From Pleurocapsa minor GSE-CHR-MK 17-07R (lineage in GTDB: Bacteria; Chloroflexota; Anaerolineae; Aggregatilineales; Phototrophicaceae), in assembly GCA_019359125.1 (NCBI GenBank), contig JAHHHY010000001.1, positions 930,001 to 994,000 of the forward strand: DNA of 64,000 bases. Reading direction: 5' to 3'. Shown piece after piece: positions 1 through 64,000 of this stretch (the first letter of the stretch is position 1; each line of letters opens with the position of its first letter). The notes under the pieces were generated by a model. It did no database searches. It was not told where the DNA came from and saw only the letters and a list, made by a program, of their open reading frames with translations. Position numbers and translations under genes: made by a program.

Positions 1-1
1 A

Positions 2-907
2 GACGAGGAAAAGCTGGCCATTGCGCGCCAGTTCCTGATCCCGCGCGAGTTAAAGGCGCACGGCCTGTCCGACGCCAGCATCACCTTCGACGAGTCGGCC
101 TTGCAGGCGCTTATACGCGAATACACCTATGAAGCGGGCGTGCGCAACCTGGACCGCGAAATCGCCAACGTGCTGCGCAAAATCGCCCGCCAGATCGCTG
201 AGGATCGGGCCTATACGCATCGGCTGAGCGCGCGCCACATCCGCAAGCTGCTGGGCCCGGCCCCGTTCGATGACCTGTACGCGAACGACAAGGACAGCAT
301 CGGCGTGGCGACCGGCCTGGCCTGGACGCCCTTCGGCGGGGACGTGCTCACCATCGAAGTCTCGGTGATGCCCGGCAAAGGCAACCTGCTCATGACCGGC
401 TCGCTGGGCGAAGTCATGCAGGAATCGGCGCAAACCGCGCTCAGCTATCTGCGTTCGCGCGCCGAAGACCTGGGCGTGCCCAACGACGATTTCGACTTCT
501 TCGATGTGCATGTGCATGTGCCCGAAGGCGCCGTGCCCAAAGATGGCCCGTCTGCCGGCGTGACGCTGGCGGTGGCGCTCATCAGCGCGTTCACCGAACG
601 ACCGGTGCATGCCGCTTTTGCCATGACCGGTGAGGTCACCCTGCGCGGCAAGATTCTGCCCGTGGGCGGCATCAAGGAAAAAGTGCTGGCGGCCAGGCGT
701 GCGCGACTGAAGCGCATTCTGATTCCGAAGCAGAATGAGCGCGACCTGGAAGATATTCCCAAAGCGGTGCTGAAGGAACTGGACATCATCCGCGTGGAAG
801 ATATGCAGCAGGTTTTAGATGCCGTGCTGGGCACCGCGCCCGAAGAACGGCGGCTGGAACGCCTGCGCCGTGAGCGCGAAGAACGCGAAGAAAAAGAAGA
901 AGAATAA
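2..907 (+). CDS. lon: ATP-dependent Lon protease, C-terminal part (5' truncated)
   Basis: This is the 3' end of lon; the reading frame is open from base 2, so the ATPase N-terminal part lies outside the window. About 300 residues are visible: the end of the AAA+ lid region (YTYEAGVRNLDREIANV) followed by the Lon protease domain. The catalytic serine sits in KDGPSAGVT and the catalytic lysine in GGIKEKVLAA, giving the Ser-Lys dyad of the family. Lon degrades misfolded and regulatory proteins in the cytoplasm. The protein ends in an unusual strongly charged tail rich in Arg, Glu and Lys (last ~20 residues), which ordinary Lon proteins lack. The next gene starts 35 nt downstream on the same strand, so they may be cotranscribed. 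Confidence 0.95.
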   Translation, partial: DEEKLAIARQFLIPRELKAHGLSDASITFDESALQALIREYTYEAGVRNLDREIANVLRKIARQIAEDRAYTHRLSARHIRKLLGPAPFDDLYANDKDSIGVATGLAWTPFGGDVLTIEVSVMPGKGNLLMTGSLGEVMQESAQTALSYLRSRAEDLGVPNDDFDFFDVHVHVPEGAVPKDGPSAGVTLAVALISAFTERPVHAAFAMTGEVTLRGKILPVGGIKEKVLAARRARLKRILIPKQNERDLEDIPKAVLKELDIIRVEDMQQVLDAVLGTAPEERRLERLRREREEREEKEEE

Positions 908-942
908 ACCGGGCAAGACCGTACATCGCTTGTGGGGGCAAC

Positions 943-2361
943 ATGACCGTATCATCAGACGAACTCAGCCAACTGTTGAAGCAGGGCAAAAGCCCCCGCC
1001 TTGACTGGTTTCCTGAGAGCGCCCCCCAGGACGCCATTGCGCTCACGCTGACGGCTCTGGCCAATTCCGGCGGCGGCACCATCGTCGTCGGCATTCTGGG
1101 GCCAGCCGCGGCCGTCATCGGCGTGAAGGATGCGCGCGCGGCGCTTGACCGCATCGTGCAGGCAGCCCTGTCTGTCGAGCCGCGGCTGGTCATCCCGTAT
1201 CCCGACGTGGTCAAATATCAGGACAGATCGCTGGTGGTGGCCACGGTCCCGCGTGGCATGCCCCATGTGTACAGCTTCGAAGGCCGCTTCCTGGTGCGCA
1301 GCGAATACGAAAACGTGCCGCTGAAGCCGCGCGATCTGCGCCGCCTGTTTCTGGAGCGCGGCGAACTCTCGTTTGAGACCGAACCTGCCGCCCACGCCAC
1401 GCTTGAGGATATCGACTGGTCTGCTGCCGATGCCTATGCCGAGAAGGTCAGCAGCACGGGGCTGGCGGGATCGACCGAAAATGTCCTGATTCGCCGCGGC
1501 TGCCTGACCCATGCCGATGGCAGCCTGCGCCCCACCCATGCGGGCATCCTGCTGTTTGGCAAATTCCCGCAGCAGTTTGTGCGCACCAGCGAGATCACCG
1601 CGGCCCGTTTCCACGGCGAAGTTATGGAAGACCGGCTGATCCGGCAGGACATCACCGGCACCCTGCCCGATCAACTGCGCAAGGCCGAAGCGTTCCTGAA
1701 AGACAATCTGCGTAAAGAACTGCAACTGGGCCGCACGATGGCGCGCGCCGAAGCCTTTGAGGTACCGCTGGAGGCCGCCCGTGAGCTGGTCGTGAATGCT
1801 GTGGCCCATCGCGACTATGACCAGACCGGGGACTGCGTGCATCTGAACCTGTATCGGGACCGACTGGAGATCGTCAGCCCCGGCGGGCTGCCCGGCCCCA
1901 TCACCGTCGATAACATGACGCACGAGCGCTTCTCGCGCAATCCGATCATCGTGCAGGTGCTGTCTGACATGGGCTTCATCGAGCGGCTGGGCTATGGCGT
2001 GGACCGCATCATCGGCCTGATGCGCGACCGCGGCCTGCATGCGCCTGTCTTTGAAGACACCTCGGTCACCTTCAAGGCGGTGCTCTACAACCAGTCTTCG
2101 GAACGCGCCGCGTCGCCAGAGGTCGAGTCACTGGTCGTGCAGGGCACGTATCATGGCCTGCCCGTCAATTCGCGCCAGGAAGCAGCGCTCAGGATGCTGC
2201 ACAATGGCAGCACGCGCATCACCAACAAGGACCTGCAAACCCTGTATCCGGATGTGCATGCCGAGACAATCCGGCGCGACCTGGCCGACCTGGTGGGCAA
2301 GAATATCCTGCGCAAACTGGGCGAAAAGCGCGGCTCGTACTATGTGCTGAAACCGGCGTAA
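943..2361 (+). CDS. AlbA_2 (Schlafen-type) / HATPase_c_4 putative transcriptional regulator
   Basis: The 472-residue protein has the layout of the putative DNA-binding AlbA_2 / HATPase_c_4 family. Residues ~15-130 contain the AlbA_2 signature (ALANSGGGTIVVGI). Residues ~270-350 contain the HATPase_c_4 motif ELVVNAVAHRDY followed by the conserved GFIERLGYGVDRI stretch. Residues ~400-470 look like a winged helix (TNKDLQTLYPDVHAETIRRD). The start is preceded by a GGGGG run, an acceptable ribosome binding site. The family is usually called a transcriptional regulator or helper ATPase, but the ligand and targets are generally unknown. The N-terminal lobe begins with a diverged RLDWFPES instead of the usual ExK core. 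It may be cotranscribed with lon. Confidence 0.8.
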   Translation: MTVSSDELSQLLKQGKSPRLDWFPESAPQDAIALTLTALANSGGGTIVVGILGPAAAVIGVKDARAALDRIVQAALSVEPRLVIPYPDVVKYQDRSLVVATVPRGMPHVYSFEGRFLVRSEYENVPLKPRDLRRLFLERGELSFETEPAAHATLEDIDWSAADAYAEKVSSTGLAGSTENVLIRRGCLTHADGSLRPTHAGILLFGKFPQQFVRTSEITAARFHGEVMEDRLIRQDITGTLPDQLRKAEAFLKDNLRKELQLGRTMARAEAFEVPLEAARELVVNAVAHRDYDQTGDCVHLNLYRDRLEIVSPGGLPGPITVDNMTHERFSRNPIIVQVLSDMGFIERLGYGVDRIIGLMRDRGLHAPVFEDTSVTFKAVLYNQSSERAASPEVESLVVQGTYHGLPVNSRQEAALRMLHNGSTRITNKDLQTLYPDVHAETIRRDLADLVGKNILRKLGEKRGSYYVLKPA

Positions 2362-2374
2362 CCCGTACGCTGGC

Positions 2375-2403
2375 TTATCATGGCCCCGTGTTCATGGTAT
2401 GCT
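2375..2403 (+). promoter_or_regulatory. Predicted sigma70-type promoter of the propeller lipoprotein
   Basis: TTATCA (2375-2380), a 17-nt spacer, then TATGCT (2398-2403) preceded by TGG, giving an extended -10. It lies ~36 nt upstream of the lipoprotein start and just after the previous gene ends. Prediction from spacing and sequence only. Confidence 0.5.
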
Positions 2404-2439
2404 TTCGCGCACGGATGAATTAAACGCGAAAGACGATAC

Positions 2440-3984
2440 ATGCTGCAGCGTAAATTCCTGACCAGTCTTGTTCTGCTCGCCCTGCTGACGGCGGCCTGTG
2501 GTGCCCAGGCGCCAGAGCCTACCCCGACAGCGCAGCCCAGCGAGACACCCAGCACGACCCCGACGCCCGAACCCACGCTGACGCCTTCGGTCACGCCCAC
2601 GCCCACCAGCAGCCCAACCGAGACGCACACGCCGACGATCACACCCACAGCGACCAACACTGCGCCGCCCACGACGACACCAGTGCCGGTCAGCGGCTTC
2701 CTGTATGACAATTGGGACTTCGTGGATGCGCCGGCTGGCATCATCGGCGCGCTGAATTCGTCGCTGCTAGCCTTCGTGAATACCAACAACCGCGATGCCG
2801 TCGGCGATGTGCGCACGCCCCAGCCCGCCAACGATAACGCGACGCTGTACTATCTCAACCCGAACGGCGGCGCGCCGATCCCGATCCTGCAGATGACCGC
2901 GCAGACGGGAGACCAGATCTTCGTGGCGCCGTCGGGCAATGCGCTGGCCTATATGCGCATCGAAAACAACCCGTCGACAGACGGCTTCTATGTGGTCGAC
3001 CTCACGCTTGATACGCCCATTCGCGGGCGCATCCTGCCTTTCACATCGCTGGTGCAGCGCGGCATTTACAGCCGCCCAAGCTGGTCGCCCAGCGGTGAGC
3101 GGCTGGCACTCGCGCTGGAATCCGGCTATGACCTGGATATCTATACGGTCGGTCGAGACGGCTCAAGCCCCACCAACCTGACCAATTCCGGCAGCTACGA
3201 CTTCTGGCCGGTGTGGTCGCCCGATGGCAGCAGCATCGCGTTTGTGAGTGACCGCGCGCGCTGCCCAAGCTGGCGTCCCGGCGAACCAGAAACATGTGAC
3301 GGCACCGGCGCGCCCAGGCCCACCGGCGGGTACGTGTACGTGATCGACCCGGCCACCCGTGAGGTACGCCAGATTTCCCAGCAGTGGGTGACGGAGCCGC
3401 CGCGCTGGGTGAATCCGCGCCAGCTCTCGTATGCCAGCGGGGACCCCGCGTTTGGTGACCCGGAGCGCAGCCTGTGGATTGCCGATGTCATCACCGGGCA
3501 GACGCAGCGCGTCACCCTGTCGTCTGGAGACGATGCCTACAAGCTATCCGAAGCATGGGCGCCCAACGGCCGCACCGTGATTTATCAGGCGGCCGGCACA
3601 GCAACCGAGCTGGTGGTCGCATCGATTGACGGCAGCACGCTGTATCGCGGGAATGCACTCACGTTTACGCGCTACGGCCTGTCGGCAGCCTGGGCGCCGA
3701 GCGGCAATGCCATCGCGGTCGGCGGCATCGAGGGACAATGCCCGTATGGCGTGATCGTCACCGAGCCAGACTTCGACTTCATCGCGCGGGGCAATCCGCC
3801 GCCCAGCATGTGCCAGCCGACCTATTCGCCCAATGGCAACCTGATCGCCTTCACAGGCGTCAATCCGCGCATCGATGGCCGCATGGACGTGTATGTGGCA
3901 AACGCCAACGGCTTCGGCGCGCAGAACCTGACCGTCAACCTGCGCGGGAACATTCGCCTGCTGGGCTGGGTGGGCGGCGGCTGA
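2440..3984 (+). CDS. Secreted lipoprotein with Thr/Pro linker and TolB/WD40-like beta-propeller
   Basis: The 514-residue product begins with a signal peptide ending in a lipobox-like LTAAC (Cys20). A low-complexity Thr/Pro/Ser linker follows (residues ~24-82), typical of surface proteins in Chloroflexota. The rest is a beta-propeller with repeated blades containing WSPSGERLAL, WSPDGSSIAFVSDR, WAPNGRTVIYQ, WAPSGNAIAVGG and YSPNGNLIAFTG, the WD40-like PD40/TolB type. It is likely anchored to the outer face of the membrane and displays a binding propeller; the ligand is unknown. A promoter is predicted just upstream. No strong Shine-Dalgarno sequence is visible (GAAAGAC lies 6-8 nt before the ATG). 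A related propeller protein, anchored by a TM helix, is encoded at 42834-43844. Confidence 0.8.
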   Translation: MLQRKFLTSLVLLALLTAACGAQAPEPTPTAQPSETPSTTPTPEPTLTPSVTPTPTSSPTETHTPTITPTATNTAPPTTTPVPVSGFLYDNWDFVDAPAGIIGALNSSLLAFVNTNNRDAVGDVRTPQPANDNATLYYLNPNGGAPIPILQMTAQTGDQIFVAPSGNALAYMRIENNPSTDGFYVVDLTLDTPIRGRILPFTSLVQRGIYSRPSWSPSGERLALALESGYDLDIYTVGRDGSSPTNLTNSGSYDFWPVWSPDGSSIAFVSDRARCPSWRPGEPETCDGTGAPRPTGGYVYVIDPATREVRQISQQWVTEPPRWVNPRQLSYASGDPAFGDPERSLWIADVITGQTQRVTLSSGDDAYKLSEAWAPNGRTVIYQAAGTATELVVASIDGSTLYRGNALTFTRYGLSAAWAPSGNAIAVGGIEGQCPYGVIVTEPDFDFIARGNPPPSMCQPTYSPNGNLIAFTGVNPRIDGRMDVYVANANGFGAQNLTVNLRGNIRLLGWVGGG

Positions 3985-4090
3985 TGCGGTAACCCTGCCC
4001 CCGTGGCGGGGTTATCATGCTCAATGTGCAGATTCTGGCGGGCGTATGCGTCTGCCACGCAAACATTTGTTGACAAAGATGGGGGAAACC

Positions 4091-4840
4091 ATGTCGAAAA
4101 CACTTCAGGACAAGATTACCGTTGTGACAGGCGCCAGCCGTGGCATTGGCAAGGCGATCGCGCTGGAACTGGCCGCGCGCGGTGCCAGCGTCGTCGTCAA
4201 TTACCAGAAAAGCGCGACCGCCGCTGAAGAACTGGCGCAGGAAATCACCGCGCTGGGCGTGCAGGCGCTGGCCGTGCAGGCCGATGTCAGCCAGGAAGAA
4301 GATGCCAACCGCCTGATCAAATCAACCATCGAAACCTATGGCCGCGTGGATATCGTCGTCAACAACGCCGGCACCACCCGCGACAACGTCATCATGCTGA
4401 TGAGCGCGGACGACTTTGACAGCGTGATCGATACCAACCTGCGCAGCACCTGGCTGGTCTCAAAAGCCGCGGTGCGCTCGATGATGCGCAAGCGGTACGG
4501 CCGCATCGTCAATATCACCAGCATCAGCGGCATCATGGGCAATGGTGGCCAGACCAACTACAGCGCCAGCAAGGCGGGCATCATCGGCCTGACCAAGTCG
4601 CTGGCCCGCGAAGTGGCCTCGCGCGGCATCACCGTGAATGCGGTCGCGCCCGGTTTCGTGCTCACCGACCTGACCTCCGGCCTGCCTGAAGACATCACCA
4701 GCAAGCTGAACGAGAATATTCCGCTGGGCCGCTGGGGCAATGTGGACGATGTGGCGAAAGCCACCGCTTTTCTCTCGTCGGATGAAGCCTCGTACATCAC
4801 TGGCCACGTGCTGGTGGTGGACGGCGGCCTGGCGATGTAG
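4091..4840 (+). CDS. fabG: 3-oxoacyl-[acyl-carrier-protein] reductase
   Basis: A 249-residue short-chain dehydrogenase reducing 3-oxoacyl-ACP with NADPH in fatty acid elongation. Visible motifs: the dinucleotide-binding GASRGIGKAIA near the N-terminus, NNAGTTRD, the catalytic Ser in NITSISG, and the YSASKAG active site (Tyr and Lys). The C-terminus ends with YITGHVLVVDGGLAM, typical of FabG. An in-frame ATG lies 45 nt upstream, but the ATG at 4091 is chosen because GGGGGAAACC directly precedes it and the length then fits the family. Other SDR oxidoreductases share these motifs, so a different oxoacyl substrate cannot be excluded. The HIT gene follows after 30 nt, suggesting an operon. Confidence 0.88.
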   Translation: MSKTLQDKITVVTGASRGIGKAIALELAARGASVVVNYQKSATAAEELAQEITALGVQALAVQADVSQEEDANRLIKSTIETYGRVDIVVNNAGTTRDNVIMLMSADDFDSVIDTNLRSTWLVSKAAVRSMMRKRYGRIVNITSISGIMGNGGQTNYSASKAGIIGLTKSLAREVASRGITVNAVAPGFVLTDLTSGLPEDITSKLNENIPLGRWGNVDDVAKATAFLSSDEASYITGHVLVVDGGLAM

Positions 4841-4870
4841 TCAGCCTGTATTCCAGAAAGGTCCGTGCCC

Positions 4871-5218
4871 ATGCCAAGCATTTTTTCACGCATCATCAGC
4901 GGGGAAATCCCCGGCCAAATCGTCTACCGTGACGAGCTGGTGACTGCCTTCCGCGATATCAACCCGCTTGCGCCGGTTCATATCCTGATCGTGCCCAACA
5001 CGGAAATCGCCACCGTTGACGACGTGGAGGCGGCGCACGAAGCCGCCATGGGCCGCATGTTCACGGCGGCCAGGCAGATCGCCCGCGACCTGGGCATCAG
5101 CGAGAGCGGCTACCGCCTCATCGTCAATGTGAAGGACGACGGCGGGCAGGAAGTCTATCACGTGCATATGCATCTGCTGGGCGGCAAAAAGCTCGGGCGT
5201 ATGCTGTCGAGCGAGTAA
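4871..5218 (+). CDS. HIT-family nucleotide hydrolase/transferase
   Basis: A 115-residue histidine-triad protein of the HINT/PKCI type. The signature HVHMH sits near the C-terminus in [12 protein letters not shown], and the N-terminus [14 protein letters not shown] is typical. HINT enzymes hydrolyse purine nucleoside phosphoramidates and similar adducts in the cytoplasm. The ATG at 4871 is preferred over a GTG six bases upstream because AGAAAGG lies 9 nt before it. It is likely cotranscribed with fabG and followed by a strong terminator. Confidence 0.92.
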
Positions 5219-5238
5219 CCCTGAATCAAACTCGTCAC

Positions 5239-5283
5239 AAAAAGGCCAGCTTTCTGGGATGATTCCAGAAAGCTGGCCTTTTT
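5239..5283. terminator. Bidirectional rho-independent terminator
   Basis: A perfect 19-bp inverted repeat (5239-5257 and 5265-5283) with a 7-nt loop, starting in an A-run and ending in a T-run. It sits between the convergent HIT and DsbA-like genes and can serve both strands. Confidence 0.95.
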
Positions 5284-5305
5284 TATTATCGGACGAACAC
5301 CCAAA

Positions 5306-6319
5306 TTACGAGGCGGCGGTGGCCTCTGGCGTGGTTTCCTCGGTCGCTTCGCTGGTCGGCTCAGCGGTTGGGCGGCTGGTGCGCGTTGGGCGTGGCGTCG
5401 CCGAGGCCTCTTCGGTCATATCGGCCTCTGGAGTGGCTTCTTCGGTGCCTTCCATCGTCGCTTCGGGCGTCGCTTCTGCATCCGGCGTGGCTTCTGGGTC
5501 AGGCGTGGCTTCCGGCTGAGGTGAACTGGTGAGGTTCGCGATTGCGCGGTCGACAGCCGCAATCAGCGCCTCAGGCTCGACAATCGCCACGTTGTTGTCA
5601 TCCAGCGGGATGGCGTTGTTGATGGTGATGGCGGGCGGAATCTCAAAGTTGAGTAGGTCGCGCGCCTGCACACGCGCCGTATTGATGATGCCATCGGTGC
5701 CGCCGCCGCGCGTGCAGCCATCGTGCGCGCCAGCATCCAGCCCCATGTTGGCCACACCGCTGACGATGCGCGCGTTGGAATAGGCCGCGCGCCCATACTG
5801 CTGCCAGTCAAACAGGCCCTCCGTAAACTCCCAGAATTTACCTTGTTCGGCAGCGCACAAAGCAGCGCGGGCGGCACCCTGCCCATTGGTGATCGTGCCA
5901 TAGCCATACAGCGGCACAAATGTCAGGTTGATCTGCCCGGCACGCACGCGCTCCAGCAGCGGGTCGCGCAGGTTTTCAAAATACAGCTTGCATGGCTCGC
6001 AGTCGAAGCTCGAATACAGCGCCACCTGCACGCTGGCGCCCGGATCGCCCAGACGCGGATAGTTGGTGGTGACGGTGCGGCCCTGCGGAATGCCCTCGTA
6101 ACGGGTCAGCGCGCCTTCAGGGATCGGCGCATCCACCGGGCGGCGCCCTTCCACCAGCCCCAGCACGATCAGGCCAATGACCAGCGCGATCCCGCCCACC
6201 ACAAACAGCACGGTGTTGCGCTGGCGCGTCTGCTCACGTTCCTTGCGGCGGTCAACCGAGCGGCTGGACGCGGCCGGCGTGGTCTGCTTTGGATCAGTTT
6301 TTTTCTCGTTTGGCATCAT
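5306..6319 (-). CDS. Membrane-anchored DsbA-like thioredoxin-fold protein with acidic Thr/Pro tail
   Basis: A 337-residue protein: a charged cytoplasmic N-terminus, one TM helix (residues ~36-57) and an extracytoplasmic thioredoxin-fold domain of the DsbA/Thioredoxin_4 type. The redox motif is CEPC (Cys107-Cys110) in YSSFDCEPC. The region AARAALCAAEQGKFWEFTEGLF is typical of DsbA-like domains. The C-terminal ~70 residues are low-complexity repeats of Glu, Ala, Thr and Pro. The likely role is thiol oxidation or reduction outside the membrane; the partner is unknown. Two ATG codons begin the frame, so residue 1 or 2 could be the start. It converges on the HIT gene and is separated from it by a strong terminator. 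Confidence 0.85.
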   Translation of the reverse strand: MMPNEKKTDPKQTTPAASSRSVDRRKEREQTRQRNTVLFVVGGIALVIGLIVLGLVEGRRPVDAPIPEGALTRYEGIPQGRTVTTNYPRLGDPGASVQVALYSSFDCEPCKLYFENLRDPLLERVRAGQINLTFVPLYGYGTITNGQGAARAALCAAEQGKFWEFTEGLFDWQQYGRAAYSNARIVSGVANMGLDAGAHDGCTRGGGTDGIINTARVQARDLLNFEIPPAITINNAIPLDDNNVAIVEPEALIAAVDRAIANLTSSPQPEATPDPEATPDAEATPEATMEGTEEATPEADMTEEASATPRPTRTSRPTAEPTSEATEETTPEATAAS

Positions 6320-6425
6320 ACCCTCTGATGAATCTGCACTATGACGACAAGTGTACGCATTGCGCGTCTGCCCTACAAGGCCAGCATATGCCTGCCAGAC
6401 GAGACAAAAAACCTGACAAATTCAT

Positions 6426-6454
6426 CTGACAAATGGCGCTGAATTAGGTACAAT
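6426..6454 (+). promoter_or_regulatory. Predicted sigma70 promoter of acnA
   Basis: CTGACA (6426-6431), 17-nt spacer, TACAAT (6449-6454). It predicts a transcript start near 6461 and a ~78-nt leader before the acnA ATG at 6539. It also argues against a start codon at 6455. Confidence 0.7.
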
Positions 6455-6538
6455 GTGCACGATATAGCGGCGTCTGAACATCATTCCAATTCGTTTCGGG
6501 GCGCCCGCCCCGACGTCAATGAAGCAGGGAATCAAAAT

Positions 6539-9247
<2,709 letters not shown>

Positions 9248-9269
9248 CGCACGGTTACTGACATTCTTC

Positions 9270-9314
9270 GTTAAAGGGCGCAGGCGAAAGTTATACTGCG
9301 CCCTTTAACTTTTT
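9270..9314 (+). terminator. Rho-independent terminator of acnA
   Basis: A perfect 14-bp stem (9270-9283 with 9296-9309), 12-nt loop, followed by a T-run. The TATACT at 9317-9322 just after it may be a -10 box for rnhA, although no good -35 is seen. Confidence 0.85.
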
Positions 9315-9354
9315 GTTATACTGCGCAGGTTGATTTCCACACAGGCATTCACAC

Positions 9355-9789
9355 ATGCAGATATCGCTTTATACAGACGGCGCGTGCTCCGGCAATCCAG
9401 GCGCAGGCGGCTATGCGGCCATCCTGGTGGCGACTGAAGACGACGGGACCATCATCAACGAAAAAGAGGTCAGCGGCGGCGAACGCCATACCACCAATAA
9501 CCGCATGGAAATCAAGGCGGTCATCGCTGGTCTGATGGCCTTAACGACACCGACCCCCGTCACGATATATTCTGATTCCCAGTACGTCATCTATACCATG
9601 ACAAAAGGCTGGCAGCGCAAGGCCAATCAGGACCTGTGGGCGGAGCTGGACGCGGCGCTCAAGCCGCACAAGGTCAAATGGAAATATGTGCGCGGCCATG
9701 CAGGCCATGAATACAACGAACGCTGCGACAAGATCGCCAGGCAGGCAATTCAGACCATAAAACAGTCCGCTGAACGGGAACGGAGCTAG
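9355..9789 (+). CDS. rnhA: Ribonuclease HI
   Basis: A 144-residue RNase H type 1, which cuts the RNA strand of RNA-DNA hybrids in replication and repair. The family residues are present: Asp8 in YTDGACSGNPG, Glu52 in NNRMEIKA, Asp74 in YSDSQYV, the histidine region YVRGHAGH, and Asp125 in NERCDKIA. The length fits the family. The aminotransferase ATG follows only 6 nt after the stop, so the two genes are likely one transcript. Confidence 0.95.
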   Translation: MQISLYTDGACSGNPGAGGYAAILVATEDDGTIINEKEVSGGERHTTNNRMEIKAVIAGLMALTTPTPVTIYSDSQYVIYTMTKGWQRKANQDLWAELDAALKPHKVKWKYVRGHAGHEYNERCDKIARQAIQTIKQSAERERS

Positions 9790-9795
9790 AGCGCA

Positions 9796-10965
9796 ATGGC
9801 GCGTATCGCAAATCGGGTCGCAGGATTTGGCACCACCATCTTCACTGAAATCAACGAGCTGGCGCTGCAGCACAAGGCGATCAATCTCGGCCAGGGCCGC
9901 CCGGACTTCGATGGCCCTGCCGAAGTGATTCAGGCTGCGGTCGATGCCCTGCTGCATAATGCCAATGCCAATCAGTATCCGCCCGGCGCAGGCACATCCA
10001 CCCTGCGCAAGGCGATTGCCGACCATGCGTCGCGCTTTTACAACCTGGAGATTGACCCGGTCAAAGGCGCGCTGGTCACGGCTGGCGCGACCGAGGCGAT
10101 TTTCTCGTGCATCCTGGGCACGGTCGATCGCGGCGACGAAGTCATCCTGATCGAGCCGTATTTCGACAGCTACCTGCCCAACCTGATTTTCGCGGGCATC
10201 ACGCCTGTGTATGTGCCGCTGCATCCGCCCACCTGGACATTTGACCCGGACGAGCTGCGCGCCGCCTTCACCAGCAAGACGCGTGCCATCATCCTGAATA
10301 CGCCGCAAAACCCGACCGGCCGCGTGTTCACGATGGAAGAAATGACGCTGATCGCAGACCTGTGCAAGGAACACGATGTCACCGTCATTTCTGACGAGGT
10401 CTATGAGCATTTGATTTTCGACGATGCACGCCACATCCCGATGGCAACCCTGCCCGGCATGCTGGAGCGCACGCTGACGGTCAGCAGCATGGGCAAGTCA
10501 TTCAGCGTGACCGGCTGGAAAATCGGCTGGGTCTACGGCGCGCCAGAGCTGCTGGAGGGTGTGTCGCGCGCGCATCAGTTCGTCACCTTCAGCGCCAACC
10601 ACCCGGCGCAGATTGCGGCGGCCCACGCGCTTTCCCTGCCCGGCACCTATTTCGAAGAATTCCAGGCCATGTATACCGCCAAGCGTGACCTGCTGACCAG
10701 CGCGCTCAAGAATGCTGGCATGAAGGTCAATGCGCCTGAAGGCACCTATTTCATCATGGCCGACTTTTCCGACGTGTTTGATGGGGACGACCTGGAATTT
10801 GCCCGTTACCTGACCTCGGAGATTGGCGTCGCCTGTATCCCGCCGACGGGCTTCTTCAGCACCGAACATGCGCACATGGCTGCCACACAGGCGCGCTTCG
10901 CTTTCTGCAAGTCAGACAGCCTGCTTCAGGAGGCCGGAAACCGCCTTGCCCGCCTGAGCCGCTGA
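9796..10965 (+). CDS. Class I/II pyridoxal-phosphate aminotransferase
   Basis: A 389-residue fold-type I aminotransferase. PLP-binding features are visible: NTPQNPTG (Asn172 region), Asp200 in VISDEVYEHL, and the Schiff-base Lys234 in SSMGKSFSVTGWKIGW. The N-terminal INLGQGRPDFDGP resembles the methionine/kynurenine aminotransferase group (YbdL/KAT-like), so transamination of methionine, glutamine or aromatic amino acids is likely, but the substrate cannot be fixed from sequence. It is probably cotranscribed with rnhA and ends at a strong terminator. Confidence 0.9.
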   Translation: MARIANRVAGFGTTIFTEINELALQHKAINLGQGRPDFDGPAEVIQAAVDALLHNANANQYPPGAGTSTLRKAIADHASRFYNLEIDPVKGALVTAGATEAIFSCILGTVDRGDEVILIEPYFDSYLPNLIFAGITPVYVPLHPPTWTFDPDELRAAFTSKTRAIILNTPQNPTGRVFTMEEMTLIADLCKEHDVTVISDEVYEHLIFDDARHIPMATLPGMLERTLTVSSMGKSFSVTGWKIGWVYGAPELLEGVSRAHQFVTFSANHPAQIAAAHALSLPGTYFEEFQAMYTAKRDLLTSALKNAGMKVNAPEGTYFIMADFSDVFDGDDLEFARYLTSEIGVACIPPTGFFSTEHAHMAATQARFAFCKSDSLLQEAGNRLARLSR

Positions 10966-10972
10966 GCATATA

Positions 10973-11010
10973 AAACAGGGCTTCCCTCGTCGTGACGGGA
11001 AGCCCTGTTT
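10973..11010. terminator. Bidirectional rho-independent terminator
   Basis: A perfect 14-bp stem (10973-10986 and 10997-11010) with a 10-nt loop, A-run before and T-run after. It separates the aminotransferase from the convergent membrane-protein gene. Confidence 0.93.
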
Positions 11011-11037
11011 GTTTCTGAAATGCAGTGCGTCAACGAA

Positions 11038-12120
11038 CTAGCTGGCCAGCAGGCCAATCGTTCCAAACACACCCGCAAACACGCCCAGGATCGCGCCCAG
11101 CACGATCACCGCGACGAAAAATACCGCCGTCGTGAACCATTCCTGGTTCTCTGCCTGATACGTATGCAGGCGGCGGTAATGCAGGCCGATCAGATACAGT
11201 GCGTAGATGTTCAGCGCGAACGAGGCCAGAGCGCCGATAAAACCCAGCCCGACGATGCCTGTGATGGCCGTCAGCGCCGCGCCAATCACGGCGGCGGGCG
11301 ACCAGAAGATGGCCGTCGCGTAGGCATGCTCAATCTGCGAGACATTGCTGCGCTGCTGTTCTTTGGCGAACCAGTGGCTGGCAAAGACACCACCGTAAAG
11401 CACGGCCATGTTGATCGGAATCGCCACGATCAGCCCCAGCACCAGCCCGATGATGATCAGCGGATTAAACCCGCGCCCCAGAAACAGCCCGAAGATGCTG
11501 CCAACCAGCGTGCCCACCGTCGTCAGGGCGATGCCAACCACGGCGCACCAGCCCACCAGCAACCAGAAACGCCACCAGGTCGCGCTGCGCACTTCTTCAT
11601 CCCACGCACCGGGCTTCTGCTGAATCGCCTCGACGCCGCGCATGAACAGCGCGAACCCGTCACGGAATAATTCAACGATGCCCACGCGCGCAGGCGCCCC
11701 CGGAATCGTGAACGGCAGGGCAAAGCCTGGCGTCGTGGCCGCGGCACCCAGGCCGGTGCTGTCCGCTTTCGGCTTGGCGCTGGCTGCTTCACTCAGCTTG
11801 CGCACCCCTGCGCCAACGGACGACGAACGTGAGGCTGGTGGCGGGGTGGCCGGGGCTGCTGTCGTGCTGGACGCAGCAGCTTCGGCCTCATCCAGCTTCA
11901 CCAGCACCTGGCGCGCCTTTTCGTTCAGCGGATTAATAATCAGCACGCGCTCCAGATAGGTGCGCCGCAGTGCAGGGTCATCCTGGGCCGCGGCCAGGTA
12001 GTACCAGGCGTTTTCATTCTGTGGATCAGCGGATGCAGCCTCGCGCAGCAGTTCGCGTGCCGTACCCCTGTCCCCACGCTGAAGCGCCTCAATACCTGCC
12101 CTCAAGTTATCGGTTGCCAT
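11038..12120 (-). CDS. TPR-containing Yip1-like multi-TM membrane protein
   Basis: A 360-residue protein. Residues 1-75 form TPR-like helices (GIEALQRGDRGTARELLREA, NENAWYYLAAAQDD), then comes an Ala/Pro/Ser-rich linker (~80-125), then a C-terminal domain with about five TM segments resembling the Yip1 family (FWLLVGWCAVVGIALTTVG, GLVLGLIVAIPINMAVLYGG and later segments). The start at 12120 is chosen because an AGGGGG run precedes it; the upstream in-frame extension lacks family character. The function is unknown; the TPR may recruit partners to the membrane. Confidence 0.75.
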   Translation of the reverse strand: MATDNLRAGIEALQRGDRGTARELLREAASADPQNENAWYYLAAAQDDPALRRTYLERVLIINPLNEKARQVLVKLDEAEAAASSTTAAPATPPPASRSSSVGAGVRKLSEAASAKPKADSTGLGAAATTPGFALPFTIPGAPARVGIVELFRDGFALFMRGVEAIQQKPGAWDEEVRSATWWRFWLLVGWCAVVGIALTTVGTLVGSIFGLFLGRGFNPLIIIGLVLGLIVAIPINMAVLYGGVFASHWFAKEQQRSNVSQIEHAYATAIFWSPAAVIGAALTAITGIVGLGFIGALASFALNIYALYLIGLHYRRLHTYQAENQEWFTTAVFFVAVIVLGAILGVFAGVFGTIGLLAS

Positions 12121-12165
12121 AATGTGTAACCCCCTGCCTGTCGAATGAATTTCGTATATGCTCTT

Positions 12166-12171
12166 ATTATA
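12166..12171 (-). promoter_or_regulatory. -10 box for the TPR/Yip1-like gene
   Basis: A perfect TATAAT on the reverse strand, 46 nt upstream of the gene start. No convincing -35 is visible, so this is a partial promoter call. Confidence 0.4.
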
Positions 12172-12223
12172 CGCAGCATCTGCAATTGCGTTGCGTCCCG
12201 TGGGCAAATCGCACGCCTGAGTC

Positions 12224-12252
12224 TTGGCAAACCGGGCGGCTTTCACTATAGT
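12224..12252 (+). promoter_or_regulatory. Predicted sigma70 promoter of the deoxynucleoside kinase gene
   Basis: TTGGCA (12224-12229), 17-nt spacer, TATAGT (12247-12252). It predicts a ~30-nt leader before the kinase start and is divergent from the TPR/Yip1-like gene. Confidence 0.65.
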
Positions 12253-12289
12253 ACGCTCGTTCTAATATCACCCTCCGGGAATGCCTGCT

Positions 12290-12925
12290 ATGTCCTCACA
12301 GCCCAAGTGCTTTATCGCGATTGCCGGCAATATCGGCGCTGGCAAGAGCACCCTGACGCGCCTGATTTCCGATCGTTTTGGCTGGCAGCCGTTTTTTGAA
12401 GCGGCCGCCGAGAACCCCTATCTGGCCGATTTCTATGCCGACATGCAGCGCTGGAGCTTTCACTCGCAGGTGTTTTACCTGGGCAAACGACTGGAGCATC
12501 ACCGCCAGTTGGTCGACCATCCCTTCAGCGTGGTGCAGGACCGTACCGTGTATGAAGATGCCGAAATCTTCGCGCGCAACCTGTATGTGCAGGGGCACAT
12601 GAACGAACGCGATTATGACGCCTATCGCCGGCTGTACCGCGCAGTCAGCAGCTTCCTGCCGCCGCCCGACCTGATCGTTTATCTGCGCGCCAGCGTCGAC
12701 AGCCTGCAGCGCCACATCACGCGCCGCGGCCATGACTATGAACAGAAGATTGCGCCGGAGTATCTGGCCCAGCTCAATCAGCTGTACGACGACTGGACGG
12801 GCAGCTGGACCACCTGCCCTGTGCTGCCGATCGACATGGATGCGATGGACTTTCAGCATAACCCGTCTGACCTGGATGCCATCGTCGCCCGCATCCGCGA
12901 GATGCTGCCGCAGACAGCCTGCTGA
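12290..12925 (+). CDS. Deoxynucleoside kinase (dGK/dAK/dCK-like)
   Basis: About 211 residues of the deoxynucleoside kinase family, which phosphorylates deoxyribonucleosides in salvage. Visible are the P-loop GNIGAGKS near the N-terminus, the DRTVYEDAEIFA segment (DRS-type motif), and a LID-like RRGHDYEQKI. An in-frame ATG at 12281 would add three residues; 12290 is preferred because GGGA then sits 9 nt upstream. Base specificity (dG/dA versus dC) cannot be read from these motifs. A sigma70-type promoter lies ~30 nt upstream, and no cotranscribed neighbour is evident. Confidence 0.88.
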   Translation: MSSQPKCFIAIAGNIGAGKSTLTRLISDRFGWQPFFEAAAENPYLADFYADMQRWSFHSQVFYLGKRLEHHRQLVDHPFSVVQDRTVYEDAEIFARNLYVQGHMNERDYDAYRRLYRAVSSFLPPPDLIVYLRASVDSLQRHITRRGHDYEQKIAPEYLAQLNQLYDDWTGSWTTCPVLPIDMDAMDFQHNPSDLDAIVARIREMLPQTAC

Positions 12926-12987
12926 AAACCGACCTGGCACTCAGAAAAATACGGACAATCTGCCCAAGCGCGGGCGGCCTGCGTTAA

Positions 12988-13016
12988 TGGACACGGTCTG
13001 CTTTCCGTGCTATACT
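12988..13016 (+). promoter_or_regulatory. Predicted promoter and possible operator of the FadR-like regulator
   Basis: TGGACA (12988-12993), 17-nt spacer, TATACT (13011-13016). ATACT at 13012-13016 and AGTAT at 13035-13039 form an inverted pair around the start site, a weak candidate for autoregulation. Confidence 0.6.
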
Positions 13017-13057
13017 GTTATCAATCATATTAATAGTATTCATCTGATAAATACCTG

Positions 13058-13798
13058 ATGACGGATATCAATCTCAATTCTGAGCTTCTCGAATACATGG
13101 TCGACCGCGGCTTTCAGCCAGGCGACCGCCTGCCCACCATCAGCGAGCTTCAGGCGCGCGAGCACCTCGGCCTCAGCGCCAGCAAGGTGCGCGAACAACT
13201 GGAAGTGGCGCGCGCGCTGGGGCTGGTGGAAGTGCGCTCCAAGACCGGCATGAAGATGCGCGACTACAGCTTCACTCCGGCGGTGCGCCTGAGCCTGCTG
13301 TTTGCGCTCTCCATCGACCAGCATCACTTCGAGCAGTTCAGCGAGCTGCGTAATCACCTGGAAGCGACTTTCTGGCACGAGGCCTGCCTTTCTCTCACCG
13401 ATGAAGACAAACAGGCCATGCGCGGCTATGTGCACGCCGCCCGCGCCAAGCTGACCGGCCGCACCGTGCGCATCCCCAATGAAGAGCATCGCCAGTTTCA
13501 CCTGACTGTCTTCAAACGGCTGGAGAACCCGTTTGTGATGGGCATCCTCGAAGCCTACTGGGATGCCTATGACGCGGTGGAGCTCAACCGTTATGCCGAT
13601 TACGACTACCTGCAGAATGTGTGGGAATACCACGAGCGCATCCTGAATGCCATCTGCGAGGGTAACTATGACACAGCGCGCGACATTTTCGTCGAGCATA
13701 CCCGCCTGATACGGCACCAGCCCCGCATGCAGCACTTATCGCGGCCGGACGCTGCTGATCACGCCCATCACGACAACCACAGCGCAAAGGAGAAATGA
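13058..13798 (+). CDS. GntR/FadR-family transcriptional regulator (FCD domain)
   Basis: A 246-residue regulator: an N-terminal winged helix of GntR type (GFQPGDRLPTISELQAREHLGLSASKVREQLEVARALGLVEV, residues ~18-60, split here only for description) followed by an all-helical FCD ligand domain (residues ~90-215) with His residues that may bind metal (EEHRQFHLTVFKRLENP and WEYHERILNAI). FadR-type proteins usually repress nearby catabolic genes until an organic acid binds. It lies directly upstream of korAB on the same strand, suggesting control of that operon. The C-terminus ends in a His/Asp-rich tail of about 20 residues. Confidence 0.82.
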   Translation: MTDINLNSELLEYMVDRGFQPGDRLPTISELQAREHLGLSASKVREQLEVARALGLVEVRSKTGMKMRDYSFTPAVRLSLLFALSIDQHHFEQFSELRNHLEATFWHEACLSLTDEDKQAMRGYVHAARAKLTGRTVRIPNEEHRQFHLTVFKRLENPFVMGILEAYWDAYDAVELNRYADYDYLQNVWEYHERILNAICEGNYDTARDIFVEHTRLIRHQPRMQHLSRPDAADHAHHDNHSAKEK

Positions 13799-13846
13799 TC
13801 GCGGCGAAGCCTTTTGGAATAGATTAATTCTTACATCCAGCAGACG

Positions 13847-13870
13847 ATCAGCAGTGGTGCTGATGTTTTT
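13847..13870 (+). terminator. Short hairpin with T-run before korA (terminator or attenuator)
   Basis: ATCAGCA (13847-13853), 4-nt loop, TGCTGAT (13858-13864), then GTTTTT. It lies 12 nt before the korA start, so it may limit readthrough from the regulator gene or attenuate korAB. Confidence 0.5.
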
Positions 13871-13881
13871 CAGGAGTGAAC

Positions 13882-15720
13882 ATGGTACTCGAAATGCAGC
13901 CCAGGTCCGAAACCGCCAACCCCAGCCACGTGGTCAACGACTTCACGCTGATGGTGGCCACCAAGAATGGTTCCGGCAGCCAGACCTCGAACGAAGTCCT
14001 CATCCGCTCGCTCTTCCGCATGGGGATCCCTGTCAGCGGCAAGAATCTCTTCCCGTCGAACATTAAAGGCCTGCCTACCTGGTATTCCATCCGGGCCAGC
14101 AAGGACGGCTACATCGGCCGCAAGGAATACAACGAAATTGCCGTCACTTTCAACGAACTGACGGCCGCCGAAGATATCTCCAAGATTCCCGCTGGCGGCG
14201 TGTGCATCATCCCGGCCGACTGGAAGTGGGGCCAGAGCCGCCACGATATCACCTACTACGAGCTGCCGGTCAAAGAGACCGTTACTGCCGCCGCCGTACC
14301 ACAGGAATTCCGCGACCGCATCGCCAACATGGTGTATGTGGGCGCGTGCGCATACCTGTTTGGCATCTCGATGGATGTGGTGCGTCAGGCGCTGCTGGAC
14401 ACCTTCAACCAGAAGGAAAAGCCCGCCATGATGAACTTTGGCGTGGTGGAGCGTGCGTTCAACTGGGCGCAGGCCAACCTGCCCAAGCGCGACCCGTATG
14501 TGTTTGAACCGATGAACGAGACAGCTGGCAAAATCCTGATCACCGGCAACGAGGCCGCCGCGCTCGGCTCACTGTTCGGCGGCGTCTCGGTCGTGGCCTG
14601 GTACCCGATCACCCCCTCCACCAGCCTGGTCGATGGCGTGCTGGATTACCGCCACATCCGCCGCGACCCCGACACCGGCAAGGAAACCGTCGCCGTCGTG
14701 CAGGCGGAAGATGAGCTGGCCGCCATCGGCATGCTGATCGGCGCAGGCTGGGCGGGCGCACGTGCCATGACCAGCACCAGCGGCCCCGGCATCAGCCTGA
14801 TGGCCGAATTCACTGGCCTGGCCTACTTCGCTGAAATCCCGTGCGTCGTGTGGGACGTGACGCGCGTCGGCCCCAGCACCGGCCTGCCCACGCGCACCGG
14901 CCAGGGCGACCTGCTGTTCCTGTATGTGCTCAGCCACGGCGACACCCGCCATGTGGTGCTGCTGCCCGGCAGCGTGGGCGAATGCTTCGACATGGGCTGG
15001 CAGTCGCTGGACCTGGCCGAACAACTGCAAACGCCGGTCTTTGTGATGAGCGACCTGGACCTGGGCATGAACATCTGGATGAGCGATCCGTTTGCCTATC
15101 CCGACAAGCCGATCCAGCGTGGCAAGACGCTCTCCAAAGAGACGCTGGAAGGCTTCATCGAGCAGTATGGCGAGTGGTATCGCTATAAAGACTATGACCA
15201 GGACGGCGTGGGCTATCGCACCATTCCCGGCATCGACCACCCGAAGGCGGCCTATTTCACGCGCGGCACCGGCCACAACGAAAAGGCCATCTACAGCGAG
15301 CGCAGTGAAGACTGGGTGGCCAACCTCAAGCGCATCCACCACAAGTTTGAGACGGCACGCGCTATCGTGCCGCAGCCGGTCATCAGCAATGCCGGTGACC
15401 AGCCCGCGCGTATCGGCATCATCTCGTATGGATCGAATGACCCGGCCATCGTGGAAGCGCGTGAACTGCTGGCTGCCCGCGGCATCCAGACCGACTACCT
15501 GCGCGTCCGCGCCCTGCCCCTGGCCGCCAGCGTGTACGAGTTCATCCGCACGCATGAGCAGGTGCTCGTCATCGAGAACAACTTCGACGGGCAGATGGCG
15601 CAGATCATCCGCATGGAATCGTCGGAGAACCTGTCCCACCTGAAGTCACTGTCGCTGGGCGATTCGCTGCCCATGACCGCGCAGTGGATTATCGACCGCA
15701 TCGTTCAGACAGAAGGCTAA
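13882..15720 (+). CDS. korA: 2-oxoacid:ferredoxin oxidoreductase, fused gamma/alpha subunit
   Basis: A 612-residue subunit of a 2-oxoglutarate-type oxidoreductase, which oxidatively decarboxylates 2-oxoacids with CoA and reduces ferredoxin. The N-terminal ~180 residues form the gamma-like domain (KNGSGSQTSNEVLIRSLF); the alpha domain follows, with the pyrimidine-binding motif AWYPITPSTSLVDG and ARAMTSTSGPGISLM, then the C-terminal domain with RIGIISYGSND. The ATG at 13882 is preferred over the GTG at 13876 because AGGAG lies 5 nt upstream. The beta subunit starts 3 nt after the stop, so they form an operon. Substrate choice (2-oxoglutarate versus another 2-oxoacid) is inferred from the fused architecture only. 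Confidence 0.9.
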   Translation: MVLEMQPRSETANPSHVVNDFTLMVATKNGSGSQTSNEVLIRSLFRMGIPVSGKNLFPSNIKGLPTWYSIRASKDGYIGRKEYNEIAVTFNELTAAEDISKIPAGGVCIIPADWKWGQSRHDITYYELPVKETVTAAAVPQEFRDRIANMVYVGACAYLFGISMDVVRQALLDTFNQKEKPAMMNFGVVERAFNWAQANLPKRDPYVFEPMNETAGKILITGNEAAALGSLFGGVSVVAWYPITPSTSLVDGVLDYRHIRRDPDTGKETVAVVQAEDELAAIGMLIGAGWAGARAMTSTSGPGISLMAEFTGLAYFAEIPCVVWDVTRVGPSTGLPTRTGQGDLLFLYVLSHGDTRHVVLLPGSVGECFDMGWQSLDLAEQLQTPVFVMSDLDLGMNIWMSDPFAYPDKPIQRGKTLSKETLEGFIEQYGEWYRYKDYDQDGVGYRTIPGIDHPKAAYFTRGTGHNEKAIYSERSEDWVANLKRIHHKFETARAIVPQPVISNAGDQPARIGIISYGSNDPAIVEARELLAARGIQTDYLRVRALPLAASVYEFIRTHEQVLVIENNFDGQMAQIIRMESSENLSHLKSLSLGDSLPMTAQWIIDRIVQTEG

Positions 15721-15723
15721 ATC

Positions 15724-16746
15724 ATGGCAAACGCAATTGGTTTGGAACGCGCAGATTACAAGGGCAGCCCCAGCACACTCTGCCCCGGATGCGGTCACGA
15801 CTCGATCTCGAATCAGATCATCAGCGTGGCATACGATATGAGCCTGCCGATGCACCGCGTCATCAAGCTGAGCGGCATCGGGTGCAGCAGCAAGACCCCG
15901 GCCTACTTCCTCGGTCGGTCGCATGCCTTCAACGCAGTACACGGCCGTATGCCCTCTGTGGCGACGGGTGCCACGACCGCCAATAACCAGTTGATCGCGA
16001 TTGCGGTCAGCGGTGACGGCGATACCGGCTCGATCGGCCTGGGCCAGTACAAGCACCTGATCCGCCGCAACGTGCCGCTCGTGTACGTCATCGAAAACAA
16101 CGGCGTGTACGGCCTGACCAAAGGTCAATTCTCGGCCACGTCCGATGAGGGACAGAAGCTGAAGTATTATGGGCTGAACGAATTGCCTGCCATCGACCTG
16201 TGCCTGGAAGCCGTCGTCGGCGGCGCGACCTTCGTGGCGCGCAGCTTCAGCGGTGACAGCAAGCAGGTGCAGACGCTGCTCAAGGCGGCCATGGCGCATC
16301 GTGGCACGGCCGTCGTGGACATCATCAGCCCATGCGTGACCTTCAACAACGCCGATGAAGCCAACAAGAGCTATGCCTATGGCAAGGCGAACGAAAAGCC
16401 GCTGCACGAATACGAATTCATCCCGGCGGGCTATGTGCAGCCGCGCGAGGAAATCGTCGCGGACTATGAGGACGCTATCGAAGTGCAGATGCACGACGGC
16501 TCATTCATCAAGCTGAAGAAACTGGACAACGGCCATGACCCGCGCAACCGCCGCCAGGCCATCGACGTGCTGGAACAGGCCCAGCGCGAACAGCTTTTCC
16601 TGACCGGCCTGCTGTACTACGAAGAGCCGCGCCCGATCCTGACTGAGACGCTGCGCATCGTCGATGAGCCGCTGGCCCTGCTGCCCGACGCCAAGCTGCG
16701 CCCGTCAGAAGAAGCCCTGACCAACCTGATGAAGAGCTTCATGTAG
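15724..16746 (+). CDS. korB: 2-oxoacid:ferredoxin oxidoreductase, beta subunit
   Basis: A 340-residue TPP-binding beta subunit partnering KorA. An N-terminal CPGCGHDSI provides cysteines of the iron-sulfur type seen in this family. The TPP-Mg motif runs from GDGDTGSIGLGQYKHL to VIENNGVYGLTKGQ. The C-terminal ~100 residues form the usual beta-subunit extension. It lies 3 nt after korA and ends at a strong terminator. Together with acnA this points to TCA-cycle chemistry, either oxidative or reductive. Confidence 0.92.
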   Translation: MANAIGLERADYKGSPSTLCPGCGHDSISNQIISVAYDMSLPMHRVIKLSGIGCSSKTPAYFLGRSHAFNAVHGRMPSVATGATTANNQLIAIAVSGDGDTGSIGLGQYKHLIRRNVPLVYVIENNGVYGLTKGQFSATSDEGQKLKYYGLNELPAIDLCLEAVVGGATFVARSFSGDSKQVQTLLKAAMAHRGTAVVDIISPCVTFNNADEANKSYAYGKANEKPLHEYEFIPAGYVQPREEIVADYEDAIEVQMHDGSFIKLKKLDNGHDPRNRRQAIDVLEQAQREQLFLTGLLYYEEPRPILTETLRIVDEPLALLPDAKLRPSEEALTNLMKSFM

Positions 16747-16761
16747 CTCTTGCCATAGTCA

Positions 16762-16802
16762 AAAAAAGCGGGCGTCCTGAAAACCAGGACGCCCGCTTTT
16801 TT
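16762..16802. terminator. Bidirectional rho-independent terminator
   Basis: A perfect 18-bp stem (16762-16779 with 16785-16802) and 5-nt loop, A-run before and T-run after, between korB and the convergent SH3b gene. Confidence 0.95.
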
Positions 16803-16816
16803 GTTGTGCTTGACTG

Positions 16817-18415
16817 TTACGGGTTACTGGAACTTTCAGTCACGAACAAGGTGCCGCCTACGGGGCTACCAGACAACGATCCGATCCACACATCATATCG
16901 ACCACTGGACGGAGAAGAAAAGTCGAGCGTCGGATTCTCAGCGCCTAACGTGCCGAACGCACAGAAGAATGCACTGCTTGGTGAATTGATGATCATTGTC
17001 GTATCGGTGCCGCCGACAAAGTAGAAACGCAGCAGGGGGAATGCGCCAGCGGTATAGTTCACGCTGAAGGTGGGCGCGGATGTTGTGCTGCCCGCGCAGC
17101 CACGACCAAGATAGGCAGCACCAACCGGCCCGCCGCCAGTCAGTGAAACCGAGAACGGATCAGGCACGAAACCGCTGATCAGCGACGTGCTGCCAAACAC
17201 TGCCGGAAGCGAGAAGTTAAGCGTCGGCGCCGGTGCAACCGTCAAAGTCGGCGCGGGTGTGCTGCTCACGATTGGCGACGGCGTCAGCGTGGGGATGATG
17301 ATCGCGGTCGGCGCAATCGTCGCGACAGGCACGACGCCGCACTGACCACCCGTGATGATCACGGTCGCACTGACCCAGCCAATGACGCCGTTCACATTGA
17401 CCTGATACCACGAGGCATCGGGCATACGCTGAATCACAAAGCCCAGTCCGGAGGGCGCAAGCTGGCCAAGGATGCTGAAGGTAAGACCCGGGCCGGAACG
17501 CACATTGACCGACTGGTTACGCGCAGTCGCCACGGAACACGGGCCGCCCGGCGGAATCACGACCGGCACAAACGGCGTCGGACTGGGGATAAACGGCGTG
17601 AACGTGGGTTGCAGCACGATGGCAGTCGGCGGAATCGAAGTCGGCACCACCTGGGCGATGCTGGTCGGGCAGATCTGGCCGCGCGTCTCGTTCTCGAGGC
17701 AGATGGTGAACGGCTCCGTGTTGATGCCGCCCGCATGCGAGACTTCCACGATCAGGGTGCTGTCGCCGGGCGGAATACGGAAACGCCCGCCCGTGAGCTG
17801 GCTGGACAGCGAGGCCAGAATCGCGCCGGTCTGCGTATCACGCAGCACAATGCCAGGCCCGATGCTGGGTGGGACGCCGTTAATGTCCGAGGCGCGCACG
17901 ACGATGCCCATGGTTTCGGGCGTCGATGCGAACGCATACAGCGCGATCGGCTGTTCGGCATCGACCACGCCGTTAATGACCTGGCCCACATTCAGGGCAA
18001 CAGGCGCGGGCAGCGCGGGGCCACCCTGCACGCTGATCAGAAACTGGCCAAATGTCCCGTTGTTGCTGCCCACCGTGAGCGTGAAGGTGCCCGCAGCGGT
18101 CAGCGGGATGCTGCCCTGCACCACTGACAGATTACTGGGGTTGTCCAGCAAACGGATGATCACGCCATTCGCGTCGACCACGCGCAGCACGGGCGCATAC
18201 CCCGCCGTGATGCTTAGCACCTGCACGCTGATCACCTGCGGCTGTGCAACGGCCAGCACAAAATCGGCCGTCGTCGCCTGCTGGGACAGCGCCCCTGTTT
18301 TGTTCTCACCAACAGTGATAGGGGTTTCGGCCTGCGCCGCCACCGGGCCAATCGTCACCGCGAATGCGGCCATCAAACCCACAACAATCAGAATCACCCG
18401 CCGTAAGCGCCGCAT
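16817..18415 (-). CDS. Secreted protein with beta-domains and bacterial SH3 (SH3b) domain
   Basis: A 532-residue exported protein. A signal peptide with twin arginines (MRRLRRVILIVVGLMAAF) ends near VAAQA. Two beta-rich regions resembling pre-peptidase C-terminal domains follow (e.g. LTAAGTFTLTVGSNNGTFGQF). Near residue ~315 an SH3b domain is clear: QSVNVRSGPGLTFSILGQL through VNGVIGWVSATVI. Short Thr/Pro linkers flank it, and a C-terminal beta domain ends the protein. SH3b domains often bind cell-wall or surface ligands. The start at 18415 follows a GGGAGGG ribosome binding site; the longer in-frame start lacks one. The exact role is unknown. Confidence 0.75.
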   Translation of the reverse strand: MRRLRRVILIVVGLMAAFAVTIGPVAAQAETPITVGENKTGALSQQATTADFVLAVAQPQVISVQVLSITAGYAPVLRVVDANGVIIRLLDNPSNLSVVQGSIPLTAAGTFTLTVGSNNGTFGQFLISVQGGPALPAPVALNVGQVINGVVDAEQPIALYAFASTPETMGIVVRASDINGVPPSIGPGIVLRDTQTGAILASLSSQLTGGRFRIPPGDSTLIVEVSHAGGINTEPFTICLENETRGQICPTSIAQVVPTSIPPTAIVLQPTFTPFIPSPTPFVPVVIPPGGPCSVATARNQSVNVRSGPGLTFSILGQLAPSGLGFVIQRMPDASWYQVNVNGVIGWVSATVIITGGQCGVVPVATIAPTAIIIPTLTPSPIVSSTPAPTLTVAPAPTLNFSLPAVFGSTSLISGFVPDPFSVSLTGGGPVGAAYLGRGCAGSTTSAPTFSVNYTAGAFPLLRFYFVGGTDTTMIINSPSSAFFCAFGTLGAENPTLDFSSPSSGRYDVWIGSLSGSPVGGTLFVTESSSNP

Positions 18416-18662
18416 AACACCCTCCCAAAAGAAGACAGAAGCTATCTCTATACCCTTTACTGTAAGCCGATTCACAGTGAACGCAACCCGGTTTAGTGGG
18501 GGGCAGTATCAGCGTCGGCAGAGCGTAGCCAAGCAGGTGAGTTGACCCAGATAAATTCTGGCCAGTCGGCCACATTGTATTTAGGACATGGTAGGTTACA
18601 GTTAAAGGCTGTCTGGCCTGAAATTGATAAATCCGCAGCTCACAGCACCGAGGGAAGAAACG

Positions 18663-21587
18663 ATGACCGATTATTTTCGTCTGGATGTGCCAGCCGCGCT
18701 GTCAGAGCTGAAAACCAATGCAGAAGCAGGGCTGACCGCAGGGGCAGTGACCGAACGCCTGGCAGAGCACGGCCACAACGAACTGCCCACCGAAGGCGGT
18801 AATTCGCTCCTCAGCGTTGTCCTCAGCCAGTTCAAGAACATCATGGTGATCGTGCTGGTCATCGCGGTCATCATTTCGGTCGTGCTGGGTGATATCGAAG
18901 ATGCCATCGTGATCCTGGTCATCATCGTGCTGAATGCCGCACTGGGCACTTACCAGGAATATCGCGCGGAAAAGGCGCTGTCCGCCCTCAGCGCGATGCA
19001 GGTGCCGCAGGTGCGTGTGCGCCGCAACGGCAAGGTCGAGCAAGTTCCGGCAACGGAGCTGGTGCCAGGCGATATCGTGCTGCTGGGCGAAGGCGACCGC
19101 GTGCCGGCCGATGGCCGCGTGATCGTCAGCAACAATATGCAGATTGAGGAAGCTGCCCTGACCGGCGAAAGCCAGGGCGTCTTCAAAGAAATCACGCCGA
19201 TTGATAAAGAGAAACCTCCGCTGGGTGACCGCAAGAATATGGCCTTCATGGGCACCAGCGTCACCTACGGGCGCGGGGAAATGGTTGTCACCGGAACCGG
19301 GCTGAAGACCGAGCTGGGCAAGATCGCCACCATGCTGATGAACGTCGAGGACACGGAAACGCCGCTGCAAAAGCGCCTCGACCAGCTCAGCCGGACGCTG
19401 GTCATCGGGGCGGTGGCGGTTGTAGGCGCGGTGTTTGTGGTTGGGCTGCTGCGCCAGTTCCCCCTGCAGGAAATGCTGCTCACATCGATCAGCCTGGCCG
19501 TGGCCGCTGTACCGGAGGGCCTGCCTGCCATCATCACCATTTCGCTTTCGCTGGGGGCGGCACGCATGGTGCGCCGCAATGCGCTCATCCGCAAGCTGCC
19601 CGCCGTCGAAACGCTGGGCTCGGTCACGACCATCTGCACCGACAAGACCGGTACGCTGACCAAGAACGAGATGACCGCCACGCTGCTGTCGCTGCCCGGC
19701 CACGAGGACGTGCACATCACCGGCATCGGCTACACCACCGACGGGCAGTTCCTGGAAAATGGCAAGACGCCGCTGGACCCGGTGAAAGATGGCGCTGTCG
19801 CTCGTTTCCTGAAGGCGATGGCACTCAATACCGACGCCTATCTGGAAGGGTCGGACAGCGATAACCTGCGCGTGGTGGGCGACACCACCGAGGCGGCGCT
19901 GATTATCGCCGCGGAGAAAGTCGGCTGGTCACGCGAGGCGCTGGAGAAAGACCTGCCCCGCGTGGCAGAGCTGCCCTTCAGCAGCGAACGCAAGGCCATG
20001 ACCACGATTCACGAATACAAGACCAACGATCCAAGCGCGCTGTTTGGCAGCAAGCCATTTATCGCCATCACCAAAGGCGCACCCGACCGGCTGATCAGCT
20101 GGGCATCCGGCGAACATATGCCGGACGGCGTGCAGCCGCTCAGTGAAGAACGCCGTGCCCAGTGGCAGTCGCAGGTGGACCGCCTGGCCTCGCAGGGACT
20201 GCGCGTCATCGGCGTGGCTTACCGCCTGCATGACGCCATTCCCTCGAGCATCACGCCAGAGATCGAGCGCGAGCTGGTGCTCGTTGGCCTGGTTGGCATT
20301 CTGGACCCGGCGCGCCCTGAGGCCCGCGAGGCGATCGCGCTGGCAAAGGGTGCAGGCATCCGCTCGATCATGATCACCGGCGACCATGCCCTGACTGGCG
20401 AGGCGATTGGCCATGACCTGGGCATTCTGGCCGCCGGGAAAAAGGCCATCACCGGCAGCCAGATTGACGAGATGACCGACGAACAGCTGGCCACCGCGCT
20501 GGAAACGACCACCGTATTTGCTCGCGTCGCGCCTGAACACAAGCTGCGCCTGGTCAAGGTGCTGCAAAGCAAGGGCGAGGTCGCGGCGATGACAGGTGAC
20601 GGCGTTAATGATGCACCCGCGCTGAAACAGGCCGATATCGGCGTGGCGATGGGCATCACCGGCACCGAGGTCAGCAAGAGCGCTGCCGATATGGTGCTGG
20701 TGGACGACAACTATGCCAGCATCGTCAACGCGGTCGAAGAAGGCCGCCTCGTTTACGACAACATCCGCAAATTTGTGCTCTTTCTACTCAGCTCGAACAT
20801 CGGTGAAATCCTGGTCATGTTCGTCGGCATCCTGATCGGACTGCCGGTGCCGCTGCTGGCTATTCAGATCCTGTGGGTCAATCTGCTGACCGACGGCCTG
20901 CCCGCCATTGCGCTGGGCTTCGAACCTGCCGAGCCAGACCTGATGAAACGCAAGCCACGCCCGAAGTCGGAAGGCATCTTTGCCAATGGCGTCGGCCGGC
21001 AGATTATTCTTCGTTCCAGCCTGCTGGGCGTGCTCACGCTGGCGGCCTTCGTGTATGGCCATGCGGCGCATAATCTCGATCCGCTCAGCCGCACGCTGGG
21101 CGTGGAATACCTGAACGCGGCCAGTGTATCTGAGCTGACCGAAGGCGAAGCGCCCGCCAACTGGGACACGTTGACAGAGGCTGAGCGCCGCGAGCTGCTG
21201 CTGCCCGCTGGCGCCGAGGCATCGACTGGCGGCCACAGCGAAGGTGACGAAACCCTGCTCGACCAGGTGGAGCATCTGCCGCGCACGATCGCGTTCACGG
21301 TGCTGGCGCTGGGACAGATTTTCCACGTACTGGCGATTCACGCGGGAGAACACACCCTGCTGGTCGAGGTCTGGTTCCGCAAGAACAAGTTCATGCTGTA
21401 TGCCATTCTGGGCACTGTGGCGCTTCAGTTCGCGGTCATTTATGTGCCGTTCCTGCAGGGCATCTTCAACACCTACCCCGTCGCGCTGGATGAAATGCTG
21501 GTCGCGATCGGCATCGCCTCCATCATGTTCTTCGCGGTGGAAGCAGGCAAGCTGATCAGCCGCCAGCGCAAGCCCGCCCACGCATAA
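18663..21587 (+). CDS. Cation-transporting P-type ATPase (Ca2+ type, P2A)
   Basis: A 974-residue P-type ATPase. Motifs: actuator TGES (167-170); PEGL (284-287) in the M4 ion site; phosphorylation motif DKTGT with Asp327; hinge TGDGVND (644-650) followed by [14 protein letters not shown]; and M6 [16 protein letters not shown]. The M4 VPEGLPA and M6 N..TDG patterns fit Ca2+ pumps of the SERCA/SPCA group. A hydrophilic insert in the last membrane domain (~820-880) contains acidic and His residues. AGGGA lies 7 nt before the ATG at 18663, preferred over an upstream ATG at 18624. It probably exports Ca2+ (possibly Mn2+) at the cell membrane. Confidence 0.9.
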
Positions 21588-21605
21588 CAAGTCATCGCAC
21601 AACCC

Positions 21606-21645
21606 AAAAAGGTGGCCGGCTGAGCATTCAGCCGGCCACCTTTTT
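21606..21645. terminator. Bidirectional rho-independent terminator
   Basis: A perfect 18-bp stem (21606-21623 with 21628-21645) with a GCAT loop, A-run before and T-run after, between the P-ATPase and the convergent aldo/keto reductase gene. Confidence 0.95.
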
Positions 21646-21671
21646 TTGAGCCATACCGGAATGCTGCCCGT

Positions 21672-22625
21672 CTACGCGGGCTTCAGAATCGCATTGATGC
21701 GCGCATTGATCTCGTCGCAGATGACCACATCGAGCGCCTTCAGGTTCTCATCCAGCTGCTTCGGCTTCGTCGCGCCGATGATCGCGCTGGCGACATGTTT
21801 GTTTTTCAGCGTCCATGCCAGCGCCAGCGCAGCCTGTGTGGTGCCCATCTCGCGCGCCAGCATATTCAGCGCGCGTGACCTGGACAGGCGTTCTTCAGAA
21901 AGCTGTTTGGAGAACCAGTCTTTGTCGACATGGTTATAGCGGCTGTCTTCAGGAATGCCGTCGTTATACTTGCCGGTCAGCACGCCCTGCGCCAGCGGAC
22001 TCCACACCACCATGCTCATGCCATGGCGCTCCATCGCACTTTCCAGATCACCCTCCACCACATCACGGTCAAGCATGTTGTACAACGGCTGCTCCACGAC
22101 CGGGCGTGAAGCATTGGCTTCGCGGACCGCAGCCAGCCCTTCATCCAGATTTTCGGCCGTCCACATGCTCGTGCCCCAGTACAGAATCTTGCCCTGCTGA
22201 ATCAGCGTCTCGATGGCGCGTACCGTTTCTTCCACCGGCGTCTCTTTATCGTAGCGATGGCAGAAGAAGATATCGATATAGTCCTGATCGAAACGGACGA
22301 GTGACGCATTCACGCTCTCGATGATATGTTTGCGCGACAGCCCCCTGTCATTGACATTGTCGCTCATCGGAAAATAGGCCTTGGTGCTGATGACCAGGTC
22401 ACTGCGTTTCATGCCCTTGATCGCCCGGCCCACCACCCCCTCAGCCGCGCCGGTGGCATACACATCCGCCACATCGATGTAGTTGATGCCCCTGTCCACG
22501 GCAGCATGAATGATCTCAACAGCGTGGTTCTCTTCGGTCACGCTGCTGCCATAGTTGATCCATGCGCCCAGTGAAATCGCGCTGACCTTCAGCCCAGACC
22601 TGCCCAGATTGCGATATTGCATCAT
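21672..22625 (-). CDS. Aldo/keto reductase (Kv-beta-like)
   Basis: A 317-residue NADPH-dependent aldo/keto reductase, a TIM barrel reducing carbonyls. The catalytic tetrad is visible: Asp51 and Tyr56 in YIDVADVY, Lys82 in VISTKAYF, and His123 in FFCHRYD. The N-terminus MQYRNLGRSGLKVSAISLGAW and the GVVGRAIKG segment resemble the AKR6/Kv channel beta-subunit and general-stress reductase group. The start at 22625 (or 22622) is chosen because a GGGGAAGGGG stretch lies just upstream. The substrate is unknown. Confidence 0.9.
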   Translation of the reverse strand: MMQYRNLGRSGLKVSAISLGAWINYGSSVTEENHAVEIIHAAVDRGINYIDVADVYATGAAEGVVGRAIKGMKRSDLVISTKAYFPMSDNVNDRGLSRKHIIESVNASLVRFDQDYIDIFFCHRYDKETPVEETVRAIETLIQQGKILYWGTSMWTAENLDEGLAAVREANASRPVVEQPLYNMLDRDVVEGDLESAMERHGMSMVVWSPLAQGVLTGKYNDGIPEDSRYNHVDKDWFSKQLSEERLSRSRALNMLAREMGTTQAALALAWTLKNKHVASAIIGATKPKQLDENLKALDVVICDEINARINAILKPA

Positions 22626-22740
22626 CGTCCCCTTCCCCATCTGCGTCGCTCAGGATGATGAGAGTATAGCGAGTCATGACGGGCCGCACAGGCGATGACT
22701 TCGTAAAGCTTTGTGACAATTCTCCGGATTTGGTGTTATA

Positions 22741-23057
22741 ACTAGTGCAGTGTGTGGTTCAGGCACGGGAACCGGCCAAAAACTAACAATACCGCGTGCA
22801 CTACTTTTCTTTTAGAATATGACGAATCTTAGTGAAACGTTAATGAGGCACAGAACGTTGGTCTCGACAGGCACCCAGGATTTCCGGGTTTTCACAACCC
22901 AGGCGCGCAGCGTCGCCATGATCCGAGTGCCCCGGACTTCATCAGCCGCCTCATCTTCCCAACGCACACTGGCATTCCGACTGGCCCCATGGCTGGCATC
23001 AGCCAGTGACCTGCATTCCCTTTCCCGTCAACCCAAACGTATTGTAGAGGAACTAGT
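22741..23057 (+). ncRNA. Candidate structured 5' leader upstream of fakA
   Basis: This ~317-nt stretch has no convincing gene but several hairpins. TAGTGCA (22743-22749) pairs with TGCACTA (22797-22803), enclosing GGTTC (22756-22760) with GAACC (22769-22773). GGGTT/AACCC lies at 22886-22900, and TGGCTG/CAGCCA at 22990-23005. A -10-like TATAAC is at 22738-22743 with a poor -35. It ends with a GAGG-type ribosome binding site before fakA. A known riboswitch was not recognised; it may simply be a long leader. Confidence 0.3.
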
Positions 23058-24761
23058 ATGATCACTCGTCGGGCCTTTCGCGCCAACGCGAATACACTTG
23101 CCGATGGATATCTGGTTAAACAGCTGATCGGCGCTGGCCTACAGTGGCTGGAACACAACCGCGACCTGGTGAACCGTCTCAACGTGTTCCCCGTGCCAGA
23201 TGGCGATACCGGCACCAACATGCATCTGACGATGCGCGGTGCCTATATGGAAATTGCCAACATGGAAGAAACCAATGTGGGCAAGCTGGCGCGTGCAGTC
23301 GCTGAAGGTGCGCTGAAGGGCGCTCGTGGAAACTCCGGCGTTATCCTGTCGCAGATTCTGGCGGGGACAGCGAAATCACTGGAAGGCCATGACAAGCTGA
23401 ATGCCAAGCTGTTTGCGGATGCCTGTAAGACGGCTGCCGAATATGCCTATAACGCCGTGGAAAAGCCGGTGGAAGGCACCATCCTCACCGTGTCGCGCCA
23501 TATGGCGATGGCGGTTGAAAAAGCGCATGCCGAGGGCCAGGAAGACCTAATTGTGCTGATGAAGCGCATGGTCTTCGCGGGCCGCGCTGCCCTGCGCCGC
23601 ACGCCTGAAATGATGCCGCTGCTCAAGAAAGCCGGCGTCGTCGACAGCGGTGGACAGGGCCTCGTATTTATCTTCGAGGGCATGCTGCGCGCGCTCTGCG
23701 GCAAGGCGCTGACCGCCGAAGCCACCAGCGAAGTCATTGTGCCTGAAAAAGCCGAAACCTGGGAAGATGCGCTGGTCCCTGAAGATGAGCTGGGATACGG
23801 CTACGACGTGCAGTTCCTGATGCGCGGCGAGAACATGAGCATCGAGAAAGTGCGCGCCGACATCCAGGCGATGGGCTGGTCCACGCTGGTGGTGGGCGAT
23901 AATTCGCTCATCAAGGTGCATGTGCACGTGCATAATCCGGCAGACCCGCTGGGCTACGCCATCACGTCCGGGGCCAGCCTGGACGATATCGTGGTCGAGA
24001 ACATGCAGCGCCAGTATGAAGACTATGTCGCCAGCCGCGCTGCCAAAGACTCCGGGCCGCTGGCACGCACCGATATCAAGGGCGTGGCGGTCGTCACTGT
24101 GGCCAATGGCGTTGGCCTGAAGCGGCTGTTCCATGACCAGTTCAACGCCGCCTATGTGATTACGGGTGGCCAGACGATGAATCCCAGCACGGGCGACTTT
24201 GAAACCGCGATTGCCGCCCTGCCCAATGACGAGATTATCCTGCTGCCGAACAACAAGAATGTCCTGCTGGCGGCGAAACAGGCGGCCGAGCGCGCCCAGG
24301 ACAAGCGCGTACATGTGGTGCCCAGCTTCTTCATCCCGCAGGGCATCGCCGCCATGTTCGAATACATCAATGTGTGCGGTGACGAACAAGCCCCGTGCGA
24401 GATTCACGAAGTCGCGGAAGCGATGACGGCCGCACTGACCCATGTGGTCACCTGCGAGCTGACCTACGCAACGCGCGATGTCGACCTGGGCGATGTCCAG
24501 GTGGGCGCCGGCCAGATCATCGGCCTGATCAACGACAATCTGGTCGTCAGTGGTGACCATATGCTCACGGTCGCTACCGACCTGCTGTCGAACGCCAACG
24601 CCAGCAGGAAAGAACGCATCACCCTGTATTACGGCAGCGACTCCAGCATGGACGAAGCCAAGAAACTCGTCGCCGGCCTGCAACCGACCTTCAGCAAGCA
24701 GGAATTCGAGATCGTCGAGGGTGGCCAGGCGCTTTACCCGTATATCATCAGCGTCGAGTAA
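23058..24761 (+). CDS. fakA: DAK2-domain fatty acid kinase ATP-binding subunit (FakA/YloV-like)
   Basis: A 567-residue protein of the FakA/YloV family, the kinase subunit that phosphorylates fatty acids held by a DegV/FakB protein. The N-terminal ~200 residues are the DAK2 domain with LNVFPVPDGDTGTNM (metal/nucleotide binding) and GARGNSGVILSQIL. The middle domain contains YDVQFLMRGE and LIKVHVHVHNP, and the C-terminal domain is DegV-like in appearance. The stop codon overlaps the ATG of the next gene (TAATG), and two DegV-family proteins follow, which strongly supports the Fak role. In other bacteria this gene is also often next to recG, as here. Confidence 0.9.
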   Translation: MITRRAFRANANTLADGYLVKQLIGAGLQWLEHNRDLVNRLNVFPVPDGDTGTNMHLTMRGAYMEIANMEETNVGKLARAVAEGALKGARGNSGVILSQILAGTAKSLEGHDKLNAKLFADACKTAAEYAYNAVEKPVEGTILTVSRHMAMAVEKAHAEGQEDLIVLMKRMVFAGRAALRRTPEMMPLLKKAGVVDSGGQGLVFIFEGMLRALCGKALTAEATSEVIVPEKAETWEDALVPEDELGYGYDVQFLMRGENMSIEKVRADIQAMGWSTLVVGDNSLIKVHVHVHNPADPLGYAITSGASLDDIVVENMQRQYEDYVASRAAKDSGPLARTDIKGVAVVTVANGVGLKRLFHDQFNAAYVITGGQTMNPSTGDFETAIAALPNDEIILLPNNKNVLLAAKQAAERAQDKRVHVVPSFFIPQGIAAMFEYINVCGDEQAPCEIHEVAEAMTAALTHVVTCELTYATRDVDLGDVQVGAGQIIGLINDNLVVSGDHMLTVATDLLSNANASRKERITLYYGSDSSMDEAKKLVAGLQPTFSKQEFEIVEGGQALYPYIISVE

Positions 24762-25648
24762 TGACCAACGGAACCACCATCTCTGTCGTTACCGACAGCT
24801 TTGCGTGTCTGAGCGGATTTCCCGGCTCAGACACGCATCGTGTTTATATCGCACCAAATCGTATCGCCATGAACGGCACATCTTTCCGCGAAGGCATCGA
24901 TCTGACGCTGGACGAGGGATTGCGCCAGATCGCCGGGCAGCGACTGGCACCCGCGCTGACAGCCCCATCGCCGGAAGACTTTCTGGCCATTTACACGCGG
25001 CTGGCCCAGCAGTCCTCAGGCATTATTTCGCTGCATGCCTCGCGGGAAATGTCACGCAGCTGGGCCAACGCACGCATTGCGGCGGCGCAGTTTACCCAGA
25101 TCCCAATTGCCGTCATCGATTCACGCAGCCTGTCTGCCGCACAGACGATGCTGGCACGCATGGCGCTGCGGCTGGCCAGCAGTGGCCTGCCCTTTGAAGA
25201 AGTTGCCGTGCAGGTGCGCAGCGCGGTCGAGCGCACATACAGCATCTACTTTGTAGACAACGCAGATTATTTGCTGCAAAATCGCATCATCGAGCCAGCG
25301 CATGCGGTTATCAGCACCATGATTGGCGTCAAGCCGCTGCTCGCCTGTGAAAATGGCCATCTGGTCGCGATTGAAAAGGTAAAGAGTCGCGCACAGGCGG
25401 TAGAGCGCATCGCCGAGTTTGCGATAGAATTTACGGACATTGCCGACGCCTTAATTGTGCACGGACGTCATGGTCAGGGCGATGCTTCGCGCATGCTGCA
25501 TGACCGTTTATTACAGGAATTTCCGGGGCGTTCATTTCCGGTCGTGTCGTACAGCCCATCCCTGGCGGCGCTGATTGGCCTGGACGCTACCGGCTTAGTG
25601 GTTATTGAACATGAAATGGATGATGAAAATGGCCTTCAAGAAGATTAA
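24761..25648 (+). CDS. DegV-family fatty-acid-binding protein, copy 1 (FakB-like)
   Basis: A 295-residue DegV-type protein. Visible family features: the N-terminal VVTDSFACLSG, the lipid-site region ISLHASREMSRSWANARIAA and the VIDSRSLSAAQTMLARMAL segment. DegV/FakB proteins bind a fatty acid and present it to FakA. The family's usual TDS-ADL start is altered here to TDSFACL. Its start overlaps the fakA stop, and its stop lies inside the start region of the second DegV gene, so translation of the three is probably coupled. Confidence 0.85.
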   Translation: MTNGTTISVVTDSFACLSGFPGSDTHRVYIAPNRIAMNGTSFREGIDLTLDEGLRQIAGQRLAPALTAPSPEDFLAIYTRLAQQSSGIISLHASREMSRSWANARIAAAQFTQIPIAVIDSRSLSAAQTMLARMALRLASSGLPFEEVAVQVRSAVERTYSIYFVDNADYLLQNRIIEPAHAVISTMIGVKPLLACENGHLVAIEKVKSRAQAVERIAEFAIEFTDIADALIVHGRHGQGDASRMLHDRLLQEFPGRSFPVVSYSPSLAALIGLDATGLVVIEHEMDDENGLQED

Positions 25649-26486
25649 GTTTGTCACCGACAGCACCGCGGATATCCCTGAGGAGTATCTCAGCAAGTAC
25701 GATATCCGCGTCGTGCCCGTATTTGTCAATTACAATAACACCAGCTATGCTGACGACGGGAAAGAGCTGAATCGCGCCGAGTACTACAAACACCTGGCCG
25801 AGCTGCGCCCCTTCCCCACTACGTCCGCCATGCCCAGCAGCCTGACTGAAAAAGCAGTCATGGAAGCGATGCAGGATGCCGATCATGTCATCATTCTGAC
25901 GGTCTCCAGCAAGCTGAGCGGCGTCCATAACGCCTTCCGCCTGGGCACGCAAAAGCTGCCGTCGGACAAATACACCCTCATCGACAGCATGTCTGTCACC
26001 AGCGGTCTGGGCCTGCAGGTGATCGCCGGGGTTGAAGCGGCTGCCGAAACGGGCGATGTGCAAAAGACCATCGACACCATCACACGCATGCGCGAGGGCA
26101 GCATGGTGTATGCCGCTGTGGGCACGCTGGAGTTCCTGCATCGCAGTGGGCGCGTCGGCTGGGCTGCCGCGGGCATCGGCTCGCTGTTGCAGATCAAGCC
26201 GCTGCTGAAAGTAGAAGATGGCGAAGTGAAACAAATGGCGAAGGTGCGCACCTTCAGCCGCGCCGTGGATGAGCTGGTTCATGTCGCCCACGAATATGCG
26301 CCGCTGGATCGCCTCGTCATCCTGTATACTGTAGACCGTGAAGGGGCGCTGGCGTTACAGGAACGCCTGAAGGACATTGCCCCGGCAGGTCACACCTATG
26401 TCGTGCAGATTTGCTCGGCGGTTGGCACGCACCTGGGCCCGAACGGGCTCGGCGTGGTGCCGGTCAGAGCTTCGTGGAAGAAATAG
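25629..26486 (+). CDS. DegV-family fatty-acid-binding protein, copy 2 (FakB-like)
   Basis: A 285-residue DegV-family protein closer to the consensus than copy 1: KFVTDSTADIPEEY, PTTSAMPS, ILTVSSKLSGVHNAFRLG, and the C-terminal GTHLGPNGLGVV. The true start is uncertain among ATGs at 25611, 25620, 25623 and 25629; 25629 gives the family-like N-terminus MAFKKIKFVTDST. It overlaps the preceding gene by 20 nt. Two FakB-type partners beside one FakA suggest that different fatty acids (for example saturated versus unsaturated) are handled, as reported for other bacteria. Confidence 0.88.
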   Translation: MAFKKIKFVTDSTADIPEEYLSKYDIRVVPVFVNYNNTSYADDGKELNRAEYYKHLAELRPFPTTSAMPSSLTEKAVMEAMQDADHVIILTVSSKLSGVHNAFRLGTQKLPSDKYTLIDSMSVTSGLGLQVIAGVEAAAETGDVQKTIDTITRMREGSMVYAAVGTLEFLHRSGRVGWAAAGIGSLLQIKPLLKVEDGEVKQMAKVRTFSRAVDELVHVAHEYAPLDRLVILYTVDREGALALQERLKDIAPAGHTYVVQICSAVGTHLGPNGLGVVPVRASWKK

Positions 26487-26498
26487 AACTGGCGGAAT

Positions 26499-29594
<3,096 letters not shown>

Positions 29595-29622
29595 AGCGCA
29601 CGCAGGAGAGGATCGTCATATC

Positions 29623-30120
29623 ATGCCAGCGCGAGCCGTCTATCCGGGATCGTTTGATCCTATTCATAACGGGCACATCGATATTGCCACCCGCGCCTCG
29701 CGTATTTTTGATGAGGTTATTGTGGGCGTGTACGACCTTCCCAAGAAGAAGCTGTTGTTCACCGTTGATGAGCGACTGGCGATGGCTAAGGATGCCTTAA
29801 GTCACGTCTCTAACATCAAGGTTGCGAAATTCTCCGGATTTACTGTAGACTATGCTAAACAGGTTGGCGCAATTGTGCTGGTGCGCGGGCTGCGCGTCTT
29901 CTCTGATTTTGAGTTCGAGTTTCGTATGGGCCTGGCCAATAAACGCCTTGACCCCACAATTGAAACAGTCTCAATCATGACAGATGAGCAGCATATCGCA
30001 ATAAGTTCCAGCACCATACGCGAAATTGCCGAGCTAGGCGGAGATGTCAGCAGTATGGTACCTCCGTTTATCGCGACAGCGCTGAAAAATCGCTATACTG
30101 AACGCAATAGTTCATCATAA
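29623..30120 (+). CDS. coaD: Pantetheine-phosphate adenylyltransferase (coenzyme A biosynthesis)
   Basis: A 165-residue CoaD, which transfers AMP to 4'-phosphopantetheine to make dephospho-CoA. Visible motifs: YPGSFDPIHNGH (the HxGH nucleotidyltransferase site), LVRGLRVFSDFEFEFRM, and ISSSTIRE near the C-terminus. The ATG at 29623 has AGGAGAGG upstream, and the length fits the family (~160). The codons use more A/T at third positions than the neighbours (ATT, GTT, TTA, TCT), which stands out by eye. It lies between recG and the SepIVA-like gene on the same strand. Confidence 0.95.
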   Translation: MPARAVYPGSFDPIHNGHIDIATRASRIFDEVIVGVYDLPKKKLLFTVDERLAMAKDALSHVSNIKVAKFSGFTVDYAKQVGAIVLVRGLRVFSDFEFEFRMGLANKRLDPTIETVSIMTDEQHIAISSSTIREIAELGGDVSSMVPPFIATALKNRYTERNSSS

Positions 30121-30189
30121 TAGTCTGTCAGCAGATCCGAATCAGGCTCATCGCGGCGCGAATGACTGTTTCAAATAAGGGGCGTTAAT

Positions 30190-30756
30190 ATGGATATTCA
30201 ACATCTTGTGGATCGCCTGGAAGAACTGATTGATGAAGGCCGTCACATGCCCTTCAGCAAGTTCACGCTGATCGATGAGGAGCGCGCCCTGGAACTGATC
30301 GACCAGATGCGTATCTCCATTCCAGAGGAAATCGAAAAGGCCGCCCGCGTGCTGGCCCAGCGTGACCGCATCCTGGCCCAGGCCAATGAAGAAGCCGCCC
30401 GCCTGGTGCAGCTGGCCCGCGAGCGCGGTGAATTACTGGTGGACCGCGAAGCGACGGTACAGGCGGCCGCCAATCGCGCCGCCAACATCGTGGAAGAAGC
30501 CCGTCAGGAAGCCGAAGAAATCACGAAGGGCGCAGATGCCTATGTGCTGGAACAGCTCTCCACGCTGGAATCCCAGCTCGACAAGATGATGGCCGTCGTG
30601 CGTAAAGGCATCAACACCGTCGTCACCACCGAACGGGAATCGGGCGACCCCAAGGGCACGGCAGTACAGGCGTCGCAGTTTGCGCGACCGGCAGCCTCCT
30701 CCTCTTCAGTCGAGGTGCCGCTCAACCAGCCCCCACGCGCTAAAGAGCAGGAATAA
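30190..30756 (+). CDS. SepIVA/DivIVA-like coiled-coil protein
   Basis: A 188-residue soluble coiled-coil protein. The N-terminus DIQHLVDRLEELIDEGRHMPF and the segment ALELIDQMRISIPEEIEKAARVL resemble the family that includes mycobacterial SepIVA, often annotated simply as ATPase or cell-division protein. Residues ~50-145 are a long Ala/Glu/Arg heptad-rich coil; the C-terminal ~40 residues are low complexity. AAGGGG lies about 8 nt upstream of the ATG. A role in septum placement or cell-envelope growth is inferred from the family only. It is followed by a terminator. Confidence 0.72.
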   Translation: MDIQHLVDRLEELIDEGRHMPFSKFTLIDEERALELIDQMRISIPEEIEKAARVLAQRDRILAQANEEAARLVQLARERGELLVDREATVQAAANRAANIVEEARQEAEEITKGADAYVLEQLSTLESQLDKMMAVVRKGINTVVTTERESGDPKGTAVQASQFARPAASSSSVEVPLNQPPRAKEQE

Positions 30757-30771
30757 GTTCTCTGATCTACC

Positions 30772-30807
30772 ACAGCAGCCGATTTCCATCCTCGGCTGCT
30801 GTTTTTA
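30772..30807 (+). terminator. Rho-independent terminator
   Basis: An 11-bp stem ACAGCAGCCGA (30772-30782) with its complement at 30792-30802, 9-nt loop, then TTTTTATT. It ends the coaD/SepIVA-like transcript. Confidence 0.88.
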
Positions 30808-30838
30808 TTATTGATGACCAGGCAGGCAAGAACGCGCG

Positions 30839-33181
30839 ATGCGCCTGATCTATCTCAGCATCGGCTGGTGCGCCGGGATTATTGCGGCCAGCGGGCTGAC
30901 TTTCCTACCCGTGACCGTATGGCTGGCCGCAGGCCTTGCCCTGGCCGTGCTGGCCTGCCTGATGCCCAGCGGATGGCGACTCCCCGTTGTCATTATCACG
31001 GCCGCTGCGCTGGGCGGCGCACGACTGACGGCCAGCCCCGTGCAAAGCCTCCTCGCTGACCGAGCGGACCGCGGCGGCCTGAGCATCGAAGGTGTGGTGA
31101 CGCAGCCACCCCGGCGCTCTGGAAGTACGCTTATCGTGCGTGCTTCCGTTCAGTCCGTCACGCAGGACGGACAAACCGTTCCCGCCAGCGAAAATATCCG
31201 CATTCGCGCCAGCATCAGCGCCCCCGTGCAGGTGGGAGATACGATCATTGCCACGGGGCAGATCATCAGCCCGTATGTCTTCGATCGTTTTTCGTATGCC
31301 GATTCGCTGGAGCGACAGGGCATTTTCGCGCTCATGACAGATGCCAGCATCCAGGTCACTGGAGAAAACTCGGCCTTTTCCGTACAACGGGGGCTATATG
31401 GCTTTCGTGACCGGCTGAGCGACACGATCCGCAGGCATCTGCCAGAGCCAGCGGCAGGGCTGCTGGTCAGCATCGTCTTCGGAGATGACAGCACGCTGTC
31501 AGATGGCGTGCGTGAGGCGTTTGCAGTCAGCGGGGCGGCCCATGTGCTGGCGGTCAGCGGATTCAATATGCTGGTGCTGGCCTCAACTGTGCAGGCCTTA
31601 TTCTCCCGCCTGCCGGTCCGGCGTGAGCTGTCTGCCCTCCTGGCGCTGGCCGTGATCCTCGCCTATACGCTGATGACCGGCGCATCCCCGGCGATCCTGC
31701 GCGCTGCCCTGATGAGCGCGCTGCTGATCGTGGGAGCCGCCCTGCGCCGAAAGTCGTTCCTGCCTGCCTCGCTGTGTGCAGCGGTCATCGGCATTACGCT
31801 GCTCGACCCGAACGCATTGTGGGACATCGGTTTCCAGCTCAGCACACTGACCACGCTTGCGCTGTGGCAGTTCAGCATGCCGGTCGAGCGAAGATTGGCA
31901 GGCATGGCCACCTGGTTAATTCCTCGTCGCGGCGCGACCCAAAGCACACTTCTGACAGTCGGCAGACTGGCAGCGCCGAATCTGGCCGCCAGCATCGCCG
32001 CTGTCCCGCTGACCGCGCTTCACTTTGGCGCCATTTCGCTGGTGTCGCCAATAGTCAGCCTGTTGATTGTGCCGCTGCAACCCTTCATCATGATGGTAGG
32101 CGCGTCGGCGACTTTGATCGGACTCCTCTGGGACGGCCTGGCAGGATTGCTGCTGACAGCCTGCTATGTGCCAATCGCCTTTACGATACAGATCGTCCGG
32201 CTGGGAGCCGCGATCCCGTTTGCACAGATCACAACCGATATCGCGCCGACGATCCTCGGCCTTGCGCTGGCGTTATGGATAGGAGTGACGATGGTGGCTG
32301 CGGCTGTCCCTGAAATGACGAATCGCGCCAGGGCATTCTTTGCATCGCGCAGGCTCAGCACGGGGCTGATCGTGTGCGCGCTCATCCTGTTTGGCCTGGG
32401 CAGTGACGCGCTGGGCAAGCGGCCCGATGGCCTGCTGCATCTCTGGTTTCTGAATATGGGCGGGCAAAATGCGGTGCTCATGCGCACGCCAGACGGCGCC
32501 AATGTGCTGGTCGACGGTGGCGCCATGCCCGCCAATCTGCTAACGGCGCTGGGCGAACGCCTGCCTTTTCATGATCGCCATCTGGCACTCGCGCTGATTA
32601 CGCGACCAGCGGCCGCGTCTTTTGGCGCGCTGGGGGATGTGCTGAGCCGTTACAGCGTGGGCAGCATCGTCACCAATGGGCAGAGCGCGCTCGACAGCCA
32701 GTTTGCGGCGCTGATGGCCGCCCACAGCGGCACTATTGTCTCGGCACAGCGTGGCTATCGCATGACCTTCAGCGATGGCGTACACCTCGACATCCTGTCG
32801 CCTGCGGGCACGCCGGGGCTGGATGAGGCACAAACCGACCATGCGCTCGTGACGACGGTGCAGTATGGTGACATTCGCTTCTTACTGGGTGGGGATGCCA
32901 GCGGTGGGCTTCAGGAAGAGCTGACCACCTGCTGCGCCGATGCGCTGGCCGCCCATGTCGTACAGGGATCAACCAGCTTCGGGCGCATCAACGAAGCCTT
33001 CTGGACGGCTGCTGAGCCTGGCCACATCGTGCTGCACAACCGGGTGGCTGCTGAAGCGTCCGATGTGGCGCGGTCTTTTGCAACTATGCTGCCTGATGTC
33101 GGGCTATACGACACCTTCTACGGGGATATTCATTTCTGGACGGACGGCACTCAGGTATGGCACAGCCAGTCATCGGGCTGA
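30839..33181 (+). CDS. comEC: ComEC/Rec2-family DNA uptake channel protein
   Basis: A 780-residue polytopic membrane protein. N-terminal TM segments are followed by an OB-like extracytoplasmic domain (~75-195), the Competence domain (GLLVSIVFGDDSTLS, AHVLAVSGFNMLVLA, then several TM helices to ~515) and a C-terminal metallo-beta-lactamase-like domain (~530-780). ComEC moves single-stranded DNA across the inner membrane in natural transformation. The lactamase-like domain keeps VDGG and FLLGGDAS but lacks the HxHxDH metal motif: the equivalent position reads TRPAAASFGALGDV. It may be nuclease-dead. The gene starts 32 nt after the terminator of the preceding operon. Confidence 0.88.
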   Translation: MRLIYLSIGWCAGIIAASGLTFLPVTVWLAAGLALAVLACLMPSGWRLPVVIITAAALGGARLTASPVQSLLADRADRGGLSIEGVVTQPPRRSGSTLIVRASVQSVTQDGQTVPASENIRIRASISAPVQVGDTIIATGQIISPYVFDRFSYADSLERQGIFALMTDASIQVTGENSAFSVQRGLYGFRDRLSDTIRRHLPEPAAGLLVSIVFGDDSTLSDGVREAFAVSGAAHVLAVSGFNMLVLASTVQALFSRLPVRRELSALLALAVILAYTLMTGASPAILRAALMSALLIVGAALRRKSFLPASLCAAVIGITLLDPNALWDIGFQLSTLTTLALWQFSMPVERRLAGMATWLIPRRGATQSTLLTVGRLAAPNLAASIAAVPLTALHFGAISLVSPIVSLLIVPLQPFIMMVGASATLIGLLWDGLAGLLLTACYVPIAFTIQIVRLGAAIPFAQITTDIAPTILGLALALWIGVTMVAAAVPEMTNRARAFFASRRLSTGLIVCALILFGLGSDALGKRPDGLLHLWFLNMGGQNAVLMRTPDGANVLVDGGAMPANLLTALGERLPFHDRHLALALITRPAAASFGALGDVLSRYSVGSIVTNGQSALDSQFAALMAAHSGTIVSAQRGYRMTFSDGVHLDILSPAGTPGLDEAQTDHALVTTVQYGDIRFLLGGDASGGLQEELTTCCADALAAHVVQGSTSFGRINEAFWTAAEPGHIVLHNRVAAEASDVARSFATMLPDVGLYDTFYGDIHFWTDGTQVWHSQSSG

Positions 33182-33189
33182 CGTGCACT

Positions 33190-33585
33190 TTACAGCGTGC
33201 TCTGCTCGGTGAACCAGAACCAGAAGAAATACACAGCCCCAACCAGCGCCGTCAGAACGAGCGGAATGACAACCTTCGCCTTCTTTTTGGCGCGGATAAT
33301 GCCGGCGGCCAGCATCGGAAACACAAACGGAATAATGTTCAGCACGAACATGCCGAAATCGGTGTTTCTCAGCAGCGGTGGCCTGGCCGACAGGCTCAGC
33401 TTGGCGATAACGACTGCCAGCAGGATAGCGCCAACCAGCAGGGTCGCCAGCAGATTTTTGTCGGGCATCAGGAACAGCGCAAGTAACGAAAGTACAAAGA
33501 TGGTATACAGGAAAATATTCCAGATGGCATCGCCTGTGCCCGGTCCGAGTAAGGCGAGAATGTCATTCAGTTGCAGGCCATTCAT
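33190..33585 (-). CDS. Small membrane protein of unknown function (four TM segments)
   Basis: A 131-residue hydrophobic protein with about four TM segments (around residues 20-38, 44-60, 73-92 and 103-124) and a short RAKKKAK cytoplasmic loop. I do not recognise a family. The start at 33585 is chosen because GAGG lies ~7 nt upstream, giving a shorter protein than the first in-frame ATG (33600). It converges on comEC with only 8 nt between stops. Confidence 0.65.
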   Translation of the reverse strand: MNGLQLNDILALLGPGTGDAIWNIFLYTIFVLSLLALFLMPDKNLLATLLVGAILLAVVIAKLSLSARPPLLRNTDFGMFVLNIIPFVFPMLAAGIIRAKKKAKVVIPLVLTALVGAVYFFWFWFTEQSTL

Positions 33586-33681
33586 AGCGATCCTCATCAC
33601 ACAAATAATTCGCCCACAGTGTAACGCATGTTACCATTGTCAGGTATAGAGTTTCGTTGACCAAATAAGGCACACGATTCA

Positions 33682-34680
33682 ATGACCCCATCGCTTCCCC
33701 CCTGGCAGGCCCGGCTGAGAAGCCGGTTGCAAGTCATGGCCGGCCCGTATGCAGCCTTGTGGAAGCAGCAGGCAGAGCCGGTGCAGGCGCTGCCCCGATT
33801 CCTGTGGGCTGCCGTGCTCAGCTACTTCAAATTTGGGCCGCTGCGGGCATCGGCGCTGGCTTACTATGCCGTCTTCTCGTTGTTTCCGCTGACACTGCTG
33901 ATCGCCGTAGGTGTCTCGCGCTTGCTGGGGCCGGCGCTGGCCGAACAACAAATCACGCTCGCGCTGTCGTCGCTGCTGCCACCCAACACCAGCGAGGCGC
34001 TCGTCAGCGTGCAAAGCAATGTGCAGCAGGCACTGGAACAAAGTGGTTCGTTCACCATCATCGCGCTGCTGGGCTTGCTGTGGTCGGGACTGGGGCTGTT
34101 CACGGGCATCAGCAATGCGCTCGACCAGATTTTTGATGCCCCAGCCCGCTCGATCTGGCGGCAGCGGCTGGTGGCCCTGCTGATGGCCTTCGCGCTGCTG
34201 GGCCTGCTCACCCTGTCCTTCCTCAGCTCGGCTGTGATTCGGTTGGTCGGGGTGTTTATCTTCGATCCCTCAAACTTCTGGATCAGCGTGGGTGCCTATG
34301 CCCTGCCCGTGGGACTGAACCTGGTGATCTTCAGCCTGTTGTTCAAATTCGTGCCAGCGCGGCGGGTGCACTGGGATGCCGTGTGGCCGGCCGCCCTGAT
34401 CGGCGCACTGGCATGGGAAATGGCGAAAGCAGCATTCGGCTGGTATCTGGCCAATGTCGCCAATTATCAGTTCATCTATGGCACGCTGGCCACCGGCATC
34501 ATCCTGCTGTTCTGGGCATTTCTGATCGCGACCATCTTTCTGGTCTGTGCAGAGCTGTGCGCGGCGCTGAACGCGTGGTACATCCTGTACTTTGTGTCGC
34601 CACCAGACGAGCACAGCACCCAGGTCACCATCGACATTCGCCCGGTGTCGTCCCTGCCAGAGCGCACGCGCTCTCCCTGA
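33682..34680 (+). CDS. YihY/BrkB-family inner-membrane protein
   Basis: A 332-residue polytopic protein of the YihY/UPF0761 family (once misnamed RNase BN). The family signature is visible: ASALAYYAVFSLFPLTLL, LLGLLWSGLGLFTGISNALDQIF and the C-terminal GTLATGIILLFWAFLIATIFLVCAELCA. About six TM helices. The function of the family is not established. The last ~35 residues are hydrophilic. Confidence 0.85.
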   Translation: MTPSLPPWQARLRSRLQVMAGPYAALWKQQAEPVQALPRFLWAAVLSYFKFGPLRASALAYYAVFSLFPLTLLIAVGVSRLLGPALAEQQITLALSSLLPPNTSEALVSVQSNVQQALEQSGSFTIIALLGLLWSGLGLFTGISNALDQIFDAPARSIWRQRLVALLMAFALLGLLTLSFLSSAVIRLVGVFIFDPSNFWISVGAYALPVGLNLVIFSLLFKFVPARRVHWDAVWPAALIGALAWEMAKAAFGWYLANVANYQFIYGTLATGIILLFWAFLIATIFLVCAELCAALNAWYILYFVSPPDEHSTQVTIDIRPVSSLPERTRSP

Positions 34681-34761
34681 ACAGGGCAACTTGTCAGTTC
34701 TTTTTCAGGCGGGAATACGGTACTATAACCAGTCATTATGCACACAGGAAACAAGCCAGTC

Positions 34762-35292
34762 ATGGTGAAAAGACTCCCCGACCTAGACCCTGAAGAAACA
34801 GACATCACCGAAATTGAATTCAAAGAGCCGCTGCATGCCACCGAAAGCATGGCGCGCAGGATCGCTCTGCAGGTGCTGTATGAGGCCGATATCGCCGGAC
34901 ACTTCCCCGGCCTGGTCATGGCGCGCGTGCTGGATGAGCGACAGCCCGAACAGCCGATCGCCATCCGCGTGCGCGAACTGGTGGAAGGTGTATTCAATCA
35001 CTATCCGGATATGGACCCGCTGATCGCGAAGTACGCGCCGGAATTCCCCCTGGACCAGATTGCAGTCATCGACCGCAACATCCTGCGCATCGCGATTTTT
35101 GAATTCGCGATTGATACCCGCACGCCGGTTGGTGCGGCCATCGACGAAGCCGTGGAGCTGTCCAAGGTGTTCGGTGCGGATGGCAGTGCCAGCTTCACCA
35201 ATGGCGTGCTGGGGGCCATTGCCGCAAATCCGTCGGATTATGAGGCGCTGCGCGGCCCAAAAGCAGGCACGGCGTCTGAAAGCGAAAGCTAG
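34762..35292 (+). CDS. nusB: Transcription antitermination factor NusB
   Basis: About 176 residues; NusB with NusE starts antitermination on rRNA operons. The helical NusB core is clear: SMARRIALQVLYEADIAGH, LDQIAVIDRNILRIAIFEF, GAAIDEAVELSKVFGADGSASFTNGVLGAI. Two starts are possible: ATG 34738 and ATG 34762. The TATAAC at 34724-34729 would place transcription start at ~34736, so 34762 (with AGGAAA upstream) is preferred, but the longer form is not excluded. The gene starts a tight run with tatC (4 nt gap) and arginase (4-nt overlap). Confidence 0.9.
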   Translation: MVKRLPDLDPEETDITEIEFKEPLHATESMARRIALQVLYEADIAGHFPGLVMARVLDERQPEQPIAIRVRELVEGVFNHYPDMDPLIAKYAPEFPLDQIAVIDRNILRIAIFEFAIDTRTPVGAAIDEAVELSKVFGADGSASFTNGVLGAIAANPSDYEALRGPKAGTASESES

Positions 35293-35296
35293 AATT

Positions 35297-36094
35297 ATGC
35301 GTATCCTGCCCCGCCGTCGCCCCAGGCCGGCGCCCCCCGCGCCGGAGCAGACTGACACAGAACTGCGGATGTCGATTTTCGACCATCTGAATGAGCTGCG
35401 GTCGCGCTTCACCAAAGCGGCCATCATGCTGGTCATCGGCTTTGCCATCGGCATGGCGATATCGGGGCCGGTGCTGGAATTTCTGAAGCAACCCTACGGC
35501 GCATCGCAATTTGTCACGCTCGGCCCGACCGACTCAGTCGTCGCCTATTTCCGCGTCGCGCTGCTGATCGGCGGCATCATCGCCATTCCCGTCATCACCT
35601 ACCAACTGCTGATGTTCGTGCTGCCGGGGCTGACCAATCGGGAACGGCGCATCTTCCTGATGGCCTTGCCGGCCATCTTCCTGCTGTTCATCGTGGGCGT
35701 GGTCTTCACCTGGGCGGTACTGATTCCGCCTGCCATCGGCTTTTTTGACAATTTCATGCCGGAGCTGTTTGTCGCACAGTGGACGGCCGACCGCTACCTG
35801 GGGTTCGTGACCGCACTCATCTTCTGGATGGGTGTCGCCTTTGAGACCCCGCTGATCTTCTTTGTGCTCGGCATCCTTGGCATTGTCGAAGCCAGGACGC
35901 TGATCAAAAACTGGCGCATCGCTATCGTGGGCGCGGCTGTCGCTGCCGCGATTATCACCCCCACCGTGGACCCTGTGAACATGTTTCTCGTCGTTGGGCC
36001 GCTGTTGGCGCTGTATCTGCTCAGCATCATCCTGGTCGTCATCGCGCGGCGTATTGCCCGCTTAAGCGGCCGCACACAAACGGAGACACTATGA
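35297..36094 (+). CDS. tatC: Sec-independent protein translocase TatC
   Basis: A 265-residue membrane protein with six TM helices, the receptor of the twin-arginine export pathway. Family motifs: MSIFDHLNELRSRF near the N-terminus, PVITYQLLMFVLPGLTNRER, FGVAFETP-like WMGVAFETPLIFFVLG, and the ITPTVDPVN segment. A Pro/Arg-rich cytoplasmic N-terminal extension of ~24 residues precedes the core. No good ribosome binding site is visible, but the ATG at 35297 is 4 nt after the nusB stop. Its last codon overlaps the arginase ATG. Confidence 0.95.
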   Translation: MRILPRRRPRPAPPAPEQTDTELRMSIFDHLNELRSRFTKAAIMLVIGFAIGMAISGPVLEFLKQPYGASQFVTLGPTDSVVAYFRVALLIGGIIAIPVITYQLLMFVLPGLTNRERRIFLMALPAIFLLFIVGVVFTWAVLIPPAIGFFDNFMPELFVAQWTADRYLGFVTALIFWMGVAFETPLIFFVLGILGIVEARTLIKNWRIAIVGAAVAAAIITPTVDPVNMFLVVGPLLALYLLSIILVVIARRIARLSGRTQTETL

Positions 36095-36996
36095 GCGAAA
36101 CCAAGAAGCCATCCCTGCAGATTTTTGGCGTGCCGATGGACCTGGGCCAGAAGCGCCGCGGCGTCGATATGGGCGGCAGCGCCCTGCGCTATGCCGGGTT
36201 GCAAAACCGACTCGAACGCCTCGGCTATGACGTGACCGACCTGGGCAATGTCAATACGCCGGTGGTGGAACAGGTGGACGACGACCCGATTGACGGGCTG
36301 GCACACAATGCCAAGTCGATCATCGACGTCTGCACCGAGGCCTATCGCCTGACCAAAGCCAGCATGGCGGACGGCCACACCGTCATCGCGATGGGCGGCG
36401 ACCACAGCATCTCGATGGGCACCGTCTCGGCGGCTAACGAAGCCTGCAAGCGCCTCGGCGTGTTGTGGGTGGATGCCCACGGGGACTTCAATACGCCCTT
36501 CACGACGCCATCCGGCAACGTGCACGGCATGGTCGTGGCTTCGCTGACCGGGCGCTGCCCTGCCCCGCTGCAAATTTCGCCAAAAGTCGTCGAAGACAGC
36601 CAGGTCGCCATGATTGGCATCCGCGACCTGGATGCTGAGGAACGCGTGGCGCTGGCGGCCAGCGGCGTGACCGTGCGCACCATGCGCGACATCGACGAGC
36701 GCGGCATGGCCTTCGTCGTGCAGGAAATCATCCGCACGTTTGCCGACTGCGACGCCATTCATGTCAGCCTGGATATGGACTCGCTGGACCCGCAGGTGGC
36801 GCACGGCGTGGGCACGCCGGTGCCTGGTGGCCTGACCTATCGTGAGGCGCACCTGCTGATGGAAATGCTGGCTGACGACGGGCGCGTGCGCTCGCTGGAC
36901 GTGGTGGAAATCAACCCCATCCTGGACGACACTAACCGCACGGCGACCGTCGCGGTAGAACTGGTCGCCAGCTTATTCGGGCAGCGCATCCTCTAG
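36091..36996 (+). CDS. rocF: Arginase
   Basis: A 301-residue Mn2+ arginase hydrolysing L-arginine to ornithine and urea. The metal-binding motifs are intact: [17 protein letters not shown], and [18 protein letters not shown] followed by [10 protein letters not shown]. The C-terminal [20 protein letters not shown] is typical of the Bacillus-type RocF. Its ATG overlaps the tatC stop (ATGA), so translation is coupled. Its 3' end overlaps the convergent rlmN gene by 24 nt. Confidence 0.93.
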
Positions 36997-38082
36997 ATCA
37001 ACCGTGGCGGTGTCGTCGCCACCGGCGCGGCGTGCCCGTTCCACTTTCGACTTCAGCTGTCCGCAGCCGGCGTCGATGTCGATGCCGCGCCGCACACGTG
37101 AAGTCGCGGTGATGTTGTACGTGGCCAGGATGGCGATGAACTGTTCCACACGTGCCGTCACCGACGGGTCGCCTTCAAAGCCGCCCGTGGGATTGAGCGG
37201 AATCACGTTCACATGGCAATTCAGGCCATTGAGAAGTTGGCCCAGCGTGTGCGCCTGCACAGGCGTGTCGTTCTGGCCGTTAATCAGCGTCCACTCAAAC
37301 GTCATGCGGCGGCCAGACTTGCGCACGTAGTAGCGACAGGCCGCGATCAGATCGTTCAGCGGATAGCGGCGGTTCACGGGCAGCAGCGCGCTGCGCTCGG
37401 CATCGGTGGCCGCGTGCAGGCTGACCGCCAGCTTCACCTGTAAATCCTCATCGGCAAAGCGCCGGATCATCGGCACCAGACCCACCGTGCTGATGGTGAT
37501 GTGGCGCGCGCCGATGCCCAGGTCGTTCATCAGCCTGCGCACCGCGGCAATCGAATTGTCGTAGTTGTGGAACGGCTCGCCCATGCCCATCAGCACGACG
37601 TTGCTCAGGCGGTCACCCTTTGCCTCCAGGTCGCGCGCGAAATACAGCGCCTGCTCGAAAATCTCATCGGCCGTGAGCTGGCGCGCAAAGCCCATCTGGC
37701 CGGTCGCGCAGAACACGCAGCCCATCGCGCAGCCCGCCTGCGTGGAAATACACGCGGTGCGGCGCTCATCGTCATATTCCATCAGCACAGACTCAATCAA
37801 CTGACCGTCGTGCAGGCGAAACAGGCGCTTCACTGTGCCATCGACGCTGTGCTGCTCGGCATCCACTTCCAGCGCACCCAGGCGGTATGCGCCATCAAGC
37901 TGTTCGCGCAGCGCGCGCGGCAGATTGGTCATTTTGTCAAAGCTGTCCACGCGGCTGTCATACAGCCAGTCCCACACCTGTTTGGCGCGAAACTTCGGCT
38001 GGCCCCAGCCCGCCAGCAGGCCGGTCAGGTCTTGCAGTGTCAGCCCATAGATATCCGCTTTTTGCGGCAGTACTATCGTCAT
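36973..38082 (-). CDS. rlmN: Dual-specificity 23S rRNA/tRNA adenine-C2 methyltransferase
   Basis: A 369-residue radical-SAM methyltransferase that methylates A2503 of 23S rRNA (and A37 of some tRNAs). The radical-SAM cluster motif is CAMGCVFC in [20 protein letters not shown]. The C-terminal acceptor cysteine is in [21 protein letters not shown] and [15 protein letters not shown] are further family landmarks. The frame runs 24 nt into the end of arginase, so the two stops lie inside each other's gene. Confidence 0.96.
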
Positions 38083-38128
38083 CGTCTTGCAATTCTCTCA
38101 TATTTACAGGTGCAGAGGCTGATCGTCG

Positions 38129-39763
38129 TCACTTCCTGCGCCCCAGCAGGACCACGGCGACTGCCAGTGTCCCTAATACTGCCAGCACACCCACCAGAAT
38201 AATAGCTCTGCTTTCCGCGCTCACACCCCCCAGGCCATCGACGGCAGCCGGGACAGCCGTCGGCGTGACCAGCGCGCTGGCGCTGCGCGGGGTCACGGTA
38301 GCGGTCGGCGGCTCTGGCGTTGGCGTAACGGTGGCCGTGGCGGGCACACGCGTCGGGGTCGCGGTCGGTGGTTCGGTCGGCGGCTGCGGAGTAAACGACG
38401 CGGATGGCGTGAATGTCAGCGAGGGCGTGCGCGTCGGTGAAGGTGTCGGCGTGGGTGGCAGGTACGGCGTCAGCCCATAGACAGCCGCAGCGCGCGGGTC
38501 AAAAATCCAGCGTGACCAGCGCGAAATCAGCGACGACAGTGGCTCTCCCACAATATCGGCATAGGCATCAGCCAGCGGCTCAGACCGCGCGCGCGAGGCC
38601 AGCGACAGCACCCCCTCCAGCCCGGCCCGGTCAAGCACATACAGCATCATGCCATATGCCTGGGCATCCCAGCGCACCTGCTCAGCATCCGGGTCAGCCG
38701 GGCGCTGGCGCATTTCCTCCAGCGTGAATGTCAAGCGGCCGCGCTCGGCATCCTGGCTGGCAATCTGCGCGCGCGCCATCGGCCTGGGATTCACAAAGCG
38801 GGTCAGGCCTTCGCGTACCCAGTCGGGAACATCGCGTTCGTCCCACGCTTCATCCAGAAACCGCGCGACCAGCGTCCGGCTGATCTGCACATCGACATCG
38901 GGTAAATTCTGAAACGGGGTGAAGCCCCCGGCGGCATAGCTGGCCGCAGCGATGGCTGGCGAACAGTTATCGACCAGCGTTTGCAGTAGACGGCTGATAC
39001 GCTGGCGGGCAAGGTCGTCGTCGGCAATTTGTTCTGCCGCAAACTCCGGGCATCCCGGCCGGGCTGTCTCGTCATACAACAGCACGCCGGCCTGCGGCGA
39101 ACGGCCGGTCACCCGCACCAGCAGCTGATAGATCGACTGAACCTCACGCACAAGCGTCAGGCGTCCACGCCCGGCAGAGGCAATCGCCAGGCGCCCTTCC
39201 TCAAACCGGTACTGCACCCAGGGTACGCGGCGATCATCAAACGTCACCGCGCCGGACGCCTGCCCCATGTCATCTCCTGCCTCGACACCCACTTCAAAAC
39301 GCACAAGCGAATAAATACCTGGCGGCGTGTCTGACTGCACTTCGTAGATACCGACCAGCGTATTCTCGTCCAGCACTTCAAACTGATCGCGCATGAGGAT
39401 ATCCCCCGCGCCAGCCATGCCCGGATAGCGCACCGTCATCTGGAAGGCATCGAGCGCCTCCACCGGGGATGACAGCCGAATATCAAAACGGATGCCAATC
39501 GGAAAAATCGGCGTTGCAACCACTTCGCGGATGATGCCATCGAGGCTGGTCGGGGGATCATCGGTCGGACGGGGCAATGGCGTGGACGTGACAGATGTCG
39601 GCGTGATCGATGGCGTATAGGTCGACGTAGGAAGCACCTGGAACGCAGTCACCGTGATCAGCGAAAATGTTCCTGTGGGCTGTAGCGCATTCTCCTGAGC
39701 AGAGACAGGCAGCAGTGACAAACAGGCGACGGCCAGCAACCCGGCAACCAATCGACGCATCAA
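38129..39763 (-). CDS. Secreted/anchored peptidase-MA-like protein with degenerate active site
   Basis: A 544-residue exported protein: signal peptide (1-22), short Thr/Pro stretch, beta-rich domain (~70-190), a helical domain resembling the peptidase MA superfamily (~195-410), a Thr/Pro-rich stalk (~430-510) and a C-terminal TM helix followed by RRK. In the peptidase-MA-like part, the WVREGLTRFVNP segment matches the LNEGLAE-type helix, but the expected HEXXH just before it is absent (VARFLDEAWDERDVPD). It is probably a non-catalytic surface protein, but this is inference. The gene overlaps the CPBP gene by 4 nt. Confidence 0.68.
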   Translation of the reverse strand: MMRRLVAGLLAVACLSLLPVSAQENALQPTGTFSLITVTAFQVLPTSTYTPSITPTSVTSTPLPRPTDDPPTSLDGIIREVVATPIFPIGIRFDIRLSSPVEALDAFQMTVRYPGMAGAGDILMRDQFEVLDENTLVGIYEVQSDTPPGIYSLVRFEVGVEAGDDMGQASGAVTFDDRRVPWVQYRFEEGRLAIASAGRGRLTLVREVQSIYQLLVRVTGRSPQAGVLLYDETARPGCPEFAAEQIADDDLARQRISRLLQTLVDNCSPAIAAASYAAGGFTPFQNLPDVDVQISRTLVARFLDEAWDERDVPDWVREGLTRFVNPRPMARAQIASQDAERGRLTFTLEEMRQRPADPDAEQVRWDAQAYGMMLYVLDRAGLEGVLSLASRARSEPLADAYADIVGEPLSSLISRWSRWIFDPRAAAVYGLTPYLPPTPTPSPTRTPSLTFTPSASFTPQPPTEPPTATPTRVPATATVTPTPEPPTATVTPRSASALVTPTAVPAAVDGLGGVSAESRAIILVGVLAVLGTLAVAVVLLGRRK

Positions 39764-40824
39764 GGCACCCCTCCCCCGCCAAGCATTCGCGCAGCCACAA
39801 TGGCCAGCGCAAGCTGTATGAAATTATAAACGAAATGCGCCACGATGGCAGAAGTCACGCTGACGCGCTTTGCCACCAGCGCCAGCACCAGTGCAACGCC
39901 GAAAATACCGACTGAGGCGGGTGTCAGCGTATACTGTGTGTGCAGGAGCACGAAAAAAATCGTCGTGGGCAGCACGCCAAAAACAGGCTGAAGCGCCCCG
40001 CGAAAGAATAATTCTTCCCCGATGGCGACGGAAACAGCCAGTAAAAATGCGCTCGGCAGCGTATTAAACGCCTGTGTGACCGCCTGCGCGGCCGAAGTTT
40101 GCTCGGCCAGTGATTCAGGCGGCACCAGCAGGCTCCAGACGGCCGCAAAGCCAAGGATGCCGATGTACATGCCGATGCCCGCCCCCACCCCCACCACCAG
40201 GTCCTGCCCGTTAGGCCAGCGCAGTCGCAGGCGGAACATGCTGGCGGCCGGAGAACGACGAAAAAACAACCCGATGCCCAGAAAGGCGGCGACCACCCAT
40301 AACACCTGATTGAAAACCGCTTCGCCCAGCGACACCCCCGTCTCGCCAAGCTGGTCCGCCATGCCGGCCAGTCCGCCGCCCAGCACCAGATTGCCCAGCG
40401 TGGAAACGATCAGCGCCAGACACAGCACAATGGCTGCGGTATGGACCGGGGACGCCGGGTCATAAAGCGCCGTCTCGCCAATCATGCGCTTCAGCCGAAT
40501 GCGCAGCCGGGCACTGTGGATGACGGCCAGGCTGGCCCCGGCACAGGCGACCGCCAGCACGGTGAATCCCACGCTGGCGGCCATCGACACGGTCGGGAAA
40601 CCCATCTCCGCCTCGGTCACATCCGCAGGCAGGTCAATTTCAGTGAACAGCCCGGCCTGCAACACCACCAGCGCAAACAGCAGCATCATCCCCACCACGC
40701 CAAACAGCAGCGGGCGCGTCAGACGCGGCGCGTTCGGATTCAGCAGCTCCATATTGGCGACATAAATCACCAGGCAGATATAACCGATCAGCAATACAGA
40801 CGAGAGAATGTTAAACGGATCCAT
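39760..40824 (-). CDS. CPBP-family intramembrane metalloprotease
   Basis: A 354-residue polytopic protein with about eight TM segments, of the CAAX-protease/bacteriocin-processing (CPBP, Abi) family. The three signature motifs are present near the C-terminus: GEELFFRG (EExxxR), FFVLLHTQY (FxxxH) and AIVAHFVYN (HxxxN/D). The preferred ATG at 40824 lies two codons after an alternative GTG. The substrate is unknown. It shares a 4-nt overlap with the downstream secreted protein gene, so the two are coupled. Confidence 0.88.
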   Translation of the reverse strand: MDPFNILSSVLLIGYICLVIYVANMELLNPNAPRLTRPLLFGVVGMMLLFALVVLQAGLFTEIDLPADVTEAEMGFPTVSMAASVGFTVLAVACAGASLAVIHSARLRIRLKRMIGETALYDPASPVHTAAIVLCLALIVSTLGNLVLGGGLAGMADQLGETGVSLGEAVFNQVLWVVAAFLGIGLFFRRSPAASMFRLRLRWPNGQDLVVGVGAGIGMYIGILGFAAVWSLLVPPESLAEQTSAAQAVTQAFNTLPSAFLLAVSVAIGEELFFRGALQPVFGVLPTTIFFVLLHTQYTLTPASVGIFGVALVLALVAKRVSVTSAIVAHFVYNFIQLALAIVAARMLGGGGVP

Positions 40825-40873
40825 GACCACCGATTCTGAACATCACGATTATTACTGGACAGACAGTCCGAAG

Positions 40874-41833
40874 TTAGCGGCGTATCATCGTGTCAGACAT
40901 ATCCAGCAGCGCCTCAAACTCTGCCGGATGCGTCCGCACCATATCGCCATGCTGGCTCAGCGCAAGGGCAGCCAGCGTGGTGCCGGCGCGCAGGCCCAGC
41001 GCAAAATTGCCCTTCAGCCAGCCATGCAGCACACCCGCGCTCATGGCATCCCCTGCCCCAATGCGGTCAAGGATGGTGACTTTACGGGCGGGCACATGCT
41101 CGACCTCATCACCCTGCAAACCATACACTCCGTGCGCCCCACATGTCATCACCACCATCGGGACGCCAAACAGACCTGCCAGCCTGCGAACAATCTGCTT
41201 ATGGTCACCCGCAACGCCAAACAACAGCTGCGCGTCGTCCAGCTTGCAGAACAGCATATCGGCCTGCTGTGCCAGCCTGAGCAACCCGTCGCGGGCAGAC
41301 TCCACCGACCACAGGCGCGATCTGTAGTTGATATCAAAGCTGACCGGCACGCCTGCCTCGGCAGCCCGCTTGCGCGCCTCCGCCACACAGGCAAAGGCGC
41401 TTTCAGACAGCGCAGCCGTGATGCCAGTCAGATGCAGCAGACGGGTATTCAGCAGGTCAGGCCACGGCAGTTGATCGGGTGACATAGCGGCTGCGCTGGA
41501 ATTCGCCCGATCATAGATTACTTCGGTCGGGCGCGGCGGCACCGAAAACTCGACAAAATTCAGGCCCAGTCGTTCACCCGGCACATGCGCCACCAGGCTG
41601 GTATCGACGCCCAGCTCGCGCAGTGAATTGACGATGCGGCGCCCCAGCGGATTGTCCGGGACGCGACTGGCCCAGGCCGTCTTCCAGCCCAGCTGCGCCA
41701 GCGCCGCGCACACATTGCTTTCCGCGCCAGCCGTCTCTACGCGCAATGAATCCGCCGCTTCCAGACGTTCCCCGGCGGGCACGCTCAGGCGCAGCATCGA
41801 CTCGCCAAAACTGGTGACATCCCATGTCGGCAT
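40874..41833 (-). CDS. PfkB-family sugar kinase (2-keto-3-deoxygluconate kinase-like)
   Basis: A 319-residue ribokinase-type kinase. Visible motifs: the N-terminal FGESMLRLSVPAGERLE, the sugar-binding GGAESN-type AGAESNVCAALAQLG, and the catalytic anion hole DRIGAGDAMSAG. The N-terminus most resembles 2-keto-3-deoxygluconate kinases. Such enzymes phosphorylate KDG to KDPG in the Entner-Doudoroff route; the actual sugar is uncertain. The metallo-hydrolase gene ends 6 nt upstream, so they share a transcript. Confidence 0.83.
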   Translation of the reverse strand: MPTWDVTSFGESMLRLSVPAGERLEAADSLRVETAGAESNVCAALAQLGWKTAWASRVPDNPLGRRIVNSLRELGVDTSLVAHVPGERLGLNFVEFSVPPRPTEVIYDRANSSAAAMSPDQLPWPDLLNTRLLHLTGITAALSESAFACVAEARKRAAEAGVPVSFDINYRSRLWSVESARDGLLRLAQQADMLFCKLDDAQLLFGVAGDHKQIVRRLAGLFGVPMVVMTCGAHGVYGLQGDEVEHVPARKVTILDRIGAGDAMSAGVLHGWLKGNFALGLRAGTTLAALALSQHGDMVRTHPAEFEALLDMSDTMIRR

Positions 41834-41839
41834 CTTCGT

Positions 41840-42808
41840 TCACCAGGCCCGCTGATATAAGTTGATGCCACCGCGACGGCTGACGACGGCCTTCTCCTGA
41901 TCGACCAGACGCTCCAGATGTCCGTTGATGGCAAAGATGAGTTCCACATCCAGCCCAGGCGTGTGCTCCCAATCGCCCAGTATCGGGCCCAGTGTCAGGC
42001 AGGCCTCGCGCGCTGTCACCGGCCCTTTGGCCAGCAGCGCCATCAGCGCCTCATCTGCCTTATACACGAAATCGCGGCTCTCTTTGCAGAACGCAGCAAT
42101 CTCGGCGCCCCGCTTGACAGGCCAATGGCAGCCAATATAGACATCCAGCGGCAGGCTTTCGATCAGGTCAATCGTATCTAAATAGTCATCCACAAACAGG
42201 TAGGTCGGCGGCAGCTTCGGTAGTCCATCAAGGCCCGTATAGACGGCCCCATGAATGGCATCGGCGCCATACAGCGCATGATGCTTCTCGTCATAAATGC
42301 CAATATGCCCGTCAGCGTGGCCGGGCAGCGCGATCACCTGCACTTCCCAGTCGTCACCGAGGCGGATCGTTTCTCCGTCCACGAATGTAACATCGATCGG
42401 CTCCGGGCTGCCGCTTTGCCCCAGAATAAAGCGCACCGAGCCTTCGTCATAGAAGATACCGTGCGGCTCGCGGTACGCATCGTAGCGCACGCTGAACAGC
42501 TCGTTGGGGTCGGCGGCGGCTTCAGCATCATCATCCCCGCAGGCCAGCAGCGCACGCGGAGCAATCCGCTTCATGGCGTGGTTGCCACCCGTATGGTCGA
42601 AGTCGGTGTGGGAATTTATGATCCATGTCAGCGCGGCCGGATCGCCACCGGCTTCCCGAATCTGCGGCACGATGAAGCGCTCGGGGTCACCTGCGCAGCC
42701 AGTATCCAGCAGCAGCGATGCACGATTTCCGCGCAGATACATCAGTTGCAGCGGACGGCCAACCACGTCGCCTTCCAGCATGTATACCCCGTCAAAAATC
42801 TTCTTCAT
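41840..42808 (-). CDS. Metallo-beta-lactamase-fold hydrolase
   Basis: A 322-residue MBL-fold protein. The zinc motif is intact in INSHTDFDHTGG (HxDxDH), with a further histidine in LPGHADGHIGIYDE and an acidic ligand in YGADAIHG. The C-terminal domain (~210-322) is helical and resembles a winged helix, as in several MBL hydrolases of broad or unknown substrate. The start at 42808 is preferred, with GAGGAAG just upstream. It sits between the propeller protein and the KDG-kinase-like gene in a reverse-strand run. Confidence 0.85.
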   Translation of the reverse strand: MKKIFDGVYMLEGDVVGRPLQLMYLRGNRASLLLDTGCAGDPERFIVPQIREAGGDPAALTWIINSHTDFDHTGGNHAMKRIAPRALLACGDDDAEAAADPNELFSVRYDAYREPHGIFYDEGSVRFILGQSGSPEPIDVTFVDGETIRLGDDWEVQVIALPGHADGHIGIYDEKHHALYGADAIHGAVYTGLDGLPKLPPTYLFVDDYLDTIDLIESLPLDVYIGCHWPVKRGAEIAAFCKESRDFVYKADEALMALLAKGPVTAREACLTLGPILGDWEHTPGLDVELIFAINGHLERLVDQEKAVVSRRGGINLYQRAW

Positions 42809-42833
42809 GATCTTCCTCACTGTCGCATAAGAA

Positions 42834-43844
42834 TCATGGTACCCATGACAAATAATATTCGCTGTGTGATGACTGCGTGATGTTTTGTCCGACAGTCTCG
42901 CCCGCATCCAGCACAAAAACATCGTACACAAGCTGAAATTCAGACAGCCATGCGAGCCTGCCATCCGATGACCAGGTGGGCGACACATCACCGCGAGACG
43001 ACTGGCTGATATTGACCGGCGGGCTGCCATCCAGCGCCGCAAGATAAATCTCCGCATTGCCATCACGATATGACACGAATGCCAATCGGCCGTCTGGCGA
43101 CCATACCGGTGAGGTATCGGTTGCCGTGGCACGGCTGATGTTTTCCAGCGCGCCGGTCATCGTGTCGAGCACGTAGATTTCGTCATTACCTTCGCGGTCA
43201 GACACAAAGGCCATGAGGGCGCCATACCATGCCGGGTCGAAATCGCCACGCGGGTGATCGGTCAGATTGTCCAGCACGCCGGTTGTCAGATCAATCACAT
43301 AGACATCGCGATTGCCGGTGCGGTTGCTGACGAAAGACAGGCGCTGATTATCGACCCATGCCGGCGCAATATCATCAGCCGGATCATGGGTGACGGCCCT
43401 CAACGGTCCATCGCAGCCCGCCTGCACAAAGATATCCCATTTTCCCTGTCGCTGCCCCACAAAAGCGAGCCAGTTCCCGTCTGGCGACCAGATCGGCGCG
43501 ATATCATCCTCGGCGTCATCGCCCAGCATACACTGCTCTGCCATCGTCGATGACGTGATGATAACCGCGAGACTACCCTGCCGTGGCTGTGAATAGGCCA
43601 GCAATCCCGTATCCGACCAGATCGGCAGGTCAAAATAACGCCCCCGCCCAGTCAGCGCGCGCTGCATGCCCCGGTCCGCATCCAGCAGGGTGACCTGCGG
43701 ATAAATATCTTTCACGGTCACAAAGCTGATGATCGCACGGTTCATCAGCATGCCAGCCGCAATCGCCCCTGCGCAGAAAATGACTTGCAGCATGACCAGC
43801 AGCACCAGCATGGGGGAAAAACGCAGCATTTCCGGGGCACTCAC
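42834..43844 (-). CDS. Membrane-anchored TolB/WD40-like beta-propeller protein
   Basis: A 336-residue protein: one N-terminal TM helix (~8-34), then a beta-propeller with blades marked by IWSPDGNWLAFVGQRQGKWD, LSFVSNRTGNRDVYVIDL, MAFVSDREGNDEIYVLD and WSPDGRLAFVSYRDGNAEIY. It uses a GTG start at 43844; an ATG five codons later is possible. It lies at the head of a reverse-strand run that continues to rlmN. It probably displays a binding propeller outside the membrane, as the lipoprotein at 2440-3984 does. Confidence 0.82.
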   Translation of the reverse strand: MSAPEMLRFSPMLVLLVMLQVIFCAGAIAAGMLMNRAIISFVTVKDIYPQVTLLDADRGMQRALTGRGRYFDLPIWSDTGLLAYSQPRQGSLAVIITSSTMAEQCMLGDDAEDDIAPIWSPDGNWLAFVGQRQGKWDIFVQAGCDGPLRAVTHDPADDIAPAWVDNQRLSFVSNRTGNRDVYVIDLTTGVLDNLTDHPRGDFDPAWYGALMAFVSDREGNDEIYVLDTMTGALENISRATATDTSPVWSPDGRLAFVSYRDGNAEIYLAALDGSPPVNISQSSRGDVSPTWSSDGRLAWLSEFQLVYDVFVLDAGETVGQNITQSSHSEYYLSWVP

Positions 43845-43848
43845 GGCA

Positions 43849-43878
43849 TTGACCGACGAATGCCCCCTATGATATACT
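43849..43878 (+). promoter_or_regulatory. Promoter of the tRNA-Ser pair
   Basis: TTGACC (43849-43854), 18-nt spacer, TATACT (43873-43878), 19 nt before the first tRNA. It also lies next to the start of the divergent propeller gene. Confidence 0.65.
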
Positions 43879-43897
43879 CTTTTCCACTCCAGCAGAT

Positions 43898-43985
43898 GGA
43901 GGGATGGCCGAGTGGTTTAAGGCAGTGGTCTTGAAAACCACCGTATCGCCCTGCGGTACCGTGGGTTCGAATCCCACTCCCTCCG
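43898..43985 (+). tRNA. tRNA-Ser (anticodon TGA)
   Basis: Acceptor GGAGGGA pairs with TCCCTCC at the 3' end. The anticodon arm is GTGGT-CTTGAAA-ACCAC, so the anticodon is TGA (serine, UCA-type codons). A long variable arm (TCGCCCTGCGGTACC) and T-loop TTCGAAT fit tRNA-Ser. CCA is not encoded. Confidence 0.96.
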
Positions 43986-44012
43986 CTTGGTAACAACACA
44001 ATAGCGTCATCG

Positions 44013-44103
44013 GGGGAGGTGCCAGAGTGGTCGAATGGGCCCGCCTGCTAAGTGGGTATATGAGGGTAACCTTGTATCGAAGGTTCGAATCCTTTCCTCC
44101 CCG
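44013..44103 (+). tRNA. tRNA-Ser (anticodon GCT)
   Basis: Acceptor GGGGAGG pairs with CCTCCCC. The anticodon loop CTGCTAA gives GCT (serine, AGC/AGU). The long variable arm and the TTCGAAT T-loop are class II tRNA features. It follows the first tRNA-Ser by 27 nt, so they share a transcript. CCA is not encoded. Confidence 0.95.
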
Positions 44104-44122
44104 CAATTGGCAATTTACGAGA

Positions 44123-44159
44123 AAAAAAGCCTGTCTGAAGCCATCATACAGGCTTTTTT
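44123..44159 (+). terminator. Rho-independent terminator of the tRNA operon
   Basis: A 12-bp stem (44123-44134 with 44148-44159) starting in an A-run and ending in a T-run, 20 nt after the second tRNA. Confidence 0.85.
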
Positions 44160-44423
44160 CTTGACTGATAATGTTCGAATCCTGTCGCCATGCAGCCGCT
44201 ATAGTTAAGCCAAACTTGACTTCACAACACTAACCTCCCCTGCCCTTTTAAACGTGGCAGTCATTTCCGCACTGAATCTCCGACCTAGCTGCCGGAAGCG
44301 GGGAGGCAAAGGCAATGATTTACACCTTAAATCTACCAGCATCAGATGAAGATTCGGTTCGAAGGAGGTCCATGACCCGGCGGAACCAGCTTCGGCACCA
44401 CCGTTCGGTTATGCTTTTTGGCA
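44160..44423. other. Intergenic region without a recognised gene
   Basis: No convincing reading frame or RNA gene. It lies between the tRNA terminator and the 3' end of the BTAD regulator and marks the left edge of the accessory island. Confidence 0.5.
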
Positions 44424-47363
44424 TTACCATTCCGCGAGTTTCCAGATATCGGGTTTCATTGGGTCACCGCGTAGCCCTACCTGTGCGAAAAAACTAACCG
44501 CCGCTTTCAAATGGATCATCGCCTGTTCGCTTTGGCCCGTAACATGGAACAAGTCCGCCAGGTTATTTTGCAGGGCGGCGGCATGATGCACGTCACCCTG
44601 CTGCAAACAAAGTTCCAGTGCCTCACGGAGAAGCTGTTCCGATCGCGCGTATTCTCCGGAATCAGACAGCGTCAGCGCCAGATTATTGAGCGCGGCAACG
44701 TGCATTCCCCGATCCTCCAGTGTCGCTGCGATACGAAGGCTCTGGCTCAGGTGATCGACAGCCAGATTAAAGACCTCCTGCTTCCGCGCGAGAATACCCA
44801 GGATATTGTGCGCCTGAGCTTTCACGCGCGGAACTTCAGTTTGTTCCGCGATCGTCATCGCTGTTTGCGCCAACCCTTGAGCCGCCTGCGCATCCCCTCG
44901 CGTATACTTGGTGAGACTCCAGTCCGAGAGGAGCGCAGCGCGTTCAACGAGGCCATTTTCCGGCAATCTGCGATAAGCGGAGTTGTAGTAATTTTCGGCT
45001 GTGTCCCATTCTCCCAGTCGATGATAGACACCGGCGAGGGCATGTTCTAACCTGGGCATCAGGCGCTCATCGGCACGGGCGATTCCCGTTTCATAGCTGC
45101 GCAGCGCTGCGCGATAGTCACCAAGCAGTGTGTAGAGATCACCAATTTCCCGATGAACGTCTGGGTTGGTGCTGCCCAGGGCGAGTGCCGTCTCAAAGTG
45201 TGCCAGTGCTTCGCGATTGGCATACATGCTGCGTGCCGAACGCCCGGCCAAAACAAAATATTCAGCGGCCTCTCGTTCCTGGCCACCTGCATAAAAGTGA
45301 GCAGCGATTTGCGCGGCGAGTGCCGGAAGTCTGCCTGTGTGCCGCACACGATTCAGGATCGCCTGTGCCACGCGGCGATGCAGCAGACGACGGCGCGCCA
45401 TACTAGTATCCTGATAGATCACAGCGCGCAGCTTCTCATGATAAAACTCGTACGCGATCATGGAAGCAGACTTGGAAGTCAGATGTTTGTGTGCGGGGTC
45501 AGTATTGGCGGCTTCGCTCAGCACGCCCAGTCGCAAGAGTTCATCCAGCGCATCAACTGCTTCCTCCTCGCTGCGTCCGCTGCATTCGCGCACCAGATCG
45601 AGATCAAACGAGCGACCAATCACGGCGGATGTTTCCAGAATTTGCTGCGCGGTTTCATCGAGGAGGGTCAGACGCGAGCGCACAAGGTCTTGAATGCCCA
45701 TCGGCAGCGACCATTCGGCCTCATCGACTGTCGCAGTATTCGCCCGAAGCAGGGTGAGGTATTCGTGCAAAAACAGCGGAAGTCCTTCTGATTCCTGATA
45801 GAGTCGTTCGGTCAGCGCTTCAGAGTTGGGGATTCCGGCAGCCTTGACGAGCGTGTGAACCGCAGTGCGATCAAGGCGTCGCAGCTGCAGCGTGATCACC
45901 TGACCGATACCGCGCCCATGTTCTGCCAGCAGCAGGCGCAGACGGTGAGAACGCGGCACATCCTCTTTTCGCCAAGTCAGCATCAACAGCAGCGAATCGT
46001 CTGTCACCCTTCGCATCAGATAGGCAAGCAGATCGAGCGTCGCACCATCCGCCCACTGTAAATCCTCAAACACTAAAATGCCCGGCTGTTCCCCCTGAAC
46101 AAGGCACAGCAGCGCGTGGCAGATCGACTCGAACAAGCGAGTTTGCGCACCCGCGCCATCCATCACGGCTGCAGGCGATAAGCCGGGGCGCAGTGCCAGG
46201 ATGTCAGGGAGCAGGCGTGACAGCTCAGCCAGCCAGTGATCAGCCAGCGAATGAAGCCGCTCTCCGTCGCGCATACTGCTGTAGAGCGACCGGATCAACG
46301 GCGCGTAGGCGACACTGGATTCGCTTTCGTAACAGCGAATTTTAAAGACCTGAGCGAAATCGGCGCGTCTTTGCCTGATAAAAGCGTCTGCCAGGCGTGT
46401 CTTGCCAATTCCAGCTTCGCCCTCCAGCACGACAAGCATGTGTGTACTGCCACTTCTGACCTGCTGATAGACTGCCGTTAACCGCCGGATTTCGTCGTCA
46501 CGCCCCACCATCGGCAGTGAGTGCTCTAGTGATGCTGGTTCAGCCTGAGCCTGTCCCTGCTCCTTCGTTTTCCGATCGCTGCCAGCGGCGGCCATAGCCC
46601 GAGACTGAATCGCAGTCTCCAGCACCCTTTGATAGATGCGGGCGGTTTCATCCAACGGCGCCACCCCTAACTCCTGATCAAGAACGCGAACACATTCCTT
46701 ATACTGGCGCATGGCCAGCATCCGCTGGCCTGACCACGCATATAACTGAATCAGGTGAACGTGAGCCGCTTCATGCAGCGGATCGAGCGCCAGCCAGCGC
46801 TGTGCCAGTTCGATGGCACGGCTGTATTCCTCGCGCTGGCTGTGCAGACGCACCAGTTTTTCAAGAGCGCTGGCATAAAGGCGGCGAAAATATTCTGTTT
46901 GTTGAAACTGCCACAGATCGAACTCGGCACTGTCACGCAGCGTAAATCCCTGCAAAAAATCGCCCTTATATGCATCGATGGCTGTGGTCAACGGTTGCAT
47001 GCAGCGCGAACAGCTTTCCTGAGACGTATGTCCGTGTGTTTCACAGCTCAAAATGGATTCGTTAAACAGCACCAGATCACACCACAGACCATTTGAATCG
47101 AAGGCAACCGCTTCCCGTTCGATCGACAGTCCGCTTCCACCGAGCGCGCTGTTCAATGCCGACAAAGTACGGCGGAGTGCGCCGCGTCCACTAACGTTGT
47201 CATTATCTGCCCACAGCAACGCACTTAACGTATCGCGGCTTTGATAGCTCCCCTGCACCACCAGATATGCGATGAGCGCAAGAGCTTTGCGGGTGTCGAC
47301 ATGGACGAGCTGCCGATCACGTTCGATGCGCGGTGCGCCAAGCAGGTGCAGCGAAATGCCCAT
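44424..47363 (-). CDS. SARP/AfsR-like BTAD-AAA-TPR transcriptional regulator
   Basis: A 979-residue regulator. Residues ~4-95: OmpR-type winged helix (HLLGAPRIERD, DTRKALALIAYLVVQG). Residues ~98-250: bacterial transcriptional activation domain (FLQGFTLRDSAEFDLWQ, ALEKLVRLHSQREEYSRAI). Within it, residues 107-121 carry a Cys/His cluster (CETHGH and CSRC). Residues ~283-560: STAND/AAA ATPase with Walker A GEAGIGKTRLA (315-325) and Walker B-like ILVFEDLQWADG. The C-terminal ~350 residues are TPR repeats. This is the AfsR/MalT-like layout of a signal-dependent activator. It is transcribed away from the cupredoxin-like gene. Four downstream promoters carry a SARP-type repeat, so it is the likely controller of the island (inference). 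Confidence 0.88.
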   Translation of the reverse strand: MGISLHLLGAPRIERDRQLVHVDTRKALALIAYLVVQGSYQSRDTLSALLWADNDNVSGRGALRRTLSALNSALGGSGLSIEREAVAFDSNGLWCDLVLFNESILSCETHGHTSQESCSRCMQPLTTAIDAYKGDFLQGFTLRDSAEFDLWQFQQTEYFRRLYASALEKLVRLHSQREEYSRAIELAQRWLALDPLHEAAHVHLIQLYAWSGQRMLAMRQYKECVRVLDQELGVAPLDETARIYQRVLETAIQSRAMAAAGSDRKTKEQGQAQAEPASLEHSLPMVGRDDEIRRLTAVYQQVRSGSTHMLVVLEGEAGIGKTRLADAFIRQRRADFAQVFKIRCYESESSVAYAPLIRSLYSSMRDGERLHSLADHWLAELSRLLPDILALRPGLSPAAVMDGAGAQTRLFESICHALLCLVQGEQPGILVFEDLQWADGATLDLLAYLMRRVTDDSLLLMLTWRKEDVPRSHRLRLLLAEHGRGIGQVITLQLRRLDRTAVHTLVKAAGIPNSEALTERLYQESEGLPLFLHEYLTLLRANTATVDEAEWSLPMGIQDLVRSRLTLLDETAQQILETSAVIGRSFDLDLVRECSGRSEEEAVDALDELLRLGVLSEAANTDPAHKHLTSKSASMIAYEFYHEKLRAVIYQDTSMARRRLLHRRVAQAILNRVRHTGRLPALAAQIAAHFYAGGQEREAAEYFVLAGRSARSMYANREALAHFETALALGSTNPDVHREIGDLYTLLGDYRAALRSYETGIARADERLMPRLEHALAGVYHRLGEWDTAENYYNSAYRRLPENGLVERAALLSDWSLTKYTRGDAQAAQGLAQTAMTIAEQTEVPRVKAQAHNILGILARKQEVFNLAVDHLSQSLRIAATLEDRGMHVAALNNLALTLSDSGEYARSEQLLREALELCLQQGDVHHAAALQNNLADLFHVTGQSEQAMIHLKAAVSFFAQVGLRGDPMKPDIWKLAEW

Positions 47364-47392
47364 TATGAATCATCCCCAGGCTTCACAATGTC

Positions 47393-47412
47393 ACTATATC
47401 CCGAAAGCGTTA
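47393..47412 (-). promoter_or_regulatory. Regulator's own promoter with a TAACGCT half-site
   Basis: On the reverse strand TATAGT (47398-47393) serves as a -10, with CTGTTT 17 nt upstream. TAACGCT (47412-47406) lies inside the spacer and is followed 11 bp on by a weak GGATATA. This is the island's heptamer in the regulator's own orientation, placed where binding could block or modulate its promoter. Confidence 0.5.
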
Positions 47413-47454
47413 CGAAAACAGTACGACGGGAAATCCTGTAACGCCGATTGCCCG

Positions 47455-47485
47455 TAACGCTTGTGGGACGATGATTGCATACGCT
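47455..47485 (+). promoter_or_regulatory. SARP-type promoter A (cupredoxin-like gene)
   Basis: TAACGCT (47455-47461), 4 nt, GGACGAT (47466-47472), 7 nt, TACGCT (47480-47485). The heptamers have an 11-bp period and the second ends 7 bp before the -10. The start codon follows 36 nt later. Same layout as sites B, C and D. Confidence 0.75.
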
Positions 47486-47521
47486 GGCGGCAGGTTCATT
47501 TATTACGAAAGAGGTTCTCCA

Positions 47522-48364
47522 ATGCTTCGCTCGCGCCTTGTCCGTTTAAAACTACTGTGCGTCATAGTCGTATGTGCTGTCCTCGTAAATCTGGTCAATG
47601 CTCAGGATGTCGAACCGCTGGTGATCGCCGCTACCGAAGACGGTATCACGCTGCCAGAAGCCTGGGTTAGCGGTATGACCGCCATTACCCTGCAAAACGA
47701 CACAGAAATTGCCTTCCAACCCACCCTGGCCCGTTTCATCGACGGCGCAACGATGGAAGATTTCACAGCGGCAATGATGGCGCAGGACTTCGCGGGTATG
47801 CTGGCGACAGTCTCGGCGCTCGGCTCGGTTACCGCTGAACCCGGCGAATCTGCCAGCGTCACCTATGATCTTCAGGCTGGCGATTACCTCTTCCTGAACT
47901 TCAGCCCGGCAGGGCCGCCGACTCTCATCCCCTTCACCGTTATGCAGTACGAGGGCGATGCAGTAGAAGCACCGGAGGCCGATGTCGAGATTGTCATGGT
48001 CGATTTCGCCTTTGCGATGCCCGTCGAGCTCACGACCGGCGATGCCGTCTGGCATTTCACCAACGAGGGAGAACAGACGCATGAAATCGTCATCTTCAGC
48101 GTGGACGAGGATGCGACTGTCGAAGGCGTGACAAATGGCGTCACTGAAGCGTTGATGTCCGCGGGACCTGGCGCGCCGCCTGAGTTTCCCTATGAAGAGG
48201 CATTCTCGTTTATAGGGATGAGCCCGGGTGAGAATGCCTGGATGAATGTCAATCTGGAACCTGGGACGTATGCCGCCCTTTGTTTCATCCCCGATGTCGA
48301 ATCAGAAGAAATGACCACGCATTTGGCACACGGCATGATTACGATTTTTACAGTCGGCGAGTAA
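47522..48364 (+). CDS. Secreted cupredoxin-like protein
   Basis: A 280-residue exported protein: signal peptide 1-27 (LLCVIVVCAVLVNLVNAQ), a first beta domain (~28-140) and a second cupredoxin-like domain (~150-280). The second contains a possible copper-site pattern: His in QTHEIVIFSV, then ALCFIPD and THLAHGM supplying Cys, His and Met in the order of blue-copper proteins. I see no close named family, and copper binding is inferred. The ATG at 47522 is preferred because GAGG lies ~8 nt upstream and it leads directly into the signal peptide. It is driven by promoter A and may be cotranscribed with the following TPR gene. Confidence 0.72.
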   Translation: MLRSRLVRLKLLCVIVVCAVLVNLVNAQDVEPLVIAATEDGITLPEAWVSGMTAITLQNDTEIAFQPTLARFIDGATMEDFTAAMMAQDFAGMLATVSALGSVTAEPGESASVTYDLQAGDYLFLNFSPAGPPTLIPFTVMQYEGDAVEAPEADVEIVMVDFAFAMPVELTTGDAVWHFTNEGEQTHEIVIFSVDEDATVEGVTNGVTEALMSAGPGAPPEFPYEEAFSFIGMSPGENAWMNVNLEPGTYAALCFIPDVESEEMTTHLAHGMITIFTVGE

Positions 48365-48469
48365 GGCTTACGACACCCCCTGCCCCTGTTTCCCCTCTCC
48401 GTGCTCAGACGTATGGAGAGAGGAAACTCTACACGAAAGCTTTTCAGATCAGTCACAGCAGGAGTTCCC

Positions 48470-49774
48470 ATGTCTGTCATTCACAGAGTTACTCGCCTCA
48501 CACTCGTTTTCGTCCTGGTCCTGCTGGCGGCCGTCACCAGCGTCAGTGCCCAGGTCGAACCCTGTAACCCGGTTGTCGATTACGCAACAGCCGCCATGAT
48601 TGATTTTGACGGGGGCGACTACGAAGCGTCGCTGCCAAATCTCTATTGCGCGACCGGGCTTGACCCGCAGAATATTGACATACAGGCGGCATATTTCGAG
48701 GCACTTCAACGCACCGGGCATATATCAACCGCGTATGGACCGAGCGCAGTGCTTGGCACACTTGATCCCGCACGCTTCGATCAGATCATTGCGGATGCTG
48801 AAGCGGCGCTGGCAGCTGATCCCACCGACCAGGGAGCGCTCATCATCCTGTGCGGCGCACGCCTGGTGATCGACCAGGCAGAAATTGACCAGCTGCTGGC
48901 GCTTGATCCGGAGAGCGCTGTCGCCTATGCCTACCGCGGGGCAAGCGCGATCTGGACTGGCAGCGATGCAGACGCCGCGCGTGCAGCCATCGAACGCGCC
49001 GTAGAATTGGCGCCGAATGATCCGGAGATTCTGAGCTTTGCCGCTCAGATTCACCTGTTCGGCATTGGCGATACTGAACGAGCGCTGGCGCTCATCGAAC
49101 AGGCGATTGCTGTCGATCCTAATTTTGCACCTGTCTATGCCGACCGCTCCAGCTATTACGCTCAGACAGGCAATCTGGAGATGGCAACCCTGTCGCTCAG
49201 CCAGGCAATTGCGCTCAATCCCTACAATTACACGCAATACAATCAGCGTGGAGTCCTCAGTTTCCAGCAGGAAAACTACCCCGCAGCACTCGACGATTTC
49301 CGCTATGTCTTGAGCGTCAACCCTGCCAGCCCGACAGCACTGGAGTCCATCATCGAAATCAGCCTGCTTACAGGCAGTTTGGAAGACCGAGTCCTGGCGG
49401 CCGACTCATTCCTCAACGCCCGCAGTGAAATCGTAGAAAGCCGACCACTGATCGGGCAGGCACCTATGGCGATATCCATCAATGCCGGACGTATGGTGCG
49501 GGTTCCTGTCCGTCTGGAAGCTGGAAAGACGGTCATCATCAGCGCCGTAGCCTCAGACCCTGCCAGCCTTGACCCGCTGCTGGTGGTGATCGACCCTGCT
49601 GGAGGCGCTGTCTCTTACAATGATGATGTTGATTTGGAAGGTGGAGACTACAGCGCAGTTGTCACAATTACGCCCGAGGTGACCGGTCGTTATTTTCTTC
49701 TCGCCACGCATTCCGGCGCGGGCAGCAGGGGAGAAATGATGATCAGTATCGCAGATGCAGAATTGCGCTTTTGA
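48470..49774 (+). CDS. Secreted TPR protein with C-terminal pre-peptidase-like beta domain
   Basis: A 434-residue exported protein. A signal peptide (1-27) ends at VTSVSAQ. Residues ~40-315 are TPR repeats (SAVAYAYRGASAIWTG, ALALIEQAIAVDPNFAPVYA, NPYNYTQYNQRGVLSFQ). Residues ~340-434 form a PPC-like beta domain (VPVRLEAGKTVIISAVAS, GGDYSAVVTITPEVTGRYF). AGGAG lies 5 nt before the ATG. It may act as an extracytoplasmic scaffold or sensor. The same TPR + beta-domain plan recurs in the gene at 54272-55360, which lacks a visible signal peptide. A terminator follows. Confidence 0.8.
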   Translation: MSVIHRVTRLTLVFVLVLLAAVTSVSAQVEPCNPVVDYATAAMIDFDGGDYEASLPNLYCATGLDPQNIDIQAAYFEALQRTGHISTAYGPSAVLGTLDPARFDQIIADAEAALAADPTDQGALIILCGARLVIDQAEIDQLLALDPESAVAYAYRGASAIWTGSDADAARAAIERAVELAPNDPEILSFAAQIHLFGIGDTERALALIEQAIAVDPNFAPVYADRSSYYAQTGNLEMATLSLSQAIALNPYNYTQYNQRGVLSFQQENYPAALDDFRYVLSVNPASPTALESIIEISLLTGSLEDRVLAADSFLNARSEIVESRPLIGQAPMAISINAGRMVRVPVRLEAGKTVIISAVASDPASLDPLLVVIDPAGGAVSYNDDVDLEGGDYSAVVTITPEVTGRYFLLATHSGAGSRGEMMISIADAELRF

Positions 49775-49797
49775 GTATCGTCGCGGCATCCAGCTCC

Positions 49798-49832
49798 AGC
49801 GGGCACGATGCGTGTGCATCATGCCCGCTTTT
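49798..49832 (+). terminator. Rho-independent terminator
   Basis: A 13-bp stem with one mismatch (49798-49810 with 49817-49829), 6-nt loop, then T-run. It separates the first transcript of the island from promoter B. Confidence 0.8.
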
Positions 49833-49840
49833 ATGCATCG

Positions 49841-49871
49841 TAACGATTGAAGGACGGTGTAAGGGTAGGCT
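49841..49871 (+). promoter_or_regulatory. SARP-type promoter B (membrane protein operon)
   Basis: TAACGAT (49841-49847), 4 nt, GGACGGT (49852-49858), 7 nt, TAGGCT (49866-49871). Spacing is identical to sites A, C and D. It lies 35 nt before the next start codon. Confidence 0.75.
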
Positions 49872-49906
49872 TCAGACAGATTCAACCCCGCATAGAAAGG
49901 TCAAGT

Positions 49907-50362
49907 ATGAACAGCCGTGCAGCACAAAACCACCTTAGCCATAGGTCCAGCATGGGCAGTATTGCCGTCGATGGACTGATTGCCGGGGGCGCTGCGGGCG
50001 TGGCCATGATAGCCTATTTGCTGCCCACCGCTGGCGAAGCACCCGCTGAGTTACTCAGTCGTTTCAGTGGCATGGGGATGCAGCCTTCAGCACTGTTGGG
50101 GGCAGTTGGTCATCTTGCGGTCTGCGCGATCTATGGTATGGCATTCAGCATCCTGTGGCGCGTCGTGCGGGGCAGTGATCGCCGATTCATCCGCGTCATG
50201 GCTGGCATCGTGTACGGGCTGATCCTATTTGTCACAGCTGAGTGGATAATCCTGCCCGCTATACAATCGCCCCTGCTCGATATTCCCGCAGTGCATTGGG
50301 GAATCGCGCACGCAATCTATGGGATCATGCTAGGCTATCTGTATCGATCTGGCCGGAGCTAA
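49907..50362 (+). CDS. Small multi-TM membrane protein of unknown function
   Basis: A 151-residue protein with about four TM segments (GLIAGGAAGVAMIAYLL, LGAVGHLAVCAIYGMAFSIL, MAGIVYGLILFVTAEWIILP, WGIAHAIYGIMLGYLY). No family recognised; it resembles small membrane proteins with a Gly-rich first helix. AGAAAGG precedes the ATG at 49907 by 6 nt. The next gene starts 4 nt after its stop, so it is the first gene of the four-gene membrane operon under promoter B. Confidence 0.7.
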   Translation: MNSRAAQNHLSHRSSMGSIAVDGLIAGGAAGVAMIAYLLPTAGEAPAELLSRFSGMGMQPSALLGAVGHLAVCAIYGMAFSILWRVVRGSDRRFIRVMAGIVYGLILFVTAEWIILPAIQSPLLDIPAVHWGIAHAIYGIMLGYLYRSGRS

Positions 50363-50366
50363 GCCT

Positions 50367-51584
50367 ATGCAAGGCGTGATTATTCGCTCAGAAGCATGGT
50401 TTCGAAGGTTATTATGGGGACTGGTGTGCTACAACATCGTCGTCTGCCTGATAACGTTGATAGACTTTATCCAACATCCAACCGCTTTCAGCCCATACAA
50501 CGCCTTTAATGGAAGCCCGATCTATCGTTGGTTCGTGGTTCTGCTGGCAGGACCCGCAACGATGCTGATTGGTGGGCTGATCCTCCGGCGTACAAAAGGT
50601 AACGTGATTGGGCTGTTGATGATAATCTGGGGTGGCGGACTGTTTGGTTTCGGTATGTCTGTTGAAATTGATCCCCTATGGTACAGCCTGTCTTCGCTGA
50701 TGATCGGCGTAACGTGGGCGGCACTCATTCTCATGCCCCTACTATTTCCCAATGGAAAATCGTTTCCTGCGTGGCTGATGCCAATCCTGTTCGCAAACAT
50801 GCTCACACCGTCGGTGTTAGGCGTGATTACGGTCTTCTCAGCATTTGAAGTGCCAAACTTGGCGGGTGTGCCGCTCAATCCGCTCTATATCGCTGGATTA
50901 GCAGAGATACGCTCCACCCTGTCGGCTTTCTGGACGGTCATCTTTCTGCCGCTGATTCCTGGTGTACTGGTGTCGCCTGTAATGCGCTACCGACGCGCAA
51001 CCCTGCATGAGCGCCAGCAGTTGAAGTGGTTCGTCTGGTGGTCGGCAATCCTGTTCGTCCCTTACCTCCTGTTTTATTTGTGGGCAGTCACACAGTATGC
51101 TGACATCGCGGATGCTCCCCCGATTGTCGCGACGATCGGTAACGCCCTGGTTGGCGTAATTGGTTTGTTCCCTCCCATCGCCATCGGCTATTCCATCCTG
51201 CGCCACCGCCTGTACGACATCGACATCATCATCCGGCGCACGCTGATTTACGCGGTGCTGACAGGTATTCTTGCTATCGTTTACTTCGGCGCGATCATCC
51301 TGACCCAGCAACTCTTACGCGCCGCGACCGGAGAAACCCCGGACATCGCCATTGTCCTCTCCACATTGCTTATTGCCGCGCTGTTCAGCCCCATTCGTCG
51401 GCGCGTGCAGGACGTGATCGACCGCCGCCTGTATCGCCGCAAATATGACATGGAAAAAACACTGGCGGGCTTCCAGCAGACCTTACGCGATGAAGTGGAC
51501 ATGGAGACATTGAAGTCGAATCTGGTGGGCGTGGTCAGCGAAACGATGCAGCCGAACAAGATCGCGCTGTGGGTGAAAGAGTAG
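50367..51584 (+). CDS. Multi-TM sensor-like protein, tandem paralogue 1
   Basis: A 405-residue membrane protein: six to eight TM segments, then the conserved module RLYDIDIIIRRTLIYAVLTG, LFSPIRRRVQDVIDRRLYRR, KYDMEKTLAGFQQTLRDEVD and VVSETMQPNKIALWVKE. In Chloroflexota this module commonly precedes histidine-kinase or GAF domains, so these proteins look like sensors whose output domain is missing or supplied by a partner. It is the first of four paralogues whose C-terminal ~130 residues are nearly identical while the N-terminal halves differ. It starts 4 nt after the previous gene. Confidence 0.78.
   Translation: MQGVIIRSEAWFRRLLWGLVCYNIVVCLITLIDFIQHPTAFSPYNAFNGSPIYRWFVVLLAGPATMLIGGLILRRTKGNVIGLLMIIWGGGLFGFGMSVEIDPLWYSLSSLMIGVTWAALILMPLLFPNGKSFPAWLMPILFANMLTPSVLGVITVFSAFEVPNLAGVPLNPLYIAGLAEIRSTLSAFWTVIFLPLIPGVLVSPVMRYRRATLHERQQLKWFVWWSAILFVPYLLFYLWAVTQYADIADAPPIVATIGNALVGVIGLFPPIAIGYSILRHRLYDIDIIIRRTLIYAVLTGILAIVYFGAIILTQQLLRAATGETPDIAIVLSTLLIAALFSPIRRRVQDVIDRRLYRRKYDMEKTLAGFQQTLRDEVDMETLKSNLVGVVSETMQPNKIALWVKE
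51195..51575 (+). repeat. Homologous C-terminal module, copy 1
   Basis: About 380 nt highly similar to 52383-52763, 53702-54075 and 56295-56675, covering the last TM pair and cytoplasmic tail. Confidence 0.8.
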
Positions 51585-51587
51585 CCA

Positions 51588-52805
51588 ATGCCTAAACAAA
51601 CGCCAAAACGCGACTGGTTTTACTGGGTCATTCTGGCATTTACAGGTGTCCAGCTTGTGTGGACTGCTGGGTTGGTAGTGGACTTCATAATGTATCCACT
51701 CGCCCAAACACTCATGTTTCCATCGTCCATCTTTCGTTTAATTTTGGCACTTCTGATCATGCCGCTCGCATTTTGCACCGCGTTTATCGTCATCAGGCGT
51801 CAACCAACCAGTGTCGTTGGGGTGCTGCTGCTGCTTTGGGGGACTCAGATTGCAAGTGCAACGCTTCGTACAGACAGCTTCTTGTCGAGTTACAGCGGTA
51901 TTGCACTGGGCTGGATTGGGTTTTGGCTGATCCCCTTCTTTTTCCCGGATGGTCGCATTTTCCCCATTCGATGGTCAGGCGTAATTAAAGTTTTGGCGAC
52001 CATACTAATTGTTGCCGCCTGGTTCTATACCCTGACGACTCCCGATTTTGCTTCCAGCACTGTGCTTAATCACTGGTATGTTCCTGCCTTAGCGGCACTG
52101 TTCCCGCTGATCAACATCGTCGAGTCGGCTTCCCTAGTGATGCTCGCAGCCTTCATCATTCCGTCTCTGATGATGCGTTTTCGAGCAGGCAATCTGACGA
52201 CCCGCCGCCAGATGACATGGCTGGGCTGGGTGTTTTCCATCGTAGTATTCGTGGGCCTGCTGCTTGCCCCAACAGGTATTCTACAATCGCCTGTGTCGAG
52301 TTTGAGTACTTTCGAGAGACTTGCCCTGACAGGGTTCACGATTTTCGTCTATCTTTCCCCATACATCGCCGTCAGCAATGCCATCCTGCGTCATCGCCTG
52401 TACGACATCGACATCATTATCCGGCGCACGCTGATCTATTCAGTGCTGACGGGTATTCTCGCCATTGTCTACTTCGGCGCGATCATCCTGACGCAACAGC
52501 TCTTCCGGGCCGCGACCGGCGAAACGCCAGACATCGCCATAGTCATTTCAACTCTGCTGATTGCCGCGCTGTTCAGCCCTGTGCGCCGGCGCGTGCAGGA
52601 CGTGATCGACCGCCGCCTGTATCGCCGCAAATATGACGTGGAAAAAACGCTGGCGGGTTTTCAGCAGACCTTGCGCGATGAAGTGGACATGGAGACGTTG
52701 AAGTCGAATCTGGTGGGCGTGGTCAGCGAAACGATGCAGCCGACCAGGATCGCACTTTGGGTGAAACCTGATGCCGTTTTTCATGCAGCCAACACAGTCG
52801 AATAA
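51588..52805 (+). CDS. Multi-TM sensor-like protein, tandem paralogue 2
   Basis: A 405-residue paralogue starting 3 nt after paralogue 1. The N-terminal TM half (residues ~15-260) differs in sequence from paralogue 1. The C-terminal module (IIIRRTLIYSVLTGILAIV, ALFSPVRRRVQDVIDRRLYR, VVSETMQPTRIALWVKP) is nearly identical. It ends with ~9 extra residues after the shared WVKP. It is probably in one transcript with paralogue 1. Confidence 0.78.
   Translation: MPKQTPKRDWFYWVILAFTGVQLVWTAGLVVDFIMYPLAQTLMFPSSIFRLILALLIMPLAFCTAFIVIRRQPTSVVGVLLLLWGTQIASATLRTDSFLSSYSGIALGWIGFWLIPFFFPDGRIFPIRWSGVIKVLATILIVAAWFYTLTTPDFASSTVLNHWYVPALAALFPLINIVESASLVMLAAFIIPSLMMRFRAGNLTTRRQMTWLGWVFSIVVFVGLLLAPTGILQSPVSSLSTFERLALTGFTIFVYLSPYIAVSNAILRHRLYDIDIIIRRTLIYSVLTGILAIVYFGAIILTQQLFRAATGETPDIAIVISTLLIAALFSPVRRRVQDVIDRRLYRRKYDVEKTLAGFQQTLRDEVDMETLKSNLVGVVSETMQPTRIALWVKPDAVFHAANTVE
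52383..52763 (+). repeat. Homologous C-terminal module, copy 2
   Basis: Very similar at the nucleotide level to copy 1, most clearly through the RLYDIDIIIRRTLIYSVLTG and VVSETMQP regions. Confidence 0.8.
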
Positions 52806-52851
52806 TGTTACAACTTCATACATCTTGATCTGGACTGTCTGAGGTTGTGTC

Positions 52852-54087
52852 ATGATGGTCGCCCCAGCAACAGCAAACCGATTCCGTTATCGAAAGTGGT
52901 ACATCGCCTGGTCCTGCTTTGTCCTGACGCTCGCCGTTATCCTATGCATCGGCATCGAGTACTGGCTGCAACGCCTGGCGTCAATGATCCAGATTGGAGG
53001 CGAGTACCGCATTCTGGCGCTGCTAAATGTGGCCACCATGGTGCTGCTGCTCGGAGTGGTATGCATATCTGCCACGCTGATTTTCTGGAAAGCGCAGTCG
53101 AAAGCAGTGGGTTTGCTCCTTGCGACCACCATGATGCTGTATTGGTCGATGAACAGCACGCCTTTCGACCTACTAACCAAGTCGGAGAACACTCCGCTGG
53201 CGGCCCTGTTTGCTCCGGTGATCCTCACGCTGCGGGCGGCATCGCTTCCGCTTGCTCTCGCGCTGTTGTTTAGTTTTCCAGATGGCAAATTTGCGCCCCG
53301 ATGGTCACGCTGGTTGGTGGCGGCCTATACGCTGCTCACCATGATTTATCTCATTTTTCCCGATTTCCCGACCAATACGGTGTATGGCGCGACCTGGCGA
53401 AAGACGCTGGAGCTCTCGTTCGTCACGGCAACGGTCCCGTTCATGATCGGAATTGTCGCGCAGGTTGTGCGTTTCCGTCGTGCCTCTCCAGAACAGCGCA
53501 GTCAGATCAAATGGACGGCATTAGGCATGACGACAATGGTGGCAGGCACCATCCTGTACTACGCTGTCTACATCCTCTTTCCGCCCACAGCTCTGGATGA
53601 GGGCATTCACCGCCTGGAGCTGCTGCGTCAGCTCATTCAGCTCGTGCTGGCGGTCATCGTGCCAAGCGCGTGCTTTATGATTGCCATCTTTCGTTACCGG
53701 CTGTGGTCGGTCAATAACGTCATCCGCCGTACCCTGATTTATTCTGTGCTGACAACGATTCTCGCGGTGATTTACTTCGGCGGCATCATCCTCACCCAGC
53801 AGATCTTCCGCGCCGCCACGGGCGAAACGCAGGATATCGCCATCGTCATTTCAACCCTTTTGATCGCCGCGCTGTTTTCGCCCATTCGCCGCCGCGTGCA
53901 GAACGTGATCGACCGCCGCTTGTACCGTCGCAAATATGATGTGGAAAAGACGCTGGCAGAATTTCAGCAGAATTTACGCGATGAAGTCGATATGGAGACG
54001 CTGAAGGAAAATCTGGTAGGCGTGGTCAGCGAGACCATGCAGCCGGACAAGATCGCGCTGTGGGTGCGCGAAAGCAGCACAAAATAG
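52852..54087 (+). CDS. Multi-TM sensor-like protein, tandem paralogue 3
   Basis: A 411-residue paralogue, 46 nt after paralogue 2. It has an unusual N-terminal TM block (ALLNVATMVLLLGVVCISATLI) and the FPDGKFAPRWSRW turn typical of this group. The C-terminal module is more diverged than in copies 1, 2 and 4: SVLTTILAVIYFGGIILTQQIF and AEFQQNLRDEVDMETLKENL. The role is unknown but likely the same as its paralogues. Confidence 0.77.
   Translation: MMVAPATANRFRYRKWYIAWSCFVLTLAVILCIGIEYWLQRLASMIQIGGEYRILALLNVATMVLLLGVVCISATLIFWKAQSKAVGLLLATTMMLYWSMNSTPFDLLTKSENTPLAALFAPVILTLRAASLPLALALLFSFPDGKFAPRWSRWLVAAYTLLTMIYLIFPDFPTNTVYGATWRKTLELSFVTATVPFMIGIVAQVVRFRRASPEQRSQIKWTALGMTTMVAGTILYYAVYILFPPTALDEGIHRLELLRQLIQLVLAVIVPSACFMIAIFRYRLWSVNNVIRRTLIYSVLTTILAVIYFGGIILTQQIFRAATGETQDIAIVISTLLIAALFSPIRRRVQNVIDRRLYRRKYDVEKTLAEFQQNLRDEVDMETLKENLVGVVSETMQPDKIALWVRESSTK
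53702..54075 (+). repeat. Homologous C-terminal module, copy 3
   Basis: The most diverged copy of the ~380-nt module, still clearly alignable to copies 1, 2 and 4. Confidence 0.75.
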
Positions 54088-54112
54088 GAAGATTCCTATA
54101 AACGCACAATCG

Positions 54113-54143
54113 TAACGATTTCAGGACTATGGCCTGATACGCT
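54113..54143 (+). promoter_or_regulatory. SARP-type promoter C (TPR gene)
   Basis: TAACGAT (54113-54119), 4 nt, GGACTAT (54124-54130), 7 nt, TACGCT (54138-54143). Same spacing as sites A, B and D. The first ATG of the TPR gene lies 53 nt downstream. Confidence 0.75.
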
Positions 54144-54196
54144 GTTGCTCAGGGTGGATTGCATTGTTTGCCAATTTCATAACAGGAGATGCACAC

Positions 54197-54256
54197 ATGG
54201 CTGAAAACATGGACACCATTTTGACGACAGACACGGAGGCACGTGTCTCGCGCTAG
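54197..54256 (+). other. 5' coding segment ending in an in-frame TAG
   Basis: ATG 54197, with AGGAGA 8 nt upstream, opens 19 codons (MAENMDTILTTDTEARVSR) and then meets TAG at 54254-54256. The frame continues without further stop into the TPR gene. This may be a nonsense mutation, a leader peptide, readthrough or a sequence error. Confidence 0.6.
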
Positions 54257-54271
54257 CGCACACTGGTAAGC

Positions 54272-55360
54272 GTGGGTCACTATCTGCGCTCGAGCGAGCC
54301 GCTGGTGCAGTTGTGGGCAATCGGCGGAGACGAGCTGCTTCAACGCCTTTATGACGAGGCGATACTCCGCTACGAAGCCCAGCCAAAAGACAAATCTCAC
54401 CTGATCTTCGCTGTAAACCTGTCTGACTTTCTGATGCTGCTAGTATGGCGGGCGGCCGTCGAGCGGGTAAAGGCGGATTTGCCGAATCATCCGTTCACCG
54501 AGTTGGTTGTCGGAAGCTATCTGGTGCGCACTGGCGAAAAAGAGGAGGCGAAGCCCTATATGGACCGCGCCTTGGCGATGGATGCCGGCAACCCGGACAT
54601 GGTAGCGATATGTGCCAGCATGTACGCATTGGACTGGAAAATGCCTCAGCGAGGCTTGGAGATGATCCATCAGGCGATGGCGGCTGAACCTGATGTCGCG
54701 TGGTATCACATTGTGCGTGGTGATATCTACGGTATCGCGCTCAACGACCATGCTGCTGCATTCAAGGATTATGACCGCGCGGTTGAACTGTCGCCAGATC
54801 ACTATCCGTTCCGCAATATGCGGGCGGCAGCGCAGATCGAATTAGGAAATCACGCCGCTGCGATTACCGATCTTGAATATGCCCTCAAGGTGAACCCCGA
54901 CAGTCCCAACGGGCGTTTTTCACTGCTTAAATGCTATTTGAGCATCAACGATATGCGCGGCGCGGCAGATGCGCTGCTGGCTCCACGTACTTATTTACAG
55001 GACGTCCGGGCGCTCGATACAGGTGACCCGATCACACTGCCCATCCTGCCAAACCTGACGCATCGCCTTGCATTCAGCGGTAACAGCGGAGAGAGCGTTA
55101 AGATCACCGCGGAAAGTGACGATGCCAGACTGGTTGCGCCATTCACCGCGCTTATTGGTCCGGATGGCAGCGTCATCGCTCACTCTGTCCTGTACGCATC
55201 GCAGGCGGATACACCGGACGCCCGTGTTACCCTGACTGCGGTACTCGCGGACACAGGCAGCTATACCTGTATCGTCTGCCAGAATCTCGGCACATGGGAA
55301 TCATTGGGCGAAGGTGAACTGCGCGTGACACTTACGGTGAATGATCCGCCAGCGTCCTGA
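54272..55360 (+). CDS. TPR protein with C-terminal beta domain (5' end interrupted by TAG)
   Basis: About 362 residues from a GTG at 54272. TPR repeats span ~1-240 (GEKEEAKPYMDRALAMDAGN, HAAAFKDYDRAVELSPDHYP, HAAAITDLEYALKVNPDSPN) and a PPC-like beta domain follows (LAFSGNSGESVKITAES, DTGSYTCIVCQNLG). The same frame extends upstream to the strong start at 54197 but for one TAG codon, so the original protein was probably ~387 residues. No signal peptide is visible, unlike the similar protein at 48470-49774. It has its own promoter C and lies between paralogues 3 and 4. Whether it is still expressed from the GTG is uncertain. Confidence 0.72.
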   Translation: MGHYLRSSEPLVQLWAIGGDELLQRLYDEAILRYEAQPKDKSHLIFAVNLSDFLMLLVWRAAVERVKADLPNHPFTELVVGSYLVRTGEKEEAKPYMDRALAMDAGNPDMVAICASMYALDWKMPQRGLEMIHQAMAAEPDVAWYHIVRGDIYGIALNDHAAAFKDYDRAVELSPDHYPFRNMRAAAQIELGNHAAAITDLEYALKVNPDSPNGRFSLLKCYLSINDMRGAADALLAPRTYLQDVRALDTGDPITLPILPNLTHRLAFSGNSGESVKITAESDDARLVAPFTALIGPDGSVIAHSVLYASQADTPDARVTLTAVLADTGSYTCIVCQNLGTWESLGEGELRVTLTVNDPPAS

Positions 55361-55401
55361 TATAAATGAAGGGATCAAACGAAACTCGACTGTCCCAGAG
55401 T

Positions 55402-55488
55402 TTAATCTAGTTGGCATTACCAGTCATAAGTGTGGTCAGCGAGGCGATGCAACTGAACAAGATCGAGGTGTGGGTGAACGAGAAGTAG
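55402..55488 (+). pseudogene. Remnant 3' end of a fifth multi-TM paralogue
   Basis: The stretch 55431-55488 (GTGGTCAGCGAGGCGATG through TAG) matches the end of paralogue 1 (51533-51584), encoding VVSEAMQLNKIEVWVNEK versus VVSETMQPNKIALWVKE. Weaker similarity (AATCTAGTTGGC) extends back to ~55402. The rest of that gene is missing and the TPR gene occupies its place. Confidence 0.7.
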
Positions 55489-56697
55489 ATGATGAAAGCA
55501 ACACGACTTTTCCGTTTCCTAACCTTTCTGACCATTCCAGTCGCTGTCGGCGCGTTGTTCTTGATAGTTGATTTGGCGCTGCATCCATTTGAACCCAGCA
55601 TAGGCTATCAACCATTCTGGACTCGCTGGGTGTATGGTTCTATCTTCCCAATCGCCAACATCGTGATCGGTGCTCTGTGTATTCGCCGAGTCCGCGACAA
55701 CATCATTGGACCTCTTCTGATCATTTACGGTTCTGGACTCACAGCACAATCAATTCGCGCTGGTTTCGATCCGGCTTTTGGTGCATTACTCTTCTTCGTA
55801 GGCGGTTTTTTGGGGTGGGTTGGTTTTTTTGTGCTGGTACTGTTGTTTCCGAACGGTAAACCCCATCCTCATTGGATGCGCTGGTTTTTAATCGTGGTGC
55901 TCATTATCGCATCGGGTTACGGTGTATTTTTTCCTCTGGGGTCGCCGAACTTCATTTATGGCGCTGACGATGCGCCAAACCGCTTGATCGAGAATCCGTT
56001 TTTTTTACCAACGATGGTACCCATCTATCAAGCGTTCCTTGGAATCATGTCAGCGATATTGTTACCTGTTTTCATTATTCTGCTGCCATTGTCTGTCTTC
56101 TTGCGCTATCGTGCCGCCGGACATCAGGAACGCGCGCAAATTCGCTGGATCTTGTGGGGCGTTCTCGTAATGATGTTAGCAGCTATCGTCCAGAGGATCC
56201 TGGTTGCATTGGAATTGCCAGGGCTTGGCAATACAGTGAGCGCGATCAGTACGACTCTGGTGTTCACATTGCCCGCCCTGGCAGTTAGCAACGCCATCCT
56301 CCGGCACAAGCTGTATGACATCGACATCATCATCCGGCGCACGCTGATCTACTCAGTGCTGACGGGTATTCTCGCTATCGTTTACTTTGGTGCGATCATA
56401 CTCACCCAGCAGCTCTTCCGCGCTGCGACGGGAGAAACGCCAGACATCGCCATTGTCATTTCAACACTATTGATCGCCGGGTTGTTTTCACCCATTCGCA
56501 GACGGGTGCAGAACGTGATCGACCGCCGCCTGTACCGTCGTAAATATGACGTGGAAAATACGCTGGCGGGCTTCCAGCAGACCTTACGCGATGAAGTCGA
56601 TATGGAGACGTTGAAAGCGAATCTGGTCGGCGTGGTCAGCGGCACCATGCAGCCAAACAGGATCGCGCTGTGGGTGCGTGATTCCACTACAAAATAG
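55489..56697 (+). CDS. Multi-TM sensor-like protein, tandem paralogue 4
   Basis: A 402-residue paralogue starting immediately after the TAG of the remnant. N-terminal TM half (residues ~8-265) differs from its paralogues; the C-terminal module (SVLTGILAIVYFGAIILTQQ, LFSPIRRRVQNVIDRRLYRR, VVSGTMQPNRIALWVRD) is almost identical to copies 1 and 2. SETMQP is altered to SGTMQP. No separate promoter is visible, so it is probably transcribed from promoter C with the TPR gene. Confidence 0.78.
   Translation: MMKATRLFRFLTFLTIPVAVGALFLIVDLALHPFEPSIGYQPFWTRWVYGSIFPIANIVIGALCIRRVRDNIIGPLLIIYGSGLTAQSIRAGFDPAFGALLFFVGGFLGWVGFFVLVLLFPNGKPHPHWMRWFLIVVLIIASGYGVFFPLGSPNFIYGADDAPNRLIENPFFLPTMVPIYQAFLGIMSAILLPVFIILLPLSVFLRYRAAGHQERAQIRWILWGVLVMMLAAIVQRILVALELPGLGNTVSAISTTLVFTLPALAVSNAILRHKLYDIDIIIRRTLIYSVLTGILAIVYFGAIILTQQLFRAATGETPDIAIVISTLLIAGLFSPIRRRVQNVIDRRLYRRKYDVENTLAGFQQTLRDEVDMETLKANLVGVVSGTMQPNRIALWVRDSTTK
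56295..56675 (+). repeat. Homologous C-terminal module, copy 4
   Basis: Near-identical to copies 1 and 2 over ~380 nt. Confidence 0.8.
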
Positions 56698-56721
56698 GGG
56701 ATTTCGATGCGTGATACGTCG

Positions 56722-56752
56722 TAACGATGTTAGGACGATCACTCGGTACGCT
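56722..56752 (+). promoter_or_regulatory. SARP-type promoter D (phosphatase/STAS operon)
   Basis: TAACGAT (56722-56728), 4 nt, GGACGAT (56733-56739), 7 nt, TACGCT (56747-56752), spacing as in sites A-C. A 14-nt stretch overlapping it (TGATACGTCGTAAC, 56712-56725) recurs at 56806-56819 inside the next gene. Confidence 0.78.
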
Positions 56753-56774
56753 GGGGTCAAATGGAGGGTCGGGT

Positions 56775-58379
56775 ATGTCCGTTTTAACGGTTCCGCTGCG
56801 CAAACTGATACGTCGTAACCCTGCGCCAGCTTCGGTTCGCGCGGTTGAAACCCGTTCAGCGTCCGTATTGTCTGCCGTCGAGATACTGCCAAACGATCCC
56901 CTGTATTCGTTGTGTCTGAGCGCGTCTGGCGTGATCGATCTGGAAACACTGCGGCTCGAGTCTGACGCAGTCAGGCAGCTGCGCACAGCAGGCATCCGCC
57001 TCCTGATCCCGCTGGTTAATCAGGGTGAACTGGTCGGGATGATTCAGCTTGGCGCGCGCATGAGTGATCAGGAATATACGTCCGACGATCTGCGCCTCCT
57101 GGGCAATCTGGCGCCGCAAGCCGCTGCCGCACTGCGCGTCGCCCATCTGGCGTATCAGCAGCAAGTGGAAGCCCGTCGTCGTGAACGCCTCGATCAGGAA
57201 CTGCGCGTTGCGGGCATTATTCAGCAGACGCTGCTGCCGAAAGCAGTCCCCAGCATCGACGGTTGGCAATTCGCGGCGTACTGGCAGCCCGCGCGCACCG
57301 TCGGTGGTGACTTTTATGATTTCGTCCCGCTGCAGGATGGCCGTTTGATGATCGTCATCGGGGATGTGACCGATAAGGGCGTTCCTGCCGCGCTGGTGAT
57401 GGCATCGACGCGCACGATCCTGCGCGCTGCCGCCGAACGATTGATCTCTCCCGGAGAAATTTTACGCCGCGCCAACGATGTGCTTCACCCCGATATGCCT
57501 CCGAAAATGTTCGTTACCTGTCTGTGCGCTGTTCTTGATCCCCATACCGGGCGGATGCAGTATGCAAATGCAGGCCATAATGCGTCGCTTCAGCGCACCT
57601 GCGACGGTGTGATCGAACTGCGCGCGCGCGGCATGCCCCTGGGCCTGATGCCGGGCATGACCTATGAGGAGAAAGAGACGATTCTCGCGCCAGAGGATAC
57701 GGTGTTCATGTACAGCGATGGGTTGGTAGAAGCCCATGACAGCGAACGCGACATGTTTGGCATGAAACGGCTCGAAACTCTGATCGGGGAGCATCGCGGC
57801 GGAGATGCTTTGATTGCCTATCTGCGCGATGCCCTGTTTAATTTTACGGGCGCAGAATGGGAACAGGAAGACGATGTCACGTTCGTCGTCGTTCAGCGGC
57901 ATATGCAGCCGTCTGCCGATCCTGAATCAGGCGATGGGGACTCGACCGTACTGGATGAATTCGAATCGCCCAGCGAACCGGGCGGCGAACGCGCCGTGAT
58001 GGAGCGCGTTGCCAGAGCGGTTAGCGCCGTGGATTTCCCGCCTGCCCGTATTGAACGCCTGAAAACAGCGGTTGCCGAAACGGTGATGAATGCGATGGAA
58101 CATGGCAATCACTATCGCGCCGATCTGCCGATTAAAGTGCGCGTGCAGGCGGATGCCAGGCGGCTGTCTGTTTTCGTCACCGATCAGGGCGGCGATGTGC
58201 CGATCTCTCAGGCGCCGACCCCTGACCTGGAAGCAAAACTGGCGGGAACACAGTCAGCACGCGGTTGGGGCCTGTTCCTGATCAAGGCGATGGTTGATGA
58301 CCTGCATGTTTCCGCCACGCCTACCGACCATACCGTGCAGCTTGTATTTCATCTGGCAGGAGCTCATGATGCCAAATAA
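56775..58379 (+). CDS. GAF-SpoIIE phosphatase-HATPase fusion (RsbU/RsbW-like switch protein)
   Basis: A 534-residue cytoplasmic protein with opposing activities in one chain. Residues ~30-125: GAF-like sensor domain. ~125-155: coiled linker (RRRERLDQELRVAGIIQQ). ~160-385: PP2C/SpoIIE phosphatase with TVGGDFYDF, VIGDVTDKGVPAALVMA, YANAGHN, MYSDGLVEAHD and EDDVTFVVV. ~405-530: RsbW-type HATPase kinase with AVAETVMNAMEHGNHY and ARGWGLFLIKAMVDD. It should phosphorylate and dephosphorylate a STAS protein; two such genes follow directly. GGAGGG lies 6 nt before ATG 56775; a longer frame from 56727 would run through promoter D. No sigma factor is visible nearby. Confidence 0.87.
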   Translation: MSVLTVPLRKLIRRNPAPASVRAVETRSASVLSAVEILPNDPLYSLCLSASGVIDLETLRLESDAVRQLRTAGIRLLIPLVNQGELVGMIQLGARMSDQEYTSDDLRLLGNLAPQAAAALRVAHLAYQQQVEARRRERLDQELRVAGIIQQTLLPKAVPSIDGWQFAAYWQPARTVGGDFYDFVPLQDGRLMIVIGDVTDKGVPAALVMASTRTILRAAAERLISPGEILRRANDVLHPDMPPKMFVTCLCAVLDPHTGRMQYANAGHNASLQRTCDGVIELRARGMPLGLMPGMTYEEKETILAPEDTVFMYSDGLVEAHDSERDMFGMKRLETLIGEHRGGDALIAYLRDALFNFTGAEWEQEDDVTFVVVQRHMQPSADPESGDGDSTVLDEFESPSEPGGERAVMERVARAVSAVDFPPARIERLKTAVAETVMNAMEHGNHYRADLPIKVRVQADARRLSVFVTDQGGDVPISQAPTPDLEAKLAGTQSARGWGLFLIKAMVDDLHVSATPTDHTVQLVFHLAGAHDAK

Positions 58380-58740
58380 ACCCTTTTCAGCATCTCTGCG
58401 TGAACCGGTGATGCACCTGAACAAGGGCGTGATCATCGATCTGCATGGGGAGATCAACGGCACCGTCGAGGTAGCCCTAAATGCCGCATATGACCGCGCT
58501 GAAGCGGAGGATGTCCACTCGATCGTGCTGAATTTCGGCGGCGTCGACTACATTAACAGCACCGGCATTGCCCTGATCGTTGGGTTACTGGCGCGTGCGC
58601 GCAAATCCAGTCGTTTGTTGATCGTTTTTGGGTTGAGCGATCACTATATGGATATTTTCAATATCACGCGCCTCGTCGATTTCATGAATGTCTATCCCGA
58701 TGAACAATCTGCTGTTGCTCAGCTATCCCAGCTGCAGTAA
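58366..58740 (+). CDS. STAS-domain anti-sigma-factor antagonist, copy 1
   Basis: About 124 residues. The STAS fold is marked by IDLHGEINGTVEVAL and DYINSTGIALIVGLL; Ser65 in NSTG sits at the phosphorylation position of RsbV/SpoIIAA. Its start overlaps the fusion gene by 14 nt, with AGGAG just upstream (ATG 58366 or 58369). It is likely a direct substrate of the fused kinase/phosphatase. Confidence 0.88.
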   Translation: MMPNKPFSASLREPVMHLNKGVIIDLHGEINGTVEVALNAAYDRAEAEDVHSIVLNFGGVDYINSTGIALIVGLLARARKSSRLLIVFGLSDHYMDIFNITRLVDFMNVYPDEQSAVAQLSQLQ

Positions 58741-58762
58741 CCAGAATAGAGGGGGATCAAAA

Positions 58763-59122
58763 ATGACTCCAGGCAAGCTTTCTCTGGCTGTGCGTTCGGT
58801 CGCACAGCACATCAGCATCATCGATATTCATGGTGATGTTACGGGTGCTGCTGATTCCGCCTTGACTGATGCTTATACCAGCGCCAGCACCAGCAGTACG
58901 ATCATCCTGAATTTTACGGCGCTGGAGTATATGAACAGTTCGGGGATTGGGCTGCTGGTCACACTGTTGATTCGGGCACAGCGGCAGGGTCAACGGCTGC
59001 TGGCATTCGGACTGACCGAACACTACCGCGATATCTTCGAGCTCACCCGTCTCAATGAGGCGATCACGTTGTTCAACATTGAAAGCGACGTGCTTGAATC
59101 ACTCAACATTTCTCGCATTTAG
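58763..59122 (+). CDS. STAS-domain anti-sigma-factor antagonist, copy 2
   Basis: A 119-residue STAS protein: IIDIHGDVTGAADSAL and EYMNSSGIGLLVTLL, with Ser59 at the phosphorylation position. GGGGGA lies ~6 nt before the ATG at 58763. It is 22 nt after copy 1. Two paralogous antagonists behind one kinase/phosphatase may give a graded or two-input switch. Confidence 0.88.
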   Translation: MTPGKLSLAVRSVAQHISIIDIHGDVTGAADSALTDAYTSASTSSTIILNFTALEYMNSSGIGLLVTLLIRAQRQGQRLLAFGLTEHYRDIFELTRLNEAITLFNIESDVLESLNISRI

Positions 59123-59140
59123 GAATGAGGAAGTGCCTGA

Positions 59141-59881
59141 ATGAATCCTTCGGATCAGCAACCACGGACACCCCGCGATGCCGAAAACTGGGCAAAGTCG
59201 GTTGATCGTTTGAACGTCACAGGAACACCTACGGGCGCCCTTCACCTGAATGTGCAGGGTCGCCAGACCCTCAGCCCATTAAAGGGTTTCGGGCAGTTAT
59301 GGCAAAAAACCTTTCAAGCCACGCTGGTCGGCAGTAATCATACGCCTGCGGAGATCGTGCGTGTCTGGAAGGAGCGCTTTCCCGAATTTCAGCCGCCAGA
59401 GAATCGATTTTTCCCTTCCGTAACCGGTGTCAAACCCGGTGAAGTCGTTTTGATCAATGCTTCGACTCCTGGAGGAATCATGTCAACCGGCGTGATGGTG
59501 ATGTATTCCGACGAGGATTCTTTCACGTTGATAACGCCACAGGGTCACCCTGAGTCGGGATGGGTCACCTTCAGCGCCTCGCAGGTCGATCAGAATATCG
59601 TCCTTCAGGTGCAAACGCTGGCGCGCGCCAGCGACCCCCTCTATGAAGTCGCTTTCCGCCTCATTGCGTCTGGTATGCAGGATAGAATCTGGCAACACGT
59701 CCTGACAGCTCTGGCAGCTCATTTTGGCGCACCTGCCGTGGTCACATTGACGAAACAATGTGTGGATCCGCGCTTGCAGTGGTCTGAAGTGGGAAACATC
59801 CGCCATAATGCTCAACTTCACACGCTGATCTATACGATAAGTTCGCGTCTGCGAAAGCTTGTCAGGGGTAATGCAACGTAA
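59141..59881 (+). CDS. Hypothetical protein, DUF1990-like
   Basis: A 246-residue soluble protein. The central region [29 protein letters not shown] and [15 protein letters not shown] resembles DUF1990-type proteins (SRPBCC-like fold), where a GHPE.G segment is conserved. The assignment is tentative. It lies 18 nt after the second STAS gene, and its stop overlaps the next start, so it belongs to the promoter D operon and may work with the downstream oxidoreductase. Confidence 0.6.
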
Positions 59882-61310
59882 ACCGATGCGGGAGTATGAC
59901 GCAGTAATCGTCGGCTCAGGGCCCAACGGTCTGGCGGCAGCGATCACATTGGCACAGAGCGGGCGAAAAGTTCTCGTGCTGGAGGCGAAGGACACCGTCG
60001 GCGGCGGGATGCGGACGCTGGAACTGACTCTACCCGGCTTTTATCATGATATGTGTTCCAGCGTTCATCCACTGGCCATGGCGTCACCGTTTTTTCGTTC
60101 GCTGCCCCTGCAACAACATGGACTGGAGTGGGTGTTCCCGCCTGCGGAGCTGGCGCATCCTTACGATGATGGCACAGCCGTGCTCATCGAGCGTTCGATT
60201 GCAGTTACAGCTGCGCGGATGGGAAAAGATGCCGCAGCCTATCGCCGCCTGATGCACTTTCTCGTTCGGAATTACGAGTCGATACTCGACGAATTCCTTG
60301 CGCCCTTGCATCTACCCCGGCACCCGCTTGTAATGGCTGGGTTTGGGATGCTGGCGCTGCCGTCAGCATCATGGTTCTCCAGGCGTGCATTTCGCACGGA
60401 AGCGGTTCGCGGAGTATTTGCCGGCATGGCGGCACATTCGATTATGCCGCTTGAGCAGCCCGCGACGGCCGCTTTCGGCCTGATACTGGGGATGCTTGCT
60501 CACGCTGTTGGGTGGCCCCTGGCACGCGGTGGATCGGCAAAAATCGCCGGTGCGATTGTGAGTTATTTGACCGCACTCGGTGGAGAAATCATAACGAACG
60601 CAGAAGTGAGATCGCTGCGCGATATCCCACCCGCTGCAACGACGCTGTTTGATGTCACCCCACGACAGTTCATCCGCATCATGGGCGACGCCCTGCCCTC
60701 ATCCTACCGTTATGCGCTTGAGCGTTACCGCTATGGACCCGGCGTGTACAAGATCGACTATGCACTGAGCGAACCCATCCCATGGACTGCAAAGGAGTGT
60801 TTGCAGGCAGGAACTGTGCATTTAGGCGGAACTCTGGATGCCATTCGCAATAGTGAACGCGCAGCCTGGACGGGGCAGCCTGCTGCCCCTTTTTCGCTGG
60901 TGGTACAGCCAACTCTGTTTGATACCAGTCGTGCCCCCTCGGGTAAGCACATTGGCTGGGTGTACTGTCATGTCCCTAACGGCTCAGGCGCCGATATGAC
61001 CGCTGCCATCGAACACCAAATCGAGCGTTTCGCCCCTGGCTTTCGAGACTGCGTGCTGGCTCGGCATGTCACCTCTGCCACCCAGATGGAAGCCTATAAC
61101 GCTAACTACATCGGGGGTGACATCAACGGCGGTGTGCAGGATTTGCGGCAGTTGTTCACCCGTCCGGTAATGCGCGTCGATCCCTATCGCACGCCACTCA
61201 AAGGAGTCTATCTGTGCTCGTCTTCCACGCCGCCGGGTGGGGGTGTGCATGGGATGTGTGGCTATCATGCAGCGCAGTCGGCATTGAGGTTTCTCTCAAG
61301 CATCTCGTAA
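59871..61310 (+). CDS. FAD-dependent oxidoreductase (PYROXD2/phytoene desaturase-like)
   Basis: A 479-residue flavoprotein. The N-terminal Rossmann motif is [20 protein letters not shown], followed by the GG doublet region [17 protein letters not shown]. The C-terminal FAD segment is [20 protein letters not shown]. The layout matches the PYROXD2/carotenoid-desaturase-like group of FAD oxidoreductases; the substrate is unknown. The ATG at 59871 overlaps the stop of the preceding gene, suggesting translational coupling; ATG 59886 is an alternative. It ends the island. Confidence 0.82.
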
Positions 61311-61689
61311 AGCGCATTTGAAATGGCTTTAAGAATGTGATTTCCAAAAGTATACGAGGATTGTCGGGGCTTTGGGCACCGCGTTCGCGTCCGTTCTATT
61401 TCCGGCAATGCGCCTGAAGATGAATAAACGTGAACAATTGATGATTCAGTAAATACCTTAGCGCTGGGTGACGAGGCGGCTGCATTTTTCCCCCAAGCCA
61501 TTCAGGTCTGGGGGAAAGTGGACTCCCATTTGTCCTCTGGTATTGTCTGCCTTATCAGGCCGTACGGATGCTCACAGCGCAACGCCGTCCCGTCCACGTT
61601 TTGTTCACCCTATCTGACGGTACCCCGGAAGTCATCATCCCAGCAGGACGCCCAGGATATACAACAACGCGATACTTGCTACTGTCCAG
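61311..61689. other. Intergenic region without a recognised gene
   Basis: Only short low-quality frames. On the reverse strand a hydrophobic stretch WTVASIALLYILGVLLG, next to the IS edge, may be a remnant of a membrane protein. Otherwise nothing recognisable. Confidence 0.5.
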
Positions 61690-62829
61690 GCCTGTAGTAG
61701 CAAAAAACCCTATACGCGCGATTTTTCCCGTGAGTCAAGCGGCTCGGTAGTAGTCATGGAGGACGCCTCCGAGCAGGTCGCGCCGTCTGACTCGTCCGCC
61801 ACTTGAAACTTCCAGCGCTGGATCCGGGATCTCTTGCCCAATCCCCTGATGCGGTCGCGCCATGTAAAATAGTGTTTATACGCTTGCAACACGTACTTTA
61901 GATGCGCCGGGTTGAGAATGATCAGCCGGTCGAGAGATTCCTCGCGGACTGAGCGCTCTCAGCGTTCGGCATAGGCGTTTGCACGGGGAGCTCGAACAAG
62001 TGTGTGGACAACCTCGATCCCTTCAAACGCAAACACGGCATCAAAGGCGGCTCCGTACTTGCCATCATTATCTCGAATCAGATGCGTGAACTTTGTTTCT
62101 GTTCCGTCAGGTTCCAGACGAACTGGCGCGCTTGCTGGATCACCCACGCTTGCGTCGGATGGACAGTCACATCGGCGATATGGACACGGCGCGTGTCCCG
62201 ACCTCGATGAAAAGGAACACCTAGAGGGTTTGAAGGCGAAAGGTTTCGACCGTGAAAAAATCACACGCCAACAAGGTGTCCTTGTAGTGATTGAGGAAGG
62301 TTCGCCATGTCGAAGATGACTTCCTGTGGGGAACAGGGAGAATGCCATGACGGCGCAGAATCTGCCGAACCGTTTCGTGGCTGATCCGATAGCCAAGTTT
62401 TTTCAGTTCTCCCTTGATGCGGTCATCGCCCCACTTGTTTTCTCGAGCGAGTTCGAGCACCATCTGGATGATCTGGGGCTCGACTGGGGGTCGCCCCGCT
62501 TTCTTCACTTGCTGGTTGAAGGTCCACTTGCGCCTGAAAAGCTCGCGCTGCCACCGGAGTAGCGTATCGGGTTTGAAGATCAGGACCAACTGCCCCAATT
62601 GGGCTTTGGGCAACTCGGTGAACAGTCAGAGTTACTCAACCAGGGTCACAGCATCAGCAGTAGTTCAATGGTTTTGTCATCCGGTGCAAGCCGCCTGAAA
62701 CGCAGACTGTCCCAAAGTAGATGTACAGCAAGATAGATGAAATACCAGATCATCGATGAATGGGTTGCTCGAAGCGGTCAGATCGTCGGATTATACTGGT
62801 CCCAAGTTGGATTTATTGCTACTACAGGC
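61690..62829 (-). mobile_element. Degenerate insertion sequence with 14-bp terminal inverted repeats
   Basis: GCCTGTAGTAGCAA at 61690-61703 and its exact complement at 62816-62829 bound ~1140 bp. Similarity extends a few bases inward (AAAACCC versus TAAATCC). Inside is one broken rve-type transposase. The right end coincides with the truncated end of the aminoglycoside adenylyltransferase-like gene. No target-site duplication was seen. Confidence 0.8.
61735..62753 (-). pseudogene. Transposase with DDE/rve core, multiply frameshifted
   Basis: The remnants line up as one protein of ~340 codons: MIWYFIYLAVHLLWDSLRF (from 62753) then a stop and internal loss; PKAQLGQLVLIFKPDTLLRW and a helix-turn-helix block; [17 protein letters not shown] followed by [21 protein letters not shown] after a frameshift; [20 protein letters not shown] in another frame; TGA after NAYAER; and a last frameshift before HQGIGQEIPDPALEV, ending at 61735. 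The catalytic Asp, Asp and Glu of an IS3/IS481-like integrase core can be placed (ACDF, RDND, AYAER). It is clearly inactive. Confidence 0.85.
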
Positions 62830-63273
62830 GTGTACGCCGGGGATCGAGCGGTGTAGGGGCGGGAAGCTGCGCGGCGATTCTATCTTTGTCCAGCAGGATT
62901 TTGTAGCCGCGCTGCTGATCGTCCTAAAGGTTTTTTCATCGATGAGCGCTTGAAGCGCGCTGATCTGTGTCACAGAGAAATCGACTTTAATGCCACCCTG
63001 ATACAGGATGAGTAAACTTTTCGTCTCATCATGGTGTTCTTCAAGTATCATCCAGACCGCGGCAAAATCGCGCATCCATTCAAGATACGTTTCGCTTTTT
63101 TGCTCAAATCCCCCGACGATATACAGCGACACATCGAGACTAGAGTATTCGTCCGCTGGATTGATTTGCCGCGCTTGTGATCCCACCACAAGTATCGCCC
63201 GAATCTCCACGAGCTGTTCCGCCCATGCGACCAGCTCGGTTTGCAGGCGTGTGTAGAAATCATGCGCGCTCAT
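62830..63273 (-). pseudogene. Aminoglycoside 6-adenylyltransferase-like gene, frameshifted and truncated by the IS
   Basis: The N-terminal ~115 residues match the streptomycin/aminoglycoside 6-adenylyltransferase family: VVGSQARQINPADEYSSLDV (nucleotidyltransferase motif), WMILEEHHDETKSLLILYQ and GIKVDFSVT. Near 62920 the frame shifts: the family continuation RGYKILLDKDRIAAQLP is present in the next frame. The gene then stops at the IS boundary, so more than half is missing. Its start overlaps the stop of the response regulator (ATGA). It probably derives from a nucleotidyltransferase cotranscribed with the two-component genes; resistance is not implied. Confidence 0.82.
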
Positions 63274-63947
63274 GGTTGATTGTCTCTTCCCAACCCTGCA
63301 TCACGCGCCCGAATGATCGCCTGTGCGCGGTCAGCGACTTGTAATTTGCTAAAAATGTTGGAGATGTGGTTGCTGACCGTCTTGACCGTAATATGAAGCT
63401 GCTCGGCGATCTCATGGTTGTTCAGCCCGCGTGCGATCCGGTCAAGCACGTCGAGTTCGCGCTCGGAAAGTTCAGGAAACGCGACTGTCGGTGGCTGCGG
63501 ACTTTGCAAGCGGTTTAAGCTGCGGAAGTAGTCGGTGACGCGGTTGGCAATCGCCGCGCCGAACAATACATCTCCGCTGGCAACAGCACGAATCGTCCGC
63601 AACACTTCCGATTTGTCCGCCCCTTTGAGGACATAGCCCCTCGCCCCCGCCATCATCGCCGCAAAGAGCGACTCGCTGTCTTCCATCATCGTCAGAATGA
63701 TGATCTTCGTATCTGGCAGACGTTCGAGTATTCGTGCAGTCGCTTCAATGCCGTTTAGTTCACCCATTTGAATGTCTATTAGGATCACGTGCGGGTGCAT
63801 TTGCTGTGCCTTCTCGACGGCATCTTCACCGCTGGCGGCTTCGCCCACCACTTCAAAATCGCTGACGGCAAGGAAGATCGCTGCGAGTCCTTCACGGAAC
63901 AGCGTGTGATCATCGACGATCAAGAGGCGAATCGGGATTTCGGTCAC
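63270..63947 (-). CDS. LuxR/NarL-type response regulator
   Basis: A 225-residue two-component regulator. Receiver domain: LLIVDDHTLFREGL, phosphoacceptor Asp in VILIDIQMGELNG, switch Thr in IIILTMMEDSES, Lys in GYVLKGADKSE. C-terminal LuxR helix-turn-helix: LSERELDVLDRIARGLNNHEI and LHITVKTVSNHISNIF. It uses a GTG start at 63947, 3 nt after the stop of a gene that looks like a histidine kinase. It probably forms an operon with that kinase and the broken adenylyltransferase gene. Confidence 0.93.
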   Translation of the reverse strand: MTEIPIRLLIVDDHTLFREGLAAIFLAVSDFEVVGEAASGEDAVEKAQQMHPHVILIDIQMGELNGIEATARILERLPDTKIIILTMMEDSESLFAAMMAGARGYVLKGADKSEVLRTIRAVASGDVLFGAAIANRVTDYFRSLNRLQSPQPPTVAFPELSERELDVLDRIARGLNNHEIAEQLHITVKTVSNHISNIFSKLQVADRAQAIIRARDAGLGRDNQP

Positions 63948-63950
63948 GTT

Positions 63951-64000
63951 TTACTCTCTTTCTCCAAGCAGCGGCAGAGAAACAGTGATACACGTTCCTC
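63951..64000 (-). CDS. C-terminal end of a probable sensor histidine kinase (partial)
   Basis: The last 15 codons of a gene read GTCITVSLPLLGERE before TAA. GTxxTVSLPL is the typical end of a HATPase domain in NarX-type histidine kinases. It lies 3 nt before the response regulator, which supports the call; the rest is outside the window. Confidence 0.65.
   Translation of the reverse strand, partial: GTCITVSLPLLGERE

Follow-up and report, generated by a model that had tools for sequence, protein, structure and literature searches.

SARP-type activators are known in actinobacteria as switches of antibiotic production. The window analysed here (the whole 64,000-nt stretch, to which all coordinates refer) comes from a Chloroflexota genome of 4,854,942 bases, 98% complete, in which a gene for a SARP-like regulator lies beside an island of quite different content. 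Its four operons are preceded by similar short sequences, and the question arises whether these are promoters controlled by the neighbouring regulator.

Four operator sites and the island they precede

The features considered are as follows.

44424..47363, minus strand: regulator P0009, 979 aa; SARP domain (about residues 1-250, Pfam and predicted model), AAA_16, TPR
47393..47412, minus strand: single heptamer TAACGCT, 7 nt, TATAGT, ahead of the regulator's own start
47455..47485, plus strand: operator/promoter A, TAACGCT N4 GGACGAT N7 TACGCT
47522..48364, plus strand: operon A, 280-aa protein with a signal-peptide-like start and no Pfam match
48401..49774, plus strand: operon A, TPR protein that also matches PPC weakly
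49841..49871, plus strand: operator/promoter B, TAACGAT N4 GGACGGT N7 TAGGCT; orthologous site in G011 and G146
49907..50362, plus strand: operon B, DUF6789-like membrane protein, just below the Pfam cut-off
50367..54087, plus strand: operon B, three paralogous multi-pass membrane proteins (50367, 51588, 52852)
54113..54143, plus strand: operator/promoter C, TAACGAT N4 GGACTAT N7 TACGCT
54197..55360, plus strand: operon C, TPR protein whose frame contains a TAG at 54254-54256 and reopens at GTG 54272
55489..56697, plus strand: operon C, fourth membrane paralogue
56722..56752, plus strand: operator/promoter D, TAACGAT N4 GGACGAT N7 TACGCT; orthologous site in G011, G146 and G153
56775..58379, plus strand: operon D, GAF - SpoIIE phosphatase - HATPase_c_2 protein (Pfam)
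58294..59122, plus strand: operon D, two STAS proteins
59141..59881, plus strand: operon D, D4, 246 aa, with a weak DUF1990 match below the cut-off
59859..61310, plus strand: operon D, D5, CrtO/CrtI-type FAD oxidoreductase

The 31-nt pattern TAACGMT-N4-GGACKRT-N7-TASGCT has exactly four exact matches in the window, all on the plus strand, which bears out the gapless alignment and the identical spacings described in the first-pass annotation. At up to three mismatches the window yielded the same four sites only (0.01 expected; none of 100 shuffles reached four). The scan of the whole 4.85-Mb genome, set as a test in that annotation, returned sites A-D alone at the same tolerance, with three matches for the reversed control pattern; the matches are thus confined to the island. 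A shared ACGAT in every heptamer had also been claimed, but it fails in the first half of A (ACGCT) and in the second halves of B (ACGGT) and C (ACTAT). The motif had moreover been drawn too short, as CGTAACG is common to all four sites and conservation begins two bases earlier.

The halves of each site are direct repeats with the 11-bp period of SARP operators, although in the home genome they differ at positions 1 and 2 (TA-ACG and GG-ACG). In all four sites the 3' repeat, read in the heptamer register, lies 7 nt from a hexamer that we infer to be the -10 element, close to the distance of about 8 bp expected. From the end of the hexamer to the chosen start codon there are 36 nt in A (47522), 35 nt in B (49907), 53 nt in C (54197) and 22 nt in D (56775), so that every site does precede an operon, at 22-53 nt. 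Scanning of 44400-62000 for sigma-70-like promoters gave two candidates, neither coinciding with A-D, and a promoter of that type was ruled out at these sites. No known structured RNA was found there either, the Rfam search over 44000-64000 returning one tRNA only.

By Pfam and NCBIfam, the island encodes membrane proteins, TPR proteins, SpoIIE/STAS proteins and one FAD oxidoreductase; the antibiotic biosynthesis targets typical of SARP pathway regulators were not found in it. In RsbU/RsbW/RsbV partner-switching, a SpoIIE phosphatase, a HATPase_c_2 protein and STAS proteins occur together. The island resembles that system in holding all three (Pfam/NCBIfam), but differs from it in the fusion of phosphatase and HATPase, in the linked multi-pass membrane paralogues and FAD oxidoreductase, and in promoters that would be under a SARP.

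The regulator and its relation to known SARPs

The SARP-like regulator reported at the island's edge was confirmed by a PF03704 (BTA domain) match of 68.1 bits against a cut-off of 22.1 and by structural matches of the predicted P0009 model. Among these, AfsR in complex with RNA polymerase scored best (Z 20.9, 248 residues) and EmbR (2FEZ, Z 18.9) second, the next match reaching 11.4. Residues 1-92 of the model matched the VicR DNA-binding domain (Z 10.2); the predicted structure thus places an OmpR-type DNA-binding domain ahead of the BTA domain, in an overall SARP fold, a domain that the Pfam search of P0009 did not match. Sequence searches of the PDB were less specific: residues 1-110 alone gave no match and the full protein TPR chains only, and in the profile search a TPR design came first, EmbR third and AfsR seventh. 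By sequence and predicted structure together, the N-terminus of P0009 is a SARP domain.

Beyond it, AAA_16 (2.4e-26) and TPR matches in Pfam give P0009 the composition of a large AfsR-type SARP. NB-ARC was absent among its Pfam matches at 0.001, and the AfsR family model NCBIfam NF053617 scored 53.9 bits against a cut-off of 1430. AfsR of Streptomyces coelicolor (PMC10936776) shares with P0009 the SARP domain, an NTPase domain and TPR, and its afs box, like sites A-D, has two 11-bp direct repeats near a poor -10 and no good -35; the repeat period there is 11 or 22 bp, at 8 bp from the -10. In contrast with AfsR, the NTPase of P0009 matches AAA_16, the heptamer core is ACG, and the target is a single island without antibiotic genes. 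In addition, the base contacts T88 and R92 given for AfsR align with R65 and A69 of P0009, where the residues differ. SARP-LAL regulators such as PimR also combine an N-terminal SARP with a large ATP-binding part and heptameric direct repeats (PMC5930380 and PMC3367932), but no LuxR-type or cyclase domain was among the Pfam matches of P0009. With EmbR of Mycobacterium tuberculosis (2FEZ) the ODB and BTA domains are common; EmbR ends in an FHA domain (PMC10936776), and P0009 in AAA_16 and TPR.

Conservation of the sites and of their geometry

Across the order, operators were found in 4 of 154 genomes, and a close P0009 orthologue, with the best five candidates of each genome scored, in the same four; syntenic operator sites are present in G011, G146 and G153. 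In G012 the motif was unmatched, although genes resembling D4 and D5 lie next to two distant regulators there. Outside the order, more remote Chloroflexota and Kribbella have operators ahead of the corresponding operons; the Kribbella genome of 8.1 Mb holds two sites only, both within the island. The operators of eight species share 19 invariant columns. One search took in 80 of 124 relatives. In a scan of 61 genomes, seven other relatives showed single matches at up to two mismatches, which are background: the reversed pattern matched 12 times there.

At 24 orthologue loci we counted 25 matrix matches, against 0.2 in shuffles and two with the reversed matrix. This set comprises 20 loci plus L122-L125; L121, which agrees with the G153 contig in length and match and is apparently that contig again, and other orthologue-like loci were left out, such loci numbering at least 29 besides the home genome at 590 bits or more (best two candidates per genome). 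Where the SpoIIE gene was in view, a match preceded it in 11 of 13 loci. Nine of the 24 had no match at 14 bits; a weaker site exists in three of them (L231, L240, L246), and no operator was seen in L230, L234, L235, L236, L238 and L243. L238 does have membrane paralogues in view. In L232, L247 and L248 the regulator sits behind D5, away from the operator. Judged from these comparisons, other Chloroflexota and some actinobacteria also have the putative activator, the operator and the gene cluster as a set.

Use of the sites by another DNA-binding protein, with the SARP an incidental neighbour, would fit the three displaced regulators, and adjacency does not prove a role. We consider it very improbable, given that operator and close orthologue occupy the same four genomes, that regulator and sites are kept together in Kribbella, and that divergent sites with this geometry accompany many of the related regulators. 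This last observation comes from 80 related regulator genes (tblastn matches starting by residue 40, reaching residue 120 and with at least 150 bp upstream; repeated upstream stretches removed, related loci remaining). In a motif-free count of their upstream regions period 11 stood out and no other period did, on the strand that reads away from the regulator gene. The ACG core was found at 17 of the 80, against 0.075, and was missing at 63. The paralogue operators keep the geometry, and their sequence changes in both halves together (p 5e-5; two near-identical site pairs were collapsed in this test only), as if one protein read both.

Instead of being an activator's operator, the motif could serve an alternative (ECF-type) sigma factor as its extended promoter, as the fixed spacing to the -10-like hexamer and the sigma-regulating SpoIIE/STAS module inside the island might suggest. 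An unlike -35/-10 pair lacking repeat symmetry would not covary as these halves do, GGAC is too close to the -10 to be a -35, and period 11 alone stands out beside BTAD regulators; an ECF-type promoter is accordingly improbable. As for chance or a spread repeat element, all that speaks for it is that a single island contains four similar copies; the sharing is limited to a short motif, whose place at these genes is conserved between genomes, and the probability left to this explanation is negligible. Chance was rejected by the window and genome scans, the co-occurrence in 4 of 154 genomes, the locus matrix matches and the period-11 and ACG-core counts, and a spread repeat by the genome scan, the 154-genome survey and the matrix matches.

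Proposed activation mechanism and its meaning

Altogether, we interpret A-D as promoters that the adjacent large SARP of AfsR type (44424-47363) activates, forming a local membrane-sensor/SpoIIE-STAS regulon, with a probability of roughly 0.83. The SARP/AfsR-type layout proposed at first pass is supported by the 11-bp period, the 7 nt to the -10, the SARP fold, the co-occurrence of orthologues, the recurrence of sites at the corresponding operons of other Chloroflexota and Kribbella, and the paralogue geometry. Two SARP domains, one per heptamer, would bind next to each other, separated by one turn of the helix, occupying the position where a -35 element is expected at these promoters, which have no good one. 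Through an AfsR-like adaptation to sigma, the pair would hold RNA polymerase on the poor -10 (TASGCT), and the AAA_16/TPR part would gate activation in response to a signal. The single heptamer ahead of the regulator's start may reflect autoregulation.

Counting against this interpretation are the nine loci below 14 bits, the missing ACG core in most related regulators, the ACT in the second half of C, the unequal home halves, and the lack of TAnnnT in the divergent site of Kribbella and Nocardioidaceae. P0009 could also bind the sites but serve chiefly to repress, or as a dual switch: sequence does not reveal in which direction control runs, and a protein bound beside the -10 could block polymerase too. 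However, the sites are laid out like those of AfsR, which is an activator (PMC10936776), and they have no good -35 that could work unaided; repression is unlikely.

The SARP promoters described in the literature found belong to actinomycete antibiotic genes. As far as the open-licence literature searched shows, a recognition class with an ACG core, outside actinomycetes and on non-antibiotic genes, is new. A broader reading, to which we give even odds, is that large SARPs with a helix that reads ACG provide general operon-specific activation in Chloroflexota, each activating a divergent target through its own 11-bp repeat pair in place of the -35, and that one such unit of regulator, operator and island is shared with Kribbella. 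The recognition helix (P0009 positions 65-68) would set the ACG flanks, R65 helices going with TA, GG, GA, GC or TC and Q65-S66-Y68 with TG.

In Chloroflexota, genome comparison shows the SARP promoter layout with a different recognition core, linked to a membrane-sensor/SpoIIE-STAS island that is itself conserved. The target operons of uncharacterised BTAD-ATPase-TPR proteins become predictable from sequence, natural helix/operator pairs are available for working out a code, and the island can be put to the test in a named strain, Kribbella antiqua. If the broader reading is true, SARP control would extend far beyond actinomycete antibiotics, with a readable recognition code.

Predicted operators and genes of the island

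Analysis of the window revealed four exact matches to the 31-nt pattern TAACGMTN4GGACKRTN7TASGCT, as the first-pass annotation had claimed, each directly preceded by CG and each ahead of an island gene or operon, 22-53 nt before the start codon.

Features of the island
47455 (+): site A, before operon A (280-aa protein whose start resembles a signal peptide, TPR protein)
49841 (+): site B, before operon B (DUF6789-like protein, three multi-pass membrane paralogues)
54113 (+): site C, before operon C (TPR protein, fourth membrane paralogue)
56722 (+): site D, before operon D (GAF-SpoIIE-HATPase protein, two STAS proteins, 246-aa protein D4, CrtO/CrtI-like oxidoreductase D5)
50367-51584, 51588-52805, 52852-54087, 55489-56697: the four membrane paralogues
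44424-47363 (-): regulator gene, divergent from operon A

No further match was found in the window with up to three mismatches (0.01 expected), and the whole-genome scan that the annotation had proposed returned sites A-D as the sole matches in 4.85 Mb at the same tolerance, with 3 for the reversed control pattern. Extra CGTAACG half-sites were observed 12-29 bp upstream of some operators, at spacings that are not multiples of 11: at site A of the home genome (G000) and, among regulator loci of relatives, at L086 (G153) before 2109, at L122 near 549, and at L203 and L219.

The C-terminal 110 aa of the four membrane paralogues are near-constant (86-94% identical; DNA 80-89%) and the N-terminal parts divergent (24-33% identity), which suggests a variable sensor with a constant output; the C-terminal parts are perhaps held alike by gene conversion. 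Behind site C, a frame (54197-54256) begins with a start codon, reaches an in-frame TAG (54254-54256) after 19 codons and resumes at GTG 54272; a nonsense change, a short leader or a sequence error may be considered. Two tRNA-Ser genes (43898-43986 and 44012-44104) lie just past the regulator end of the island. Between D5 and the gene at 62791-63273, whose product matches streptomycin adenylyltransferase, several short overlapping frames (61959-62613) look by eye like transposase remnants.

A SARP-like regulator at the island edge

The predicted SARP-like nature of the regulator was upheld by domain, profile and structural comparisons. Its product combines BTAD, AAA_16 and TPR parts (nine BTAD matches in the home genome), and a six-orthologue profile retrieved EmbR (1.4e-11, positions 3-256) and AfsR (6.3e-10, positions 5-250), along with TPR designs aligned to the helical part only. 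For the predicted structure of residues 1-261 (pLDDT 90.3), the best match was AfsR as bound in the promoter complex (Z 20.9; Foldseek E 3.6e-12, TM 0.69), followed by EmbR at Z 18.9; the third-ranked chain had Z 11.4. According to PMC10936776, AfsR R87 and S91 are phosphate contacts and T88 and R92 the two base contacts; the regulator aligns R64 and S68 with the former pair, and R65 and A69 with the latter. R64, R65 and S68 are unchanged across the six orthologues. The SARP scaffold is retained and the DNA-reading residues differ from those of AfsR, which fits another heptamer.

In the likely mechanism, a signal would arrive at the AAA_16/TPR part; by analogy with AfsR (PMC10936776), the SARP domains would then turn active, and two protomers would occupy the two turns of the operator at the -35 position and keep the polymerase on TASGCT, the putative -10 element. 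The four operons would be switched on together. Upstream of the regulator itself (47393-47412, -), a single heptamer TAACGCT, 7 nt and TATAGT is a possible candidate site for autoregulation.

Predicted operators at orthologous regulators

Among the order's 154 genomes, four carry exact matches to TAACGNTN4GGACNATN7TANNNT, two or more sites apiece (9 matches; reversed control 1); site B falls outside this pattern, and the home genome thus counts with three sites. A close regulator orthologue (about 45-53% identity) was found in those same four genomes, the next-best relative being at 35% (1.9e-104; best five candidates of each genome scored). The two sites of G011 precede orthologous DUF6789-like and SpoIIE genes. 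In G146, one site lies about 90 bp from the regulator, pointing away, before a DUF6789-like gene, and another before SpoIIE. In G153, whose contigs are short and whose island is not visible in one piece, one site precedes SpoIIE and one a different membrane gene.

Across the phylum, a regulator match at 1e-110 was obtained in 50 of 400 sampled Chloroflexota genomes (best two candidates of each scored). Many of the genomes in the analysis are fragmented. A matrix derived from 10 sites in 4 genomes was applied to 24 orthologue loci and scored 25 matches at or above the cut-off of 14 bits, spread over 15 of the loci (shuffles: mean 0.2, maximum 1 in 20 rounds; reversed matrix: 2). Where a SpoIIE gene was in view (13 loci), a match lay ahead of it in 11, separated by 42-339 nt from the stretch that tblastn aligned; the remaining two, L240 and L246, carry TAACGTTCCCGGAACGTT before SpoIIE. 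A weak site precedes the DUF6789-like gene at L231. No site was seen at L230, L234, L235, L236, L238 and L243, in all of which SpoIIE was out of view; membrane paralogues were in view at L238. At L232, L247 and L248 the regulator lies behind D5 and the operator still precedes SpoIIE. This places the operator with its target, and not simply within the DNA that controls the regulator. At L241 and L242, two operators pointing apart lie between the regulator end and SpoIIE, one ahead of a STAS-like gene and the other ahead of SpoIIE.

Among the best 80 of 124 matches in a genome-collection search, relatives of the regulator from Kribbella antiqua, a Caldilineales MAG and a Nocardioidaceae MAG were full-length, and that from a Chloroflexia MAG was truncated by a contig end. 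The Caldilineales MAG has an exact relaxed-pattern site between the regulator and a DUF6789-like gene. In the Kribbella antiqua stretch we located the regulator, four membrane-paralogue regions, SpoIIE, two STAS genes and D4, and saw no D5. Its divergent promoter reads TAACGATTCTTGCACGGT, and TAACGATTCCCGGACGACN7TAGAAA precedes SpoIIE; a pattern built from these two sites matched only them in the 8.1-Mb genome at up to two mismatches (reversed control 1). The regulator was present at 1e-110 in 8 of 38 genomes of Kribbella's family, and 19 columns, CCGTAACGATTCTTGCACG, are invariant in all eight, with flanks that vary yet are also similar.

Candidate period-11 operators at paralogous regulators

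For 80 regulators whose N-terminal part is similar, a set that includes related loci and is not independent, we counted 7-mers in the upstream regions that recur, with 6 or more of the 7 positions kept, at periods 7-18 ahead of TAnnnT. On the strand pointing away from the regulator, period 11 was found at 9, 14 and 16 loci for spacers 7, 8 and 9, and no other period exceeded 4 loci, whatever the spacer; the maxima on the strand of the regulator itself were 5 for period 11 and 4 for the others. The core nnACGn6nnACGn9TAnnnT, which requires equal halves at ACG only, occurred in 17 of the 80 regions vs 0.075 expected (maximum 1 in 200 shuffles), and in one region on the regulator's own strand.

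These 17 regions comprise 4 orthologues and 13 paralogues. At positions 1, 2 and 6 of the paralogue sites, the halves agree in 28 of 39 cases vs 13.0 by permutation (p 5e-5), and in 24 of 33 vs 10.4 once two near-duplicates are removed, both without correction for kinship. A plausible start codon lies within 90 nt downstream at 11 of the 13 (L100 and L190 are ambiguous), and the targets, judged by eye, may encode small monooxygenases, secreted proteins and an OsmC-like protein. At L071 (G012), three TGACGA-type operators (6558, 10861, 11278) precede small monooxygenase-like genes, and two tandem distant regulators lie next to D4/D5-like genes.

R64 is present in all 17 regulators. Eight R65 helices pair with TA, GG, GA, GC or TC ahead of ACG and four Q65-S66-Y68 helices with TG, which is also seen with N65 and M65. 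An ACG core was not seen at the other 63 of the 80 regulators, which may rely on different sequences or arrangements. Judged from these upstream regions, ACG-core operators at SARP regulators form a putative class, more than one case.
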